Source: Ensifer canadensis (GTDB lineage: Bacteria > Pseudomonadota > Alphaproteobacteria > Rhizobiales > Rhizobiaceae). From it: a stretch of 64,000 bases of DNA. Below the pieces are notes generated by a model, which was not told the DNA's origin, made no database searches, and saw only the letters and a program-made list of their open reading frames with translations. This document shows, one piece after another, positions 1 through 64,000 of the stretch. The translations under genes and the position numbers were made by a program. Location: the NCBI RefSeq assembly GCF_017488845.2, contig NZ_CP083375.1, positions 1 through 64,000 on the forward strand, given 5' to 3'. The number at the start of each line of letters is the position of its first letter. Position 1 is the stretch's first letter.

Positions 1-3000
1 ATGGCACGTTTTTACTCCGACATCTTCTGGCAAGTGGAACAAGAGCTCCTGACGCGCGAAGAGGCGCTCGCTCTCCTGCGTAACTATCAGTCCTCTGGTT
101 GTGTTGCGGAGACGGGTGACGTCCGGTGGGTGCGGCGGCATGGGCCAAACCAGACGGGGCGAATGTTGCTCTATTGTGTTTTGACGGGACGTGAAGGCCT
201 CATTGCCGATCGAACGGCCAACGGCACGCGGATTCTACAGACGGCCGATTGCCTGGAATTGATCCGAGCCGCCGTTCATACATCAGGAATGGACCGGCCG
301 GGCTTCGAACTGAAAAACATCAGCCTTGAACAGCCGCTTGTCCTGGAAGAAGAGGAAGAGCGTCTTCTGGTGGTAGCGCTGACGGCGGAGGAGGGCGATG
401 CGGTTGGCTTCACACTGGCCTCGACATCGCTATCGCTCGCTGACATCGCGCGAAAAATCGAGAATGACGAGCTGGTACGAGGCCAATCACTGTCTTGGCC
501 TTCGGAGCTGACCGTCCATTACACGGGCGGATATTGCCCTGAGGTCCTTGAAGCAGCGCGGAAGAACGAATTGCTGCTGGCTCGTCCCGTCTGGCGTTCG
601 GCGTCGATGAAAACCGGAAGACCGGTCGAAGACCAGTCGAGCCACCATCGCATTGTTCTGTTCGGGGACTTCGGTTCCAGCGGCGTCACGCATCAGACCG
701 CGGACCTGGTGCATGCATTGAAAGCATGTTGGCCCGTCGATATCGCTTTGCCAGAGATAGAGTCGCTCGGGCTTGAGGGTGAAGGGTTGACCGATCGCTT
801 CACCGATGGGAGTCTTCGCCTGAAGACTTACCTGCAAGATTATCTGTCAGCGTCACCGCAGACGTCGACTGTTCTCCATGTGGTTGTCGACGGAGCATCG
901 CTCTTTGCACGAGGCGCGCATGCGATGTTGTTGTGCGTCGCGAAGGAGTATCCGACGCTGACACCTCGGATTGTCTCGTGGGATGCCGGGTTGTCCGTCA
1001 CGGAGATGGCCAGGGTTTTGACCGACGAGGCGATACACGGGAACATGGATTATGTGCGCTACGCTCCCGAGCGTGCAGGCAAGCACTGGGAAGCATTGGC
1101 TGTCTCGGAAGGGAAGCCGGCGCATAGCTGGCGAGATGCGGGTTGCTATCTCATTACCGGCGGCCTGGGCCATGTCGGGCTGGCCTTTGCGCGGGACATT
1201 GCAAACACGGTGGACTCACCCTGCATCATCCTCCTGGGAAGGCGCCCGCTGAGTGCTGCGGAAGACGCCCAGAAAGAGGCCATCCGGTCGCTGCGGGCAT
1301 CCGGAGCCAAGGTTTTCTACTACAGCGTTGACATCGGCGACGAGCAGGCCGTGCAAAATCTGATTGGCGGGATCGAGCAGGATCACGGCCCGTTGCATGG
1401 CGTTTTCCATGCAGCAGGTGTGATCGAGGATGCATTGTTTGCGGAGAAGGCCGCGGACAGCTGGAAGCGCATCATGCGGCCGAAGGTCCACGGCACTGTA
1501 AACCTCGACAAAACGACCCGGCACATGCCACTCGATTTCTTTGTCCTGTTTTCGTCGGGTACCGCCGTGTTTGGAAATACCGGCCAAGGCGACTATGCCG
1601 CCGCCAACGCCTTCATGGCGGAATACGCGGCGCAGCGGCAAATCGAAGTGGCGCACGGATACGCGCGCGGTATGTCACTCTGCATCCATTGGCCACTTTG
1701 GGATGGCGGCATGGGAGTGTCTGCCAGCCGGGCTGAGCGCATGTATCGCGAGACCGGCATGAGTTCGATGCAGGCAGCGCAGGGCGTCGAGGCGTTTCAC
1801 CGAGGCTTGATGGCGGGTAGCACCGAGCTGCTGGTTGCTGCCGGCGACACGCACAGGCTGGCGCAACAGCTCACGCAGGAACTGGGTGGGGGCGATGTCC
1901 AGCCGCATGCCGAACCGGGCGACGATCCGATACTGCCGATCGACAATTCCGCGCAACAGCACCGAGACGACGCTGCGCTTCTCAATGCCGTCAGGCGCCA
2001 TCTCCAATTAATCGTCGCCAGCACCTTAAAGCTCTCGATGCAGCAGCTTCGCACCGATCAACCGCTCGGTCAGTACGGTGTCGATTCCGTCGATACGATG
2101 AAAATGACGCGGGACCTCGAGAAGATCTTCGGAACGCTTCCGAAAACCCTATTCTTTCAATATCCCACCGTGGACGAGCTGGCCGGATACTTTGCGGCCA
2201 GTTATGCGCCCCAAGTTGAAAAGCTTCTTCAACAGGCGTCACCCACAGCACAGAAGCGCACGCCGCCCGTCAAGGCCGGGCAAGACGGTGACACGCCGAC
2301 ACCGCCGTTCAAGGAGATCGCGCAACCCCAGCCACCGCACATTTCCGCATCGTCGAACGGCCTTGTCGGGCGCCGCGACGACATAGCAATCATCGGTCTG
2401 TCGGGGCGTTATCCCAAGGCAAGGGATATCATCCAGTTCTGGAACAATGTGGCCAATGGTGTGGATGCGATAACTGAGATTCCGGAAGATCGCTGGGATT
2501 GGAAGGCATTTTTCCGATCGGAGGGCGGCGATCGTCCGGGCGCACATGCAAGCAAATGGGGCGGTTTCATTGCCGGAATGGATGAATTCGACCCGCTATT
2601 CTTCAACATCGCTCCCAGTGAAGCGGAAATGATGGACCCGCAGGAGCGGTTGTTCCTGCAACATGCCTGGATGGCGCTGGAAGACGCGGGGTACTGCCGA
2701 AGCGCGCTTGCCCAGGCACGTCGGCAAAGCGAAGCTGCCGATGGCGAGCCCGCCAACGGTGACGTTGGGGTTTACGCGGGCGTCACGAGCAGTGAGTACA
2801 TCCATTGCACGAACAACGATCCCGAGCAGCTGGTTGGCAGCAGCTTCGCCGGCATCGCCAATCGCGTGTCGTATGTGCTGGATCTACGCGGTCCCAGCAT
2901 GACTGTCGATACGATGTGTTCAAGTTCGCTGACCTGCCTGCATCTTGCCTGCCAGGAACTGGCGTCTGGCGGGATCGACATGGCGCTGGCCGGTGGCGTC

Positions 3001-6000
3001 AATCTGAACTTGCACCCCAACAAGTACCATCTGCTGAGCCGCGGTCATTTCATCTCGGTACGCGGTCGCTGCCACAGCTTCGGCGCGGAGGGCGATGGCT
3101 ATATTCCATCGGAGGGCGTCGGCGTGCTGTGCCTGAAGCGCGTCGCTGATGCCGAGCGCGATGGCGATCATATCTATGCGGTCATCAAGGGGAGCGCCAT
3201 TAACCATGGTGGCAAGAGCCAAGGCTACAGCGTGCCGCAACCGCAACGCCAAGGGGATGTCATTCGTCAGGCATTGAAGCAGGCGCAGCTCGATGCCCGC
3301 GCGGTGAGCTATCTAGAAGCGCATGGAACCGGAACCTCGCTCGGCGACCCGATCGAGATTTCCGGCCTAAGCCAAGCCTTCTCCAAGGACACACGGGAAA
3401 AGCAATTTTGCGCCATCGGATCGGTCAAGTCTAATGTCGGGCATTGCGAAGCGGCGGCGGGCATTGCGGGTGTCACCAAGGTGATTGGCCAGATGCAAGC
3501 GAGGGAATTGTTCCCATCGCTGCATGCCGAGCAGCTGAATTCCCACATCGATTTTGCGAGCGGCCCATTTTCCGTCGTGCGCGAGCGGCAGGCTTGGCAT
3601 GGGTGGGAGCAAAAGCGTATCGCGGGCATCTCTTCCTTCGGTGCTGGCGGGTCGAACGCTCATATCCTTTTGCAGGATTATATTCCGCGGGTGGATGTGG
3701 CTCCGGTTGGGCCGGCTGATGTGGATGGCCCTTTTCTTATTCCCCTTTCGGCGCGCACCCCGGAACAGTTGATCCTGCAGGTTCGCCAATTGGTCGATTA
3801 TCTTGGACATTGCGAGGAGGTAGGCGGCGAGAAGCGCGAAACGGCAAGGCATTGGATGCGCCCACCCGCCGATCTCGCAAGTATCGCCTACACGCTGCAA
3901 GTCGGACGCGAGCCTTGGGAAGAGCGCCTGGCCGTGATCGCGGATTCTCGCCAAGAGCTTCGCGCGTTGCTGGAAGGATATCTCGCGAGGAAACCGAACG
4001 AGCTGAAGGTCTTTTCCGGCGGCAGGGTGGCGGGAAGCAGGCTGCTGCCATTGCTTACGAACGATCAGGATATTCACGAGCTGATCGATAGCTGGTTTGC
4101 CAAGCAGAAATACATCGAGTTGCTGACGGTCTGGACAGAGGGCGTGGACCTGGACTGGACTCGACTATATGCCGAGGCCGGTTGTGGCCTTCGCAAGCCT
4201 CGCAAGGCCAGTCTGCCCACCTATCCGTTTGCCGACGAACGCTATTGGCTTCCAGCGCGGGAAAACCGGGTTCGAGCCGAGGCCAGCTCCGACGCCGGTG
4301 AGGTCTTCCAACAGGCCACGATTGTGGACGCTCCCGCCGACTCCAGATTGGCCTTGATGGTTCCCCAATGGGAAAATTTACCGCAATTGCAGGCTGTCGA
4401 CGGGCCTGCTCGTTGCGGCACGCATGTGTTTCTTTGCGGCTGGGCCGCCGACGACGCCAAACAACTTTCCCTGCAAGGGACGGATGAGCCTTGCCAAATC
4501 ATAGCGTCCGCTGCATCGCAGATCGATAGGTCATTTGCCGACATCGCGTTGCAATTGTTCGTCGGCTTGAAAGCTTTGCTGACAGGAGATGCCAGGTCGT
4601 CCGTGCGCGTGCAGGTGGTCGTACCTGCCCATCATTGCGGATTGTTGTCAGCTCTCGAAGCCATGTTGCGCAGCATTGCCATGGAGCATCCGGCGTTTGT
4701 CGGGCAGGTGGTGGAGCTGGAATGCGACCTGACGAAAGACGACGCATCCGACCTGTATAAGCAGGTTCATCGCAGCCGGGATCACGCCGAGGTGTCGTTG
4801 GTCCGTTATCGCGATCGCCGGCTCATGCGGCGCGTGTGGCGGGATATGCCGGATACGACGGTTGCGGACATGCCCTGGCGTGAGAACGGTGTCTATCTCA
4901 TTACCGGCGGAAGCGGTGCGCTGGGCTCGCTTCTGGCCCAACAGTTGGGCGATGATGCCCCATCCCTCAAACTGATCCTGATCGGCCGTCGCCCCGTCTC
5001 CGAGTTTGCGGGCAGTTCTGCGGGAGCCATCATGACGGAGATGCGGGACCGGGGCGTCGATATCGAATACCGTTCGGCGGATATCTCTCGGCTCGCGGCT
5101 TGCGAAAAGCTTGTTGCCGCGGTCGAGCAGAAACATGGTGTTATTCACGGCATATTCCACGCCGCCGGTGTGACGCGTGATGCTACTGCGTTGCGCAAAA
5201 CCTCCGAGGAATTCACCGATGTCCTGGACCCCAAGGTGTCGGGCACGGTGAATTTGGATCTGGCGACCCGCCATTTGAACCTGGACTTTTTCATACTGTA
5301 TTCCTCCTTGGCCGGCGCGATGGGCAATGTCGGTCAGAGTGACTACGCGGTGGCCAATGCCTTCATGGATGGCTACGCCACCTATCGAAATCAGCAGTGC
5401 GCGGCTGGTGTGCGCCATGGCCGGACTATCTCCATTAACTGGCCCTGGTGGAAGGCGGAGGGGATGTTTCTCAACGAGCACGCTCAGCGCGTGTTGCGAG
5501 AGCAGACCGGCATGCAGCCATTGGAGATCAACGAGGGCATGCGCGCCTTGAAAGTGGCGCTGGCGCTCGGCAGCGAGCAGATCATGGTGATCTACGGTGA
5601 TGTCGAGAAAATGCACAGAGCGATCGCCGTCGGATCGCAAGACGGCGAAGGAACCGAAACCAACGCAGCGGATGATGTCGACACCGATGCGGCCGGCGAC
5701 AACCAAGTTTCCCTGTTGACGACCATCACCGACAGGCTGCGCGAGTTGCTAGGGCGCCTTTGCAAACTGTCGCCGCAGCGTATCGACCCGCGTGCTCCGC
5801 TCGAAAATTATGGTGTCGACTCGGTAAAAATCATTCATTTGCAGCAGGGGCTCAGCGAATTCTTCGCCGAGGTTAGCTCCGCCATGCTGTACGAGCATGC
5901 GACTCTTGCGAGCCTGGCGGAATATCTGGTCGCGCAGTACCCGACGGAAAGCAGTGGCTGGGCCAGGAGCAAAGCGGCACCGTCACCACAAAAAGCAAAG

Positions 6001-9000
6001 CAGCCAGTCGCGATGGAAGCTGCAAAGCCTGCCATCGGCATCTCTGCGCTCCCGATCACCCCGCAAATCAGCCCCGCCGCGTTCGCGGCCACGCTGGATG
6101 AGGGCGGCGACATCGGGCCTATCGCAATCATCGGTATCGCGGGGAGATATCCGAAGGCTGCCAATATCGACGAATACTGGCGGAACCTGGCCGCCGGTAG
6201 GGATTGCATCGACACAATCCCCCTCGATCGCTGGTCTCTCGATGGCTTTTTTCTACCGGGCAAGGAGGAGGCCGCGCGTGAGGGCAAGAGCTATAGCAAG
6301 TGGGGAGGATTTATCGATGGTTTCGCGGACTTCGACCCGCAGTTCTTTTCCATTTCTCCTCGTGAAAGCTATCTAACTGATCCCCAGGAGCGTCTTTTCC
6401 TTCAATGTGCATGGGAGGCGCTCGAGGACGCGGGATGCAGCAAGGAGGCCCTAGTTAGGGATTACGGCAAGCGCGTCGGCGTGTTTGTCGGTGCGACAAA
6501 GACAGGCTTTGAATTATATGGTCCCGAATTCTGGCGCCAAGGCAAGGTGTTCCTGCCAAGGACGTCGTTTAGCTCCATTGCCAACAGGGTTTCCTTTTGC
6601 CTGGATCTGACGGGGCCAAGCCTCGCGATAGATACGATGTGCGCGAGTTCGCTGGTCGCACTCCATGAGGCTTGCGGCCATCTGCAACGCGGCAGTTGTG
6701 AGCTCGCTATCGCCGGAGGAGTCAACTTATATCTGCATCCGTCCAACTACGTTGTGCTGTGCTCTGCACACATGTTGTCGAGCGAAGGTCGCTGCAAGAG
6801 CTTCGGTGCTGGCGGAGACGGATTTGTTCCGGGAGAGGGCGTCGGTGCGGTGATCCTCAAGCCGCTGGCGCGGGCGCAGCGGGATGGCGATAGCATCTAT
6901 GCGATCATTCGCGGTAGCGGCATCAATCACACGGGAAAAACGCATGGCTACATGGTGCCCAGCCCCGCCGCTCAATACGCCTTGATCAGCGAGACATTGG
7001 CGAAAGCGGGATGCGATGCCGATTCGATAAGTTACATCGAAGCCCATGGTACGGGCACGGCACTGGGAGACCCCATCGAGTTTCGCGGTATAACGCGTGC
7101 GTTTGGTGCCAAAGGGGTCGAGGGCAAGCGTTATGCGCTGGGCTCCGTAAAGTCGAATATCGGACACCTGGAGGCCGCGGCTGGCATAGCAGCCTTGACC
7201 AAGGTCGTCTTGCAACTCCGCCACCGGAAGCTGGTGCCGACTTTGCATAGCCGGGAGACCAATCCCGAGATCGATCTGGCAGGCTCGGCTTTCTTTCTGC
7301 CCCATGAGCTTCAAGACTGGCAGGTAGATCCGACAACGCAATCTCCGCGCCGTGCAGCCATTTCGTCTTTTGGCGCCGGTGGCGTGAATGCTCACCTCAT
7401 TGTCGAGGAGTATGTCGATACGCGCACTATAGCGGCCGGTTCGTCCAGGCCGGCCGCACCAAGCATGTTCGTCTTGTCGGCCAGGAGCACGGATCGTCTC
7501 GATGCCTATCTCGATCGGTTGATCGAGTTCCTGTCCCATGGCGATTGCGAGATCGCGGACCTCTGCTTCGCTCTGCAAACGGGGCGTAGCGCGATGCTTG
7601 AACGTTGCGGTTTCATCGCTCATTCGACGGAAGAATTGCTCGAGGCCTTGCGGTCCCACCGGCAAGGGATGCAGGTTGCCGGATTCTACCGGCAGCGTAT
7701 CGGGGAAACCATTCCCGCAGGCGATTGGCAGACGTCGCATGCGCAACAGGATTTCCAACAGATCGTGCAGTCCTGGGTACAGGGCGCCGAGATCCCTTGG
7801 CAGGACTTCTATTCGTCGCTTTCACCGCTAGAGCGTCCGCGCAAGATGCGCCTACCCAATTATCCCTTCAAGCAGCAACGCTTCTGGCTGGATAGGTTAC
7901 CCTCTCACATGGCCCTCGAGTCGTCCTTGATATCCGAGAAAGGGGCGGAACGACTGCCGCCCGCGTCAACGACGGCTGCGCTCCAGAGCCTGCAGCCCCC
8001 TCTTTCAACAAACGATCGCGGCGTTGCGGACGCCGGCAAAGTTCGGCTGCAACCTGCGAGAGAGGTGGCGCCAACCAAAAGCGAGAAGGTGTCGAAGATG
8101 ATAAGCTTGTTGGACCCGGATTCCAGCCCGTTCGCAGCCGCAGAACATTCGGCGCCGGCAGCAGATGATCTTATAAGTTGCATGATTTCGGGCGGCACAG
8201 TCGGATTGACCATGCAGTGCGAGAGCAATGAGATAGCACATGTGCACCTGGCCGCGCAGGGGAGCGCATCCGAGCTGGTGACAGCGCTCACCGGCATATT
8301 CCAGCGTTCGCTGAACGCCGTATCGGGGAGCACTGAAGGCGCTGTCAGAGCCGTAATCCTGCACGGCCCCAAATCCGGACTGTACCATCACCTGTCCAGC
8401 CTTGCCACGGATGCAATGGATGGTCTGGTCGAGGCCATGCACAAATCACCGTGGGTGATCTTCTCGGCATTGCATGGGGATGCCATCGGCCTTGGGTGGT
8501 TGCTTGCAACAGCGAGCGACGTGCTGGTCGTGGACGCCGCCCGCCATTACGGCTACGGAGTTGACATAGCCGGGCAGTCCGCATTCGTCCGGCAATTCCT
8601 GAAGGTACGCTTCCGCGACCGCCCCGCCGCCTTACCGATGCTGGCGGGAGACGTGCTGAAGGGAAGGCAGTGGCAGTCGAGAAGCATTGGCCTGCATGCC
8701 GTTCCAGAACGTGAAATATTGGAGCAGGTTTCCCTTATTGCGGAAGCTTTGCTGAAAGCAGGTGATACCGGAAACCTACTCAAGGCACATTGGAAGCAGG
8801 TTTTCTCTCCCGGTGGTGATGTCTCGCGCTATCCAGTCTGGCCGAGCCTGCCCGACCTCTCTTCGGAGCTCGTTGCGGTCCCGAGTGCTTTGGACCTCGG
8901 TCAACCCGTACCGCTGCCATATCCCTCGTTTGAACTTTCCATCAACAGCAGGGGGATTGCGACCCTTCGCCTGCAAGACCGGGCGACCAAAAATGCCCTA

Positions 9001-10515
9001 ACCGGGGAGCTGATATCGGCCATGGAAGAGGTCATGGCTTGGGCGGAGAAGACGCTGGCATGCAAGGTTCTGATCATCACAGGCTATGATACCTATTTTT
9101 GCACCGGCGGCACGCGGGAAGGGCTTCATGCCATTCAGCGAGGCAAGGCGAAATTCACCGATGCCAGATTGTATGAGCTGCCTTTGAGGTGCTCGATCCC
9201 GATCATCGCGGCCATGCAAGGCCATGCTATCGGAATAGGCTGGTCGATGGGGCTCTTTTGCGACGCCACGCTCTTTGCCGAGGAAAGCGTCTATCACTCC
9301 CCGTATATCTCCTATGGTTTCTCGCCGGGCGCGGGATCGACCTTGGTTTTCCCGATGCGGCTTGGCCTTGATCTGGGGCGGGAGGTCCTATTGAGCGCCA
9401 TGCCATACAAGGGACTACAGCTGCGCCAGCGACTGCCGGGGTTAGCGGTATTTCCCCGCAAGCAAGTTCTGGCGCAGGCTCATGGCCTGGCGGAGCAATG
9501 GGCTGCACAGGGGTCACGCGAAGTTTTAATTAGCAAGAAGCAGCAAAGGCTTGCGCCATTGGTGGAGCAGTTGTCGGCGGTGGTCGCCGGGGAGCTCGCG
9601 ATGCATGAAAAGACATTCTACCATAACCCGGCCGTCGCCGCGCTGATCGATAGTGAATTCGGACTAGGTGTTGAAGGTGACACCGGAGAGCAGATCCCTG
9701 TGGCAAGTGCTGCGAACGAAGCCAGGCAACGGTTGGATTCGGTGCTGAAAACAACCCTCGCAGCTGAAATTCAGCTGGCGGTGGACGAGCTGGATGAGCA
9801 GGCGAGCTTCGTGGATCTCGGATTGGATTCCGTCACCGCGGTCACTTGGGCCAGAAATCTCCGGCAGCAATTGTCGCTGGAGCTGTCACCGTCACAGATC
9901 TATCAGTATCCGAGCCTGGCGAAGCTTCTGGAATATCTTCTCGGACAGACGTCCCGGTCTGCGGCGTCCGTCGTGGAGTCGGCGATAGCGCAATCGCCTG
10001 TCGTGGAGAAGATCAGCACCGTCGCTCCGACGTCGTCTCGCTCGCCCGCGATTGCCCGGATCATCGTAGAAAGCTTGGCAAGTGAGCTGCAACTCGATGA
10101 GCATGACATCGACACCCAGGCGAGTTTCATCGATCTGGGGCTGGACTCCGTCACGGCTGTCATCTGGACCAGAAAGCTGAACGTCCATCTATCGACGACA
10201 CTGTCTCCAACGCAACTTTACCAGCATTCCACCGTCGCGGCGCTCACGCGATATCTCGAAGGCAGCGCGGCGCCTGTGGCAGCTTCTCTCGCCCATGTTC
10301 CGGCCGATGCGGTACGGAGAGAAGACGGTTCACCATCAACAGAAACGGGAAAGCTCGATTTGTGCTCGCCAGTGATCGCCGTGGGTTCCGCGAAGGAGAC
10401 GGTCCGGTTTTTGATAGCGCCGGCGTCGTTCGAAGCTTGGCCAAGGAACTGCTGCTCGATGTGGCGGATATCGATCCCCATAGCAGTTTCGTCGATCTGG
10501 GCTTGGATTCGGTGA
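1..10515 (+). CDS. Trans-AT polyketide synthase PksA, 5' portion (KR-ACP-KS-KR-ACP-KS-ECH-ECH-ACP-ACP)
   Basis: Multimodular PKS without AT domains. The ATG is the first base of the window, so the true start may lie upstream; residues 1-30 look like a docking/linker helix. Residues about 40-190 may be a decayed dehydratase half. Domains: KR1 380-565 (TGGLGHVG, active GDYAAAN); ACP1 (Ser696); KS1 795-1226 (Cys973, His1108, His1148, complete triad); KR2 with core 1628-1830 (TGGSGALG, SDYAVAN); ACP2 (Ser1941); KS2 2039-2470 (Cys2214, His2349, His2389); a degenerate ECH about 2720-2915; a PksI-like ECH2 about 2978-3215; then tandem ACP3 (Ser3277) and ACP4 (Ser3383). Both KRs carry the Asp of the B-type signature (IED, TRD), which suggests D-hydroxyl products. 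The last two ACPs read GLDSVTAVTW and GLDSVTAVIW; Trp six residues after Ser marks beta-branching ACPs. The frame leaves coding sense after ACP4 (about 10,290-10,430); the protein continues in another frame. Confidence 0.93.
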   Translation: MARFYSDIFWQVEQELLTREEALALLRNYQSSGCVAETGDVRWVRRHGPNQTGRMLLYCVLTGREGLIADRTANGTRILQTADCLELIRAAVHTSGMDRPGFELKNISLEQPLVLEEEEERLLVVALTAEEGDAVGFTLASTSLSLADIARKIENDELVRGQSLSWPSELTVHYTGGYCPEVLEAARKNELLLARPVWRSASMKTGRPVEDQSSHHRIVLFGDFGSSGVTHQTADLVHALKACWPVDIALPEIESLGLEGEGLTDRFTDGSLRLKTYLQDYLSASPQTSTVLHVVVDGASLFARGAHAMLLCVAKEYPTLTPRIVSWDAGLSVTEMARVLTDEAIHGNMDYVRYAPERAGKHWEALAVSEGKPAHSWRDAGCYLITGGLGHVGLAFARDIANTVDSPCIILLGRRPLSAAEDAQKEAIRSLRASGAKVFYYSVDIGDEQAVQNLIGGIEQDHGPLHGVFHAAGVIEDALFAEKAADSWKRIMRPKVHGTVNLDKTTRHMPLDFFVLFSSGTAVFGNTGQGDYAAANAFMAEYAAQRQIEVAHGYARGMSLCIHWPLWDGGMGVSASRAERMYRETGMSSMQAAQGVEAFHRGLMAGSTELLVAAGDTHRLAQQLTQELGGGDVQPHAEPGDDPILPIDNSAQQHRDDAALLNAVRRHLQLIVASTLKLSMQQLRTDQPLGQYGVDSVDTMKMTRDLEKIFGTLPKTLFFQYPTVDELAGYFAASYAPQVEKLLQQASPTAQKRTPPVKAGQDGDTPTPPFKEIAQPQPPHISASSNGLVGRRDDIAIIGLSGRYPKARDIIQFWNNVANGVDAITEIPEDRWDWKAFFRSEGGDRPGAHASKWGGFIAGMDEFDPLFFNIAPSEAEMMDPQERLFLQHAWMALEDAGYCRSALAQARRQSEAADGEPANGDVGVYAGVTSSEYIHCTNNDPEQLVGSSFAGIANRVSYVLDLRGPSMTVDTMCSSSLTCLHLACQELASGGIDMALAGGVNLNLHPNKYHLLSRGHFISVRGRCHSFGAEGDGYIPSEGVGVLCLKRVADAERDGDHIYAVIKGSAINHGGKSQGYSVPQPQRQGDVIRQALKQAQLDARAVSYLEAHGTGTSLGDPIEISGLSQAFSKDTREKQFCAIGSVKSNVGHCEAAAGIAGVTKVIGQMQARELFPSLHAEQLNSHIDFASGPFSVVRERQAWHGWEQKRIAGISSFGAGGSNAHILLQDYIPRVDVAPVGPADVDGPFLIPLSARTPEQLILQVRQLVDYLGHCEEVGGEKRETARHWMRPPADLASIAYTLQVGREPWEERLAVIADSRQELRALLEGYLARKPNELKVFSGGRVAGSRLLPLLTNDQDIHELIDSWFAKQKYIELLTVWTEGVDLDWTRLYAEAGCGLRKPRKASLPTYPFADERYWLPARENRVRAEASSDAGEVFQQATIVDAPADSRLALMVPQWENLPQLQAVDGPARCGTHVFLCGWAADDAKQLSLQGTDEPCQIIASAASQIDRSFADIALQLFVGLKALLTGDARSSVRVQVVVPAHHCGLLSALEAMLRSIAMEHPAFVGQVVELECDLTKDDASDLYKQVHRSRDHAEVSLVRYRDRRLMRRVWRDMPDTTVADMPWRENGVYLITGGSGALGSLLAQQLGDDAPSLKLILIGRRPVSEFAGSSAGAIMTEMRDRGVDIEYRSADISRLAACEKLVAAVEQKHGVIHGIFHAAGVTRDATALRKTSEEFTDVLDPKVSGTVNLDLATRHLNLDFFILYSSLAGAMGNVGQSDYAVANAFMDGYATYRNQQCAAGVRHGRTISINWPWWKAEGMFLNEHAQRVLREQTGMQPLEINEGMRALKVALALGSEQIMVIYGDVEKMHRAIAVGSQDGEGTETNAADDVDTDAAGDNQVSLLTTITDRLRELLGRLCKLSPQRIDPRAPLENYGVDSVKIIHLQQGLSEFFAEVSSAMLYEHATLASLAEYLVAQYPTESSGWARSKAAPSPQKAKQPVAMEAAKPAIGISALPITPQISPAAFAATLDEGGDIGPIAIIGIAGRYPKAANIDEYWRNLAAGRDCIDTIPLDRWSLDGFFLPGKEEAAREGKSYSKWGGFIDGFADFDPQFFSISPRESYLTDPQERLFLQCAWEALEDAGCSKEALVRDYGKRVGVFVGATKTGFELYGPEFWRQGKVFLPRTSFSSIANRVSFCLDLTGPSLAIDTMCASSLVALHEACGHLQRGSCELAIAGGVNLYLHPSNYVVLCSAHMLSSEGRCKSFGAGGDGFVPGEGVGAVILKPLARAQRDGDSIYAIIRGSGINHTGKTHGYMVPSPAAQYALISETLAKAGCDADSISYIEAHGTGTALGDPIEFRGITRAFGAKGVEGKRYALGSVKSNIGHLEAAAGIAALTKVVLQLRHRKLVPTLHSRETNPEIDLAGSAFFLPHELQDWQVDPTTQSPRRAAISSFGAGGVNAHLIVEEYVDTRTIAAGSSRPAAPSMFVLSARSTDRLDAYLDRLIEFLSHGDCEIADLCFALQTGRSAMLERCGFIAHSTEELLEALRSHRQGMQVAGFYRQRIGETIPAGDWQTSHAQQDFQQIVQSWVQGAEIPWQDFYSSLSPLERPRKMRLPNYPFKQQRFWLDRLPSHMALESSLISEKGAERLPPASTTAALQSLQPPLSTNDRGVADAGKVRLQPAREVAPTKSEKVSKMISLLDPDSSPFAAAEHSAPAADDLISCMISGGTVGLTMQCESNEIAHVHLAAQGSASELVTALTGIFQRSLNAVSGSTEGAVRAVILHGPKSGLYHHLSSLATDAMDGLVEAMHKSPWVIFSALHGDAIGLGWLLATASDVLVVDAARHYGYGVDIAGQSAFVRQFLKVRFRDRPAALPMLAGDVLKGRQWQSRSIGLHAVPEREILEQVSLIAEALLKAGDTGNLLKAHWKQVFSPGGDVSRYPVWPSLPDLSSELVAVPSALDLGQPVPLPYPSFELSINSRGIATLRLQDRATKNALTGELISAMEEVMAWAEKTLACKVLIITGYDTYFCTGGTREGLHAIQRGKAKFTDARLYELPLRCSIPIIAAMQGHAIGIGWSMGLFCDATLFAEESVYHSPYISYGFSPGAGSTLVFPMRLGLDLGREVLLSAMPYKGLQLRQRLPGLAVFPRKQVLAQAHGLAEQWAAQGSREVLISKKQQRLAPLVEQLSAVVAGELAMHEKTFYHNPAVAALIDSEFGLGVEGDTGEQIPVASAANEARQRLDSVLKTTLAAEIQLAVDELDEQASFVDLGLDSVTAVTWARNLRQQLSLELSPSQIYQYPSLAKLLEYLLGQTSRSAASVVESAIAQSPVVEKISTVAPTSSRSPAIARIIVESLASELQLDEHDIDTQASFIDLGLDSVTAVIWTRKLNVHLSTTLSPTQLYQHSTVAALTRYLEGSAAPVAASLAHVPADAVRREDGSPSTETGKLDLCSPVIAVGSAKETVRFLIAPASFEAWPRNCCSMWRISIPIAVSSIWAWIR

Positions 10516-11714
10516 CAGCCATAACCTGGTCGAAGGCACTGGCAGCGGCCTATGGGGTCGAGCTGCGTGCCAGCCATCTCTACCAGTTTCCGAACGTGAA
10601 CGCACTGACGGCCTATCTTTCGACGGTCTATGTCGGAGCGGGTTCCCCGGAGCTGCTGTCTGGCGGTGTGTCGCCAGAAGACAATACGACCGATGGCACA
10701 GCGGAACTTAGTGCTTTGCCTGAATCCGCCCCGCATCGGACCGAGACCGCCGCTTTGTTAGGCACGGAGGTGCCATGCGGCACTGACGAATCCAGGAAAA
10801 CCGATGTTCCCTGGAGAAGCACGGATATCGCGGTCATCGGCATGGCGGGACGCTTCCCCCAGGCGGCCGACATTGATGCCTTCTGGCGCAACCTCATAGA
10901 AGGCATCGATTGCATCAGCGAGATTCCCGAGAGCCGATGGTCATCGGAGAAATTTTACGATCCCGACCCTCAGGCCAAGGGCAAAACGACCTGCCGCTGG
11001 ATGGGATTGTTAGAGGAGGTCGATGCGTTCGACGCGGAGTTTTTCAGCATCTCGCCGCGCGAAGCCGAAAGCATGGATCCGCAGCAGCGCGTGTTCATGG
11101 AAAACTGCTGGCATGCCATAGAGCACGCCGGATACAATCCTTTCAGCTTGGCAAACCAGCGTTGTGGCGTTTTCGTTGGTTGCGCGACCGGAGATTATGC
11201 CAGCCTATGCCCCAGTGAGGAAGTTGGCGCCCAGGTGTTCACCGGTGGTTCGAGCTCGATTCTTTCCGCCAGAATGCCTTATTTCCTGAATCTCGATGGG
11301 CCTTGTCTGGCCATCGACACGGCTTGCTCTTCGGCATTGGTCGCAGTCAACGAGGCATGCAACAGCCTGTTGCTGGGCAATAGCGATATGGCCATCGCGG
11401 GCGGCGTGTGCGTAATGGCCAGCCCGACATTGCATATTCTGTCCAGCAAGGCTGGCATGTTATCCCCCAAGGGCGTTGCCGCACCTTTGACAATGCGGCA
11501 AATGGTTTTGTCCCTGGTGAAGGAGTCGGCACGGTCGTCCTCCGGCGTCTGGAAGACGCGGTGGCGCAAGGTGATACGATCTACGGCGTCATCCGTGGAT
11601 GGGGTACCAACCAAGATGGCAAGACCAACGGCATCACCGCACCGAATCCTGAAGCGCAACGGCGGCTTACCAGCGAAATTTATCGCCGTTTCGACATCGA
11701 CCCCAAGCAGATAA
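10362..11714 (+). CDS. PksA middle segment after first frameshift (third tandem ACP and N-terminal half of KS3)
   Basis: This frame continues PksA. It holds ACP5 (about 10,425-10,625, GLDSVTAITW, again with the Ser+6 Trp) and the first half of KS3 from DIAVIGMAGRFP (about 10,827), including the active-site Cys in DTACSSA (codon 11,325-11,327). The GTG at 10,362 is formally the first start, but an independent gene beginning directly with an ACP and ending mid-KS is unlikely. The join to the upstream frame is probably a missing base between 10,290 and 10,430; the T run at 10,408-10,412 is one candidate, because one added T gives a smooth reading into DSAGVVRSLAKEL. Past about 11,465 this frame is nonsense, and KS3 continues in the next frame. 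The two breaks are either true mutations that would kill the synthase or assembly errors at short homopolymers. Confidence 0.75.
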   Translation: MLASDRRGFREGDGPVFDSAGVVRSLAKELLLDVADIDPHSSFVDLGLDSVTAITWSKALAAAYGVELRASHLYQFPNVNALTAYLSTVYVGAGSPELLSGGVSPEDNTTDGTAELSALPESAPHRTETAALLGTEVPCGTDESRKTDVPWRSTDIAVIGMAGRFPQAADIDAFWRNLIEGIDCISEIPESRWSSEKFYDPDPQAKGKTTCRWMGLLEEVDAFDAEFFSISPREAESMDPQQRVFMENCWHAIEHAGYNPFSLANQRCGVFVGCATGDYASLCPSEEVGAQVFTGGSSSILSARMPYFLNLDGPCLAIDTACSSALVAVNEACNSLLLGNSDMAIAGGVCVMASPTLHILSSKAGMLSPKGVAAPLTMRQMVLSLVKESARSSSGVWKTRWRKVIRSTASSVDGVPTKMARPTASPHRILKRNGGLPAKFIAVSTSTPSR

Positions 11715-14434
11715 GCCTCGTGGAAGCCCATGGCACCGGAACCAAGCTGGGTGACCCGATCGAAGTCGGAGCGCTGAGCGAGGCATTCAACGAATTCGGG
11801 GCAGGGACCGGCTATTGCGCGCTTGGCTCCGTTAAAAGCAATATCGGCCATCTGGCCCTCGCAGCGGGGGTCGCTGGGCTTATCAAGGTGCTGCTGAGCC
11901 TGCAACACCGGCAAATTCCACCAACGCTTCATTGCGACACCGTCAACGAGCATATCGATCTCGATAGGTCGCCCTTCTATATTCCGCGAGATGCGCGCCA
12001 ATGGGATACGCTCGGCGAGAAACGCATGGCGTGTGTCAGCTCCTTCGGCTTCAGTGGCACCAACGCCCATCTGGTGGTGGAGGAATATCGTCCAAAGACA
12101 CTTCCAAACATGGAAGACCGTGGGGATGGCCCGCAGCTTGTTGTCCTGTCGGCAAGACGGCCCGAGCAACTGAAGGCCAATGCGAGGCGTCTGCGCGACC
12201 ATCTGGTCGCCCGCAAAGAGTCGGGAGATCCGCCGGAGCTGGTGGATGTCGCCTATACGTTGCAGACGGGGAGGGCAGGTTTCAAGCATCGTCTTGCGAT
12301 TGTGGCTTCTTCCATAGGGGATCTGGTCGATCGTCTCGATCAATGGCAAGTGACCCAGCAGGCCGCCGACAACCGCAATACACTGGATCGGAAGGGGGTA
12401 TATGAGGGCATTGCGTCTCTATCGAACGACGCCGAGCGGTCTGTACAGATTCGCGAGGCGCTGGTTGGCGGCAGGCATGATCGCGCCGCTTCGCTCTGGG
12501 TTGCCGGAGGCGACTTCGATGCGGATACCGATGCTTTCGGGAGCCTGCACCCACGCCGTATTGCTCTGCCGGGCTATGCCTTCGCAAGGCATCGTCACTG
12601 GTTTGGTCGCGAGAAGCCGGTTGTGGCAATTGGCGCGCAGGCGAAGCCGGATGTTCAGTCCCCCTCCTTGGTCAAACGTATCGAGAAGCCGAAGGCATTG
12701 TCCGAAAAGACGGGAAAAAGAATAGCCGTTGTCGGGGCTGGCCCAGCGGGTCTAGTGATGGCGAAGTCTCTGCTCGAAGAGGGGCATAGGCCGGAAGTTT
12801 TCGACAGGCAGCCCGATCTGGGCGGTGTCTGGTTGCTTCGCTCGGAAAGCAAGCAGGCGGGCGCCTATAAGAAGGTTCGGTTCCAGACTTCAAAATATAC
12901 GAGTGTCTTTTCGGACTTCAGCGGGCCTTCCGGCGGCGGGCATTTTTATGGCGTTTCGGACATGCATCGCTATCTGAGCGCCTATGCAGAACATTTCAAC
13001 TTGTCTCCGCATATCCGCTACCGCACGGAGGTGACGAAGATCGTCGCCTGCGCCGACCGATGGAAGGTGACGGTCGCGCGAGATGGCGAAATCCGCACGG
13101 ATATTTATGATGGAGTTGCTCTTTGTCAGGGCTTGTTCTGGAAGCCTTGGCAACCCGACTTTGCAGGATTGTCGAGCTTCCAGGGACAGGTCATGCACTC
13201 TGGTTCCTACTTCGACGAGGAGTGCCTGCGCGGCAAGCGCGTGCTGGTCGTCGGAAACGGCATCAGTGGCATGGACATTGCGGAAGATGCAACGAAAAGC
13301 GCCAGCAAGGTCTATTGGGCCATGCGCCGCCCGAAACTCATCATGCCGCGAATGGCCGGTTTCGTGCCGAACGATTTTCAATCGCCCGCCAGCCTTCTCG
13401 CGGACGGCGATCCGGCGCAAATGCTGGAGCGCATCCGACATTCGATGCCAGACTACTATCGCCAATATCGGAAGAGCGGATTGCTTCCCAATCTAGATGA
13501 GTTCCGGGAGCAACCGGTTGTCCAGATCAATGACGGCATCGTCCAGATGGTCGCGAATGGTCAGGTGGAAGCCATCATCGATGAAATAGACGAGTTTCAA
13601 CCCCAAGGATGCCGCTTCAAGCACAGCCAACGCAATCTTGACGTCGATATCGTCATATTCTGTACCGGATACGCCAACGGCGAATACTTGGATTCGCTAC
13701 CCGGCGTGTCGATGCAAGACGATTTCGCCATGGGTATCTTCCACAGAGATAATCCCAGCTTGGTATCCACATCATGTCCGCTGGGGATCGCCTATTCCGG
13801 TACCTTCTTTTTCCCCGAAATGGTGGCTCGCTGGTACGCACGGGTGATGTCCGGAAGCTATCGCTTGCAAGACAACGAGCTGAACTACCATCTCGACCGC
13901 CGCCACGGCGCCGTTATGGGGCCTATCGCCAGCCTCGTGTTTGGCCTGAAGCTAGGGCTGTTGCCCGATCCCAAACGTGAGTTCAAGGCATTTTGGCAAC
14001 TCCTGAACCTGCCATCCTTTCCTCAAATCTACCGCCTGCGGGGCGAGCATTCCGATCCCGACGCTGCGAACCGTTTGGAGGAATTGCGGAAGCTTAGCTT
14101 GACCAATGGAAAGCAGACCGCCGCACTTGAAGTGGTCAAGCATCGTATCCTCGCTGGTTTCGATGACGTGGTTCTGCGGGATCTGTTGAGGCGTGGCGAA
14201 ATTGAGGAACGCGATTACCAAGGCGCCGGCAGATACGCGACGCGAGCGATCGTTTTCGACTGGCAATCTCAATACATCATGCGCGGGGACGCCGCCGCCC
14301 GATCCGAGACGACCCCCGCATATGGCGCCCCGCATAACCATGTCGATGACGAGGATTATTACCGCAAGCTGTTGGGGCAGTTGAAGACTGGCGAATTGGA
14401 CAATCAAGGCCTGCTGAAAGCGCTGGCGATATAG
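11408..14434 (+). CDS. PksA 3' segment after second frameshift (C-terminal half of KS3 and Baeyer-Villiger-type flavin monooxygenase domain)
   Basis: Coding sense begins at about 11,471, where KS3 resumes with GRCRTFDNAANGF after the break at 11,463-11,471 (run TCCCCCAAGGG). It includes the two KS His motifs (EAHGTGT, SNIGHL). After a post-KS linker (LPGYAFARHRHWF) comes a class B flavin monooxygenase of about 500 residues. It has a FAD Rossmann motif GAGPAG (residues 443-448 of this frame), the signature F-x-G-x3-H-x3-Y (FQGQVMHSGSY) and a second nucleotide motif GNGISG. Monooxygenases embedded in trans-AT PKS modules in this way are known from the oocydin and lobatamide synthases, where they insert oxygen into the growing chain as an ester. 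The C terminus (DDEDYYRKLLGQLKTGEL) resembles a docking helix. The stop at 14,434 lies 10 bp before the next PKS gene. KS3 followed by the oxygenase probably forms a split module with the KR-ACP-ACP at the start of PksB. Confidence 0.85.
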   Translation: MRNGQPDIAYSVQQGWHVIPQGRCRTFDNAANGFVPGEGVGTVVLRRLEDAVAQGDTIYGVIRGWGTNQDGKTNGITAPNPEAQRRLTSEIYRRFDIDPKQISLVEAHGTGTKLGDPIEVGALSEAFNEFGAGTGYCALGSVKSNIGHLALAAGVAGLIKVLLSLQHRQIPPTLHCDTVNEHIDLDRSPFYIPRDARQWDTLGEKRMACVSSFGFSGTNAHLVVEEYRPKTLPNMEDRGDGPQLVVLSARRPEQLKANARRLRDHLVARKESGDPPELVDVAYTLQTGRAGFKHRLAIVASSIGDLVDRLDQWQVTQQAADNRNTLDRKGVYEGIASLSNDAERSVQIREALVGGRHDRAASLWVAGGDFDADTDAFGSLHPRRIALPGYAFARHRHWFGREKPVVAIGAQAKPDVQSPSLVKRIEKPKALSEKTGKRIAVVGAGPAGLVMAKSLLEEGHRPEVFDRQPDLGGVWLLRSESKQAGAYKKVRFQTSKYTSVFSDFSGPSGGGHFYGVSDMHRYLSAYAEHFNLSPHIRYRTEVTKIVACADRWKVTVARDGEIRTDIYDGVALCQGLFWKPWQPDFAGLSSFQGQVMHSGSYFDEECLRGKRVLVVGNGISGMDIAEDATKSASKVYWAMRRPKLIMPRMAGFVPNDFQSPASLLADGDPAQMLERIRHSMPDYYRQYRKSGLLPNLDEFREQPVVQINDGIVQMVANGQVEAIIDEIDEFQPQGCRFKHSQRNLDVDIVIFCTGYANGEYLDSLPGVSMQDDFAMGIFHRDNPSLVSTSCPLGIAYSGTFFFPEMVARWYARVMSGSYRLQDNELNYHLDRRHGAVMGPIASLVFGLKLGLLPDPKREFKAFWQLLNLPSFPQIYRLRGEHSDPDAANRLEELRKLSLTNGKQTAALEVVKHRILAGFDDVVLRDLLRRGEIEERDYQGAGRYATRAIVFDWQSQYIMRGDAAARSETTPAYGAPHNHVDDEDYYRKLLGQLKTGELDNQGLLKALAI

Positions 14435-14444
14435 GAGCATTGAT

Positions 14445-17400
14445 ATGACCGACGATTTCAAAACTTTGTTTGACCAGCTGCGAAATAATGCATTCGATGA
14501 AGTCGAAGCAATCGGGCTTTTGGCGGATCTGCGTCAAAGGCTGCAACAGGCCGCAGCCGGCGTTACCCGGCATCCATTGCTCGCGACCTTGGATTGGCAG
14601 GCACAGCCTTCAACTGCACCGGCTGACGCGACGGATTTCGAGGCCATCGATGCAGTGGTACTGGTTTGCAGTGACGCCCGGAAGTCCGCGGAATGGGTCG
14701 CCGCGCTTGCTGCTCCTGGGCTTGTACCCCGCGTGGTGCAGCTTCATGCGTCGGAGCATCTCCTGTCCAGACTGGCACTTGCGGATAATCCGGATGAAGC
14801 CCTGGCTGGGCACGGGAATGCCTTTAGCACCCTAGATGTCATCAGCGGAGGAAGCAATGTCGCTGTTCTCTTACTGGACGATCTGTATCCGCAGGTCGAT
14901 GCACTCGGCGAGCCCTCGATCGTGGAGCAGCGCCATCTATATCTGGGCAGGCTGTTGTGGACTTTTGCGCTCATGCAGAATCTGCTCCAAAGGCGCTCTC
15001 TAGAGCATTGCCATGTCTTGAATCTGGTATCGCATCGTCACGCCTTTCCCTTGGCCTCGGGACTGCAAGGGCTATTGAAGACCCTCGTCCTCGAGAGCTC
15101 TCGCATGGCTACCGGCACGATTTGGCTGTCGGAATCCGACAGCCCTCAAACCCTAGCCAAACTGGCGGCGCGGGAACTGCGGGAGTTCGAACGCGGTCAT
15201 TATCAAGATATAGCCTGGCTCGATGGCCGACGTCACACGCGGGTGCTGAAAGAGAGCGCCCGCTCTGATCTTCCGGTTGCAGGCGATCCGTTGGACGCGA
15301 ATGACAGAGTACTGATCACGGGCGGTGCCGGTGCTTTGGGCAGGGCGATTGCCGAGCGTTTGACAAGCGAGTTCGGCGTTCAGGTGGTGCTCTGCGGGCG
15401 TCGTCGCAGCGAAGAACTGGACGTCAATGAGCGTAATTGGTTGGCTCGGCATTCCACGGTACGCTACTTTTGCGCCGATGTAAGCGATCCCCGGCAGGTT
15501 GGTGAATTGATGGCCGATTTGCGCGGCTCCCACAAGACGCTCGCGGCGATCTTTCATGCCGCTGGTGGCGTGGACGATGCGCCGTTCGTTCATAAGACAC
15601 TCGCCTCCGCGCGTGCCGTCCTATCGCCCAAGGTGTTGGGAAGCTACTGGCTTGACCATTATGTAACGGCGATGGAAGTTCGCTACTTCGTCTGCTTTTC
15701 ATCAACTGCGTCTTTGATGGGTAGCGCCGGTCAAGCTGATTATGCAAGCGCCAATGGCTTTATGGACGAGTTTTGCCGGATCAAGCAGGCGGCGATGGCG
15801 CCAGGCGCAGACGACGATCATGACGGTTGCAGGTATGTGAGCATCAACTGGCCATATTGGCATGAGGGCGGAATGCGCGCGGACGCCAAACGGCTCAGCC
15901 GATTGACCGAGCATAGTGGCCTGGAAAGCCTGGACATACCCACCGGTTGGGAAAGCCTGCTGCGCGTAATGGCGCGTCCATCGCCACAAGTCGTGGTCCT
16001 GCCAGGTGATCACGTAAAACTGCGGCAGGTCTTCCTGTCGTCCCAGACGATTGAAGAGACAGGGCGTGCGCCGGTTGACCCGCTTGAATTGCCTCCGGTG
16101 GCGGACGGGGCGGAGGCGATTGGGGTGGCGGACCTGGAAGGGGTTCTGCGCGAATTGATCGCGAAGACCTTGAAAATGGATGAGGCTTCCATTTCCGACG
16201 ACGAAAGCTTCAATAGCTATGGCTTCGATTCCATCCTCCTGACCGAGTTGGCATCAGCCATCAATCGCCGCTACCCTCAAATCACCCTGGACGTGGGGGT
16301 GTTTCTGGATCATCCCACCTTGCGGGAATTTGCCGATTGGATGCAGACGGGGCTCACCGAAGGGTATGACGGCGACCAAGGTGATGCTTTCGATGCCGCT
16401 GCAACCGAGATGCTGACAGCCGCTGACGATGTAAGCGATGCCCTGCTGACTAAGCTGAGGGAATTGGCTTCCAAGATACTAAAGCTGCCTGTCGAGGAAC
16501 TCGATGCGCATACGCCTTGGTCGAATTTCGGTTTCGATTCCATAAATCTAAACGAATTCGCCGCGGAAATCGGCCGCGCGTTCCCGGCAATTCCGATCGG
16601 CGCCGATCTGTTTCTGTCCTGTGCAACCCTGGCGGAACTGGTCGAAATGCTGGCCAGGCACAAACCCATTCCGGATACCAGGGCCAGGCCGCTTGAGCTG
16701 CCTGCTCAGCCGAAACATGTGAACGCTGCTCCTGCTCGCATAATCGATTCCGCAAAGGTTGAAGCCGAGAGCGATACATTGGAAATCGCGATCATCGGTA
16801 TCGCCGGACGCTTTCCCGCCGCGGCCGATCTCTCCGAATTCTGGAAAAACCTGATCGACGATCGCGAGGCAGTGACGTCCATTCCACCGGATCGCTGGCG
16901 CTGGCAGGACTATGCCGGCGACCCTCGCCAGGAACAGGGCAAGACGGATTGCCATTACGCATCGTTCCTGACCGGCATCGATAAATTCGATGCTCCCCAT
17001 TTCAATATTTCCCCCCGTGAAGCGGAGTTAATGGACCCACAGCAGCGTCTGCTGCTGGAGTGTGCCTGGGAAGTTTTCGAAAACGCAGCCATCGATCCAG
17101 GTTCCGTGCGGGGACGCAAGGTGGGCATGTTTTTCGGCGCGGAGAAGAGTGATTACCTGTCGCTGATCGTCGATGCGAAAGTCGATATGGATCCATATAT
17201 CAATACGGGTAACGCCCTTGTCATGCTTGCCAACAGGGTCTCTTATTTCTATGGTTTGACAGGGCCGAGCGTGACCTTGAATACGGCGTGCTCCAGCTCG
17301 TTCGCGGCCATTCATGCCGCTATCTCCAGTCTACACAATGGCTCGAGCGAGATGGCGTTGGCGGGCGGTGTCAACATCCTGCTCAGCCCAGGATTGTTCG

Positions 17401-20400
17401 TGCTCAATCGCAAGATGGGCATGCTGACAGCCGATAATCATATCAAGCCTTTTGACAAGGACGCTTCCGGGCATCTGTTCGGCGAAGGAGTGGGGCTCGT
17501 GTTGCTGAAACCCCTGAAGCGGGCCATCGAGGACGGCGACCCAGTCCACGGTGTCATCAAGGCCATGGACGTTGCGCATGGCGGGCATGGCCGGTTTCTG
17601 ACTACGCCCCATGCGCCGTCTCACGAGGCCTTGATCCGAGAGGTCCTCGAGCGAGCCGATACGACATTGGAAGAGCTCGACTATCTCGAAGCGCAGGGCA
17701 GCGGGGACCAGGTCACCGATCGCATGGAGCTGGCTACGTATCACTCGCTGCTCAACAGCCGTTCTCGCTCCGAGCCCCTTCCGATCGGCAGCATCAAGGG
17801 ACATACCGGGCATCTGGGGGCTGCCTCCGGAGTGACCGCCTTGATCAAGGTACTGTTGTGCCTCAACCACAATCGTCTCCTGCCGATCCTTCATCATCAG
17901 CAATTGAATTGGCAGGAGGCCGTTCCCTTTGCGGGACGCTTGCTGACGTCAGGTGAGGAGTGGCGGCCGAAGACCATTGCCGGAGAGACGGTGCCGCGAA
18001 TGGCCGGGCTGCACAATTTCGGCTATGGCGGCGTCAACGGCCACATGCTCGTCCGCGAGTTTCTAAAACCTCGCCATCAGTCCAATGATTGGCCCGCTGC
18101 GGCGAGAGTTTGGGTCTTTTCAGCGCGCACCGCCGAACAGCTCAAGCAGACGGTTGCACGTTTCTGCCGCTATCTTACCGAGGGCGGGCATCGGCTGTAC
18201 GGCCAGCAACGTCCCAGTGTCGAACAGATTGCCCATACGCTTCAGATCGGCCGCCAGGCGATGGCGCATCGTCTGGCATTGATGGTGGATGAAACGCTGT
18301 CCGACCAGCGGGCATCGGATGAAGCAGGTCCCATACAGGCGCGCCTGCAAGCCTGGCTGGACCAGGGGCGATTGGGTGATGGCATGTGGCACGGCGTGGT
18401 GTCTTCCTCCAATCCGGCGGTGAGGGACGATCGCGCCGGGAGCGGTAGACAGGATCGTCCGGCAAAGCTCGCCGAACGGTGGGTGAAAGGAGCGCCGATC
18501 GACTGGGCGGGTTGCTACGTCGATGCGCGTCCGGCAAGGTTGAGCCTGCCTTCCTATCCATTCGCGCCAACCCGTCACTGGGTGGCCTCGACGGTGGGAG
18601 GTAAGCCTGAGGCGGCGCGGATGCCATCGCCGCCGGTCCTGCATCCCCTGTTGCACAGCAATGTCGACACCGACCAGAAGATACAGTTTTCAAGCACCTT
18701 CCATGGTGACGAAAGCTTTTTCCGGGACCACCGCGTTCAGGATCTGAAAACGTTGCCGGGAGCCGCCTATTGCGAGATGGCGCTGGCTGCCGTCGCGTCG
18801 GCAATGCCTGAATCTGTCCGTCGATCCATTAGCTACCGCCTGGAGAATATCGTCTGGACCAAGCCGCTCACCATCTCAGACCGGCCGGTTCAGGTCAGCT
18901 TCATCATGGAGCGGGAAACCCTGCCAAAAAGCGTGCCGATAGATGCGGTCGGCGTGGATGGGCACGACGCATTTCGTTTTTCGATAAAAAGTATCCAGGA
19001 TGGCTCGGGCGAGGTGTTGTCGCATGCCCAGGGGATGGCCTATCCGGAAGCCAGAGGTGCGATAACGCGACCGGCTCCCGTCACGATCAAGCGATTGCCC
19101 GTCTATACAGACGGGATCCTGGTCGACGGCGCCAAGCTCTACCGCTGGTTCCGCGATCTGGGCTTCGCCTACGGCCCGAGCCATCAATGTCTCGGTGAGC
19201 TTTTCTACCGTGAGGACGAGGTGCTGGCGCGCTTGCGGCTGCCTGATGTGTTCGAGCAGGAGGGGCAGGAGTTTATCCTGCACCCGGGCTTGCTCGACGG
19301 AGCGTTGCAGGCATCCATCGGATTCAGTGCAGCAGTTCTGGAAGGCGGGGGCGGTATCTCCGCCGATTCTCCGATCCCGTTCGGGCTGGAGCGTTTGCGG
19401 AATTATCGCACCGAGCGCGTCACCCAGGATATTCGATGGGTACGCTTGCGCAAGCAGAAAGGGATGCCCGCCAGCCCGGTGATGAAGCTGGATATTGATC
19501 TGCTCGACGGCGACGGTGCGATCTGCGTCAGTCTGGAAGGATACAGCGCGCGTCAAGGAAAAGTCAGCACTTTTCGTGTTCCCGAGCGCGCAGCGCCATA
19601 CGGCGGCGGAGTGGGTCCAGAAGCAACCTTGCTTGGGCCTTTGCGGGCGGGAAGCGGAGAGCATCTTTATCCGTGCAGCTTCCAGCAGAGCGACGTCTAT
19701 CTGCTCGATCACCAGATTGATGGAAAGTTCCTTCTGCCGGCGATGGCCTTGATCGATCTTGCCCGACGGGTAGCGGATACACTGCCCGCCAAGCCGGATG
19801 CTACGGCGCTGCGTATCAGCCGCGCGACTTGGCACAGACCTTTCTTTGTGGAAAAGCAGGGCCGTTGGGCTGCGCTGCGGCTCTGCGAACACGGGGATGC
19901 GTGGATGTTGGCACTAGAAAGCGATAGTGCCGATACAACGGTCCATGATGCGCCGGATGCGGTGGCTTATGCGCAGTGCGAACTGGCTTGGACCGAAGTC
20001 GAACCGCGCCTGCACTCATCGATCGCCGCGGAAGCGGAAGGGCGCTCATATCTGAGCGCAGAGGAACGATCGCGCCTGCTCCTGACCGCGCCGATGACCG
20101 AAGCCGAGGAGGAGGCGTCGCTCCTGAGGACCATCGAAGTTGTCGAATGCTCCCGAGCCGAACGTGCCATGTGGCTAACGCTTGCGAGCCCTGGTAAAAA
20201 CACAGGGGTAACCCCCGCATTGACCGCGACGACCTTCGGTTTCCTCCTAAGTATAGTCAAGATATGCGGCGAAAACTACGGGCCGCAGGGGCTCGCTGTT
20301 CCCTATAGCATGGAAGATTGCTTGCTCTATCGAGCGGTTCCGGAGAGGGTAAAGGTCACCATCATCGAGGCAAATCAAGCCAAGGGGTCAAGATACCGCA

Positions 20401-23400
20401 GGTACGACATCGGCGTCACAGATATGGCGGGGGTACTCGTCATGCAGATCACCGGCTTGGTCATGGTGTTGCTGGAGAAGCAAGCGGATGCCGGACAGTC
20501 TTGGTCGCCGGTTGTCATTCCGTCCATCGTGGACGTCGACAACGGCGTAGCGCAAGTCTTGCATCAACAGATGCGCGATCTTATCGGCAAATTGCAGAGG
20601 ATTCCGCCCGATAGTATTGGCCTGGATGACGATCTCACGCATTTCGGGCTGGATTCGTTCAGCTTCACCGAGCTATCCAATCTTATGAACCAACAGTTCG
20701 GCATCAATACGATGCCGACCGTGTTCTTCGAGCATGGGAATCTGCGTTCATTGGTAGAGGGTTTGTTACGGCAGCATCCTGAGCTCGATATTGGTGCCAG
20801 GAAGACGCTGGAGGAAACCCGACCCGATGTTTCGTCAACCGTTTTCAGTCCCCTTGCTGGAGAGCGGGATGGCCCGAGGATATCCGCGCAGGATGCGGCG
20901 TCACCACCCAGAAAGCCCGTCCACACGCCTAAACGCGACATGGATGCCATTGCCATCATCGGCATGGCCGGGCGTTTCCCGGGAGCCGACAATCTTGAGG
21001 ACTTCTGGAAAAATCTGGCCGATAACCGCGATTTGGTCGGTGAAGCCCCTCCGCTCCGCCAAGATCAGCTAAGACTTCGCAGCGACGAGAAAATAGGCCG
21101 CGCGGGGTTCCTTTCGGACATCACCGGCTTTGATGCGGAGTTTTTCGATATCCAGGCTCCAGAAGCGTGCCGTATGGACCCGCAACTAAGGCTATCCCTT
21201 GAGACCGCCTGGCATTTGCTGGAGGATGCTGGTATCCCGGCCAGCCGGCTGCGCGGCAGCGACACCGCGGTCTATATGGCGGTTTCCTCCACGGATTACA
21301 GGACATTGTGGTTACGCGAAAAGGGTCTCGATGATCCTGGCAGGGAAGAACAACTCCCTTACATGATTGCCAACAGACTCTCTTACACCTTCGATCTTCG
21401 CGGCCCCAGCGAGGTCATCGATACGGCTTGCTCGAGTTCCTTGGTCGCTCTGCGCAGGGGGGTGGAGAACCTGCGGCAAGGGCAGTGCCAACTGGCAGTC
21501 ATTGGCGGCGTCAATGTCATCGCCTCGGCGGAAGCCGTTCTGAACGCGAACGGTTCCGGTTCGCTGAGCGAGGACGGTTCTTGCAACTCCTTCGATGCAC
21601 AAGCGGACGGTTATGGCCGTGGCGAAGGGGTGGGAATGCTGTTGCTGAAGCGGCTCGAGGATGCAGAACGCGACGGTAACCGTATTCACGCCGTGATCCT
21701 AGGCACCGAGCAAAATCACGGCGGGCACACATTGTCTCCCACTTCGCCCAGTGCCGGCGCGCAAAAATCGGTGTTGGTAAGGGCCTATCAGCAAGCCGGG
21801 TTGGAGCCTAGCCAGGTCGGCTATATCGAAACCCATGGCATCGGTACGCTGATCGGCGATACCATTGAATGCGAGGCGCTATTCCAGGCTTTCACGGATT
21901 TGCATGGGCAACAGGCTGGAGCGCCGGATCCGGCAAGCTGCGCTCTAGGCTCGGTAAAGAGCAACATCGGCGACTTGGAAGCAGCAGGCGGTATCGCCGG
22001 CGTAATCAAGGTAGTCCTGATGCTCCGGCATCGGAAGATCCCGGGCAATCTGCATTTGCAGGAAACCAATCACCATCCGGAATTCGACGGTAGTCCATTT
22101 TACCTAGTGCGTGAGGCAGCGGAGTGGTGGCCCGTCGTCGATGAGCAAGGCACGGTGTTGCCGTTGCGTGCAGGCGTCAGCAGCTTCGGTCGCGGAGGCG
22201 TCAACGCGCATGCTATTCTGCAGGAATATCTTCCCGCTGAAGAGAAGGTAGGTAGTCGCGATGAGGTTCGGCTCACAGAACATGCCATCGTCCTGTCCGC
22301 CAAAAGCAAGAAAGCGCTGGTCGCTCAAGCCCTTGCTCTGATGAGCTATATTGAGGATGCGTTGGCAAATGGTATTGTCGCCGCCGTTACCGAACGGGAA
22401 TGGCTGCACAATATTGCCTACACCCTGCAGGGCCGTCGCGAAGCCTTGGTCTGGCGTTTCGGTGTTATTGTGGGATCGCTGAGGGAACTACAGCAGCAGC
22501 TTCAAATCTTTGCGAAAGGGTCAGGACCAGCCGACGTTGAGTCCGGCAATTACGGAGTTTCCAAGGTTCTTAACGTTAAACGGTATTTTACCGACGATGA
22601 GGACATGCAGGCGCTGGCGGGGCGGTGGCTCGACAAAGGCAGAGTGGATAGATTGTTGATGCTCTGGATGGATGGAGCCCCGGTTGATTGGGACATGCTC
22701 TATCGGAACCGGCCAGCCGCATTCGTGGATTTGCCCTTGTATCCCTTTACCAGGAGGTCATTTTGGCTCGACGGTGGCGACGGAGGCAGTACCCTCCCCC
22801 TTGCGGAAACGGATGACGCGCCGAAGGATACCAACGATGCCGTATTCAATCAGAAGCCAGTCGGTGATGCCTTGAATGAGCGTGTGCGCCGACTGTTAGC
22901 TGAGGTGCAGCCGGCGCGGGGCATGGATGTGAACGACCTCACTCCTTTGTCAACATTGAAGCTCGACGCTTCCAACGCGATCGAGTGCATACGACGCATA
23001 AATGAGCTGTTTGGCCTAAGCATGACACTTGGATCGTTTTATCAGCATTCGACAGCGGGAGATTTGTGCTTCGGCGTGCGCGGGCTACTGCGACGGCAGG
23101 ATAAGGAGCCGGTCAAGGGCTATCCTGTTTCCGGTCCCATCAGCGCGGCTGATTTCAACGACTACTATCGGATGGCATTCGGATCCGTCAAAGCGTTTAA
23201 GAGTGAGCTTGTCGAGCTTGCGGGGAATGTGCGGCTTGAGGTGCTGCACAATATCGACAAGCGGAAGCCGCTTTTGGTTCTCCTGCCGCCGATGGCCTGC
23301 CTCGGCACGATATGGCTACGTCAGGTACAATATTTCGCCAAGCGGTATTCCGTCATCATCTGCCATTACCCTGGTCACGGGCTTAGCAGCGGTTTAGATA

Positions 23401-23999
23401 CAATGGAAGGCAGCGAGCAGGGTGTGCAAAGTATTGCCAAGCTGATCTGGGCGCTGCTGGATCACTACCGCTTGCATTCTCCTGCGCATTTGGTGGGGTG
23501 GTCGATGGGCGGGTTGATCGGGCAATGCATGGCGATGGAGCAACCCGGACGAGTCGCGACTTTGACGCTGGTTAACTCCGTGGCGCCCTCGATCGACAAT
23601 GATCAAAGGGGGATCAATGACGCAACGCGTGAGCTGGTCAACGAAGTTGCGATCACTTTGAAACCAGCCATCAACGAATATTTCAACGGTGATTTCAAGG
23701 CGATAAAGGCCTGCTACGACCCAACGGTGTTCGATGCCTATCTCCAGCTCGTGAAGCAGACGCAGACGTCGAATGCGCTTGATAAATTCGTCTTTCCAGC
23801 ACTTGTTATCGCGGGTGAAGAAGATCGGGTCATTACGTCCGATGCCTCCAGACGGTTGTATTTGCGGTTAAGCAAGGCGTCCTTCCACCTGTTAGACGAT
23901 GGGGGGCATTATCTTCCCGTGACACATGCGGATTGGCTCAATCGGTGCCTGGAACAGCATTTGGTCGATGGAGATTCGAAGTATCAGCATGCGCGATAG
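14445..23999 (+). CDS. Trans-AT polyketide synthase PksB (KR-ACP-ACP-KS0-DH-DH*-ACP-KS*-ACP*-TE)
   Basis: 3,184 residues; ATG preceded by GGAG, 10 bp after PksA. Domains: docking helix 1-35; KR3 with core about 285-470 (TGGAGALG, ADYASAN, VDD B-type signature); tandem ACP6 and ACP7 (GFDSI twice); KS4 about 782-1205 with Cys949 and His1123, but the first catalytic His is replaced by Gln1084 (EAQGSGD instead of EAHGTGT), so it should transfer but not elongate; DH (His1429, Asp1618, Gln1622, with Asp1433 for the usual Gly); a second DH-fold with intact H-x3-G-x4-P (His1756) but Ala where the catalytic Asp is expected, resembling pyran-synthase or inactive DH domains; ACP8 (GLDSF); KS5 with Cys2329 and His2464, but Asp2510 replaces the His of NIGH; an ACP-like domain with Ala2842 where the phosphopantetheine Ser belongs; and an alpha/beta-hydrolase thioesterase (nucleophile Ser3020 in GWSMG, late DGGHYLP). 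The terminal module probably only passes the chain to release. Confidence 0.94.
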   Translation: MTDDFKTLFDQLRNNAFDEVEAIGLLADLRQRLQQAAAGVTRHPLLATLDWQAQPSTAPADATDFEAIDAVVLVCSDARKSAEWVAALAAPGLVPRVVQLHASEHLLSRLALADNPDEALAGHGNAFSTLDVISGGSNVAVLLLDDLYPQVDALGEPSIVEQRHLYLGRLLWTFALMQNLLQRRSLEHCHVLNLVSHRHAFPLASGLQGLLKTLVLESSRMATGTIWLSESDSPQTLAKLAARELREFERGHYQDIAWLDGRRHTRVLKESARSDLPVAGDPLDANDRVLITGGAGALGRAIAERLTSEFGVQVVLCGRRRSEELDVNERNWLARHSTVRYFCADVSDPRQVGELMADLRGSHKTLAAIFHAAGGVDDAPFVHKTLASARAVLSPKVLGSYWLDHYVTAMEVRYFVCFSSTASLMGSAGQADYASANGFMDEFCRIKQAAMAPGADDDHDGCRYVSINWPYWHEGGMRADAKRLSRLTEHSGLESLDIPTGWESLLRVMARPSPQVVVLPGDHVKLRQVFLSSQTIEETGRAPVDPLELPPVADGAEAIGVADLEGVLRELIAKTLKMDEASISDDESFNSYGFDSILLTELASAINRRYPQITLDVGVFLDHPTLREFADWMQTGLTEGYDGDQGDAFDAAATEMLTAADDVSDALLTKLRELASKILKLPVEELDAHTPWSNFGFDSINLNEFAAEIGRAFPAIPIGADLFLSCATLAELVEMLARHKPIPDTRARPLELPAQPKHVNAAPARIIDSAKVEAESDTLEIAIIGIAGRFPAAADLSEFWKNLIDDREAVTSIPPDRWRWQDYAGDPRQEQGKTDCHYASFLTGIDKFDAPHFNISPREAELMDPQQRLLLECAWEVFENAAIDPGSVRGRKVGMFFGAEKSDYLSLIVDAKVDMDPYINTGNALVMLANRVSYFYGLTGPSVTLNTACSSSFAAIHAAISSLHNGSSEMALAGGVNILLSPGLFVLNRKMGMLTADNHIKPFDKDASGHLFGEGVGLVLLKPLKRAIEDGDPVHGVIKAMDVAHGGHGRFLTTPHAPSHEALIREVLERADTTLEELDYLEAQGSGDQVTDRMELATYHSLLNSRSRSEPLPIGSIKGHTGHLGAASGVTALIKVLLCLNHNRLLPILHHQQLNWQEAVPFAGRLLTSGEEWRPKTIAGETVPRMAGLHNFGYGGVNGHMLVREFLKPRHQSNDWPAAARVWVFSARTAEQLKQTVARFCRYLTEGGHRLYGQQRPSVEQIAHTLQIGRQAMAHRLALMVDETLSDQRASDEAGPIQARLQAWLDQGRLGDGMWHGVVSSSNPAVRDDRAGSGRQDRPAKLAERWVKGAPIDWAGCYVDARPARLSLPSYPFAPTRHWVASTVGGKPEAARMPSPPVLHPLLHSNVDTDQKIQFSSTFHGDESFFRDHRVQDLKTLPGAAYCEMALAAVASAMPESVRRSISYRLENIVWTKPLTISDRPVQVSFIMERETLPKSVPIDAVGVDGHDAFRFSIKSIQDGSGEVLSHAQGMAYPEARGAITRPAPVTIKRLPVYTDGILVDGAKLYRWFRDLGFAYGPSHQCLGELFYREDEVLARLRLPDVFEQEGQEFILHPGLLDGALQASIGFSAAVLEGGGGISADSPIPFGLERLRNYRTERVTQDIRWVRLRKQKGMPASPVMKLDIDLLDGDGAICVSLEGYSARQGKVSTFRVPERAAPYGGGVGPEATLLGPLRAGSGEHLYPCSFQQSDVYLLDHQIDGKFLLPAMALIDLARRVADTLPAKPDATALRISRATWHRPFFVEKQGRWAALRLCEHGDAWMLALESDSADTTVHDAPDAVAYAQCELAWTEVEPRLHSSIAAEAEGRSYLSAEERSRLLLTAPMTEAEEEASLLRTIEVVECSRAERAMWLTLASPGKNTGVTPALTATTFGFLLSIVKICGENYGPQGLAVPYSMEDCLLYRAVPERVKVTIIEANQAKGSRYRRYDIGVTDMAGVLVMQITGLVMVLLEKQADAGQSWSPVVIPSIVDVDNGVAQVLHQQMRDLIGKLQRIPPDSIGLDDDLTHFGLDSFSFTELSNLMNQQFGINTMPTVFFEHGNLRSLVEGLLRQHPELDIGARKTLEETRPDVSSTVFSPLAGERDGPRISAQDAASPPRKPVHTPKRDMDAIAIIGMAGRFPGADNLEDFWKNLADNRDLVGEAPPLRQDQLRLRSDEKIGRAGFLSDITGFDAEFFDIQAPEACRMDPQLRLSLETAWHLLEDAGIPASRLRGSDTAVYMAVSSTDYRTLWLREKGLDDPGREEQLPYMIANRLSYTFDLRGPSEVIDTACSSSLVALRRGVENLRQGQCQLAVIGGVNVIASAEAVLNANGSGSLSEDGSCNSFDAQADGYGRGEGVGMLLLKRLEDAERDGNRIHAVILGTEQNHGGHTLSPTSPSAGAQKSVLVRAYQQAGLEPSQVGYIETHGIGTLIGDTIECEALFQAFTDLHGQQAGAPDPASCALGSVKSNIGDLEAAGGIAGVIKVVLMLRHRKIPGNLHLQETNHHPEFDGSPFYLVREAAEWWPVVDEQGTVLPLRAGVSSFGRGGVNAHAILQEYLPAEEKVGSRDEVRLTEHAIVLSAKSKKALVAQALALMSYIEDALANGIVAAVTEREWLHNIAYTLQGRREALVWRFGVIVGSLRELQQQLQIFAKGSGPADVESGNYGVSKVLNVKRYFTDDEDMQALAGRWLDKGRVDRLLMLWMDGAPVDWDMLYRNRPAAFVDLPLYPFTRRSFWLDGGDGGSTLPLAETDDAPKDTNDAVFNQKPVGDALNERVRRLLAEVQPARGMDVNDLTPLSTLKLDASNAIECIRRINELFGLSMTLGSFYQHSTAGDLCFGVRGLLRRQDKEPVKGYPVSGPISAADFNDYYRMAFGSVKAFKSELVELAGNVRLEVLHNIDKRKPLLVLLPPMACLGTIWLRQVQYFAKRYSVIICHYPGHGLSSGLDTMEGSEQGVQSIAKLIWALLDHYRLHSPAHLVGWSMGGLIGQCMAMEQPGRVATLTLVNSVAPSIDNDQRGINDATRELVNEVAITLKPAINEYFNGDFKAIKACYDPTVFDAYLQLVKQTQTSNALDKFVFPALVIAGEEDRVITSDASRRLYLRLSKASFHLLDDGGHYLPVTHADWLNRCLEQHLVDGDSKYQHAR

Positions 24000-24071
24000 C
24001 ATGAGCGTAGCGACGACAGTGATTGACCAAGGCCGGCATGTTAGATTTGGATAGAGAACCAAGGTGAACTT

Positions 24072-24104
24072 CGGAAGCTCGGGAAAAAAATTCCCGAGCT
24101 TCCG
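24072..24104 (+). terminator. Hairpin downstream of pksB
   Basis: A perfect 14-bp inverted repeat (CGGAAGCTCGGGAA / TTCCCGAGCTTCCG) encloses an A5 loop 72 bp after the pksB stop. Its strength and placement suggest transcription termination of the PKS operon. No T-run follows, so a Rho-independent role is not certain. Confidence 0.55.
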
Positions 24105-24467
24105 GCATAAACGGACGCGGCGTGCCCGGCTTCACGGACGCCGGCGGCTTATCAACATGAGGAGCCGAACAAGACTGCTCGGTCGCGCTCAAATTATTTG
24201 CGTCCGCTTCCAGCTTGAAGTTCTGGAGTAGTGATGTGGTCGCCTACACTGGAGGTCACCAAGATGGGGCTTGATTTGGCCACGAGCGTTTTGTGCAACC
24301 TGAAAGTCGCGTGAGTTTCTGTTTCACAGGAGCAGATATGCCTCTAAGAAGCCGGCTGCTCCATCAGCCGTCCCCGACCCGGGCATGAGGCACCTACGGC
24401 AAGGTGGAAGCTACCAGCACGAAGGCGGAGAGGAGCATTAGATGAGTGGGTACCACCAAGATGTATG

Positions 24468-24574
24468 AATTTCCGAAGGCGATGCCCCTCATGTCCGGCT
24501 TTGCCGTTCGTGAGAACCTCCAGCGTAGTCTCCATGGAGAAACGCCCGTCGTTCGTCCACGTAAAGCCGATCAT
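24468..24574 (-). pseudogene. IS66-family TnpA 5' remnant
   Basis: On the minus strand, METTLEVLTNGKAGHEGHR (ATG at 24,535) and the 13 codons before it match the decayed IS66 TnpA at 45,176 (METTLEALTTRKPGREVHR), also at DNA level around GTAGTCTCCATGGAGAAAC. Only the first ~25 codons remain; no tnpB or tnpC follows. It marks an old IS66 insertion between pksB and the tailoring operon. The rest of 24,105-24,670 holds no gene I can support. Confidence 0.5.
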
Positions 24575-24675
24575 AGATTAAAGCAGTCGGAGCAACGTGG
24601 CAGACCAACTCCCCACATCAATTTCCGTGTTCTTCGCGCGTTAATCCTATCTCCCAGTGTGAAAAACTAGGTGCC

Positions 24676-24764
24676 GTACCTCTGGAACTTTTCCCAGATG
24701 CTGGATGCGGTCAAAACAATAAGATTGAGCCCAATGAGATCTCTGTTCCGCTGCCGACGATGGG
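24676..24764 (+). repeat. Promoter-segment repeat, copy A (inverted relative to 40,296-40,383)
   Basis: This ~89-bp segment upstream of the P450 gene recurs in reverse orientation upstream of the type II thioesterase gene. From the lux-box-like palindrome onward, 41 of the first 44 bases are identical, and the copies stay alignable to CCGCTGCCGACG with only a 2-base length difference. Each copy points into its own operon at a similar distance (151 and 133 bp from box to start codon), so it looks like a duplicated promoter rather than a transposon end. Confidence 0.7.
24680..24699 (+). promoter_or_regulatory. Lux-box-like operator upstream of the P450 operon
   Basis: The sequence TCTGGAACTTTTCCCAGA (24,681-24,698) is an imperfect dyad with arms TCTGG/CCAGA. 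It fits the CTG-N10-CAG pattern of LuxR-family binding sites. It is followed by GCGGTCAAAACAATAAGAT, which may include the -10 region. LuxR proteins and a LuxI synthase are encoded in the same window. That it is bound by one of them is inferred. Confidence 0.55.
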
Positions 24765-24849
24765 CATCGACAATGAGATTCGAACGCGTCGAGGATGCGA
24801 GACCGATCGTCGATTGATTGATTGAACAATTCTTACGGGAGCAGAGATT

Positions 24850-26262
24850 ATGAAAACAGGTGCTGCTGTACAGAATGTTTCTTTGGATGCCGGTAGCGAG
24901 CGCGATCGCCGCGGGGCTTATCCCGATGTCTCGAAACGATTATCTCAAATACCGGGAAAGAGTGGATTTTTCTCCGCCATTTCGACGGCGATGGCGATAC
25001 GACGTGACGGTGTCGACTACTTTGTCAAGCAGCGGGAAAATTACGGTGACATCTATCGCGATTGGTTAGGCTCGGACCACGTGGTCGTGGTGACGAGTCC
25101 CGATATCATCGGCAGCATTCTGCGCAACGAGGACAGGGCATGGTCTACGGGGATAGCTGCTGGAAAGACAACCGAAGGTTTAAGCTTGCATATTCCTGCC
25201 GGCAGGCGTGGAAACTCGTTTGGTTTGGATCTTGAGCATCATAACAGCGCGGTAGAACTAGTGCGGCATGCGTTCAGTAGAATTGCTCTCCACGGCTACC
25301 TTTCGACAATTCAAAAGAGCTTCAACGAAGATATTCAAAATTGGCGTATTCATAAAACGATCGGCTTCAAGAAGGAGGTACATCACATCCTTTCAAAGCT
25401 TTCAGCGAGACTGTTCCTTGGCATCGATGACAAGAGTGAATCGAACAGGGTACGGGATACGACGGACGCCCATTGGAAGGCGTTCACGTCGATCATTAAA
25501 AGTCCGGTCCTCAACCCCAAACGTAGAAGAGCTGTTGAGCTTAAGAGAGCTTTGCGCAGCCAGATTCTTTCGTTGATTCCCATCAGGCGAAAGAGGCCAG
25601 GCACTGATGTCCTGAGCTACTTATGCAATCTGGATGAACAGCCTGGGGAGCTGGACGACGAGCATCTTATAGACCTTCTGTTCGGCGTCATATTTCCGTC
25701 CTTCGATACAACGGCGCTTGGCCTTTCCAGCATGTTCTATCTGCTCGCGACACACCCGGAGTGGCAAGAGCGTGTGCGGTCGGAAGTATTGTCACTACCC
25801 GACGATCTCAGTCTGGACGATCTCCAGAAGATGGAGGTTACCGAGTGGGCGTGGAAGGAAACGTTACGCCTCTATCCCGTTTCACCGGTCGCGCAGAGGA
25901 CATCGCTGAAGACGCAAACCTTGGCCGATCACAAGATTCCTGCCGCCACTCGCGTCACTCTATCCATTGGTCAGCTGGGTTTTTTGCCGGAGTACTGGGA
26001 GCATCCCAAGCGTTTCGATCCGGAGAGATTTTCCCCGCAGAGAGCGGAGGATCGGGGGCATGAATATATCTATATGCCGCTTGGGCATGACCTTGATCGA
26101 TGCACAAGTGCTCAACTTTCGTCGATGGAAATGAAGTTGTTATGCATCGCTATTTTGAAGCGCTACAGAATAGAATTGCAACACCCTTACGACGCCAGGC
26201 ATAGGCTCGCGCCGTTGGGATCGGTATCCGGAGACATCGAACTCAAATTGAATAAGTTGTGA
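24850..26262 (+). CDS. Cytochrome P450 with atypical heme loop
   Basis: 470 residues; ATG with GGGAG nine bases upstream. Probable tailoring oxidase of the polyketide. P450 landmarks: I-helix FPSFDTTALG, K-helix E-x-x-R (KETLRLYP) and PERF. The Cys loop reads MPLGHDLDRCTSAQLS: the heme-ligand Cys is present, but the usual Gly residues and the Arg/His before Cys of F-G-x-G-x-R-x-C-x-G are replaced, and Ser follows where Gly is expected. No redox partner gene is visible nearby. First gene of the operon behind the lux-box-like site. Assignment to the family is firm; activity is open because of the altered loop. Confidence 0.88.
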   Translation: MKTGAAVQNVSLDAGSERDRRGAYPDVSKRLSQIPGKSGFFSAISTAMAIRRDGVDYFVKQRENYGDIYRDWLGSDHVVVVTSPDIIGSILRNEDRAWSTGIAAGKTTEGLSLHIPAGRRGNSFGLDLEHHNSAVELVRHAFSRIALHGYLSTIQKSFNEDIQNWRIHKTIGFKKEVHHILSKLSARLFLGIDDKSESNRVRDTTDAHWKAFTSIIKSPVLNPKRRRAVELKRALRSQILSLIPIRRKRPGTDVLSYLCNLDEQPGELDDEHLIDLLFGVIFPSFDTTALGLSSMFYLLATHPEWQERVRSEVLSLPDDLSLDDLQKMEVTEWAWKETLRLYPVSPVAQRTSLKTQTLADHKIPAATRVTLSIGQLGFLPEYWEHPKRFDPERFSPQRAEDRGHEYIYMPLGHDLDRCTSAQLSSMEMKLLCIAILKRYRIELQHPYDARHRLAPLGSVSGDIELKLNKL

Positions 26263-26489
26263 CCCATGGTGACGGTTTACGTCTTTTCTCAGACTGGGTT
26301 CCCAGTTTTGCGGGATTGGCGAAGAGCGATGACAGCCATACCCCCTTCGAGGGCTCATCGGTGGTTTTAGCCAGCGCATAGCGGCTCTCACATCTCGTCC
26401 GACGACGATCACATGCATTAGCCATCCGGTAGTATCGGCCGACCAATGCCGTTGCCACCACAACTTCTTCAGGTTGCGAGACAAAGAAC

Positions 26490-27749
26490 GTGAACACAGT
26501 TGGAATCGAAGCTATGAATGTCTTTGCTGGCACTGCCTGCTTAGACGTGGCTAAGTTGGCCAGACACCGCGGCTTGGACATGAGACGGTTTGAGAACCTG
26601 TTGATGCGGGAGAAAACCGTCGCATTGCCCTATGAGGATCCGGTAACCTTCGCGGTCAATGCGGCCAAGCCGTTGTTGGATTCATTGACGCCTGAAGAAA
26701 GAGACCAGATCCGGATGGTCATCACCTGCACGGAATCGGGAATCGATTTCAGCAAATCGATGAGTACCTATTGTCACGAGTTGCTTGGACTAAGCCGCAA
26801 TTGCCGTCTCTTTGAAATCAAGGGGGCGTGTTACTCCGGCATTGCAGGCTTGCAGATGGCAATCAACTTCGTGCTATCGCAGACCCGGCCCGGTGGAAAA
26901 GTGCTGGTGCTAGCCACCGATGTCTCGCGCTTCATGGCGGAGGAAGGCGACGAGACGCCATCGGCCGACTGGTCTTTTGCCGAACCCAGCGGCGGCTCCG
27001 GTGCTGTTGCCATGCTGGTGAGCGATCAACCACACATATTTCAGATCGACGTCGGCGCGAACGGTTATTACGGCCATGAAGTGATGGATACCTGCCGGCC
27101 ATCTACGGACACCGACAGTGGCGATGCCGACTTGTCCTTGCTGTCATATCTCAACTGCTGCGAGAACGCTTTCCTAGACTATCAAATGCGCGTCACCGAT
27201 GCCGATTTCGCGGGAACCTTCGCGTACCTTGCTTATCACACACCATTCGGCGGCATGGTCAAGGGCGCCCACCGAAATATGATGCGGAAATTAGCTAAGG
27301 CCGCGTTGGCCGACATCGAAGCCGATTTCCAGCAACGCGTCATGCCGGGTGTGACGTACTGCCAGCGCGTCGGCAATATTATGGGCGGGATGGCGCCCCT
27401 GTCTCTCATCAGCACGATCTGTAACGGCGACTTCTCCGCTCCCCAGAGGGTTGGCGTGTTTTCCTACGGCTCGGGCTGCTGCTCCGAGTTCTTCAGCGGC
27501 GTGGCCCGGCAGGAGGGGAAGCAGCGTCTTCGCGAGATGAAAATCGGCGAAAGCCTCGGGCGGCGCCATGAGTTGACGATCGAGCAATATGAAAATCTGC
27601 TGCGACGGAGTCGGGAGATCAGGTTCGGGACCCGTGACCTTGTCGCGGATGCCAGCTTCATTCCCGAGGCCCGGAGCGCCCTCGGGAAGCCAGTCCTGTT
27701 TCTCAAGAGCGTCAAGGAATTTCACCGCGAATACGAGTGGGTATCATGA
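26490..27749 (+). CDS. HMG-CoA synthase-like enzyme of the beta-branching cassette (PksG type)
   Basis: Adds an acetyl unit from a donor ACP onto the beta-ketone of an ACP-bound chain, first step of beta-branching. The GTG start at 26,490 is chosen because VGIEAMNVF matches the family N terminus; an ATG at 26,514 would cut it. Catalytic features: TESGID (Glu), Cys114 in GACYSGIAG, and His in AYHTPFGGMVKGAHR. Full length at 419 residues. Its stop overlaps the ATG of the next gene (ATGA). It works with the dehydratase, donor ACP and KS that follow, and with the ECH2 domain and Trp-flagged ACPs in PksA. The 227 bp between the P450 gene and this one hold no gene. Confidence 0.94.
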   Translation: MNTVGIEAMNVFAGTACLDVAKLARHRGLDMRRFENLLMREKTVALPYEDPVTFAVNAAKPLLDSLTPEERDQIRMVITCTESGIDFSKSMSTYCHELLGLSRNCRLFEIKGACYSGIAGLQMAINFVLSQTRPGGKVLVLATDVSRFMAEEGDETPSADWSFAEPSGGSGAVAMLVSDQPHIFQIDVGANGYYGHEVMDTCRPSTDTDSGDADLSLLSYLNCCENAFLDYQMRVTDADFAGTFAYLAYHTPFGGMVKGAHRNMMRKLAKAALADIEADFQQRVMPGVTYCQRVGNIMGGMAPLSLISTICNGDFSAPQRVGVFSYGSGCCSEFFSGVARQEGKQRLREMKIGESLGRRHELTIEQYENLLRRSREIRFGTRDLVADASFIPEARSALGKPVLFLKSVKEFHREYEWVS

Positions 27750-28510
27750 CGGAAATTTACCGGAACCTCCGCGTCCGTTTTGAAGACGACCTCTGCTTCG
27801 TGCAGATTTACCGCCCGGACACCAACAATGCGATCGATGAACATCTGGTTATCGAGATTATCGACGTTCTGGATCAATGCGAGACTGCGGTGAAAATACT
27901 AGTGCTAGAAGGCTTGCCCGAGGCATTTTGCTTAGGTGCGGACTTCAAGCAACTACAGTTTGGCGACACTCCAACACCGCAGGATCCCGGACCGCTTTAT
28001 GATCTGTGGTATCGGTTGGCCACCGGTCCGTATGTCACCATTGCCCATGTGCGTGGTCGTGTGAATGCCGGCGGTGTCGGCTTTGTCGCAGCTTGCGATG
28101 TAGTGCTTAGCGATGACAAGGCCAGTTTCAGCCTATCCGAATTACTATTTGGTTTGATGCCTGCCTGCGTGTTTCCGTTTCTTGTCCGGCGCATCGGTTT
28201 TGCACGAGCTCACTATCTGACGCTGATGACCCAACCGGTCACCGCGCAACGGGCGTTGGAATGGGGGCTGGTGGATGCATGCGAGGAAGACAGCGCAAAT
28301 CTGCTCCGCAAGCATCTGCTGCGCCTGCGCCGTCTCAGCAAAGATGCTGTCGCGCGCTACAAGCGCTATGCCGTTGCCCTCGACGATAAGTTGATGACGT
28401 CTCGCATGCCGGCCATTGCCGCCAACGTCGAGGTGTTTGGAAATTCCGACAACCTGAAAAACATCGAGCGTTTCGTAGACACCGGTAGGTTCCCGTGGGA
28501 GGCGGCGTGA
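27746..28510 (+). CDS. Enoyl-CoA hydratase-like dehydratase of the beta-branching cassette (PksH/ECH1 type)
   Basis: 254 residues, starting at the ATG in the ATGA overlap with the HMG-synthase gene. Strongly PksH-like: EGLPEAFCLGADF, PLYDLW, GPYVTIAHVRGRVNAGG, ASFSLSELLFGL, LLRLRRLSKDA. The family dehydrates the HMG-like intermediate. The following decarboxylation by ECH2 has no free-standing gene here; the PksI-like domain in PksA (about residues 2978-3215) most likely supplies it. Confidence 0.93.
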   Translation: MTEIYRNLRVRFEDDLCFVQIYRPDTNNAIDEHLVIEIIDVLDQCETAVKILVLEGLPEAFCLGADFKQLQFGDTPTPQDPGPLYDLWYRLATGPYVTIAHVRGRVNAGGVGFVAACDVVLSDDKASFSLSELLFGLMPACVFPFLVRRIGFARAHYLTLMTQPVTAQRALEWGLVDACEEDSANLLRKHLLRLRRLSKDAVARYKRYAVALDDKLMTSRMPAIAANVEVFGNSDNLKNIERFVDTGRFPWEAA

Positions 28511-28634
28511 TGTTCGGGGAAATCATCTGCATAGCCCCGAGGATTCCCTGCGAGCAGGATCGTACATCCGGTGGATGCAAGGCAAGGCAATCAGGAATGT
28601 CTTCATCAGCAATCGGACAATTGGAGCTAATATC

Positions 28635-28874
28635 GTGAGCCAGGACCTGATCTTCGAAACCATCGTGCGTCATACGCGGGAAGTTCTTCCCGGCTTGGAC
28701 GGGTACGTATTCAAGCCGACCGACTCGCTGCGCGAACTGGGTGCGAATTCGATCGACCGCGCCGATATCATCATGATGACGCTGGAATCGTTGTCGTTGG
28801 ATTTCCCTCTGATCGAGGTCGCCAAGGCGCAGAGCATCGGAGATCTCGCCGGCATCATCCATGCAAAGATCTGA
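28635..28874 (+). CDS. Acyl carrier protein of the beta-branching cassette (AcpK type)
   Basis: 79 residues from a GTG start with TTGGAG seven bases upstream. Phosphopantetheine site LGANSIDRAD, with the following IMMTLESL typical of donor ACPs that carry the malonyl-derived acetyl unit. Upstream in-frame starts (28,575) would add a tail unlike the family. The stop lies inside the start of the next gene (14-bp overlap), so ACP and KS are probably translationally coupled. Confidence 0.9.
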   Translation: MSQDLIFETIVRHTREVLPGLDGYVFKPTDSLRELGANSIDRADIIMMTLESLSLDFPLIEVAKAQSIGDLAGIIHAKI

Positions 28875-30108
28875 CCGAGCGGAGTTGATTGTCAGCGGCG
28901 TCGGTGTCGTTTCGGCCATCGGGCAGGGGCAGGCTGCCTTCGCTGCTGCGCTGCTGGAAGGGCGTCACCGTTTCGACGTCATGCAACGCGCTGGGCGACA
29001 GCTGCCGCAAAATGCCGATGCACCGGCGAGCTCCTTTCTCGGCGCAGAGATCGAGCAGCTGGTAATGCCCGAAGCTATTCCCAAGACCTTGTTGCGAACT
29101 GCCTCGCTTTCCGGGCAGGCAGCGCTGGTGGCCCTGCACGAGGCATGGCTGGATGCTTGCCTCCGCGAGGTCGAGCCGGATCGTATTGGCTTGGTAATCG
29201 GCGGTTCCAATGTCCAGCAGCGCGAGTTGACGCAGGTCCATGACGCCTACCGAGACCGGGTGAGGTTTTTGCGCCCGACTTACGCGATGTCGTTCATGGA
29301 CAACGATCTGTGCGGCCTATGCACGGAAGCTTTCGGTATTGGCGGCTTTGCCTATACCCTGGGTGGCGCTTCTGCCAGCGGGCAAATGGCAGTCCTGCAA
29401 GCACTGGAGGCGGTGCAAAGCGGGCGCGTGGATGTCTGCATCGCGATGGGCGCGTTGATGGATATTTCTTATTGGGAATGCCAGGGCTTCCGTTCGATCG
29501 GCGCGATGGGGTCGGACCGCTATGCTGAAGAACCGGCGCAGGCCTGCCGGCCTTTCGATGCCGGTAGCGATGGCTTCATCTACGGTGAAGCCTGTGCCGC
29601 GGTGGTCATCGAGCGCGCCGATACTCTCCGGCGCTCCAACGTTGCGCCCTATGCACGGTTGTCCGGATGGGCAATGGGTATGGACGGCAACCGAAATCCC
29701 AATCCTTCGCTGGAGGGTGAGATTGCGGCTATCAGAGGCGCCCTTGAGCACGCTGGTCTGGCGCCAGGCGACATCGATTACATCAATCCGCATGGTACGG
29801 GCTCGGCAATCGGCGATCCCGTAGAGCTGAAAGCGTTGCGTGCATGCGGCCTTGGCGACGCCGCTATCAATGCGAGCAAGTCTGTGATCGGTCACGGTTT
29901 GAGCGCCGCCGGCGCGGTGGAAGTGGTAGCGGTGCTGTTGCAAATGCGCGCCGGGCGGCTGCATCCAACACGCAATCTCGATCGTCCCATCGATCCAGAC
30001 TTCAATTGGGTGCGACAACAGGCTGTATCGCATCCCATCGAACACGCCCTGAACCTCAGCATGGGCTTTGGGGGCGTCAACACAGCGGTGTGCTTGAGCA
30101 AATGTTAG
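28861..30108 (+). CDS. Decarboxylating ketosynthase of the beta-branching cassette (PksF type)
   Basis: 415 residues. KS fold, but the nucleophilic Cys is replaced by Ser (GGASASGQMA instead of the Cys-containing motif), while both catalytic His motifs are kept (NPHGTGSAIGDP, VIGHGLSAAG). Such Cys-to-Ser KSs decarboxylate malonyl-ACP to acetyl-ACP for the HMG-synthase. Order HMG-synthase, ECH1, ACP, KS is a standard HCS cassette. Confidence 0.92.
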   Translation: MQRSDRAELIVSGVGVVSAIGQGQAAFAAALLEGRHRFDVMQRAGRQLPQNADAPASSFLGAEIEQLVMPEAIPKTLLRTASLSGQAALVALHEAWLDACLREVEPDRIGLVIGGSNVQQRELTQVHDAYRDRVRFLRPTYAMSFMDNDLCGLCTEAFGIGGFAYTLGGASASGQMAVLQALEAVQSGRVDVCIAMGALMDISYWECQGFRSIGAMGSDRYAEEPAQACRPFDAGSDGFIYGEACAAVVIERADTLRRSNVAPYARLSGWAMGMDGNRNPNPSLEGEIAAIRGALEHAGLAPGDIDYINPHGTGSAIGDPVELKALRACGLGDAAINASKSVIGHGLSAAGAVEVVAVLLQMRAGRLHPTRNLDRPIDPDFNWVRQQAVSHPIEHALNLSMGFGGVNTAVCLSKC

Positions 30109-30136
30109 TCATCCATTCATTCCTGGAGGCGATGTT

Positions 30137-31276
30137 ATGAAGGTACTCATATTCCCCGGCCAAGGTTCGCAAGCCAAAGGCATGGGCAAAGAACTATTCG
30201 ACCATTTCAAGGAGCTGACGGAGAGGGCAAGCGACGTTCTTGGCTATTCGATCAGGGAGCTTTGCCTTGAGGACCCGCGCAGCGAACTGAACAACACTGG
30301 CTTTACCCAGCCGGCGCTCTATGTCGTGAACGCGCTTTCCCACTACAAGTATCGAGAGGAGCAGGCTTCCGCGCCCGACTATGTGGCTGGTCACAGCCTG
30401 GGCGAGTACAACGCGCTGCTTGCGGCTGAATGCTTTGATTTCGTGACCGGCCTGAAACTGGTCAAGCGCCGTGGTGAGTTGATGGCGCAGGTCTCTAACG
30501 GAGCCATGGCCGCGATCTTGAACGCAAGCAGGGAAGACATCGAGCGCATTCTTGAAGAAAATGGCCTGACCAATGTGGATTTGGCCAATTACAACACCCC
30601 CTCGCAGATCGTCATCTCCGGCCTGGCTGCCGAGATCGCCAGGGCCGAGCCTTTGTTCACGCAGGGCCGGATGCGCTATTATCCACTCAATACGAGCGGC
30701 GCTTTCCACTCCAGGTTCATGCGGCCTGTGAAAGAGGAATTTGCCGGCTTCCTGAACACATTCAGCTTTGCCAAGCCGAAGATCCCGGTGATTTCGAATG
30801 TTTCGGCGCGTCCCTATGACGGCGCTGGGATAGCCGAGGGCCTGGCCGGTCAGATCGCCAGCACGGTGCGTTGGTCGGAAAGCGTGCAATACTTGCTTGC
30901 TCTGGCAGCAGACCGCGGCGACGACGCTGTGTTCGAAGAGATGGGACATGGCGATGTGCTTTCCCGCCTCGTGCATACTGTCAAACAGCAAACGTCGCCA
31001 TCGGAGCTATCGGCAATCGCCGTTCCGACTAAGGCCACGAGGCCGCCGGCGGTCACGGATACCGAGGGGGGACCGGCCGGGCTCGCGAGCGCGGCGGAGA
31101 AGGTCGAGGCGTGGAACAGGCGCTATGGGATCGGCACCAAAGTGAGGTCCAAGGTGGTTAACTATCCGGCTCTGGAGACACGCACGCAGGCAATCTTGCT
31201 GTTTGGTCATCGGGCTGCCGTCTACATGAAGGGCTATAACGGCTATTTCGATCTGGACGAGCTTGCGGTGCTCTGA
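30137..31276 (+). CDS. Trans-acting malonyl acyltransferase
   Basis: 379 residues; GGAGG lies upstream of the ATG. Loads malonyl units onto the ACPs of PksA/PksB, which lack AT domains. Motifs: FPGQGSQAKGMG, nucleophile in GHSLGEYNAL, and VKRRGELM, whose Arg holds the malonyl carboxylate; SGAFHSRFM carries the catalytic His. About 90 extra residues at the C terminus contain LFGHRAAVYMKGYNGYFDL, a tail I recall from other free-standing trans-ATs. Confidence 0.92.
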   Translation: MKVLIFPGQGSQAKGMGKELFDHFKELTERASDVLGYSIRELCLEDPRSELNNTGFTQPALYVVNALSHYKYREEQASAPDYVAGHSLGEYNALLAAECFDFVTGLKLVKRRGELMAQVSNGAMAAILNASREDIERILEENGLTNVDLANYNTPSQIVISGLAAEIARAEPLFTQGRMRYYPLNTSGAFHSRFMRPVKEEFAGFLNTFSFAKPKIPVISNVSARPYDGAGIAEGLAGQIASTVRWSESVQYLLALAADRGDDAVFEEMGHGDVLSRLVHTVKQQTSPSELSAIAVPTKATRPPAVTDTEGGPAGLASAAEKVEAWNRRYGIGTKVRSKVVNYPALETRTQAILLFGHRAAVYMKGYNGYFDLDELAVL

Positions 31277-31287
31277 GTTACAAAAAG

Positions 31288-32151
31288 ATGCTTTCGGAAC
31301 CTGTCATCACCATCGAAGAGCTTGGTACCCGCTACGTCGACATCTGGTTGTCATTCTACGACGAGGTTACCGATGACGCGCTACTGGCACACCTGCGCAG
31401 TTTGCTGAGCGAGAAGGAGTTGCTGCAGGAGACGCGTTTTCACTTCGCCGATGACCGGAAGCGCTACCTGGTTACGCGAGCTTTGGTGCGTAGCGTACTC
31501 TCCCGCTATGCACCGGTGCATCCGGCGTCCTGGGAATTCTGCGTTAATGCCTATGGACGTCCGCACCTCTCTCCTGCGCATGGCGATGAGGCTCAAGGGC
31601 TGCGTTTCAATGTATCTCACACACGAGGCCTGATCGCGCTGGGCGTGGCGCGCGACAGGGACTTGGGGATCGATGTCGAGCATCTGGCGGTGCGAGACAT
31701 TCCCGCGGGCCTGGCGGAGCGCTGGTTCACGCCAGAGGAGGTGACTGAACTCAACCGGACCGAGCGTGGACGCAGGCAGGAAAAATTCTTCGAATACTGG
31801 ACGCTCAAGGAAGCCTATATCAAGGCGCGCGGCATGGGTTTGTCGATACCGCTGAACCAGTTCAGCTTTCGCTACCCTCAGCCGGAGATCGTTCGCATTG
31901 CCATCGGCCCGGAGCTTGGCGATGACCCCGCGCACTGGGCCTTCTGGCATTACCGTCCGGCCGTATCCTACTTGCTCGCGATTTGCGCTGAGCGCCTTGA
32001 CGGCGTGGCGACGGAGTTGCGCATTCGCAGGTGCGTGCCCACGATTGGCGATAAAATACTGGCATTACGTCCACTGCGATCTTCAGAACCAGAAGCCTGC
32101 CTTTATCGCTCGCAAGCCTGGATATCCGGGCCTTCAGTCATCGATCTCTAA
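31288..32151 (+). CDS. Sfp-type 4'-phosphopantetheinyl transferase
   Basis: 287 residues. Converts apo-ACPs to the holo form using CoA. Sfp signatures: NVSHTRGLIALG, GIDVEHL and the WTLKEAYIKARGMGL block with the Mg-binding acidic residues. Starts 11 bp after the AT gene with no clear ribosome site. About 40 C-terminal residues beyond the family core look unstructured. Probably dedicated to the ten or so carrier domains of this cluster. Confidence 0.93.
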   Translation: MLSEPVITIEELGTRYVDIWLSFYDEVTDDALLAHLRSLLSEKELLQETRFHFADDRKRYLVTRALVRSVLSRYAPVHPASWEFCVNAYGRPHLSPAHGDEAQGLRFNVSHTRGLIALGVARDRDLGIDVEHLAVRDIPAGLAERWFTPEEVTELNRTERGRRQEKFFEYWTLKEAYIKARGMGLSIPLNQFSFRYPQPEIVRIAIGPELGDDPAHWAFWHYRPAVSYLLAICAERLDGVATELRIRRCVPTIGDKILALRPLRSSEPEACLYRSQAWISGPSVIDL

Positions 32152-32198
32152 TCGCCGATATTCGAAGCCTATCAGCTTTCCTGAAACGGGAGCCTTTC

Positions 32199-33143
32199 AT
32201 GCAAAAAGTCAAAACGGTATTCATGTTTCCAGGGCAAGGATCGCAATATCCTCAAATGGGAAGGCAGTTGTTCGACAACCACAAGGTCTTTCGTCATTGG
32301 ATGGAAAAGCTGGATCGCCCAGCCCGCGAGGTGGTCGGCCGATCCATAGTCGAGACGATCTATTCCGCAGGCAAGCATGAGATACTCGATCGCACATTAA
32401 TCACACATCCGGCCATCTTCATGGTCGAGTACGCGCTGTCGCAATGTTTGCTCAGCGAGGGAATCGAGCCAGATCTCACGTTGGGTGCCAGCCTCGGTTC
32501 GTTTGCCGCCGCGGCTCTGGCTGGCCACCTGGATATCGAAGATGCCTTGGCGGCAGTTATCCAGCAGGCCATTGCGTTCGAAAACACCTGTGCGCGCGGC
32601 GGCATGATTGCCGTCCTTGCTGGACGGGAATTGCTTGAGCAAAGCGTAGTTTTCGATCTGGCTGAATTCGCTGCGGACAATTTCGCCACTCATTTCGCAA
32701 TCGCAGTGCCAGATGCGAGGCTCGACGATATCGAGGCCGAGTTGCGGTCTCGCGATGTCGCCTATCAGCGGCTACCCGTGTCTTTCGCCTTTCATTCGCG
32801 ATGGTCCGAACCGGCCCAATTCCCCTTCGAGGCCTTCATGCGTTTGATACCGCGCAAGCGGGGCGAGTTGCCGGTCGTTTGTTGCGAGCAGGCCGCGATG
32901 CTGGACATCCTGCCCAACGATTTTTTCTGGCGCGTGGTGCGCGCTCCTATTCGCCTACGTGATACGATAACGAAACTGGAGAAGCAGGGTCCCTATCGTT
33001 ATATCGATCTCGGCCCCTCCGGTGTGATGGCGACGTTCGCAAAATACATCGTCTCCCCAAGCAGCAAATCTACGATGCATACGATCTTGACGCCGTACGG
33101 GCGGGATCAGCAGAATCTGACTGCATTGCGCAAAGTCTATTGA
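32199..33143 (+). CDS. AT-like acyl hydrolase (proofreading) of trans-AT PKS
   Basis: 314 residues. AT fold with FPGQGSQYPQMG, nucleophile in GASLGSFAAA and His in FAFHSRW. The Arg that binds the malonyl carboxylate in true ATs is missing: the aligned stretch is QQAIAFENTC, against VKRRGELM in the other AT of this operon. In trans-AT clusters such divergent ATs (PedC type) hydrolyse stalled acyl chains from ACPs. A true AT for another unit is the alternative. Last gene of its operon; it converges with the dehydrogenase operon 68 bp downstream. Confidence 0.82.
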   Translation: MQKVKTVFMFPGQGSQYPQMGRQLFDNHKVFRHWMEKLDRPAREVVGRSIVETIYSAGKHEILDRTLITHPAIFMVEYALSQCLLSEGIEPDLTLGASLGSFAAAALAGHLDIEDALAAVIQQAIAFENTCARGGMIAVLAGRELLEQSVVFDLAEFAADNFATHFAIAVPDARLDDIEAELRSRDVAYQRLPVSFAFHSRWSEPAQFPFEAFMRLIPRKRGELPVVCCEQAAMLDILPNDFFWRVVRAPIRLRDTITKLEKQGPYRYIDLGPSGVMATFAKYIVSPSSKSTMHTILTPYGRDQQNLTALRKVY

Positions 33144-33210
33144 GCTCTACCCGCGTGCATCCATCCTGCTGGAGGCGCTGGTATGTCTGGGGCTGTGCCC
33201 GGAGTTGCCT

Positions 33211-34581
33211 CTACGCGTGCAGGGCGTGTCCCAAACCCTTCAATGCGGCTTCCTGGACGCTCTCACCCAAGGTAGGATGTGCGTGGATGGTCGCTGCGAT
33301 ATCCGTCAGCGTCGCGCCCATTTCGATTGCAAGGCTGAACTGGCCGGCCAGTTCTGAAATTCCTGCGCCGACAGCCTGAATTCCCAGGACAAGTTCGTTT
33401 TCAACGTTTGTAACAAAGCGGACAAAACCATCGCTTCGTTCGAGTGTCATTGATCGACCGTTTCCGGAAAGAGGAAAAACCGAGACTTTTGTGCCGGGGG
33501 CTGATTGGGGTGAAAGTCCGACGGAAACTACTTCCGGATCGGTAAAACAGACTGCGGGGATAGATCGCTTGTCCCAGCTTGCATTTTGACCTGCAAGTAG
33601 TCCCGCGACCAACTGGCCCTGAGCCATGGCTCTGTGCGCAAGCATAGGCTCGCCGGTCACATCGCCGACAGCATAGACGCCACGCATTGACGTTTCGCAT
33701 TTCGAGTCGATTTTGAGATAGCGCCCCTGCATGTCGAGTCCAAGTGCCTCAAGGCCGGGCGTGTCGAGAACGGGCTGACGGCCCACCACTACCAAGATCT
33801 TGTCGCAGGGAATGTTCCGTTCACCGTTTGCTGTCTCTATAATCAACCCGTCTTCGGACTGCCTTTTCGCTTTCACATTGGTATGAACTGCAACGCCGAG
33901 CTTGCTCAGCCGCGCAGCGACCGGCTTGGACAGTTCAGCATCATAGCGCGGAAGAATTCTATCTTCGGCCTCGATGATCGTGACCTTGGAGCCCAGCTTC
34001 GCAAAAGCGGTCCCGATTTCCAGGCCGATATAGCCGCCTCCGACGATAACGAGGTGTTCTGGTCGTTCCGTCAACTCAAGGGCCTGCGTGGATGAGATCA
34101 CACGTCCGCCAAACGGCAGATTGGGAAGTTCAGACGGTCGGGAGCCCGTGGCGATGACGAGATTATCACATGTGATCCTGAGGACTTCCGCCTCGGTGGC
34201 AATTTCCACCGTCTTGCCGTCGATCATACTGGCGTGCCCCTGGATGGTTCGGACGTTCGCCTTCTTGAGAAGGCCTCCAACACCATCCGTTAGCTTCCGG
34301 ATGATGCCATCCTTCCAGGCGACTGTCCTGAGAAGGTCGATGTTTGCCCCGCTCGTGGAAATGCCGAGCGGCCCCGCCGGTGCATCGCAGATCTTGTGGA
34401 ACTCATTTGCAGCATGGATGAGTGCCTTTGACGGGATGCAGCCGACATTTAGGCAAGTGCCGCCCAGAGCCTTCGCCTCGACGACGAGCGTATCAAGGCC
34501 CATTTGCCCGCAACGTATGGCGCAGACATATCCGCCTGGGCCTGCGCCAACGATCAGGACTTTTGTTCTTTCCAGCTTCAT
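33211..34581 (-). CDS. lpdA: Dihydrolipoamide dehydrogenase (E3 of branched-chain 2-oxoacid dehydrogenase)
   Basis: 456 residues from the ATG at 34,581 (MKLERTKVLIVGAGPGG), five bases after the E2 stop; a longer upstream frame would overlap the E2 gene. Reoxidises the lipoyl arm of E2 with NAD. FAD motif GAGPGG, redox-active disulfide GGTCLNVGCIP, NAD motif GGGYIGLE, and the terminal HAHPTLGE with the catalytic His. Last gene of the E1-E1-E2-E3 set. Confidence 0.94.
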   Translation of the reverse strand: MKLERTKVLIVGAGPGGYVCAIRCGQMGLDTLVVEAKALGGTCLNVGCIPSKALIHAANEFHKICDAPAGPLGISTSGANIDLLRTVAWKDGIIRKLTDGVGGLLKKANVRTIQGHASMIDGKTVEIATEAEVLRITCDNLVIATGSRPSELPNLPFGGRVISSTQALELTERPEHLVIVGGGYIGLEIGTAFAKLGSKVTIIEAEDRILPRYDAELSKPVAARLSKLGVAVHTNVKAKRQSEDGLIIETANGERNIPCDKILVVVGRQPVLDTPGLEALGLDMQGRYLKIDSKCETSMRGVYAVGDVTGEPMLAHRAMAQGQLVAGLLAGQNASWDKRSIPAVCFTDPEVVSVGLSPQSAPGTKVSVFPLSGNGRSMTLERSDGFVRFVTNVENELVLGIQAVGAGISELAGQFSLAIEMGATLTDIAATIHAHPTLGESVQEAALKGLGHALHA

Positions 34582-34586
34582 TGCCT

Positions 34587-35894
34587 CTATCGCCCCATGA
34601 AGATTATCGCCGGGACCTCGAGCAGGGACTTCATCCGCTGCACAAACCGCGCGGCATCCCAGCCATCGATTACACGGTGATCGAAGCTCGCCGAAATATT
34701 CATCATCGTTCTCGGGATGAATTGTTGGCCGTCCCACATCGGACGAACAGCCATCTTGTTTATGCCGAGAATGGCAACCTCAGGGTGATTGATGATGGGG
34801 GTGGTGGCAATGGCGCCGAGGGCGCCAAGCGAGGTGATGGTAAAGGTCGATCCGCTGAGTTCTTCCCGTGTGGATTTTCCTGTCCTCGCAGCTTCGGCAA
34901 GGCGGGCTATTTCCGTCGCCGTCTCGTACGGATCGAGGGCTTCGGCGTGGCGCAGTACAGGCACGACAAGACCGGTTTCCGTCATTGTGGCAATACCGAC
35001 ATGCAGCGCCGAAAACCGCGTCACATAACCGGCGGCGTCATCGAAGTGGGCATTCATTTCGGGATGCTCCGCCAGCGCCTTTGATAAGGCTGCTGTGATG
35101 AACGGAAGCATCGTCAATTTTGGCTTGTCGCCTTTATCCGCGTTCAATTTCGAGCGGAGCTCTTCGAGCGATGTCACGTCCACTTCTTCTACGATAGTAA
35201 TATGCGCAATGCGGCTGTTGGCAAGAGACATGCGGTCCGCGATCCTGCGGCGCAGGCCAACGACTTTGATTTTCTCCTCGCCGTTTCGTCTACGTTCTTG
35301 AGTTGGCAATGCTTCGGCCGTGCATGAGCCGGCTACCTGAAAAACGCGGGCGAGATCGTCATGCGAAATGCGCCCGGCTGGACCTGTGCCTGCAACACGA
35401 CGAAGATCGATGCCGGCACTTTTTGCACGAGCACGGACGGACGGTGAAGCGAGCGGAGCTTCCCCTTCCGGTCTTGGCGGCGAAGCATAGGCCGGCACAA
35501 CTGCGGATTTTTCTGAGGCCGGATCATTCGGTTCATGGTGCAACCGGCTGTCGTTCACTGCAGCTGTGGATGTCACATTTCTCGGTTTGGAAATATCCGC
35601 GACCTCGGGCACAGCCGCCAACTGCGGCGCTGTTGGGGACGCCGCTATGCCGTCAACGACCTCGATACTGACAAGGCTGGCACCAACGGCGACGGGTTCT
35701 CCGGGTCGGCAAGCCAACGCGAGAATCCTGCCTTCATAAAGGGAGGGGATCTCGACCGTTGCCTTGTCTGTCATCACACTGGCGATAATGTCGTCTTCTC
35801 GAACGGTTACACCGACGGCGACGTTCCACTCCAGAAGCTCGACCTCGGTGATGCCTTCTCCGATGTCCGGAAGCTTCATTGAAAGGATGGTCAT
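34587..35894 (-). CDS. bkdB: Branched-chain 2-oxoacid dehydrogenase E2 (lipoamide acyltransferase)
   Basis: 435 residues. Lipoyl domain 1-80 (lipoylated Lys in VMTDKATVEI), flexible linker, peripheral subunit-binding domain about 150-185 (ASPSVRARAKSAGIDL, GPAGRISHDD), and a catalytic domain ending in ISASFDHRVIDGWDAARF (catalytic H-x3-D-G). It passes the branched acyl group to CoA, giving isobutyryl-, isovaleryl- or 2-methylbutyryl-CoA. The ATG abuts the E1beta stop. Confidence 0.94.
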   Translation of the reverse strand: MTILSMKLPDIGEGITEVELLEWNVAVGVTVREDDIIASVMTDKATVEIPSLYEGRILALACRPGEPVAVGASLVSIEVVDGIAASPTAPQLAAVPEVADISKPRNVTSTAAVNDSRLHHEPNDPASEKSAVVPAYASPPRPEGEAPLASPSVRARAKSAGIDLRRVAGTGPAGRISHDDLARVFQVAGSCTAEALPTQERRRNGEEKIKVVGLRRRIADRMSLANSRIAHITIVEEVDVTSLEELRSKLNADKGDKPKLTMLPFITAALSKALAEHPEMNAHFDDAAGYVTRFSALHVGIATMTETGLVVPVLRHAEALDPYETATEIARLAEAARTGKSTREELSGSTFTITSLGALGAIATTPIINHPEVAILGINKMAVRPMWDGQQFIPRTMMNISASFDHRVIDGWDAARFVQRMKSLLEVPAIIFMGR

Positions 35895-36911
35895 CTACGC
35901 CTCCTCCATCGTTTTCGTGATGGCGCGCGCGATCCGTTCGGGGCTGGGGAAGTAATCCCATTCCTGCGCCAACGGATAGGGAGTGTCCCAACCGGTCACG
36001 CGAAGGATGGGTGCCTTGAGGTGCCAGAAGCAGGTCTGCTGGATTTCCGCAATCACTTCCGCACCAAAACCGCTGGTCCGGGTTGCCTCATGCACGACCA
36101 AGCAGCGTCCGGTCTTCCTGACGGATGCCTCGATGGCTTCGAGATCGAGTGGAAGTAGCGATCTGAGGTCGATAATCTCGGCATCGATCTCCGTTGCCCT
36201 GACCGCGGCTTCGGCGACGAAAACCATGGTTCCATAGGCAAGTATCGTAATGTCTGTTCCGGGACGACGAACAACGGCCTTGCCGATTTCGATGCTATAG
36301 TGTCCCTCGGGAACGTTGCCTGCCGGATGTGATGACCAGCCGACCGATGAACCGGAGTGGTTGCCGTAAAACGGCCCGTTGTACAGACGCTTGGGCTCCA
36401 GGAAGACAATGGGATCCGGATCTTCGATGGCCGAGATCAGCAGTCCCTTTGCGTCATAAGGTGTGGACGGAATGACAACTTTGAGACCGGCGACATGGGT
36501 AAAGAGAGCTTCCGGGCTCTGACTATGCGTTTGCCCGCCAAAAATGCCGCCACCGGTTGGCATCCGTATGACGAGCGGACATGTAAACTGCTCGTTGGAT
36601 CGATGCCGGATTCTCGCGGCTTCCTGGGTGATCTGGTCGTAGGCAGGATAGACGTAGTCTGCGAACTGGATCTCGACGCACGGCTTCATGCCTTGGGCTG
36701 CCATTCCAACGGCAAGCCCGACAATCGCGCTTTCGTTGATGGGCGTGTCGAATACTCGCTCTTCGCCATATTTGGCCTGCAAGCCCGACGTACAGCGAAA
36801 GACGCCGCCGAAATAACCAACGTCCTCACCGAAGATGATGACGTTTGGATCTTTTCCAAGCATCACATCCATGGCGTCGCGAAGCGCTTCGATCATCGTC
36901 ATGGTGGGCAT
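35895..36911 (-). CDS. bkdA2: 2-oxoisovalerate dehydrogenase E1 beta subunit
   Basis: 338 residues from the ATG at 36,911, one base after the E1alpha stop. Transketolase-type beta subunit: MIEALRDAMD, FGEDVGYFGGVFRCT, PINESAIVGLAVGMA, HSQSPEALFTHVAGLKVVIP, and the C-terminal GWDTPYP. Longer frames upstream lie inside the E1alpha gene. Forms the alpha2beta2 E1 with the neighbouring subunit. Confidence 0.94.
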   Translation of the reverse strand: MPTMTMIEALRDAMDVMLGKDPNVIIFGEDVGYFGGVFRCTSGLQAKYGEERVFDTPINESAIVGLAVGMAAQGMKPCVEIQFADYVYPAYDQITQEAARIRHRSNEQFTCPLVIRMPTGGGIFGGQTHSQSPEALFTHVAGLKVVIPSTPYDAKGLLISAIEDPDPIVFLEPKRLYNGPFYGNHSGSSVGWSSHPAGNVPEGHYSIEIGKAVVRRPGTDITILAYGTMVFVAEAAVRATEIDAEIIDLRSLLPLDLEAIEASVRKTGRCLVVHEATRTSGFGAEVIAEIQQTCFWHLKAPILRVTGWDTPYPLAQEWDYFPSPERIARAITKTMEEA

Positions 36912-36912
36912 G

Positions 36913-38148
36913 TCAGTATCCCATCTCTTGGCGTTGGCGACGCAGGTGTTCCGGTAAGTCGGCGTAAACGCCGCGGAAGAAGGCGGAGGGGGAGAACGGT
37001 TTCGGATTGACGAAAGTCCCCTGTGCCTCGACTGCTTTCTGGATCTGAATGACCTCTTCCAAAATCTCAGCTTCTGCCTGAACATGGCGTTCCTCGCTCC
37101 AGTCGCCATGTCTGATCAGGTAACTCTTCAGCCGTTCAATCGGATCGCCGAGTGGCCACGCCTTGGCCTCATCCTTGGGCCGATAGGCAGACGGATCGTC
37201 AGATGTGGAGTGGGCTGCCACGCGATAAGTGAACCACTCTATGAGAACCGGACCAAATCCTGATCGAGCCCGCTCGATAGCCCAGCGAGACACTGCAAGG
37301 ACGGCAAGATAGTCATTTCCATCCACGCGAAGCGCCGGAATACCATAGCCCAATGCGCGGGTGGCGTAGGTTTTGCCCGCACCCGAAGCAACGGCGGTAT
37401 AGGTCGAGATTGCCCACTGATTGTTCACGACGTTCAAAATGACGGGGGGCTGATAGACCGATGCGCTCAGCATGCCGCTATGGAAGTCATTGGTGGCAGT
37501 AGCGCCGTCGCCAATCCACCCGGCGGCGATCTTGCCGCATTTCCTAAGTGCACACGCCATTGCCCAGCCGACGGATTGAACAAACTGTGTGCCGAGGTTC
37601 CCGGATATGGTGAAATAGCCAAAGTCTCGCGCTGAATGCATGTTGGGCAGCTGGCGACCCTGGATGGGATCAGCATGATTACAATAGATCTGCCCCATCA
37701 GATTTTCCAACGGATAGTCGGCGGCTACGAGCAATGATTGCTGGCGATAGGTCGGGAAATTCATGTCTCCGCGCTGTAACTGCCTTTGGAAACCGCATCC
37801 GATCGCCTCCTCGCCAATGCCTTGCATATAGAAGGATGTTTTGCCCTGGCGCTGCGCATTGAGCAGCCGTTTGTCGACCGTGCGCATCCGAAGCATATCT
37901 CGGAGGCCAAGGCGCAGTTGATCCGGGTTGACATCTTCAATGCGCTCGGCCCAGGGGCCAACAGCTCGGCTTTCGCTGTCCATTATGCGGATCAAACCCT
38001 CCGCATAATGGCGTGAAGCATCTGCCTTTAGGTCAAGTGGCGGTACGTCGTATTTGCCTGCCTCCGGAATCGCGATCCTTGAAAAATCTGGCAAATCATC
38101 AGGGCGCGCCGGCGGATGCGAATAGTTGAGCCTAACTGCAGTATTCAT
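36913..38148 (-). CDS. bkdA1: 2-oxoisovalerate dehydrogenase E1 alpha subunit
   Basis: 411 residues. Thiamine-diphosphate-dependent decarboxylating subunit. The ThDP motif is GDGATATNDFHSGM...NN; the family insert TYRVAAHSTSDDPSAYR contains the Ser phosphorylated in mitochondrial enzymes. The long N-terminal region (RIPE-like start to about residue 60) is typical of the Pseudomonas/Rhizobium BkdA1 type. Full-length, so the four-gene complex looks intact. Separated by 279 bp from the methyltransferase gene on the same strand; that gap holds no gene I can support. Confidence 0.94.
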   Translation of the reverse strand: MNTAVRLNYSHPPARPDDLPDFSRIAIPEAGKYDVPPLDLKADASRHYAEGLIRIMDSESRAVGPWAERIEDVNPDQLRLGLRDMLRMRTVDKRLLNAQRQGKTSFYMQGIGEEAIGCGFQRQLQRGDMNFPTYRQQSLLVAADYPLENLMGQIYCNHADPIQGRQLPNMHSARDFGYFTISGNLGTQFVQSVGWAMACALRKCGKIAAGWIGDGATATNDFHSGMLSASVYQPPVILNVVNNQWAISTYTAVASGAGKTYATRALGYGIPALRVDGNDYLAVLAVSRWAIERARSGFGPVLIEWFTYRVAAHSTSDDPSAYRPKDEAKAWPLGDPIERLKSYLIRHGDWSEERHVQAEAEILEEVIQIQKAVEAQGTFVNPKPFSPSAFFRGVYADLPEHLRRQRQEMGY

Positions 38149-38427
38149 TTACGGGCATCCTTGTAGCTGCATCAGGTGGGATCACCAATCGTCGGTCGTC
38201 ATGTCTCAGCTGATTTGCTGGATATCGGCGGCGAGCGGCATCGGCATTTGTAGAGAACAATCAGGACTCGGTTACGAAGTAATTTTCACTGTCTCGACCA
38301 CGGCGTTCGAAAGGTATTTCTTCAACTAGACCGTGGCTCGGCAGACGTAGTGGCGCAGCCAAGCCACACCGTGGCTAATGGCAGAGGCGGGTCGGAGCCT
38401 CCTGCGTGGAACCGCCGCTCAAGGACT

Positions 38428-39303
38428 TCACACTCGTGCGCATACGCACCGCCAAAGGGACCCACTTTGCAGACCGTCCTTGCGGCGTGAAAGGTAACGA
38501 GAGTTGATTGCTTCCGGTCCGGGATCTTCAACATGCCTAAAGCCAAGTTCTCTGAGTTGCTGCTGCAAATGTTCCGGTTCGAAGCTCGAAAGCCACGGTT
38601 CGCCCAAGGCGGCGATCTCTTTTTCGGCAAGGTCGACGACGAAGCGCTCGACTGGGCCGAGATGCGATGCCGGCACACGATAGTCGAAGGTAATGCTGCT
38701 CCCGACAGGTTGCGACGCCACGAAGGAAAGCGTATCGAGCACAGCCTGAGGTGTCAGGTAGACGGTAACGCCCATCCAGCAAAAGCACGCTGGTTGGTCC
38801 GCATGAAATCCTGCCACAGCAAGCCTCTCTGCGAGCGTGTCATGCTCGAAATCTACAGGTACGAAGGTCACTGAGTCAGGCAAAGCAATCCCGGCGGTTT
38901 CCAAGCATTGCCGCTTCCATTGCTGGGTGGACTCATGGTCCACCTCGAATACTCGCACACCGGTTTCCACATGAGGGTTGCGATATGCAAATGTATCCAA
39001 GCCAGCACCCAACACCACATATTGCCGTATTCCTTGAGCCACCGCGCGAGCCAGTTCATCCTCGGCGAAGCGGCTGCGGGCAACAAGAATCGCCCTGGAC
39101 CCGCGAGATAAGGGGTCATTCATGCTAAATGGATCCCGCCGCAACGCGGCCTCTGTTTCGGGTCCAAGGATCCTCAGGGCAATTGGATCAGACAACACGA
39201 TCGGTTCATCAAGCAACTGATGTACCGCGCGCAGCGAAGCTGTACTCAGTGCGGTGCGACTGGGTTCACCGCCGTGAAGGATATTTTTGAAATTGGAGGG
39301 CAT
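38428..39303 (-). CDS. SAM-dependent methyltransferase (leucine carboxyl methyltransferase/TIGR00027 type)
   Basis: 291 residues from the ATG at 39,303, chosen because AGGAG lies six bases upstream; longer starts lack this. Motif I is YVVLGAGLDTFAYR, followed by VFEVDHESTQQWK, which carries the acidic SAM-ribose residue. The family methylates carboxyl or hydroxyl oxygens and is common in polyketide clusters. Substrate here is inferred to be the polyketide. It lies between the thioesterase and dehydrogenase genes on the same strand. Confidence 0.85.
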   Translation of the reverse strand: MPSNFKNILHGGEPSRTALSTASLRAVHQLLDEPIVLSDPIALRILGPETEAALRRDPFSMNDPLSRGSRAILVARSRFAEDELARAVAQGIRQYVVLGAGLDTFAYRNPHVETGVRVFEVDHESTQQWKRQCLETAGIALPDSVTFVPVDFEHDTLAERLAVAGFHADQPACFCWMGVTVYLTPQAVLDTLSFVASQPVGSSITFDYRVPASHLGPVERFVVDLAEKEIAALGEPWLSSFEPEHLQQQLRELGFRHVEDPGPEAINSRYLSRRKDGLQSGSLWRCVCARV

Positions 39304-39450
39304 ATGTTCTCCTAAAGCGGAATGGTATGGGAATCTTGAAATTGTCCGGTTTGAGTTCAGCTGCTTACCGTTGACTTCGAACATTAGCTGGCCTCGGCCC
39401 TTCATGGCCGACGATCAATCGGGTCGGTGTTTGGACCCCACCACTTGCTT

Positions 39451-40227
39451 TTATCGTGGCAAGTGTCTTTTCCTCCAGGGTATGGGGTCGGTTTGGGCCC
39501 TGACCACCTCGAAGACGGCTGAAGGATTTTCAAACGGAAAGAAATGTCCGTAGGGAAACGTCGATCTTGAAAATGGTCCTCTGGTGTATTGTGCCCAGGC
39601 CGACAAACCCTTGTCATCGGTTAGCGGATCGAATGATCCGGCCAGAGCCGTGATAGGAGCGGCAATTTGCTCGAGCCGATCCGGTATCCAGTTTTGTCCA
39701 AGCTTGAGATCCAGGCGAAGCGCCGCAGAATAGAGGCGCCACATCTCATCATTGGCAAGTACTTCAGCAGGCGTTCCGCCAAGTTGTTTCGTCATTTCCC
39801 GAAGATCTTTATCTGAAGAGCGATGGAGATCGTTACGAGTGGAATGGGATGGGGCGACGCGGCCCGAAACAAACAGGTGTTTGATCGGCTTCCTTCCAGC
39901 CTGCTCAAGCGCCGAAGCGACTCCGAAGCCGACGAGAGCGCCAAAGCTGTGACCAAATATTACGAGATCGTCTTCATTACCTTCAGGCAATGCATCCGCT
40001 ATGGCGCCAATTGCGTCACCGAGTGTTGAAAACGGTGCTTCTGAAAATCTCTGTTCCCGACCGGGCATACAGATCGAGATCACCTCGGACCATCCAGCCG
40101 TAAGCGAAGGCCCTAATCGCTTCCATATTGAAGCACCACCCCCGGCCGGGGCGCATAGGAGCAACCGGCGGCCACCGGGGTTATCCCCGGGCATAGTGAT
40201 GAGCAGATCGCGAGAGTTGTTTTTCAT
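39451..40227 (-). CDS. Type II thioesterase
   Basis: 258 residues. Alpha/beta hydrolase of the GrsT/RifR class: LLLCAPAGGGASIW, CMPGREQRFSEAP, nucleophile in FGHSFGALVGFG, Asp in AGSFDPLTD, His in FPYGHFFPF. Such enzymes remove aberrant acyl groups from carrier domains or release intermediates. First gene of the minus-strand operon; the lux-box-like site is 133 bp upstream of its ATG. Confidence 0.92.
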   Translation of the reverse strand: MKNNSRDLLITMPGDNPGGRRLLLCAPAGGGASIWKRLGPSLTAGWSEVISICMPGREQRFSEAPFSTLGDAIGAIADALPEGNEDDLVIFGHSFGALVGFGVASALEQAGRKPIKHLFVSGRVAPSHSTRNDLHRSSDKDLREMTKQLGGTPAEVLANDEMWRLYSAALRLDLKLGQNWIPDRLEQIAAPITALAGSFDPLTDDKGLSAWAQYTRGPFSRSTFPYGHFFPFENPSAVFEVVRAQTDPIPWRKRHLPR

Positions 40228-40295
40228 TTCTGGAACAGCAGTCCTTTTCGGAAGCGAATTGGCAGTTTGCGATCTTTATCGTGCTTTCATCTGAT

Positions 40296-40383
40296 CCCGC
40301 CGTCGGCAGCGGTCTCACGACATCATTGAGGCATTCTTGTTGTTTTGACCGCGTGCAGCATCTGGGAAAAGTTCCAGATATAC
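40296..40383 (-). repeat. Promoter-segment repeat, copy B (inverted relative to 24,676-24,764)
   Basis: Counterpart of the segment upstream of the P450 gene, read on the minus strand towards the thioesterase gene. Conserved parts are the palindrome, the downstream GCGGTCAAAACAA and CCGCTGCCGACG. The two copies bracket a 15.6-kb stretch containing the two facing operons, so recombination between them could invert that stretch. Confidence 0.7.
40360..40379 (-). promoter_or_regulatory. Lux-box-like operator upstream of the thioesterase-methyltransferase-bkd operon
   Basis: The 18-bp core (40,361-40,378) is identical on the minus strand to the box upstream of the P450 gene: TCTGGAACTTTTCCCAGA. 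It fits CTG-N10-CAG. Placement suggests LuxR-type control of the minus-strand operon, parallel to the plus-strand one. Confidence 0.55.
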
Positions 40384-40498
40384 GATGCCAGGCATTGGAT
40401 GCGCCGAGGTTGGTATGGAGGCGCGTATGGTGCGAAGTCGATGGGAGGAGCTACTGCAATCCCTGTCCGGCATCAGCATCGGCTGGCGCCGCCTGAAT

Positions 40499-40984
40499 CT
40501 AGCGGTTGATCCGTGACAAAAATTTAAGATCAGCGCTCTCCGCCGCTGCCCATAGTCGGTGTTTCGCTCCGACATAGTTACCGGCTGATTGAGCGGTCGA
40601 CTTGTTTGTGACCTTTGGAAGGTATCCGCCGCAAGCGCAGACCAGGCTTTCCGGTTCGATGATCTCTTCTATGCATGGAAGATGGGCAGGAAGAGAACCG
40701 CGATTGATTGCACGGGGTTTCGCGTGCTGTTTGCCCGAAGGGCAATCCGCCTCGTCTTCGGCATGGACAGCCGCAATTGCCGTCTCAAGGTCTTCCAACG
40801 CGAGATCGGGCTGCTCGGGATCGGCCTTCTCGGATTTGCGACCAAAGGCGGTCCGCTTGAAAGCGGCGACTAACTTCTCCAGCCTTTCGATCCGCTCGTC
40901 CTTGCGGACTTCACGCGCTTCGGCCGCTATTAGCCTTGTATTCAAGGCAGCAATATCGTCGGGAAGATCGGCAGCGTCCAACAT
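40499..40984 (-). pseudogene. IS66-family TnpC, N-terminal fragment
   Basis: The minus-strand product starts MLDAADLPDDIAALNTRLIA, followed by a coiled coil (ERIERLEKLVAAFKRTAFGR) and HLPCIEEIIEPESLVCACGG, the typical N terminus of the ~540-residue IS66 transposase. It leaves family sequence after about 125 residues; the DDE part is absent. It belongs to the same IS66 relic as the tnpB halves and tnpA further right. Confidence 0.8.
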
Positions 40985-41051
40985 GGTCGAAGCTTATCAA
41001 ATCTCGCTCGATTCATGCTCGGAATCTGCCGCTCGAGTCATACTGCCGCAT

Positions 41052-41351
41052 CTACTCAATCGCGTCTGGCGCTCCCGCTTCCACAGCACGGACCCGACGC
41101 CAATCGAGGCCTGCAAACAGCGCCTCGAATTGAGCATGGCCCAAGGTCATCAAGCCGTCCTTGATACCCGACCAGGTGAGCATCTGTTCCTTCAACCGCC
41201 TTTAGGCCATCACCAGGCCGCTTCCATCCCAGTAGATCAGCTTTAATCGATCCGCTTTACGCGACCGGAATACGAAGATCGTTCCGGTGAACGGATGCTT
41301 GCGCAGTTCGTTCGTGACCTGTGCCGCCAAGCCATCATAGCCTTTACGGTT
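41052..41351 (-). pseudogene. IS66-family TnpB, C-terminal part (interrupted by the RIT element)
   Basis: The minus strand reads KGYDGLAAQVTNELRKHPF, FVFRSRKADRLKLIYWDGSG, then, after a frameshift near 41,205, LTWSGIKDGLMTLGHAQFEA. These are successive parts of IS66 TnpB. Its N-terminal codons (VATKPIDFR) are found on the far side of the RIT element at 44,745-44,795, so the element inserted inside this gene. Too broken to be functional. Confidence 0.75.
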
Positions 41352-41369
41352 ATGCGGAGCACCGCATAA

Positions 41370-41416
41370 CCGCAACTATGCGGCGCCGATGATTATGTGG
41401 AGCCGGGGATGCTGAT
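41370..41416 (+). repeat. RIT left terminal inverted repeat
   Basis: 47 bp, starting CCGCAACTATGCGGCGCCGA; the reverse complement is found without mismatch at 44,698-44,744. Confidence 0.9.
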
Positions 41417-41466
41417 GAGCGCGTTGTCAGGTTTTTCTCCATCCGTCGACTCCACATAACAATGCA

Positions 41467-42456
41467 CTATCGCGTAGCAAGCATCGCGATCAGTTTATCC
41501 GGCGGGCGGAATTTGCCGGGCTTGAGACCGAGCGGCGCCAAAGCGTCGAGCATCTCGAGTTTTTCGGTCGGGTCAGCGCGCAGGTAGATCTCTGTGCTCT
41601 GGAGAGTGGCGTGACCGAGCCATAGCGCTACCTTGCGAATGTCGCGCGTCGCCTGAAGCATATGCATCGCGCAGCTGTGGCGTAGTACATGGGGCGATAT
41701 AGACTTCGTCGCCAGCGTGGGCGCGACGCTGGCCGCGGCGGCGGCGTGCTTTTCGAGGATGTATTCGAAGCCGGAGCGCGTCATCATCCGGCCAACATTG
41801 TTCAGGAAGAGCGCCGTCTCGCCATCCTTGGGTCTAATCGCGATCCAGGCGCGGATCGCGACAGCGGTCTCCTGCCAGAGCGGCAGCACGCGCTCTCGTC
41901 GTCCTTTGCCGATGATATGGATGCTTGCGGGTGACCGTCCGTCGAATTGATCCAGGGTGAGACCGACGAGTTCGGAAACGCGCAGCCCGCCGGCGAAAGC
42001 CAGATGCAGCATGGCTCGATCGCGAATGCCCGATGATGTGCGCCGATCCGGTGCATTGAGCAGTGCTTGCACTTCAGTACGCGAAAGCGAAGCTACGAGC
42101 GCCTCGTCAATCTTCTTCATCGGAATGGCGTGTACCCGAAAGGCCTGATCCAGCATTGCGGGTGCGCGGTGCTCGAGATAGCGGAAGAAGGACTTCACGG
42201 CGGCCAGCCTTGCGTTGCGCGAACGGGCTTTGTTGCCACGCTTCTCTTCGATGTGTTCGAGGAAGGCGAGGATCATCGGTACGTCGATATCTTCGATCTG
42301 CAGCAGACACGGTCGCTTGCTCAATCGTCGCGCGGCGAACGTCACCAGCAGCTGGAAGCTGTAGGCATAGGCATCGCAAGTGTGAACGCTTGCGCGTCTC
42401 TCCCGGGGAAGATGTTCGCGGAGGAACGCGGTGAGGTGCTGGGCAAGCTGGGTCAT
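41467..42456 (-). CDS. ritC: Tyrosine recombinase, third gene of the RIT trio
   Basis: 329 residues, XerC-like. Catalytic set visible: Arg in AGGLRVSELVGL, HVLRHSCAMHML (H-x-x-R), WLGHATLQSTEIYLRA (His and nucleophile Tyr). Its ATG overlaps the stop of the preceding recombinase by four bases (ATGA), which suggests coupled translation. Inferred to act with the other two to move the element; the separate roles of the three are not known from the sequence. Confidence 0.88.
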   Translation of the reverse strand: MTQLAQHLTAFLREHLPRERRASVHTCDAYAYSFQLLVTFAARRLSKRPCLLQIEDIDVPMILAFLEHIEEKRGNKARSRNARLAAVKSFFRYLEHRAPAMLDQAFRVHAIPMKKIDEALVASLSRTEVQALLNAPDRRTSSGIRDRAMLHLAFAGGLRVSELVGLTLDQFDGRSPASIHIIGKGRRERVLPLWQETAVAIRAWIAIRPKDGETALFLNNVGRMMTRSGFEYILEKHAAAAASVAPTLATKSISPHVLRHSCAMHMLQATRDIRKVALWLGHATLQSTEIYLRADPTEKLEMLDALAPLGLKPGKFRPPDKLIAMLATR

Positions 42457-43367
42457 GCCGTCACTCCTCGATGCAATGTCTCACCGGCTGCTGACATATG
42501 CGCCATCAACTCGGGCGTTGCCTGGAGATACCAGTAAGTATCGGTCACATGGGCGTGCCCCAAATAGGTGCTGAGAGCGGTGATATGCCGCGCCACCGCT
42601 TGGGAATCGTGCGCACAGCGTTCGAGAGAGCGAACGGCGAACGTGTGGCGAAGATCGTGGATCCGCGGACCTCGCGATCCTGGAGCGCCTCGCAAGCCGA
42701 TCGATCGAATGATCTGCAGGAAGACTGTTATTACGGTCGGATAAGCAAGCGGCGTTCCCTGATGCGAAATGAAAAGCGCATCGCTCTGACTTGCTGCCTT
42801 CAGGCGAGCCGCGAGGTATCGGTCCACGGCATGTCGGGTTGTCGGGTGGAGCGGCAGCAATCGGCTCTTCTTGAACTTGGTCTGGGTAATGATCAGCCCG
42901 TCGTCGGTCACGTCCGGTAATCGAATGGCGATCGCCTCCGAAACACGCATGCCGGTCGCTGCAATCAGCCCGAACATCGTGGCGTAGGTTAGCGATCGGA
43001 TTGAACCGTCGGGGCCAAGTCGCTGAGCGACGTCGATCAGCCGTTGGATCTCCTCGGCGCTATAGATATAGGGCGTGCGGCGCCTGCGGCTGCCGCGGCC
43101 GAAAAGATCAGCGGAGGGAACTTCATGGCGCGGATCTTCGGCATGCAGCGAGAGCGCGAAGCGACGTACCGCCAACAGGCGGTTGCGACGTTGTTCGGGT
43201 GAAGGCGCCTGTAGCGCCCACTCGCGCACGGTCGCCGTCGTTACGACATGCTCACCGCGATGCTCGGCAAAGGCGACGAAGTTGCGCAGGAGAATGCCCG
43301 GAGTCCGAAACTTGAATCCCAGAGCTTGGTACAGCGCGGCATGATCGGCGAGGAGCTTACTCAGCAT
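42453..43367 (-). CDS. ritB: Tyrosine recombinase, second gene of the RIT trio
   Basis: 304 residues from the ATG at 43,367, overlapping the end of the first recombinase gene by seven bases; longer upstream frames lie inside that gene. Catalytic residues: ATGMRVSEAIAIRL (Arg), HDLRHTFAVRSL (H-x-x-R), YLGHAHVTDTYWYLQA (His, Tyr). N-terminal SAM-like DNA-binding part about 1-100. Confidence 0.87.
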   Translation of the reverse strand: MLSKLLADHAALYQALGFKFRTPGILLRNFVAFAEHRGEHVVTTATVREWALQAPSPEQRRNRLLAVRRFALSLHAEDPRHEVPSADLFGRGSRRRRTPYIYSAEEIQRLIDVAQRLGPDGSIRSLTYATMFGLIAATGMRVSEAIAIRLPDVTDDGLIITQTKFKKSRLLPLHPTTRHAVDRYLAARLKAASQSDALFISHQGTPLAYPTVITVFLQIIRSIGLRGAPGSRGPRIHDLRHTFAVRSLERCAHDSQAVARHITALSTYLGHAHVTDTYWYLQATPELMAHMSAAGETLHRGVTA

Positions 43368-44590
43368 GGCAGCTCTCCCGGCCAGGGCTGAGCAATCTGC
43401 TCCAGCATTGCTACATCGACCTTGGCGTAGTGTGCGGTCATATCGAGCGAACGGTGACGCAGCACCGTGCCAACAGCTTCGAGTGTGGCCCCCGAGCGCA
43501 GCATTGAGGTTGCGGCCGAGTGGCGCAGCAAGCACGCTCCGGTCGACGGGGGATCGGAAATGCCCGCACGTTTTAGCGCCAGCGCTACGATCGTGGAGAC
43601 ATGGCTGGACTGTGCAAATGACCGGTAGGGTGCAATCATTGTGAGAAAGACCGCCTCTTGATGCACGCGCGGCCGTTCCTGCTCGATGTATGCCAGAAGG
43701 GCATCGCCGACGTCCTGCGGCAACGGTAGCCGAACTTGACGGCGCGCTTTGCCACTCAAGCGCAGCATACCAGACGTCCATTCGATATCGTTAAGTCTGA
43801 GTCCGGCCACATCCCCGGCTCGCAGCCCCAGGCGAGCCAGTAGGAGCAGGATTGCACGGTCCCGCAAGCGCCCACTGGTGAGTTGATCGCAGGATGCAAT
43901 GACGCGTTCGACATCGGCGGCTGCAAGATACCGCGGCAACGACGACAGACGCCATTGCAAGACGGGCGGAATGGCGTGATCGAGGTTGGGGCGGCACAGC
44001 CCGGCACCCGCGAGGAAGCGAAGATAGCTGCGCAAGGCGCTCGTTATCGTCCTCAGATCGGCCGGCCCGGTTCGCTCGCGCCATTCGCGGACAACATTAC
44101 GGATCCGGGTGGCATCATAGTCGTTCGTCGTCGTGCCGAGTTCCGGCATCAGCTTATGCAAGTGGCGAAGGTGACGGGCGATCGTTCGTTCCGCCAGTCC
44201 CCGGTGGACGCGCAACCAGCTCTGATAGTCGTCAAGCAGGGGATAGGGCGACGCGACCTTCAAGGGTGGACGCACGACACCTGCCCTTTGCAGGAAAGCA
44301 ACGAACCTCCCGGCGCGGCGCGAATATTTTGGTGAGATACGCAGCAACTGCCGCCCACCAGGACATCGGCACAGATGTTCGGCAAAGCGACGATAGACAT
44401 CGCCATCGATGACGTCGATCGAGATACCTGCGCTACCAAGCCAAGCTGCGAAATGACGAGCCGAGGCCGTGTAGCCCTCAATGGTCAGCGACGTATATCT
44501 CTGAGCGGCAAGCTCGGCCGCGAACTGATCGATCCATAATGACAATGGTCCTGGATCGAGAAACCGGTGATTAAGATTATTAGCATCCAT
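43361..44590 (-). CDS. ritA: Tyrosine recombinase, first gene of the RIT trio
   Basis: 409 residues from the ATG at 44,590, with GGAG upstream. N-terminal DNA-binding region about 1-200, then the catalytic domain: LARLGLRAGDVAGL (Arg), LLRHSAATSML (R in the H-x-x-R position, with Leu instead of the first His), VLRHRSLDMTAHYAKV (His and Tyr). First of three genes that overlap stop to start. Confidence 0.86.
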   Translation of the reverse strand: MDANNLNHRFLDPGPLSLWIDQFAAELAAQRYTSLTIEGYTASARHFAAWLGSAGISIDVIDGDVYRRFAEHLCRCPGGRQLLRISPKYSRRAGRFVAFLQRAGVVRPPLKVASPYPLLDDYQSWLRVHRGLAERTIARHLRHLHKLMPELGTTTNDYDATRIRNVVREWRERTGPADLRTITSALRSYLRFLAGAGLCRPNLDHAIPPVLQWRLSSLPRYLAAADVERVIASCDQLTSGRLRDRAILLLLARLGLRAGDVAGLRLNDIEWTSGMLRLSGKARRQVRLPLPQDVGDALLAYIEQERPRVHQEAVFLTMIAPYRSFAQSSHVSTIVALALKRAGISDPPSTGACLLRHSAATSMLRSGATLEAVGTVLRHRSLDMTAHYAKVDVAMLEQIAQPWPGELPC

Positions 44591-44697
44591 TTTTGCTCTC
44601 CTCACAACATGAACCCATCGTGAGGGAGCATAGTTATGTAGAGCGATCACGCGTCCTCGATCTATCTAAGCATCGGTGACGACGCAATAATCCATAG

Positions 44698-44744
44698 ATC
44701 AGCATCCCCGGCTCCACATAATCATCGGCGCCGCATAGTTGCGG
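44698..44744 (-). repeat. RIT right terminal inverted repeat
   Basis: Exact reverse complement of 41,370-41,416 over 47 bp. Immediately outside it the IS66 tnpB coding sequence resumes. Confidence 0.9.
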
Positions 44745-45176
44745 AAATCGATCGGCTTGGTGGCAACCATGCTCCGCACACGGTTCGATGGAACGATATG
44801 TCAGGCCCGCGCAGGCACGGGCGATGGCAGCAAACCGAGCGACAGATGCCCCTTCTTCCAATCGGATCGTAATGGAACCCACGGGGCGGCTGGCATTTTT
44901 TGATCGGCGGCTCCGAGACGGGTGGATCGACGATCACGGCAGCGAACTCCACCGGGTCCCCGGATGTGGCCAGAACCAGCTTGCCCTGCCGCGCCATTTT
45001 TCGCCAAGTGGACAGGTGGTGCAGCTTTAGGCCATGTCGTTCTGCGACCTCGTTCACAAACGCGCCGGGCCGAAGGTTCTCTCCGAAACGATCTACTCCT
45101 TGACCTCGTCCGGCCAATGCCGGTGGACTTCACGTCCGGGTTTCCTGGTTGTGAGAGCCTCCAATGTAGTCTCCAT
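44745..45176 (-). pseudogene. IS66-family TnpA and TnpB 5' remnants
   Basis: Reading leftward on the minus strand, METTLEALTTRKPGREVHR (ATG at 45,176) is the TnpA N terminus. After a frameshift it continues as FGENLRPGAFVNEVAERHG and LHHLSTWRKMARQGKLVLA, the TnpA helix-turn-helix, fading out near 44,880. Then IVPSNRVRSMVATKPIDFR (about 44,745-44,800) is the start of TnpB, cut by the RIT element. The TnpA start has a second copy at 24,535. No intact gene remains. The stretch 45,177-45,411 holds no gene I can support. Confidence 0.65.
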
Positions 45177-45411
45177 GGAGAAACTCCCGTTGCTCGTCCA
45201 TGGAAAGCCGAACATGGATTTGGACGTGGGAGCGGTACACCCGTTACCGATGCCCCCCGAACCGGTCGTGATCAACGCACATTGATATCAGCCATGCTGA
45301 CCGAGCTTGGGGCGGCAACCGTAACCAGGCGCGCAAATCTCTATATGGGCTTGAAGCAGAAGTATTCGGTCGATCAACAGCAGTCCGTGCCGCGCTCGCG
45401 CCCGGCGATCG

Positions 45412-45750
45412 CTACCGCAGCGCGTCGATCGCGCGGCTCAGGTGTTTGGCTACTTTTGTGTAGCCCAAGGATTTCGATTCATTGAGCAGAAATATGAGAG
45501 CTTGGCGCAAGGGTCCGCGCTGGTCCTGTTCGTTGCCGTCAGGCGACGTATCCTCGTTCGTTGTTTCGATGCGGACGTCGCTGTCGGCGGGGATTTTTCC
45601 ACGACAACGACGCCAGCTTTCGACTGGTTTGACAAGTAAATTGCCAAGGCGCGATCGTTTCATGGCTTTGGTAAGTTCCTCTGGTTGATCGGTCTGTTCT
45701 GAATAAGAAGCGAATCCGATCCGATTGAGCGCGTTGCCACATGTCGACAT
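45412..45750 (-). CDS. Hypothetical small protein divergent from luxI
   Basis: 112 residues from the ATG at 45,750 (MSTCGNALNRIGFASYSEQT). A longer in-frame start at 45,861 would run through the lux-box-like palindrome, so the shorter one is preferred. A hydrophilic middle (IETTNEDTSPDGNEQDQ) is followed by a helical C terminus, LRQALIFLLNESKSLGYTKV then AKHLSRAIDALR. I do not recognise it with confidence. Small proteins beside luxI in rhizobia can modulate quorum sensing, so its divergent placement is suggestive only. Confidence 0.5.
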   Translation of the reverse strand: MSTCGNALNRIGFASYSEQTDQPEELTKAMKRSRLGNLLVKPVESWRRCRGKIPADSDVRIETTNEDTSPDGNEQDQRGPLRQALIFLLNESKSLGYTKVAKHLSRAIDALR

Positions 45751-45801
45751 CAGAGCAGCCGAATGCTCTAGCGAAGTGTACCCAAACGAGACTTCAACAG
45801 C

Positions 45802-45821
45802 ACCCGGGATTTTTCCCAGGT
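45802..45821 (+). promoter_or_regulatory. Lux-box-like palindrome upstream of luxI
   Basis: ACCCGGGATTTTTCCCAGGT is an imperfect 20-bp dyad, 92 bp upstream of the luxI ATG. It shares GGxAxxTTTTCCCAG with the boxes at 24,680 and 40,360, and like them is followed by TGCT and then CAATA. It would suit LuxR-AHL autoinduction of luxI and perhaps the divergent small gene. Confidence 0.5.
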
Positions 45822-45913
45822 GCTTCTTCCCAAGGCAATAGCTACCAATTTTGGTCTCCATGCGTTTCTGTTGTTGTGATGTTCATATCCAACCGAAGAC
45901 AGGAGTGCACGTC

Positions 45914-46588
45914 ATGATGAATTTGATCGATTCTTCCAATCGGGCCATGCATCTAGAAACACTCCGATCATTCGCCGAGCTGCGATACGAGGTTTTTGTC
46001 CGACGTCTTGGCTGGGTTCTGCCGGCCGCCCGGGACGGGCTGGAGGAAGATGAGTATGATACTTCGCGGGCGGTCTATGTGACGATTAGCAATAGCGCCG
46101 GGCATGTGGTCGCCGGAGCCCGGCTGCTCAAGACCTCCGATGCGAGCCTTCTGAACGAGATTTTTCCTCACCTGGTGAAGGACGGCGACCTGCCGCGATC
46201 GGATCGGATTTACGAGATCACACGTTTCGCCATCGATCATCGCAGGGAGCGCCTGGAGGGATGCATGGATTTGCGGAACCGGTTGCTCTGGGGCATTCAA
46301 GCTGCGGCTATGCACCTTGAATTGGATAAGATGGTCTCTGTCACCTATACCCATCTTGAGCCGATGCTCCGCAAGGCGGGTTACCGCTTTCGCAGGCTTG
46401 GAGATATCGACTGTATCGACGGCATTCCGACGGTTGCGCTGGAACACGAAGTCTCGCCCGACATCCTGGGCGCTTGCCGGTCTGTTTTGCTCAACGGTAG
46501 GGGCCGCCACAAAGCCGCACCGCCATCTCCGCTGTCAAGCCAGAGCGATCAGCCGGCCGCCAGCGTCGCTCAACCGGCCCTAGTCTAA
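45914..46588 (+). CDS. LuxI-type acyl-homoserine lactone synthase
   Basis: 224 residues. The ATG at 45,914 is chosen because AGGAG lies eight bases upstream; an ATG follows directly at 45,917. Makes the AHL signal from acyl-ACP (or acyl-CoA) and S-adenosylmethionine. Family residues are seen in FAELRYEVFVRRLGWVLP (Arg, Phe, Trp), EEDEYD (acidic pair), VVAGARLL (Arg) and YEITRFAIDHRR (Glu, Arg). About 30 C-terminal residues (GRHKAAPPSPLSSQ...) are low-complexity. Convergent with luxR. The acyl chain length cannot be read from the sequence. Confidence 0.94.
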   Translation: MMNLIDSSNRAMHLETLRSFAELRYEVFVRRLGWVLPAARDGLEEDEYDTSRAVYVTISNSAGHVVAGARLLKTSDASLLNEIFPHLVKDGDLPRSDRIYEITRFAIDHRRERLEGCMDLRNRLLWGIQAAAMHLELDKMVSVTYTHLEPMLRKAGYRFRRLGDIDCIDGIPTVALEHEVSPDILGACRSVLLNGRGRHKAAPPSPLSSQSDQPAASVAQPALV

Positions 46589-46604
46589 TTTATTGCCGGG
46601 TGAG

Positions 46605-46629
46605 GCGCGACCGCAGGAGATGGTCGCGC
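46605..46629 (+). terminator. Hairpin between convergent luxI and luxR
   Basis: Perfect 8-bp stem GCGCGACC/GGTCGCGC with a 9-base loop, 17 bp after the luxI stop. No T-tract follows on the + strand. Likely part of a shared termination region. Confidence 0.5.
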
Positions 46630-46672
46630 TCTGTTGTCGGCGAATTTTGAGGATGGCCTTGCTCTGCACCAG

Positions 46673-46691
46673 GCCCGATTTCTGATCGGGC
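46673..46691. terminator. Second hairpin between luxI and luxR
   Basis: Perfect 7-bp stem GCCCGAT/ATCGGGC with loop TTCTG, 30 bp beyond the luxR stop as read on the minus strand. Probable terminator for luxR, luxI or both. Confidence 0.45.
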
Positions 46692-46720
46692 TACAAGATA
46701 GCGGTGCTGACACCGTGCGC

Positions 46721-47503
46721 TCAATCTAGCGTCACGAGCCCCAGCATGATGGCCTTTACGACAGCATGGGTTCTATTCATCGCTTGGAGTTTCGTCTTTG
46801 CCATGTCGGTGTAAAAATCGACGCTTTTCTGAGAGATGCTGAGAATTTCAGCGATTTCCCACGCGGTCTTCCCCCTGGCCATCCAGTGCAGTACGTCGAT
46901 TTCGCGTGGCGATAGGAAAGATTTACGCCGCGCCGAACCGACTTTAAGAGAATGACCTAGCAATATGCCTTTGGCTTTTCGATGGTAGCCTTGGGCCAGG
47001 ACCTGTACGATAGGCAGAGCGGCAAGGATACGCTCATTGTTACCGGGCTCCGGAACGACGCTGATGGCAACCGCTTCGCCCAACTCCGTCATGATCGGCA
47101 ACGTGAAGCCGTTGGCGAGACCTGCGTCACAAGCCTCCTGCAGCAGCCGCTTCTGGTTTCTGTCTATATCATCCGATGTGAGCAGATCGCTCCACTGGGC
47201 GATCCCTTGGCCGGTACCCACCCATTTCAAGGTCGGATCGATCTCCTTGTACTTTTGGTGAAAGTAGTGGGTCAGCCATTTGTTCGGAAAATTTGAAATG
47301 ATAAAGTTTTGTGGGTCCACCGTGGATTCATTCATGATGAACGAAGCGCTCATCCTGTGAATATTATAGGCAAACAACGGAAACCCAAGGTGAGACAGCG
47401 TCTTGGAGAAGAGATCTTCGAGAGAGCTTATGTCGGTACACAACTCAAGTTGAAGAAGAAACGGTTGGACCACTTCGGCGTAGATCGTATTGTACTCTGA
47501 CAT
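46721..47503 (-). CDS. LuxR-family AHL-responsive transcriptional regulator
   Basis: 260 residues from the ATG at 47,503 (MSEYNTIYAEV), preferred because GAGAGG sits nine bases upstream; ATGs at 47,512 and 47,536 are alternatives. N-terminal autoinducer-binding domain with the conserved Trp, Tyr, Asp, Pro, Trp in NKWLTHYFHQKYKEIDPTLK and then IAQW. C-terminal LuxR helix-turn-helix about 195-255 (SPREIDVLHWMARGKTAWE, with the family Glu, Leu and Gly). Cognate to the adjacent luxI by position. Likely regulator of the lux-box-like sites. Confidence 0.93.
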   Translation of the reverse strand: MSEYNTIYAEVVQPFLLQLELCTDISSLEDLFSKTLSHLGFPLFAYNIHRMSASFIMNESTVDPQNFIISNFPNKWLTHYFHQKYKEIDPTLKWVGTGQGIAQWSDLLTSDDIDRNQKRLLQEACDAGLANGFTLPIMTELGEAVAISVVPEPGNNERILAALPIVQVLAQGYHRKAKGILLGHSLKVGSARRKSFLSPREIDVLHWMARGKTAWEIAEILSISQKSVDFYTDMAKTKLQAMNRTHAVVKAIMLGLVTLD

Positions 47504-48462
47504 CAGTGACATCCTCTCAACACCTAAATCCAGCATGCGCGAAAGCGTGCTCTCCTCAATAAATATCTTCGCAACAAAACGACGGTTCTCCTGTTTCCGG
47601 TTGCGGTGATCGTGTTAGAGAGGTACTGAATGGACGTCGAATGTGACCGGTGCGTCATTGGTTCTCAGGAGGAGATTCTCCATTGAATTGAGAGCTCATT
47701 CATCGTTTCTCCTGAGCATTTTTAACGGAAATTCTGTGTTTGCAGGCTCTCGTTTTCAAGAAATGCACTCATTGATCTAATTTTCGCGCGCGCTAGCTAC
47801 AGAGTACGGGTATCATATAGTTTATAAGATGGTTTTCCCTTCGTAGGCTAACTTCTTCTCGTATGACCGAAAGTATGCGCCGGCTGGTCGGCGCACAAAC
47901 GGAATGAGAGGGCTAAGAGCGCCGAAGTTGATAACTGCAAAAGAACCTGATTGCCCGCAATATCACGGATAGGTAAGTAATCGTTGCCGCCAAAATGAGG
48001 CGAAAGCACCACGACTTCAGGCTTGATATCAACTGTTCTCATGGACTCTAAAATTGCTATCAGATCCAGTGGGCATTATTGATTCTTACGCAAAACTGCT
48101 CCGGCTTCAACATGTAAAAAATTGTGTATATTTGCAGTTATCGTATTGATTTAAAACGATAAAAATCGTTTCAAAAAAAATCTCCAGCGGTTTAAATTGG
48201 AATAAAAACCTCAAAAAAATTGATTGCGGGGGAAAATATCCGGATTAATTCTGCAATCGTTACCGTAATTAGAAAAATTCCGCTTGGCTGAATCTAGGCA
48301 GATCGAAACATTTGCAAAAGCAATGGCATCGCAATTCATTTTTAGCTCAGAGTGGCTGAGACCATTTTGCCGATTCTTGGGTTGTTGAGAAGGCCAAAAA
48401 GGAAGACAAGTTGACCTGCCACTGAGAATTTCCTCCAGAATGGAATAGAGTCCGGCCCATTG
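47504..48462. other. Intergenic region upstream of luxR, AT-rich in its right half
   Basis: About 960 bp without a gene I can support. The right part (48,050-48,300) is much richer in A and T than its surroundings, with several A runs. Short open frames here (for example on the minus strand at 47,848-48,042) match nothing I recognise. It probably contains the luxR promoter; no CTG-N10-CAG site was found by eye. Confidence 0.4.
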
Positions 48463-49684
48463 TGAACCGCCCCCAAACTCTGGACCAGCTGAGGCTAGAG
48501 TTTTCCGGATTCATTCAGGGAGGCGGGCTGGTTGCGCCTCCTGATTTCATCAGCGAGATCGGCACCTTATTGCCGATCGCACCATGTGGCCGAAACTCAT
48601 TATACGCTCTACGCCAATCCTCCATCTTTTCGCGGGCATCCGCAAGGGTCAGGAACCAGTGCTGGTTCAGACATTCGGCGCGGAAGCGGCCATTGAAGGT
48701 GATGAGGGAAAAGCAATCGATCCAGTGAATCGATTGCCCCGACGCAAGATGAACGCATTGTCGGTCGGTTTGCCGGGGCGTGAGAAGTCCAAGGTGACGC
48801 CTTTGGCAGAGGCCCAAAGGTCAAGATCGCGAGACACGAACTCAATCCCCTGATCGACACGGATCGTCTTCGGATAGCCAACTTTCCGGCATACCCGTTC
48901 CAAGGTTTGCACGACATCTTCACCTCGATAGCTGTGACGAGGATCAAGCACCGGCACATAGCGCGAGAAGGTGTCGACCACCGTGAGCACCCGCAGTTTC
49001 TTGCCGGTCGCGAGTTGGTCGTGAACGAAGTCCATGGCCCAGACATCGTTCGGTCCAACGGCCATTTGCCGATCTTCCCGCAGCTTGGCTTTGACCCGTC
49101 GCTTCGGCGTCTTGTTGCGCAGTTGCAGGCCCAAGTCCCTGTAAATGGGATAGGTTCGCTTGATGTTGGTCCCCCAACCCTCGCGTTCCAGGAGTACATG
49201 TACACGACGATAACCATGGCGCACACGGGTCTCGCAGATCTCACGAATTCGACGTTCCAGACCGGCCTGATCGGCACGGCGAGAGTTGTAATGGTGGGTC
49301 GACCGATCGAAGTTCAGTGCCCCACAGGCACGCCGGATCGAGATCATCCAATCCCGGCACATGCCTTTCACCATCTCGCGGTCCAGCGTCAGGTCCGCGA
49401 CGCTCTTCTTCAACCGCGCATTCTCGTCCTCGAGCTGCTTCAGCCTCTTCATCTCCGGCGGCAGCATGCCCGCGTATTTTTTCTTCCAGTTGAAATAGGT
49501 CGCCTGGCTAATTCCCGCCTTACGGCAGATCTCCGCAACAGACACTCCTTCATCACCCTGCTTCAGAATGAACGCCTTCTGTGCGTCCGAAAACTGCGAT
49601 GCTTTCATCGTCTTCCGTTCCTTTCCCAGCTTGGAAAATGCACCGGAAAACTCTAACCAAAAACGGTCCAGTTTGAAGGGTTCA
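48463..49684 (-). mobile_element. IS3-family insertion sequence (IS407-like), defective
   Basis: 1,222 bp. Imperfect terminal inverted repeats: the left starts TGAACCGCCCCCAAACTC at 48,463, the right reads TGAACCCTTCAAACTGGACC on the opposite strand at 49,684; both contain CTAGAGTTTTCCGG-like or TTAGAGTTTTCCGG further in. The right end lies 3 bp from the stop codon of the orphan luxR gene. The transposase inside is broken. No target duplication was identified. Confidence 0.75.
48515..49608 (-). pseudogene. IS3-family transposase, internally deleted and interrupted
   Basis: It starts as OrfA (MKASQFSDAQKAFILKQGDE, helix-turn-helix, leucine zipper) but runs straight into OrfB sequence (VKGMCRDWMISIRRACGAL), so the OrfA end and OrfB start are deleted and fused. 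The integrase core keeps the first two Asp (AMDFVHDQ, VDQGIEFVSRD). After KPTDNAFI, where the catalytic Glu belongs, about 45 bases of unrelated sequence intervene; the C terminus (FNGRFRAECLNQHWFLTLAD) continues in another frame. Not functional. Confidence 0.8.
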
Positions 49685-49686
49685 GA

Positions 49687-50439
49687 TCAAAGTGGCAAAA
49701 GACGTTCATGCTTTTTAATGATGCCGAGTTCCAATGCCTTCCCAACCGTCTGAGGAAGAGTTTGGCAATTCAGCCGCTTCTGCGCATGACGCAGATGCAT
49801 TCTCACGGTGTGAATCGATAGGCCAAGCAATTTGCCAATGCACTCCGGCTTGTGCCCATTCAGCACGAGTTCCAAGCATGTACATGCGCGTTCCGTTAAA
49901 AGACCAGAGCGTTCTAACGACGAGCCGATTCGCAGCACGTGATAATGCACATGCTGGCCGAAAAATAGCATATCGGCCTCACATCGCCATCGCAGTGCTT
50001 GCCACTCCGAATCGCTAGTTCCCTTGGCCATGAATGTGAATAGGCCGGGCGGACCGTTCGGCGGCGATATCTGCATCGAAAGCCCACGGTCGCCGATCTT
50101 GAAACGCATCATCTCAGAGAAATAGTGCCGAGTTGTTTTCGATCTCCGGTCAATGATGTCCCAGTCTAGCGGCAAGGGAGAGCCGCGCGCTCTATTGACA
50201 ATGGGATCGATCATGAAGAATTCCCGATCATCGTATTGCCGAAACCACTCCGGATCACTCGTCGATATGACGATGGTAGATTGGATCTTGTCGGCGCTAA
50301 ATCGTCTGAAGCCCCGATACGTGATGTTTGACAGTTTATAATGATCGCGGAGGTCGTGGATCACCTTCGATACATCTTGGCGCGATGTTGCCGCGTTCAG
50401 AGCTTCCAAACTTCGGTTCATCATGCCGTTTCGATCCAC
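49687..50439 (-). CDS. Orphan LuxR-family regulator
   Basis: 250 residues. N-terminal autoinducer-binding-like domain with Trp, Tyr, Asp, Pro spacing (DPEWFRQYDDREFFMIDPIV) and a C-terminal LuxR helix-turn-helix (LTERACTCLELVLNGHKPEC, SIHTVRMHLRHAQKRL). The Glu that normally follows Arg in this helix-turn-helix is Ala. No luxI lies beside it, so it is an orphan receptor or a second receptor for the signal made at 45.9 kb. The IS3 copy abuts its 3' end. Confidence 0.88.
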   Translation of the reverse strand: MDRNGMMNRSLEALNAATSRQDVSKVIHDLRDHYKLSNITYRGFRRFSADKIQSTIVISTSDPEWFRQYDDREFFMIDPIVNRARGSPLPLDWDIIDRRSKTTRHYFSEMMRFKIGDRGLSMQISPPNGPPGLFTFMAKGTSDSEWQALRWRCEADMLFFGQHVHYHVLRIGSSLERSGLLTERACTCLELVLNGHKPECIGKLLGLSIHTVRMHLRHAQKRLNCQTLPQTVGKALELGIIKKHERLLPL

Positions 50440-50568
50440 GGCTAGCTCCGTCTAATTGGTAATGGAATATGCCGAAAACTTGAGATCTTATTTCCTGAAC
50501 AAGGGGTGGCCTATTAGACATGATTGAGTCAAGCAGTTCCTCCCTGCGTAGCTATGCGGCAAGCCTGT

Positions 50569-50787
50569 TCAAGGAAGAGCCTGGGCTGCCCGGCGATGGA
50601 TCTTGCGATCTCCGACGACGCGTTCGGCAAGGGCGCCGAAGCCTAACGCAAGTCCAGCCCAGAGCATTGCATGCATGCCGAGCGACGTCATGCGGAAGTT
50701 CCACAGCAGAACTGCCGAATAGCTTTCTGGCACCTCGTTGATCGGGGGCAACAGATAGAGGATTCCGGAGACGATCATAATGAACAT
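50569..50787 (-). pseudogene. Membrane-protein C-terminal remnant, possibly CbtA-like cobalt transporter subunit
   Basis: 72 residues with two hydrophobic helices, FIMIVSGILYLLPPINEVPE and MHAMLWAGLALGFGALAERV, separated by LLWNFRMTSLG. The pattern recalls the C terminus of CbtA proteins, from memory and not verified. Its upstream part is missing, cut by the ISL3 element 41 bp away. Nothing else is seen in 50,440-50,827. Confidence 0.4.
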
Positions 50788-50827
50788 GACGCCTGCTCCT
50801 GCTACAGCGTTACAGGCACCGTATTTG

Positions 50828-52606
50828 GGGTCTTCCTCACTTTGTGTGGAGCTCGACCAATTTGATCGGCATCATCCGCGCTCGGAGAAGCTCTGGTCCC
50901 GCCCTGCCGTACATTGCGCGCTTGATCGTCTTCAGTCGGTTGATCTGGCCTTCTGCCTGACCGTTGCTCCAGGGCAGGTCGATGGCGTTACAGACGGCGT
51001 CGATATCACGGTGAAGTACACGGGCGAAGCGGGCCAGGAAGGCGAGATCAGAATGAATGGCGTCGTCGATCCATTGCTCGAGTTTCGCCGAATCTCGGCC
51101 ACGAAATATGCCGCGAAATCGCATGGCGAAGCTCCGCAAAACGGCGAATGTTTGTGACCCGTGCTTAAGTGCATCGACTTTCCGCGCCTGATTGATTGTC
51201 AGTGCGCCGCGCGGCTTTATGCAAAGAGTAGCGGCGACAATGGGTGAGATCAAATGACCGGTTTGCGGATCACGGACAGGCAAATTGTCAGGTGCTCTGT
51301 CGGAGAGCCCAATCCGAGTCGGCGCCGTATCATCCTTATCCTCATCCGTTTCCGGTCTCTCGGCGCGGCACCATGTTGCCAGGAGGCGTTCGAGATTAGA
51401 TAAGCTACCGGTATATCCGCGGTGTTTTATGTCATGAAACAAATGCCGCCCACGGCGGTTGCCATCCTTCCAAGACTGAGTGAGGAACGCTTGAAGTAGA
51501 GAGGAGATGTCGGCTGTAGCGTGCCCCTGCGTCGATCGGGTGGAGTATCGAACGTCAGCCATTTCGTGATGCTTCGTCGGCCATATCCTGTACGACGTGC
51601 AATGTCCGAGCAGGTCAGGCCTTCTTTGCTCAAGGCGTGTACCGTCTCGAACACATCCTTCCGGGACTGTCGATGTGCCCGGCGAAGTTGATTGCGCCCC
51701 GGGTGTTTCTGGGGCCGGCTCATGCAAGTTTCGATTGCCATGATCAAACGCGATGTCCTCCCTCGTCAGGCAGCAGTGCCCTGCCTGTAGCGCGACCGGA
51801 TAGGCTCATCTGTTCTTCTATAGCGAGCCGCAATTTTGGATGAGATGAAAACGATCTGCCACCTGAGACGCTTGCGGCGCACCCTCACGAGCGCCCTGTG
51901 CGTAAAGCCCGCATCGATCCCGGCTGACCACCTCAATAGAGGGGTGCCGCTTCAACCATCGGGAAACGCTTTCCACACTCCGGTCTTCGAGAATGTCCAT
52001 GACCTCTCGGCGTTCAAGATCGACAATGATCGTGCCGTAGCGCCAAGATTTCCTCCAACTCCAGTCATCGATACCGACGATACGAGCTGACGGTTGGTCG
52101 TCGACCCGTGAAGCATTGCGCTTCAAGTGCCGAAGGATGGTGTCGTCACTAATCGACATCCCTAGCCGCTCCATCAAGCGCTCTCCGGGCCGCCCGCCCG
52201 TACTATGGCCAAGCAGACTGACTATTTCGGCGCCCCTCGTTGTCCTGCGGGCATAAGGGATCGCAATCGCTGGGACCCGGTCCGTGAACGTTTGACGTCG
52301 GCATTGCCGATATTTGCAACGCCAGCGGCTCAATTGAAGTCTTACCGTCACCTCATTGCCTTGGATCGGCAAGTCCTGAAGACTGCGGTACGACCAGCCG
52401 TGCCGACTTCTACTCTGATGTCTGCAATCCGGGCATATGCCAGATGATGGTCCGCACGCAGATACAAGCCAATCGCCTTTGTCGCTGGATACGACGCTCT
52501 GCACCTTAATGCCCGGGCCGGGCGACCATATCGATTTCGTTTGCATGCCAGCTCATACCAACGTCATCGCCAACGATCTGTTAACCACACAAAGTGAGGA
52601 AGACCC
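50828..52606 (-). mobile_element. ISL3-family insertion sequence, defective
   Basis: 1,779 bp bounded by perfect 22-bp terminal inverted repeats: 50,828-50,849 begins GGGTCTTCCTCACTTTGTG and 52,585-52,606 is its exact reverse complement. No 8-bp target duplication is evident, which fits a rearranged or old insertion. Confidence 0.85.
50837..52546 (-). pseudogene. ISL3-family transposase broken into three frames
   Basis: The first part (52,546 leftward) has the zinc-finger/helix-turn-helix region (CPDCRHQSRSRHGWSYRSL) and DDE start (IVGIDDWSWRKSWRYGTIIV, ADRFHL). The middle (RKDVFETVHALSKEGLTCSD) and the C-terminal part (HSDLAFLARFARVLHRDIDA, PWSNGQAEGQINRLKTIKRA) lie in other frames. At least two frameshifts separate them, so it is inactive unless they are sequencing errors. 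Confidence 0.85.
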
Positions 52607-53014
52607 TGTTTCTTCTGTTCGCCGGGTTCGCGGCCGCCGGCGCGCTCTTCTTTGCAGCCGGGACACGAATGCCTCCTCCAAATACAAGAACGGGCATGCG
52701 CGTCGCACGTGAGCGCGAGAATTCTATTTTGCCGGCGCAGAGGCTAGCCTGGTCGCCGTCCGGATCGACAACTCCGGTAACCACGCCCTCCTTATCGTCG
52801 CCATATTATGTTCTTGCGGCGCGCTTCTGATCCTGCTTTTGCTTAGCCGCCGCCGGCCCTCGATCGAAACAATGGTGTTGCAGAAATCCTAACTTTTGCA
52901 TCAAAATCGGCATCATCAGCCGTACAGGCCATTTTCGCGTTTGGAATACAGGGCCTATGGAGCCATCGCAGATACCGTGATCGCAGCCGAGGGAGGAGCA
53001 ATCTCTGTCTTGCT
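52607..53014. other. Intergenic stretch right of the ISL3 element
   Basis: About 400 bp with no gene I can support. The open frame at 52,594-52,830 on the + strand begins inside the ISL3 repeat and resembles nothing I know. Confidence 0.35.
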
Positions 53015-54565
53015 TCAACAAAAACGTCTACTGATCCTGCCAAGATAGAAGAATTCCTTTCCCGGCTGCGGCGTCGAGTCGGGAAATATCACATAGCCCT
53101 CGTTCAGTGCTCTAATTTCTTCACCGGAAGCCCTGTAGGCTATGATGTCATCGCCATGAACCGGATCGCCAGTTTTCCAGGGTTTCGCTAAGCGATCATT
53201 TGGATCGTTCGCGTAGATCACGTCGACAAGCTCAATCGACTGCGTGACGGTCCGTGTTGGCATAGGCGCATCAATAAGCCTCAAGATCGCAAGTGCGCGC
53301 CGTATTGCATTCGACGCGATGGTGTGGGTTTTTGGATCTTGATGAGAGCCGCATTCGAGCGTGACACCATAGCCGCCGACAAATCTCATATACTCCGCCG
53401 TTCCAACTCCGGCCGATACCAAAGGTTTGACTCGGCTCTCCCCAAGCGAGTTCGATCCCCTCAGAAGGCCATTGACGTTGGTCGACAGCCAGCCATGGAG
53501 TATCAGCGCCGGCCCTAACGCAGAAGCGAATGCTTCCTCTTTGGCAGCGCTGGCAAATGGCTCAATTGCATCATTGTTGTCTTGTGGTCCGACGAATACA
53601 AACGGACATCCCTCTGACTTAAACGAGTGTATGTCCAGAAGCACGTCATGATCTCGCATCATGGCGCAAATCTGATTTGCGACGAGGTCTTCGTATTGCG
53701 TGGGTATCGTTACTTCGCGCAGGTCTCGATTGAGATTGCGATCTCCTTCACGCTCACCCTTCAAAAAGGCTTTCATGTTCACAATCGGGACAAATGTCAC
53801 CAGGCCGCGCTCGATCTTCAATTTACTCCCTGAGCATTCTGAAACGATTTTTCGGATCGCTTCAGGACCACATATCTCGTTCCCATGGACCGCCCCCAGT
53901 ACGAGGAGACGCGGTCCCGGTCGAAGCCCCCTGAATTGATAAATTTCGATTGGACCAGTCTGACGTAGTTGTTCATCCAGCGCTTCGTCGTAGTCGATAT
54001 CAATAACCATTCCAGGTGCGAGTTTCGAAACAAGCCGATGGAGATCGATTTCCCGAACCGCAACGCATCCTGCGGTTCCGGTCATTTCCGGCCGAGCGAC
54101 ATGAATGAAAATGGCGCTTCCCCGATGAGGTTCAACATTGGCATCATTATAACCAATGGGCACCACGATATCGAAAAAGGGACCTGTCCTTGCTCTATCG
54201 ATGCGTTCCGACGCTGGGGCGCCCCCCGAGGTAATGGTTAGGCGGTTGTACGTTGCCCGCTCGGGGTTTTCTTCCCAGGCCATTTCGTTCGTCATTGGAA
54301 CAAACGGAAACGATAAAGCCAAAAGTGGAGGGGTCCATCGGGAGGGATTATAAAGCCCGTACCGAAGCGGAAAGATGCCCACGGGGGTATGGCCATCTCC
54401 TTCTCGTTTTTGCGAAGCGCTTATCAATCCACTGCGACCAACGACACAAGGCACTGTCCAATCATCGATCGATAGAAACCCTTTGTGCCCTTCTGTGGCA
54501 TTCCGCGGAATGCGAACCTTCACAGTTGGTAGGTGGCTTCCACGGCGCTCAGGGTACGAGTTCAT
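53015..54565 (-). CDS. Fusion protein: YkuD-type (L,D-transpeptidase-like) domain plus succinylglutamate desuccinylase/aspartoacylase domain
   Basis: 516 residues, no signal peptide. Residues about 20-200 resemble a YkuD domain: GDGHTPVGIFPLRYGLY and the catalytic block IFIHVARPEMTGTAGCVAV, with His and the nucleophilic Cys; the usual Ser-x-Gly-Cys-x-Arg is changed to Thr-Ala-Gly-Cys-Val-Ala. Residues about 215-430 form a zinc carboxypeptidase-like AstE/AspA domain: GAVHGNEICGPEAI (H-x2-E zinc ligands), DIHSFKSEG (third ligand) and LECGSHQD (catalytic Glu). The C-terminal 80 residues form the family's small beta domain. The substrate is unknown; a joint amide-bond chemistry on one molecule is a guess. 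The next gene, a GntR regulator, is 117 bp upstream on the same strand. Confidence 0.75.
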   Translation of the reverse strand: MNSYPERRGSHLPTVKVRIPRNATEGHKGFLSIDDWTVPCVVGRSGLISASQKREGDGHTPVGIFPLRYGLYNPSRWTPPLLALSFPFVPMTNEMAWEENPERATYNRLTITSGGAPASERIDRARTGPFFDIVVPIGYNDANVEPHRGSAIFIHVARPEMTGTAGCVAVREIDLHRLVSKLAPGMVIDIDYDEALDEQLRQTGPIEIYQFRGLRPGPRLLVLGAVHGNEICGPEAIRKIVSECSGSKLKIERGLVTFVPIVNMKAFLKGEREGDRNLNRDLREVTIPTQYEDLVANQICAMMRDHDVLLDIHSFKSEGCPFVFVGPQDNNDAIEPFASAAKEEAFASALGPALILHGWLSTNVNGLLRGSNSLGESRVKPLVSAGVGTAEYMRFVGGYGVTLECGSHQDPKTHTIASNAIRRALAILRLIDAPMPTRTVTQSIELVDVIYANDPNDRLAKPWKTGDPVHGDDIIAYRASGEEIRALNEGYVIFPDSTPQPGKEFFYLGRISRRFC

Positions 54566-54682
54566 AGGCTAGATTTCCGGCATATTGGCGTAGGAACAGT
54601 CGGATCGTCAGGTTGGCTCTTGTCTGCAAATTGCGCATCAGCGAACAATCTGGCTCTGGCCCGATCTATCTCTGCACACAGT

Positions 54683-55300
54683 TTATTGCTTGGGCATTTG
54701 CACATCAATTAGACAATTCTTTGCTGCTTCGATGTGGTCCCTTAGCAATTGTACAGCGTCGTCAACCCTCTTTTCGATATAGGCGCACGTGATCTCTTCG
54801 TGGTCATGGAGCCATTTTGGTGTTTCATCAACCAACCTGTCGTATTGAGCGGAATACAATATGCAGTTGCGGCGCAGTTCCTCAATTATCGTTATTTGGC
54901 GCTGGCGGCCTGCGGGCGCGTATAGCGTCAGGTGAAAAAGCCAGTCGCCTTCTATCCACCCAGACCTACCTGCTTCCAGCGATGATTTCTGTAGAGAATA
55001 TTTAACTTCCGCGTAGTGCGCGTCGGTGACTGATGACATGGCGTGACGCAACAGATCACACTCTAGTAGAACTCTTAAGTCGAACACTTGCGAAAGCTCA
55101 TCCCGGCTTAACTCAATGACCTGTGCCCCCTTTCCAGGCACGAGCGCAACCAGTCTCTCCGAGGCGAGTTGTTGCAACGCGTCTCGCACAGGAATGCGGC
55201 TTACCCCGAAACGGACAGCCAAATCTGTTTGCGACAGCCACGTGCCCGGCGGGAGCGCGCCGTTTAGGATCTCCGCCTTCAAAAGTTCAGCAACCGACAT
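54683..55300 (-). CDS. GntR-family regulator (FadR/FCD subfamily)
   Basis: 205 residues. Winged helix-turn-helix 1-65 (LPPGTWLSQTDLAVRFGVSR then IPVRDALQQLASE), followed by an all-helical FCD effector domain (DLRVLLECDLLRHAM, with later His residues in WLFHLTLY and HDHEEI/DHIEAA as possible metal ligands). Divergent from the OsmC gene. The GTATAC palindrome between them is the probable operator, allowing control of itself and of osmC. Confidence 0.9.
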   Translation of the reverse strand: MSVAELLKAEILNGALPPGTWLSQTDLAVRFGVSRIPVRDALQQLASERLVALVPGKGAQVIELSRDELSQVFDLRVLLECDLLRHAMSSVTDAHYAEVKYSLQKSSLEAGRSGWIEGDWLFHLTLYAPAGRQRQITIIEELRRNCILYSAQYDRLVDETPKWLHDHEEITCAYIEKRVDDAVQLLRDHIEAAKNCLIDVQMPKQ

Positions 55301-55321
55301 CTTGCCTACCCATCATTTTAC

Positions 55322-55335
55322 GTATACGCGTATAC
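55322..55335. promoter_or_regulatory. GntR/FadR-type operator in the divergent GntR-OsmC promoter
   Basis: GTATACGCGTATAC is a perfect 14-bp palindrome made of two GTATAC units, 22 bp upstream of the GntR ATG and 34 bp before the OsmC ATG. GTATAC half-sites are typical of FCD-type GntR regulators. Binding is inferred. Confidence 0.6.
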
Positions 55336-55368
55336 ACAGCATAATTCATAACGTGCTGGAGGGATAGC

Positions 55369-55818
55369 ATGAAAATGACGGTTGAGGTTCGTTGGGAACG
55401 GCAGGCCGCGGTATTTACTGACAAGCGTTATAGCCGCGCGCACACTTGGCATTTTGATGGTGGTCAGGTGGTCCCGGCGTCTGCCTCACCACACATCGTT
55501 CCCCTCCCCTATTCTGTTGAAGCAAACGTTGATCCCGAAGAGGCCTACATTGCTGCAATTTCCAGTTGCCATATGCTGACGTTCTTGTCACTTGCCGCGC
55601 CGAAGGGTTTAGTCATCGAAAGCTACACCGACAGAGCGACAGGCGTGATGGAAAAGGTAAACGGAAAGCTTGTCGTGAGCCGCGTCGACCTCGATCCGAC
55701 CATTGTTTACGTTGGTGAGCAGCCCAATGCGTCAACCCAAGCGGAATTGCACCACCAAGCGCATGAACAATGCTTCATCGCGAATTCGGTAAAAACAGAT
55801 ATCCAGGTCGTCGCGTAA
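55369..55818 (+). CDS. OsmC-family peroxiredoxin-like protein
   Basis: 149 residues. ATG with GGAGGG ten bases upstream. OsmC fold with the two reactive Cys in AAISSCHMLTFLSLA and HEQCFIANSV, and the Glu/Arg pattern (NVDPEEAYIAAIS). The family reduces organic hydroperoxides. It is followed by a hairpin terminator, so probably a single-gene unit controlled by the divergent GntR regulator. Confidence 0.9.
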   Translation: MKMTVEVRWERQAAVFTDKRYSRAHTWHFDGGQVVPASASPHIVPLPYSVEANVDPEEAYIAAISSCHMLTFLSLAAPKGLVIESYTDRATGVMEKVNGKLVVSRVDLDPTIVYVGEQPNASTQAELHHQAHEQCFIANSVKTDIQVVA

Positions 55819-55860
55819 CATATTCATGCCGCCGATTGACGACAGGAAGGTATTCAAGAC

Positions 55861-55887
55861 GTTTCCGTCCCTAATTGGGACGGAAAC
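55861..55887 (+). terminator. Hairpin after the OsmC gene
   Basis: Perfect 11-bp stem GTTTCCGTCCC/GGGACGGAAAC with loop TAATT, 43 bp past the stop. No T-run follows. Confidence 0.55.
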
Positions 55888-55990
55888 TTCCGACTGATCC
55901 ATCGGCTGTTCGTGCAGATCGAACGGGTTATGCGGATCAATGGCCTCAGCGCCGTGCCCGAGGACGTTGTGAAGGCGGAAACACCAAAAG

Positions 55991-56802
55991 GGTATCGCCA
56001 AGTTGTTTGAAGCAAGTTGCTGCTGAGCGGTTTGATCGAGATCAAGCGGCCATTTCTTCGGTATAGTCATGTCAGAGGGCAAACGCATCCGCCCTGGCGT
56101 GACGGCAAGCCGCGGCATTGATTTTGTAGCGGCGGGAGTGGAAGATCAGGTTGATCTGGTCGTGGGCAGCAAGGAATCTCTGTGCTTGTCGGGGTGACTT
56201 GAACTGCCGGAATATCTTCTCCCGCTTTCGGGTCGGCCTGTGCGAGACTTCGACCGCGTTGTTGAGTCCTTTGAGGGCCCGATGCTCGGCGCCCGCCGCC
56301 AGGGTTCGGATCGGCTTGATATAGCTGCGGAGTTTGTCCGTGACCACAACAACCCTTGGCGTCCCGAACCGGGTAATCAGGCCACGCAGGAAACGCCTCG
56401 CGGCCTTGGCGTTTCGACGTGGCTGAACCAGAATGTCGAGCACATTGCCGTCCGCATCGATGGCCCGCCATAGCCAATGCTTTGTGCCATGGATTGTGAT
56501 CACGACCTCGTCGACGTGCCACTTGTCGCGAGGCGCAGGCCGATCTGGCCGAACACAATCTGCAAAATGCCGCCCGAAACGATTGACCCAAAGCCGGATT
56601 GCTTCCCGGCTGACAATGACACCGCGTTCGGCGAGCAGGTCTTCCACGTCGGCGGTGCTGAGCGCAAAGCGATGATAAGCCAACACCGCATAGGCGATGA
56701 TTTCACGGCCAAAGCGAAAGCCTTTCAGGCGCGGCATTTGATACGGGGTATTCATCCAGCTCGAATAGCCCACGCAGAACGGTCAAACAACTTGGCAATA
56801 CC
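55991..56802 (-). mobile_element. IS6-family insertion sequence, apparently complete
   Basis: 812 bp with 20-bp terminal inverted repeats that match at 19 positions: left GGTATCGCCAAGTTGTTTGA (55,991-56,010), right the complement of GGTATTGCCAAGTTGTTTGA (56,783-56,802). It contains one intact transposase gene. Confidence 0.85.
56072..56773 (-). CDS. IS6-family transposase
   Basis: 233 residues. Short helix-turn-helix region (LSTADVEDLLAERGVIVSRE) and a DDE catalytic core: first Asp in DKWHVDEVVI, second in VVVTDKLRSY, and Glu in the C-terminal VEVSHRPTRKREK. Full length for the family and unbroken. The ATG at 56,773 gives a few more residues than the usual MPRLKGFRF start at about 56,737. 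Confidence 0.92.
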   Translation of the reverse strand: MGYSSWMNTPYQMPRLKGFRFGREIIAYAVLAYHRFALSTADVEDLLAERGVIVSREAIRLWVNRFGRHFADCVRPDRPAPRDKWHVDEVVITIHGTKHWLWRAIDADGNVLDILVQPRRNAKAARRFLRGLITRFGTPRVVVVTDKLRSYIKPIRTLAAGAEHRALKGLNNAVEVSHRPTRKREKIFRQFKSPRQAQRFLAAHDQINLIFHSRRYKINAAACRHARADAFAL

Positions 56803-57126
56803 GATTGGAAACCTAACAAGGCGGAGTTGGCCGAACCCGCCGCCATGCGCCCCAAAGGGAAATGGTGTCTCCTTAGATCGTCAGATTGGCGCGTATCTTC
56901 TGCTTCATCTCAGTAATTACGAGAATTATAAATATTATAGCAAATGTGAACCTATTAAATCTTTTGTCAGGTTCGCGTGGTTATGTTTGTGTACAGCGCC
57001 ATTGGCGATGAGCAGAATGCTCCCTCTCTGTAATGTTTCCCAAATCAGAAAATAGACAAGTGCCGCCACGTGCGAGTCTTCCTGTCGCGCGTATTTACCG
57101 GCTCAACATGTTACGCGAGCTTTACC
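56803..57126. other. Intergenic region upstream of the chemoreceptor gene
   Basis: No gene supported. The part 56,910-56,960 is AT-rich (GAGAATTATAAATATTATAG) and may carry the promoter of the chemoreceptor gene. Confidence 0.35.
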
Positions 57127-59061
57127 ATGTCACCTCTGCAGAACGCCAAGATCAGAACGAAGATACTGTCGATCATCCTCCCGATCTGTCTAATCGGCAT
57201 TGCAGGCGTGCTGGTCGTATCCAGCCAATACAGGAGTACTGTCGCGACCTATTCGAATTTCATCTCGAATGACGAAGCGGCGGCGGTCGAGATGTCACGT
57301 GCCAGCCAACGTGTCGTGGCGCTGAGCTACAGCGCCTATCAAATCCTTGCCTACAGTGTAAATGACCCACGGATGGCGAAGCTCTCGAAAGACTATGAGG
57401 ATAACAAGAAGGTCCTTCTCGATCGCTTTGCGACTGTTAAGCGACTGATGCCCGCTGAGGCGACGGCGATTGACGCACTCACGGCTCAAGCCAACAATAT
57501 CATTGCATTGACCGATCGGGCCGTGAAGGCCGGATTGGTGGACGACAATGCAACTGCCGGCAACGTATTGAAGCAAGTGGACCCGTTGATCGATGACGAG
57601 GTTCTCGCAGTTCGCCAATGGCTCGATACCTTCAATAAGAATATCCGCGTTAAAAGCGATGAACTGGCAGATCGAACGATTGCCACCATCACCGATACTT
57701 TGATCGCCATTGGCATCCTTTGTGTCGCGGCGGTTCTGATCGCTCTTTTTGTTTCCGCCCGAGGGATTACCGCTCCCATCGAACGCTTGCGTGCGCGGAT
57801 GGTCTCGCTGGCCGATGGCGATATAGATCAAGCTGTGTCGGGTATCGAGCGCAAGGATGAAGTCGGTCATATGGCCGCCGCCGTGTCGGTCTTCCGCGAC
57901 AACGCCATCGAACGCATTCGCCTGGAGAGAGAGGCTGATGCCGGCCGCAACCTCTCCGAAAAGGAAAGGCTCGAACGTGAGGCGCAGAAAGCCAAGGATG
58001 CGGCCGACACCCAGTTTGCCGTCGACGGACTGGCCGCGGGCCTCGCCGAGCTTTCCAACGGCAACGTGACCTATCGCATCGACAAACCCTTCGTTGCCCA
58101 TCTCGATCAGCTCCGCGCCAACTTCAATTCCTCGATGGCAAAGCTCCAGGATACGCTGAGCGCCGTCGGCGACAATGCCCAGGCCATCGCGGCCGGTGCA
58201 AACGAGATCCGCTCAGCCTCCGACGACCTCTCCAAGCGCACCGAACAGCAGGCCGCTTCGATCGAGGAAACCGCCGCAGCGCTGGAACAGATCACAACCA
58301 CCGTCAAGGACTCCACCCGGCGGGCAGAAGAAGCAGGCTCGCTTGTTGGTCGCGCCCGCATCGGTGCGCAGAAATCAGGCGACGTGATGCGCGAGGCGGT
58401 TTCCGCGATGGAGGCGATCTCGAAGTCGTCGAGCGAAATCAGCAACATCATCGGCGTTATCGACGACATTGCATTCCAGACGAATCTCCTGGCGCTGAAT
58501 GCCGGCGTCGAGGCGGCGCGCGCCGGCGACGCGGGCAAGGGCTTTGCGGTCGTTGCCCAGGAGGTGCGCGAACTGGCGCAACGCTCCGCCAAGGCGGCCA
58601 AGGAGATTAAGGCGCTGATCTCGACATCCGGCCAACAGGTTCACAGCGGTGTCGACCTCGTCACGAAAACCGGAGCTTCGCTTCAGCAGATCGTCAAGGA
58701 AGTGGAGGAGATCGACCATAATGTGCGGGCGATCGTCGAGGCTGCTCGTGAACAGGCAACCGGCCTGCATGAGATCAATACGGCGGTCAACAGCATCGAT
58801 CAGGGAACGCAGCAGAATGCCGCCATGGTCGAGCAATCCACTGCTGCCAGCCACAGCCTGGCCAAGGAAGTGGCGTCCCTGAACAATCTGCTCGGCCAGT
58901 TCACCCTCCAAGGTGATCGAAGCTATCAGCGACCGGCCGCGGCCACCCAACAGTCGGCCCCCGCAGCCTCACCGGCACGATCGCTCCGCGCCAAGCTTGC
59001 CGGTGCCTTTGGGGGCTCGGGCAGTGCCACCGCGACAGCCGGCGCATGGGAGGAGTTCTGA
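57127..59061 (+). CDS. Methyl-accepting chemotaxis protein
   Basis: 644 residues from the ATG at 57,127 (MSPLQNAKIRTKILSIILPI); the 57,070 start would add 19 residues before the first membrane helix and looks less likely. Order: TM1 about 13-32; periplasmic four-helix sensor about 35-190; TM2 about 192-212; HAMP; a second HAMP-like unit (GLAELSNGNVTYRIDKPF); methylation helices; the highly conserved hairpin tip (IDDIAFQTNLLALNAGVEAA). The last residues are Trp-Glu-Glu-Phe, a CheR/CheB-tether pentapeptide-like tail. The ligand cannot be read. Confidence 0.94.
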   Translation: MSPLQNAKIRTKILSIILPICLIGIAGVLVVSSQYRSTVATYSNFISNDEAAAVEMSRASQRVVALSYSAYQILAYSVNDPRMAKLSKDYEDNKKVLLDRFATVKRLMPAEATAIDALTAQANNIIALTDRAVKAGLVDDNATAGNVLKQVDPLIDDEVLAVRQWLDTFNKNIRVKSDELADRTIATITDTLIAIGILCVAAVLIALFVSARGITAPIERLRARMVSLADGDIDQAVSGIERKDEVGHMAAAVSVFRDNAIERIRLEREADAGRNLSEKERLEREAQKAKDAADTQFAVDGLAAGLAELSNGNVTYRIDKPFVAHLDQLRANFNSSMAKLQDTLSAVGDNAQAIAAGANEIRSASDDLSKRTEQQAASIEETAAALEQITTTVKDSTRRAEEAGSLVGRARIGAQKSGDVMREAVSAMEAISKSSSEISNIIGVIDDIAFQTNLLALNAGVEAARAGDAGKGFAVVAQEVRELAQRSAKAAKEIKALISTSGQQVHSGVDLVTKTGASLQQIVKEVEEIDHNVRAIVEAAREQATGLHEINTAVNSIDQGTQQNAAMVEQSTAASHSLAKEVASLNNLLGQFTLQGDRSYQRPAAATQQSAPAASPARSLRAKLAGAFGGSGSATATAGAWEEF

Positions 59062-59211
59062 TGGCGTGGTCAAATGTGATCCCATGTCTGTATTTTTGAT
59101 GCGGCTGAGATAGCGGGTGCTTGCACCTAAATTTCAGGCTACATGGAGATGATGGATCGGATTCAAATTCAGGGTATGTCGTCCGCCCGTGTTTCTGCGG
59201 TTTGAATCTCA

Positions 59212-59690
59212 TCAAGACACAAGCTCGGTCGCCAACACCAATTCCCACATGAAGCAGCTTTTGTCGCCTTTGAACCGCGAGCCAGTGGGAACATTGGCCC
59301 TTAGGGCCTCTTCCCGGCTCGCCCGCTTCACATCCAGCTTTGGGCCACGCGTCTTCTTCTTCGCAACCTGTCGATCACCGGGCTTCCATCCGTTGCATTG
59401 TCCATGCCGGACGGGCGAAACGGTGCACGCAGCGGCAGGTTTTTCAGCCGCGCTATCTCGTCGCGCAACAACTGGTTCTCGACCTTCAGGCGGGTGCTTT
59501 CCACGCGAAGCTCCGCATTGTCCTCGCGAAGGGTTGCGCTCTGCGCTTCCAGCTTCTCGAGGCGAACTTCAGCTTGCAGGGCTCGTTCCAGCAAGCCGGT
59601 CACCAAACTGCGCAACGCTTTCAGAGAAGGCGTGTCGGCAGGCGCAGGGGAGCCGTCTCTTTGCCATCCTGGTGTTGAGTTCTGCCCCGA
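59212..59690 (-). pseudogene. Transposase N-terminal fragment
   Basis: Minus strand: a heptad-rich coiled coil (LEKLEAQSATLREDNAELRV, LRDEIARLKNLPLRAPFRPS) then, after a frameshift near 59,370, RGPKLDVKRASREEALRANV and SRFKGDKSCFMWELVLATEL before a stop. This matches the start of a rhizobial transposase with the same order of motifs; the catalytic part is missing. Confidence 0.6.
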
Positions 59691-59734
59691 TTTGACCGTG
59701 CTGGGGTGCGGATAGAAACTTGGAGTGAGTTTCA

Positions 59735-60001
59735 TACGGAATTCAACATCGTCGAGGTACCATTTGTCGGCCAGCCTGCCGGCTATCATTGGCAAAATGC
59801 CTGCCGAATTTCTCCGCCCACAGTCTCACGGTCTGGTGAGAGACGATGATGCCACGACCTGCCAGCATATCCTCGACCATCCGCAGGCTGAACGGAAAGC
59901 GAAAATACAGCCACACCGCATGGCCAATCACTTCGGCTGGAAACCGGTGGCCACGATAAGAGAGGATCACGGGTCGATCTGGTCATGCTGCCAGATCCCA
60001 C
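59735..60001 (-). pseudogene. IS6-family transposase N-terminal fragment
   Basis: Minus strand: YRGHRFPAEVIGHAVWLYFR, SLRMVEDMLAGRGIIVSHQT and, in a shifted frame, ADKWYLDDVEF, which holds the first catalytic Asp. It is cut off there by the adjoining transposase fragment. It differs clearly from the intact IS6 copy at 56 kb, so it is an independent insertion. Confidence 0.65.
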
Positions 60002-60043
60002 ATTTTCATCGCTGCTCAGGTAACGTTACAGTGCCTTCTCTAG

Positions 60044-61192
60044 TCAGCCGCCTTGGCCGAGGGCCGGGAAGTCTGGCACGGTTTCCTTCGAGTTTTGCCA
60101 GGACGCCGGCAAGGAGGAGGTTGGGCAGTAACGGTAGCGCGTCGTGCCGTCTGCGACCCGGGTGACAAAGCTATCGGAATCCGGGACGACGATAGTGGCA
60201 TTCGCCGTGCGCTTCTTGCCCTTCGTCTGCTCCTGACATTTCTCCGTCATCGTGTAGGACGTGCCGTCGTGCGTCACTCCGTCGATCACGCAAAGGTCGG
60301 AGCCTTCCTCGAACGCCGTGCCGGTGAACTGGATGATGATCGCCTGGTTTGCCTCTCCGCATGGCGCATCCGAGTTCACGTAGTAGCCGGGACGCAGCGG
60401 CAACTTTGTCGCTGCGGGGGCGGGTGTGGCCTGCGCAAGGGGTGTCGTCGCCGGGATGGTCACCGCGAAAGCCTTTAGCAGTGCGGGCTGCGCACCTTCT
60501 GTCTTGAGCACTGCTGCAGGTATGATAACCGGCTCCTCGCAGGCAGTCATCACGTGTGGTAACCCGAGCTGGACCGCCAACCCGCCGCCCTTTGCGTCCA
60601 GCCAGACCATCATGCCCGGTGATCCGTCTGCCGCCTCGCTCAGCAAAGCCTGCTTACAATCGTCAAGGTCGCTATCCGGCGTGTCGCCAGCGCCGTATCC
60701 AGCCATGTAGAGATCGAACAGCCGCTTGGAAGCCAGGGTGACGACTTTGGTGCCGTCTGCCTGCTGCGCCAACGCGACCGTGCCGGTTAGGGTAGCTGGA
60801 AGCAGATGCGTCCAGTCGACGGGCTGCCCCGTCGTCAGGTCGTAGACGATAGACATTGTGCCCGAGTCCGGGTGGGCGCTTCCTTCGCAACTAAGCGAAT
60901 CCGTGATGACTAGGCTGAGGAACCCGGGCCCCCTCATGGTAACATCCACCGAGCGTTGCCAGTCGCCACCCTTGCAGTCCTTGGATGCCTTAAGAACTGT
61001 GAGATCCAGGCGCTTCAATGCGGTGTTGATGCGACGTTCGGCATCGTCGACAGGCGCGATGACCTGCGGCATGGCCGCGATGTCTTTGCCGACAGGGCTA
61101 GGCACCGTCAAGTGCACGGAACGGTCTGCCGACAGCGTAGGCCCTGCCATGCAGATGTAGGCAAGCAGGACGACGCAACTTATCTTCCACAT
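60044..61192 (-). CDS. Secreted protein of unknown function
   Basis: 382 residues from the ATG at 61,192, chosen because a signal peptide starts there (MWKISCVVLLAYICMAGPTL, cleavage probably after LSA). The mature part has scattered Cys residues, a Pro/Ala-rich linker (AQATPAPAATKLPLRPGYYV) near residue 265, and a C-terminal region beginning GYYVNSDAPCGEANQA, a pattern like small secreted domains of rhizobia. I do not recognise the family. Probably periplasmic. Confidence 0.7.
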   Translation of the reverse strand: MWKISCVVLLAYICMAGPTLSADRSVHLTVPSPVGKDIAAMPQVIAPVDDAERRINTALKRLDLTVLKASKDCKGGDWQRSVDVTMRGPGFLSLVITDSLSCEGSAHPDSGTMSIVYDLTTGQPVDWTHLLPATLTGTVALAQQADGTKVVTLASKRLFDLYMAGYGAGDTPDSDLDDCKQALLSEAADGSPGMMVWLDAKGGGLAVQLGLPHVMTACEEPVIIPAAVLKTEGAQPALLKAFAVTIPATTPLAQATPAPAATKLPLRPGYYVNSDAPCGEANQAIIIQFTGTAFEEGSDLCVIDGVTHDGTSYTMTEKCQEQTKGKKRTANATIVVPDSDSFVTRVADGTTRYRYCPTSSLPASWQNSKETVPDFPALGQGG

Positions 61193-61471
61193 CAGAACCT
61201 CGAAACTATAAATCTCCTCAGGCAGAAGTGGCATAGAAAATGACGGTCACATAATGTTATGAACCTTGATACCAAAATAGGTCGGGCGTCGTAACGCCCA
61301 AGCATCGTGGAACTGCTTAAACTCTTCACTGAAATTGGATGTGCTCATAAAGCTCTTCTTGCCTAAGATTTAGGAAAGAAGAGGTGTCTACAAATCTTGG
61401 GGCTATTCAGTTCATGTTGACACCAGCTTTTGTGCGGTTGAAAAGAAACTCACCTTAGAGGGAGATCACTG

Positions 61472-61900
61472 ATGGCTGACGAGAACGATACAGGCGCGAC
61501 AAGCGCGGTTTTGGCACCGACCCCGGCAGAAGCACCGGTCGTTAAAAAGCAGCGCGCGCGGCGCCGCTCAAAAGCTGAGATTCAAGCGGCCCAGTCCGTG
61601 TCGTCCACGGCTGTGAAGGCAGCGAAGGTTCGCAGGAAGCGCGGCGTGCAAGTCGAAGCGACACCCGCTGTTGTCGAAACATCCGACGCTGCGAAGATCA
61701 TCAAAAAGACCGGCATGAAGGGCACTAGAAAGATCAAGGCAGTTAGCCATATCGAAGCGTCGGTAATGGCGCCAGCCACGGCTGCCGACGAGATGGCAGA
61801 CCTCATTCAGCTTGAAGAAGAAAACAAGCGGCTTCGCAAGGCCTTGGCCGAAAAGTTGCGCGCGGAAAATGCTGACCTGCGCAAGCGCCTTGGCATCTAG
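61472..61900 (+). CDS. syrB: SyrB-like putative regulatory protein
   Basis: 142 residues; GGGAG upstream of the ATG. The start (MADENDTGATSAVLAPTPAE), the basic Ala/Lys-rich middle and the end (EMADLIQLEEENKRLRKALA then EKLRAENADLRKRLGI) match the rhizobial SyrB family as I remember it; SyrB is described in Sinorhizobium meliloti as a repressor of syrM. The C-terminal heptads should form a coiled coil. The basic KKQRARRRSKAE stretch may bind nucleic acid. First of three neighbours with the same C-terminal pattern. Confidence 0.8.
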   Translation: MADENDTGATSAVLAPTPAEAPVVKKQRARRRSKAEIQAAQSVSSTAVKAAKVRRKRGVQVEATPAVVETSDAAKIIKKTGMKGTRKIKAVSHIEASVMAPATAADEMADLIQLEEENKRLRKALAEKLRAENADLRKRLGI

Positions 61901-62048
61901 TCGATCATTACAAGGCACCGGGTCGGTTGCGCTATCGACCCTCACCGGTATGGTCTTGGACGGTTCAGAAAAGACTGGGCTTGCGTCGCGAGCCCGGATT
62001 TGGAGCTGTGGCATGGACGCGATGCCCGTTGATCGAGGCTGAAGCACG

Positions 62049-62651
62049 ATGAAACCACCATGGAAGTTCCTTGCTCAATTGATGTCACGGCAACGACCGT
62101 CCGTGAATTCCGGTCAAACGAGTGAGCGGGACAGCGATCGTAAGCCTGTCGAAACTAAATTGCAGCCAGCGCCCCCGCCGTTGTTGGCTTCACCGGAAGC
62201 AGCACCCGGTCCGGAACACGACGATGAAAGCCCATCTCAAGATGCGGTTGAGATAACGGCGGTAAACACAAGCGCAGTCGATACCGTAGCGCCGGCATCG
62301 GTGACGGCTGAAGCCGGAGAGCAAAAGGCCGGAGCGGATGATGGTCGGGGACAGTCTGTCGTCGACGTGCAGGCGTTGGCGCCGACAAGCGGGGCCGATG
62401 AACCACTCGGCATGCCGCAGCGGAAACCTTCGAAGGTAGCAAGGAAAGGCCGTGTCAGCGCAATTGCGCAGAGCCCTGTTGTCGCCGGTGGGGAGGTTCG
62501 ACAATCTCCGTCGGCGTCTGGAAGCCCGTTTTTTGACGAGGCGGCGAGCCTGGACGACGACATCAAACAGCTGAAAGACCAGTTAGCTCAAAAGCTGCGT
62601 TTGCAAAATGCCCAGCTCAGAAAAATGCTCAAGCGCTTCGAATCCTCTTAA
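62049..62651 (+). CDS. SyrB-family-like coiled-coil protein, second paralogue
   Basis: 200 residues. Long acidic, Ala/Pro/Ser-rich N-terminal part, a basic segment (QRKPSKVARKGRVSAIA), and a C-terminal coiled coil DDIKQLKDQLAQKLRLQNAQ then LRKMLKRFESS. The tail resembles that of the SyrB-like neighbour (EKLRAENADLRKRL). Function unknown; the shared tail suggests heteromeric pairing with the flanking paralogues. Confidence 0.65.
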   Translation: MKPPWKFLAQLMSRQRPSVNSGQTSERDSDRKPVETKLQPAPPPLLASPEAAPGPEHDDESPSQDAVEITAVNTSAVDTVAPASVTAEAGEQKAGADDGRGQSVVDVQALAPTSGADEPLGMPQRKPSKVARKGRVSAIAQSPVVAGGEVRQSPSASGSPFFDEAASLDDDIKQLKDQLAQKLRLQNAQLRKMLKRFESS

Positions 62652-62681
62652 CCCACCTGAAAATATCCAGAGATTAGATCT

Positions 62682-63269
62682 ATGAAGACACCGCAGCGAA
62701 GTTTTGTCGTCGAAATCAAATCGACACGTCGACAGTCAAAAGTGCCGCCGAAATCGATCTGGGGCGACACGGATTTCAAGGCTCTCGTTCGCGAAGCGGA
62801 AGCATCGCCTCTGTTTAAGCATGACATTGTTGCGGACGCTTTGAGCCAGGATGAGGATCGGACGTCGAACCTAGAACCGCAGGAAGAGCCTGCGGGTATC
62901 GATGTCGGCGACGAGCAGCAGGTTCAGGCTCCATTGATCGGGGCTGATCAACCCCGCTCGCTGCAGCAAGGTGAGGATTCAGCGTTCAGTGCCGTATCGC
63001 AGAAGCAGGTGGACCCGCTAACGCAACTGTCGAGACGAGGGTTGGAACGGCGTCGCGGCGCAAGGCGCGGACGTCCTGTCGACGGAGAGATCAACGCTTC
63101 CACCGCGCCGACGCCCGTCGATCACAGCGAAGTATCGTCCGATGAGCTCATCTCGCTTGAGGAAGAAAATCGATGCTTGAAATTGCTCCTGGCGAAACAG
63201 CTGCGTCAGCAGAATTTGCAGCTCCGCAAAATGCTTGAGCGGTTTGCTATCACTGACTCGTCTTGGTGA
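62682..63269 (+). CDS. SyrB-family-like coiled-coil protein, third paralogue
   Basis: 195 residues, 30 bp after the second paralogue. N terminus SFVVEIKSTRRQSKVPPKSI and IWGDTDFKALVREAE, a polar linker, the basic segment GLERRRGARRGRPVDGEI, and a coiled coil ISLEEENRCLKLLLAKQLRQ then QNLQLRKMLERF. The N-terminal block is not shared with the other two. Function unknown; probably co-transcribed with its left neighbour. Confidence 0.65.
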   Translation: MKTPQRSFVVEIKSTRRQSKVPPKSIWGDTDFKALVREAEASPLFKHDIVADALSQDEDRTSNLEPQEEPAGIDVGDEQQVQAPLIGADQPRSLQQGEDSAFSAVSQKQVDPLTQLSRRGLERRRGARRGRPVDGEINASTAPTPVDHSEVSSDELISLEEENRCLKLLLAKQLRQQNLQLRKMLERFAITDSSW

Positions 63270-63289
63270 TTTTTTCGCTTTTCTGCTGC

Positions 63290-63466
63290 TTAGCCCGGTG
63301 ACGCGTCCCGCCTCGGCAGAGATTTCGCGTGAGATGCGGCTTCACCGGAATAGGGGAAGTCTTCCCCGAGTTGACGGTCACCCTCGTAGACTTTGAAGAT
63401 GGGGCCGTCGACTTCAACAATCTTATAACCGTTCACGTATTCAATCTTCGGCGTTTTCCAACCCAT
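63290..63466 (-). CDS. Small conserved-looking protein, 58 residues
   Basis: The ATG at 63,466 has AGGAG ten bases upstream. The product starts MGWKTPKIEYVNGYKIVEVD, continues GPIFKVYEGDRQLGEDFPYS and ends GEAASHAKSLPRRDASPG. The balanced composition, good ribosome site and regular beta-strand-like pattern suggest a real gene. Function not recognised. Convergent with the third SyrB-like gene, whose stop is 21 bp away. Confidence 0.55.
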   Translation of the reverse strand: MGWKTPKIEYVNGYKIVEVDGPIFKVYEGDRQLGEDFPYSGEAASHAKSLPRRDASPG

Positions 63467-63930
63467 TGCAAGCTCTCCTTCATGATGGCCGGCATTTCGC
63501 TACCCGGGTCGGCGATGACGTACACCCCATGCTCACCGTTTATCAGGTACTTAGACAAAGGCCTAATACTCTAAAGCCGGGCCTGCGTTTCGTTTCCGTT
63601 CAAGGCGTTCACATTTAGCGGCCCCGCGCGCCGGGGGCTGTCGGTCCCGGTTTCCGGCGTTGCCGTCGCTATGCTAAATCTCCTGCGGCAACCCATTTAA
63701 CCGGTCTTGCGGGAGGCGAACGGCTTTCGCAGTTCCTGCTACAGCTGGTATGCCCTTCCTATTTTGGACGCTACTGCCCAAAGACCCAAGAGCTGTCACC
63801 GCGTGAAACTGCACGGTTGTGAACCTTGCTCGCCAGGTTGGCTGAAATCGCACCCGATCAACAAGGTTGATCTGCCGATCGTGCCGTGTTTTGAAGGTGG
63901 CACATTGGCGGCGGGGCTTTGGCAACAGGA
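63467..63930. other. Intergenic region near the right edge
   Basis: No gene supported. On the minus strand just upstream of the 58-residue gene, codons reading KYLINGEHGVYVIADPGSEM form a short stop-bounded frame (from about 63,577) that may be a decayed gene start. Confidence 0.3.
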
Positions 63931-64000
63931 ATGGTAGAACAGTTCGACATGTTTTCGGAGCAGGCTCCGCGCGCCCAGGTGGTCACGCGTGGCACCTCCA
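63931..64000 (+). CDS. Possible start of a gene running off the right edge
   Basis: The ATG at 63,931 follows CAACAGGA and opens MVEQFDMFSEQAPRAQVVTR to the window end. Only 23 codons are visible, so neither reality nor function can be judged. Confidence 0.3.
   Translation, partial: MVEQFDMFSEQAPRAQVVTRGTS

Follow-up and report, generated by a model that had tools for sequence, protein, structure and literature searches.

A predicted LuxI-LuxR regulon with apparently duplicated promoters at a polyketide gene cluster of Ensifer canadensis

We found near-identical lux-type boxes before three operons of a polyketide gene cluster in Ensifer canadensis and a related box before luxI, and, judging from the sequence, a single LuxI-LuxR-AHL circuit probably switches on the whole cluster together with luxI, with biosynthetic promoters that appear to be duplicates. 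The window analyzed here is a stretch of 64,000 bases (bases 1-64000 of the contig C6, 195,834 bp) in a genome of 8.09 Mb in 6 contigs; by its size and genes, C6 is probably a plasmid. In the proposed model, once cell density is high, AHL made by LuxI would load the LuxR of 46721-47503, and the loaded dimer would bind boxes of the CTGG-N8-CCAG type, the four boxes being its operators. LuxR would then activate the PKS operon, the operon of P450, beta-branching and acyltransferase (AT) genes, and the operon of thioesterase, methyltransferase and bkd genes, and it would also activate luxI (positive feedback), so that a joint induction would cover the assembly line along with tailoring, the activation of carrier proteins and the supply of the starter. 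The three biosynthetic promoters would be copies of one unit made up of box, core promoter and leader. Binding by LuxR, dependence on AHL, activation rather than repression, the position of the core promoter and the starter role of the bkd genes are all putative. If the model holds, the regulon is sharply defined (four promoters, one receptor and no further strong site found on the replicon), and a large plasmid-borne polyketide cluster would have been brought under a single signal by one complete-promoter copy per operon.

The 18-mer TCTGGAACTTTTCCCAGA occurs in two perfect copies in the window, at 24681-24698 (+) and 40361-40378 (-), which bears out the claim of the initial annotation that two opposed segments hold an identical palindrome. 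The first copy is centered 160 bp 5' of the ATG at 24850 and the second 142 bp 5' of the ATG at 40227, so the two boxes do precede the P450 and the thioesterase/bkd operons, as had been proposed; these operons converge, ending at 33143 (+) and 33211 (-), and no terminators between them were found in 33000-33350. The P450 operon (24850-33143, +) encodes a P450, an HMG-CoA-synthase-like protein, an enoyl-CoA hydratase, a ketosynthase (KS), an acyltransferase, a phosphopantetheinyl transferase and another acyltransferase; the thioesterase/bkd operon (33211-40227, -) encodes a thioesterase, an LCM-type methyltransferase and the bkd subunits E1alpha, E1beta, E2 and E3. From gene order and strand, each of the two runs is probably co-transcribed. 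The dyad in the boxes is imperfect, with CTGG/CCAG outer ends and complementary bases at 5 of the 8 pairs in the 16-mer, and no inverted repeats were reported in the two promoter stretches; both exact boxes and the PKS box have CTG-N10-CAG ends. A sigma-70 consensus scan of 24600-24900, around the P450 box, gave no promoter-like site, although this consensus says little for rhizobial promoters.

The box is highly specific to the cluster. Even with up to three mismatches allowed, TCTGGAACTTTTCCCAGA gives just the same 2 matches in 64 kb (expectation 0.06), and none of 100 shuffles gave two matches. Across the 8.09-Mb genome, CTGGAACTTTTCCCAG with at most one mismatch is found at three places, i.e., both window boxes and C6:156458-156473, and all three precede cluster operons; wide occurrence at unrelated places, which would have spoken against the circuit, was not seen. 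With up to three mismatches there are 97 matches in the genome as compared to 88 for the reversed-pattern control, so loose matches to the box are background. A matrix built from the four C6 sites and the luxI sites of R. lusitanum and R. rhizogenes recovers the four cluster and luxI sites on C6 at 24.7-30.5 bits, with nothing close (next best 16.7 bits); since the four sites trained the matrix, the pattern scan at one mismatch is the more telling of the two results. The 15 congener genomes contain 5 near matches to the box, versus 17 with the reversed control. The sites of these near matches, and of one at C2:1059236, resemble neither C6 nor the luxI-luxR loci, and they are taken as chance. 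We note that one of the congener near matches (G395) is identical in every letter to the R. lusitanum luxI box.

The fourth, near-identical box (TCTGGAATTTTTCCCAGA, C6:156457-156474) lies outside the window before the core PKS operon, and its center is 216 bp 5' of the first PKS start. C6 opens exactly with the ATG of a PKS frame that stays open across the joined contig ends; although the ends do not overlap, C6 is best read as a circle. On a circular C6, the PKS operon starts at C6:156682 with a first PKS gene of 5030 aa, followed by a second (PKS2, 7933 aa) running to C6:195785, and its later part occupies 1-23999 (+) of the window (open reading frames 1-10515, 10362-11714, 11408-14434 and 14445-23999). 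The PKS frame changes in the window, at about 10.3-10.5 and 11.4-11.7 kb, may be real or may be assembly errors; one KS domain is divided between two reading frames.

The start of the PKS contains MaoC and SDR domains plus a weak HAD-like match under the Pfam cut-off, and plasmid matches to the HAD-like region carry the annotation HAD-IIIC phosphatase. Condensation and adenylation domains, one FMO-like domain and many ketosynthases were observed in the scanned PKS parts, and no acyltransferase domain was found in these parts (2672 of 7933 residues of PKS2). A trans-AT system is consistent with this and with the separate acyltransferases encoded at 30137 and 32199. Among P450s, the closest relatives are from R. 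rhizogenes (75% identity), a further protein (63%), an Acidobacteriota bin (47%) and Burkholderia (41% and 40%), and the R. rhizogenes match (P0159) suggests that an intact cluster exists in that strain. The Burkholderia P450 at 40% identity is from sp. FERM BP-3421, which has been linked to spliceostatin. A spliceostatin-like product, as made by spliceostatin-type trans-AT PKS clusters, is a lead rather than a finding; unlike that type, the C6 cluster has a bkd operon and an LCM methyltransferase. LuxR relatives at 43-44% identity are found in Xanthomonas, in species other than X. cannabis, for which the accessible part of PMC7930024 reports spliceostatin production.

The third palindrome that the initial annotation had placed before luxI at 45,802 was confirmed as a related box at 45803-45820 (+; CCCGGGATTTTTCCCAGG), centered 102 bp 5' of the ATG at 45914. 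It differs from the other boxes at 3 of 16 bases and shares only TGCT in the flank; it falls in the 3-mismatch background class, so its support comes from its position and the matrix and not from the pattern scan. Boxes are also found before luxI in R. lusitanum 629 p_1 (CTGGGATTTTTCCCGG) and R. rhizogenes NBRC 13257 (CTGGGATTTTCCCCGG), where the luxI upstream region is conserved between species along its whole extent, so that conservation does not single out the box.

The luxI gene itself (45914-46588, +) encodes a protein of the AHL synthase family (Autoind_synth, 66.6 bits) with solved relatives, and it converges with the adjoining luxR (46721-47503, -), whose product has both an AHL-binding domain and a GerE helix-turn-helix. 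Residues W76, Y80, D89, P90, W104 and G132, which are the signature positions of LuxR-type proteins for ligand binding and DNA binding, are invariant across 13 aligned LuxR proteins, and the nearest solved structure is CviR. No box was found before luxR in the matrix scan of C6. Other LuxR-type genes on the contig are at 49687-50439 and C6:94026-94850 (both with AHL-binding and GerE domains) and at C6:110907-111611 (according to Pfam, AHL-binding domain only). A second luxI, at C6:133.7 kb, is preceded by repeats such as GGTGCAAATCTGCACGT. These resemble the tra box, the consensus of which is ATGTGCAGATCTGCACAT; no exact copy of this consensus occurs on C6, and the four cluster boxes differ from the tra box of the TraI/TraR circuit. 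The recognition-helix region of the LuxR at 46721-47503 (ISQKSVDFYT) is also unlike that of two other C6 LuxRs. Given the different repeats and the different recognition-helix regions, the replicon seems to hold two circuits that use different boxes. The single circuit proposed for both operons is in keeping with these different repeats at the second luxI and with the complete LuxR and LuxI domains, as well as with the specificity of the box genome-wide and its presence before luxI in two other species.

Paralogous promoter-plus-leader segments extend over 24676-24769 (+, P450 operon) and 40291-40383 (-, thioesterase/bkd operon). Ungapped comparison of the first 44 bases gave 41 identities for P450-bkd, exactly the number in the initial annotation, 36 for bkd-PKS, 34 for P450-PKS, and 23-26 for luxI against the three biosynthetic promoters. 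Over the 82 bp that follow the box, local alignment scores were 30 for P450-bkd and 16 and 15 for the pairs with PKS, and none of 2000 shuffles per pair scored as high (maxima 14, 15 and 13, respectively); luxI against the three promoters scored 6-8, values equaled by 334 to 1659 of 2000 shuffles. In the 80 bp before the box all six pairs are unalike, their scores being equaled by 94 to 583 of 1000 shuffles (for P450-bkd, 200 of 1000 reach its score of 9). A profile of the P450, thioesterase/bkd and PKS promoters (R1; 150 candidates scored per genome) scores the two window promoters, which were used to build it, at 90.1 and 89.2 bits. It has three matches with E<1e-23 in its own genome, where the next is at 0.227, and the best E in the 15 other genomes of the genus is 0.015. 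A mobile repeat bearing the box was considered and found to be unsupported, given only these three strong matches in 8.09 Mb. The PKS, P450 and thioesterase/bkd promoters thus look like duplicates of one unit, the PKS promoter being either the oldest copy or the one that has changed most. When the three sites of the initial annotation are aligned, the P450/bkd similarity continues past the box as it had claimed, whereas luxI is alike only in the box and TGCT; the duplication that the annotation proposed for two window promoters is supported, and the third paralogue, before the PKS beyond the window, was not part of the claim.

Convergence on a box plus core promoter could in principle produce such likeness without any duplication. 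Likeness does peak in the box, and PKS resembles the other two promoters only modestly (34-36 of 44, with flank scores of 15-16 against shuffle maxima of 13-15). However, the P450-bkd similarity extends about 65 bp beyond the box, which is longer than a box plus a -10 element should require, its score of 30 stands against a shuffle maximum of 14, and luxI carries the box without that flank. Promoter-plus-leader copying is therefore the better account, in agreement with the initial annotation, and we regard convergence as very unlikely. It is scarcely credible, too, that the palindrome is the site of a non-AHL regulator of the cluster and resembles a lux box by chance: the imperfect dyad and the failure of the sigma-70 scan to find a promoter consensus would suit such a regulator, but a copy of the box precedes luxI in three genomes, and the PKS box has CTG-N10-CAG ends just as both exact boxes do.

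The boxes might instead be bound by another LuxR of C6 (e.g., that at 49687-50439 or C6:94026-94850), in which case the cluster would answer a different signal. Several LuxR-type genes are indeed available, and both named proteins have the two domains needed; yet the box precedes luxI at 45914-46588 and its orthologues in two species, the second luxI has tra-box-like repeats instead, and the recognition-helix region of both named proteins differs, so we consider this reading quite improbable. Somewhat more weight, though still a minor one, goes to the view that the boxes are functional relics of a decaying cluster that is no longer expressed. The KS domain split across two frames in the window agrees with decay, as do relatives that keep only scraps of the cluster, but an assembly error would give the same KS-frame picture, and the other listed cluster genes have open frames and the domains expected of them (the domain scan covering about one third of PKS2).

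Known systems offer partial parallels to the single LuxI-LuxR circuit favored here. Mupirocin is a trans-AT polyketide. According to the accessible part of PMC11837529, the AHL circuit MupR/MupI switches on a polyketide cluster, and the C6 system would share this AHL control in a different genus. As far as PMC12114271 was accessible, CviI/CviR and CsuI/CsuR have a CTG-N10-CAG palindrome before luxI and target operons, as on C6, and the convergent arrangement of luxI and luxR is that stated for csuI/csuR of Chromobacterium; the CviR site given there, CTGNCCNNNNGGNCAG, differs from the C6 boxes in its inner bases. Unlike the targets of CviI/CviR, those on C6 are the operons of one polyketide cluster, with three promoters that appear to be copies of one another. 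Among the papers listed, no title or abstract opening describes a regulon of these four promoters.

The closest orthologues found are in R. lusitanum 629 p_1 (LuxR 99.2% and LuxI 98.7% identical), followed by R. rhizogenes NBRC 13257 (LuxR 95%; LuxI 226 of 245 residues). Beside the R. lusitanum pair we observed an 86-residue piece from the end of the final PKS (57% identity), a methyltransferase remnant (182 residues in two pieces, with an internal stop) and, after it, the first 37-48 residues of E1alpha, all with the order and the orientation relative to luxI that they have in the window. In the equivalent position on the luxR side in R. rhizogenes, the P450 leader and first codons are found at about 8057-8176 (-) of the locus (L055), which is the best place in the 20.8-kb locus (score 67, as compared to a maximum of 43 in 1000 shuffles), and a degenerate promoter trace lies directly before this scrap (profile E 0.0059). 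No convincing bkd or PKS promoter relics were found in R. lusitanum (best scores 37-40, inside the shuffle range). Since scraps flank the pair in both lineages, the cluster, or much of it, once lay beside luxI-luxR there, and the pair in these two strains may be the remnant of a lost polyketide circuit.

In the search for an intact relative, LuxI at E<=1e-40 was seen in 1 of 394 genomes of the family, which is the own genome, and LuxR likewise only there among 397 genomes of the order (E<=1e-35) and 398 of the phylum (E<=1e-28); at E<=1e-10, LuxI matches were obtained in 16 of 16 genus genomes, the best outside the own genome being 1.4e-19 with 31% identity. Among contigs a single locus was obtained, that of R. 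rhizogenes NBRC 13257, and among plasmids R. lusitanum p_1 was the one close record. Flank DNA of R. lusitanum had matches in 16 of 16 genus genomes, but at only 65-77%, so that none could be identified as an empty site. The accessible part of PMC13133039 reports a chromid-associated quorum-sensing 'context C' in Rhizobium and groups LuxI/LuxR of p_1 and R. rhizogenes together; this p_1 is probably the R. lusitanum 629 p_1 record, and the two pairs probably represent context C. The words 'polyketide' and 'biosynthetic' are absent from the main text of that paper; it is the present analysis that connects the pair with a polyketide cluster.

This suggests where the luxI-luxR pair found in R. rhizogenes and R. 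lusitanum may have come from. We see about even chances that the pair was a dedicated polyketide switch and that the cluster decayed in R. lusitanum 629 and R. rhizogenes, leaving scraps on either side, while the synthase, the receptor and the luxI box survived. If true, this would be a fossil quorum-sensing circuit that has lost its first meaning ('make the polyketide') at that locus, with the signal kept for communication, eavesdropping or new targets, and it would make it possible to study why such a pair outlasts the genes it once controlled. The dN/dS ratios (NG86) between R. lusitanum and R. rhizogenes are about 0.10 for luxI (0.039/0.384) and 0.05 for luxR (0.020/0.385); these low values fit retained function, which may reflect selection before as well as after the loss of the cluster.

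Three consecutive tyrosine recombinase genes (41467-44650, minus strand), an arrangement of the kind known as RIT elements, lie between the bkd promoter (40291-40383) on one side and luxI (45914-46588) on the other. Among the matches listed, this stretch shares ~81-93% identity with plasmid records, and the trio is likely a later insertion that parted the bkd operon (33211-40227) from luxI.

The LuxR encoded at 46721-47503 has relatives in Bradyrhizobium sp. USDA 4369 (54%) and Xanthomonas (43-44%), and its recognition-helix stretch is nearly unaltered in these database proteins (P0010, P0011 and P0012). A second LuxR-type gene (49687-50439, minus strand), whose product contains AHL-binding and GerE domains, has no adjoining luxI and is found beside transposase genes. 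The contig also encodes a second luxI-type gene beyond the window (C6:133695-134195, minus strand), preceded by repeats that resemble the tra box.

In the PKS operon, one ketosynthase domain is divided over two frames (ORFs 10362-11714 and 11408-14434), and a further frame change is seen at ~10.3-10.5 kb of the window. No homopolymer runs of at least 6 bases were found in 9.9-12.1 kb. These breaks may reflect either gene decay or an assembly error.

Elsewhere in the window, a single protein (53015-54565, minus strand) has matches to both an L,D-transpeptidase (YkuD) domain and an AstE/AspA catalytic domain, an unusual combination.
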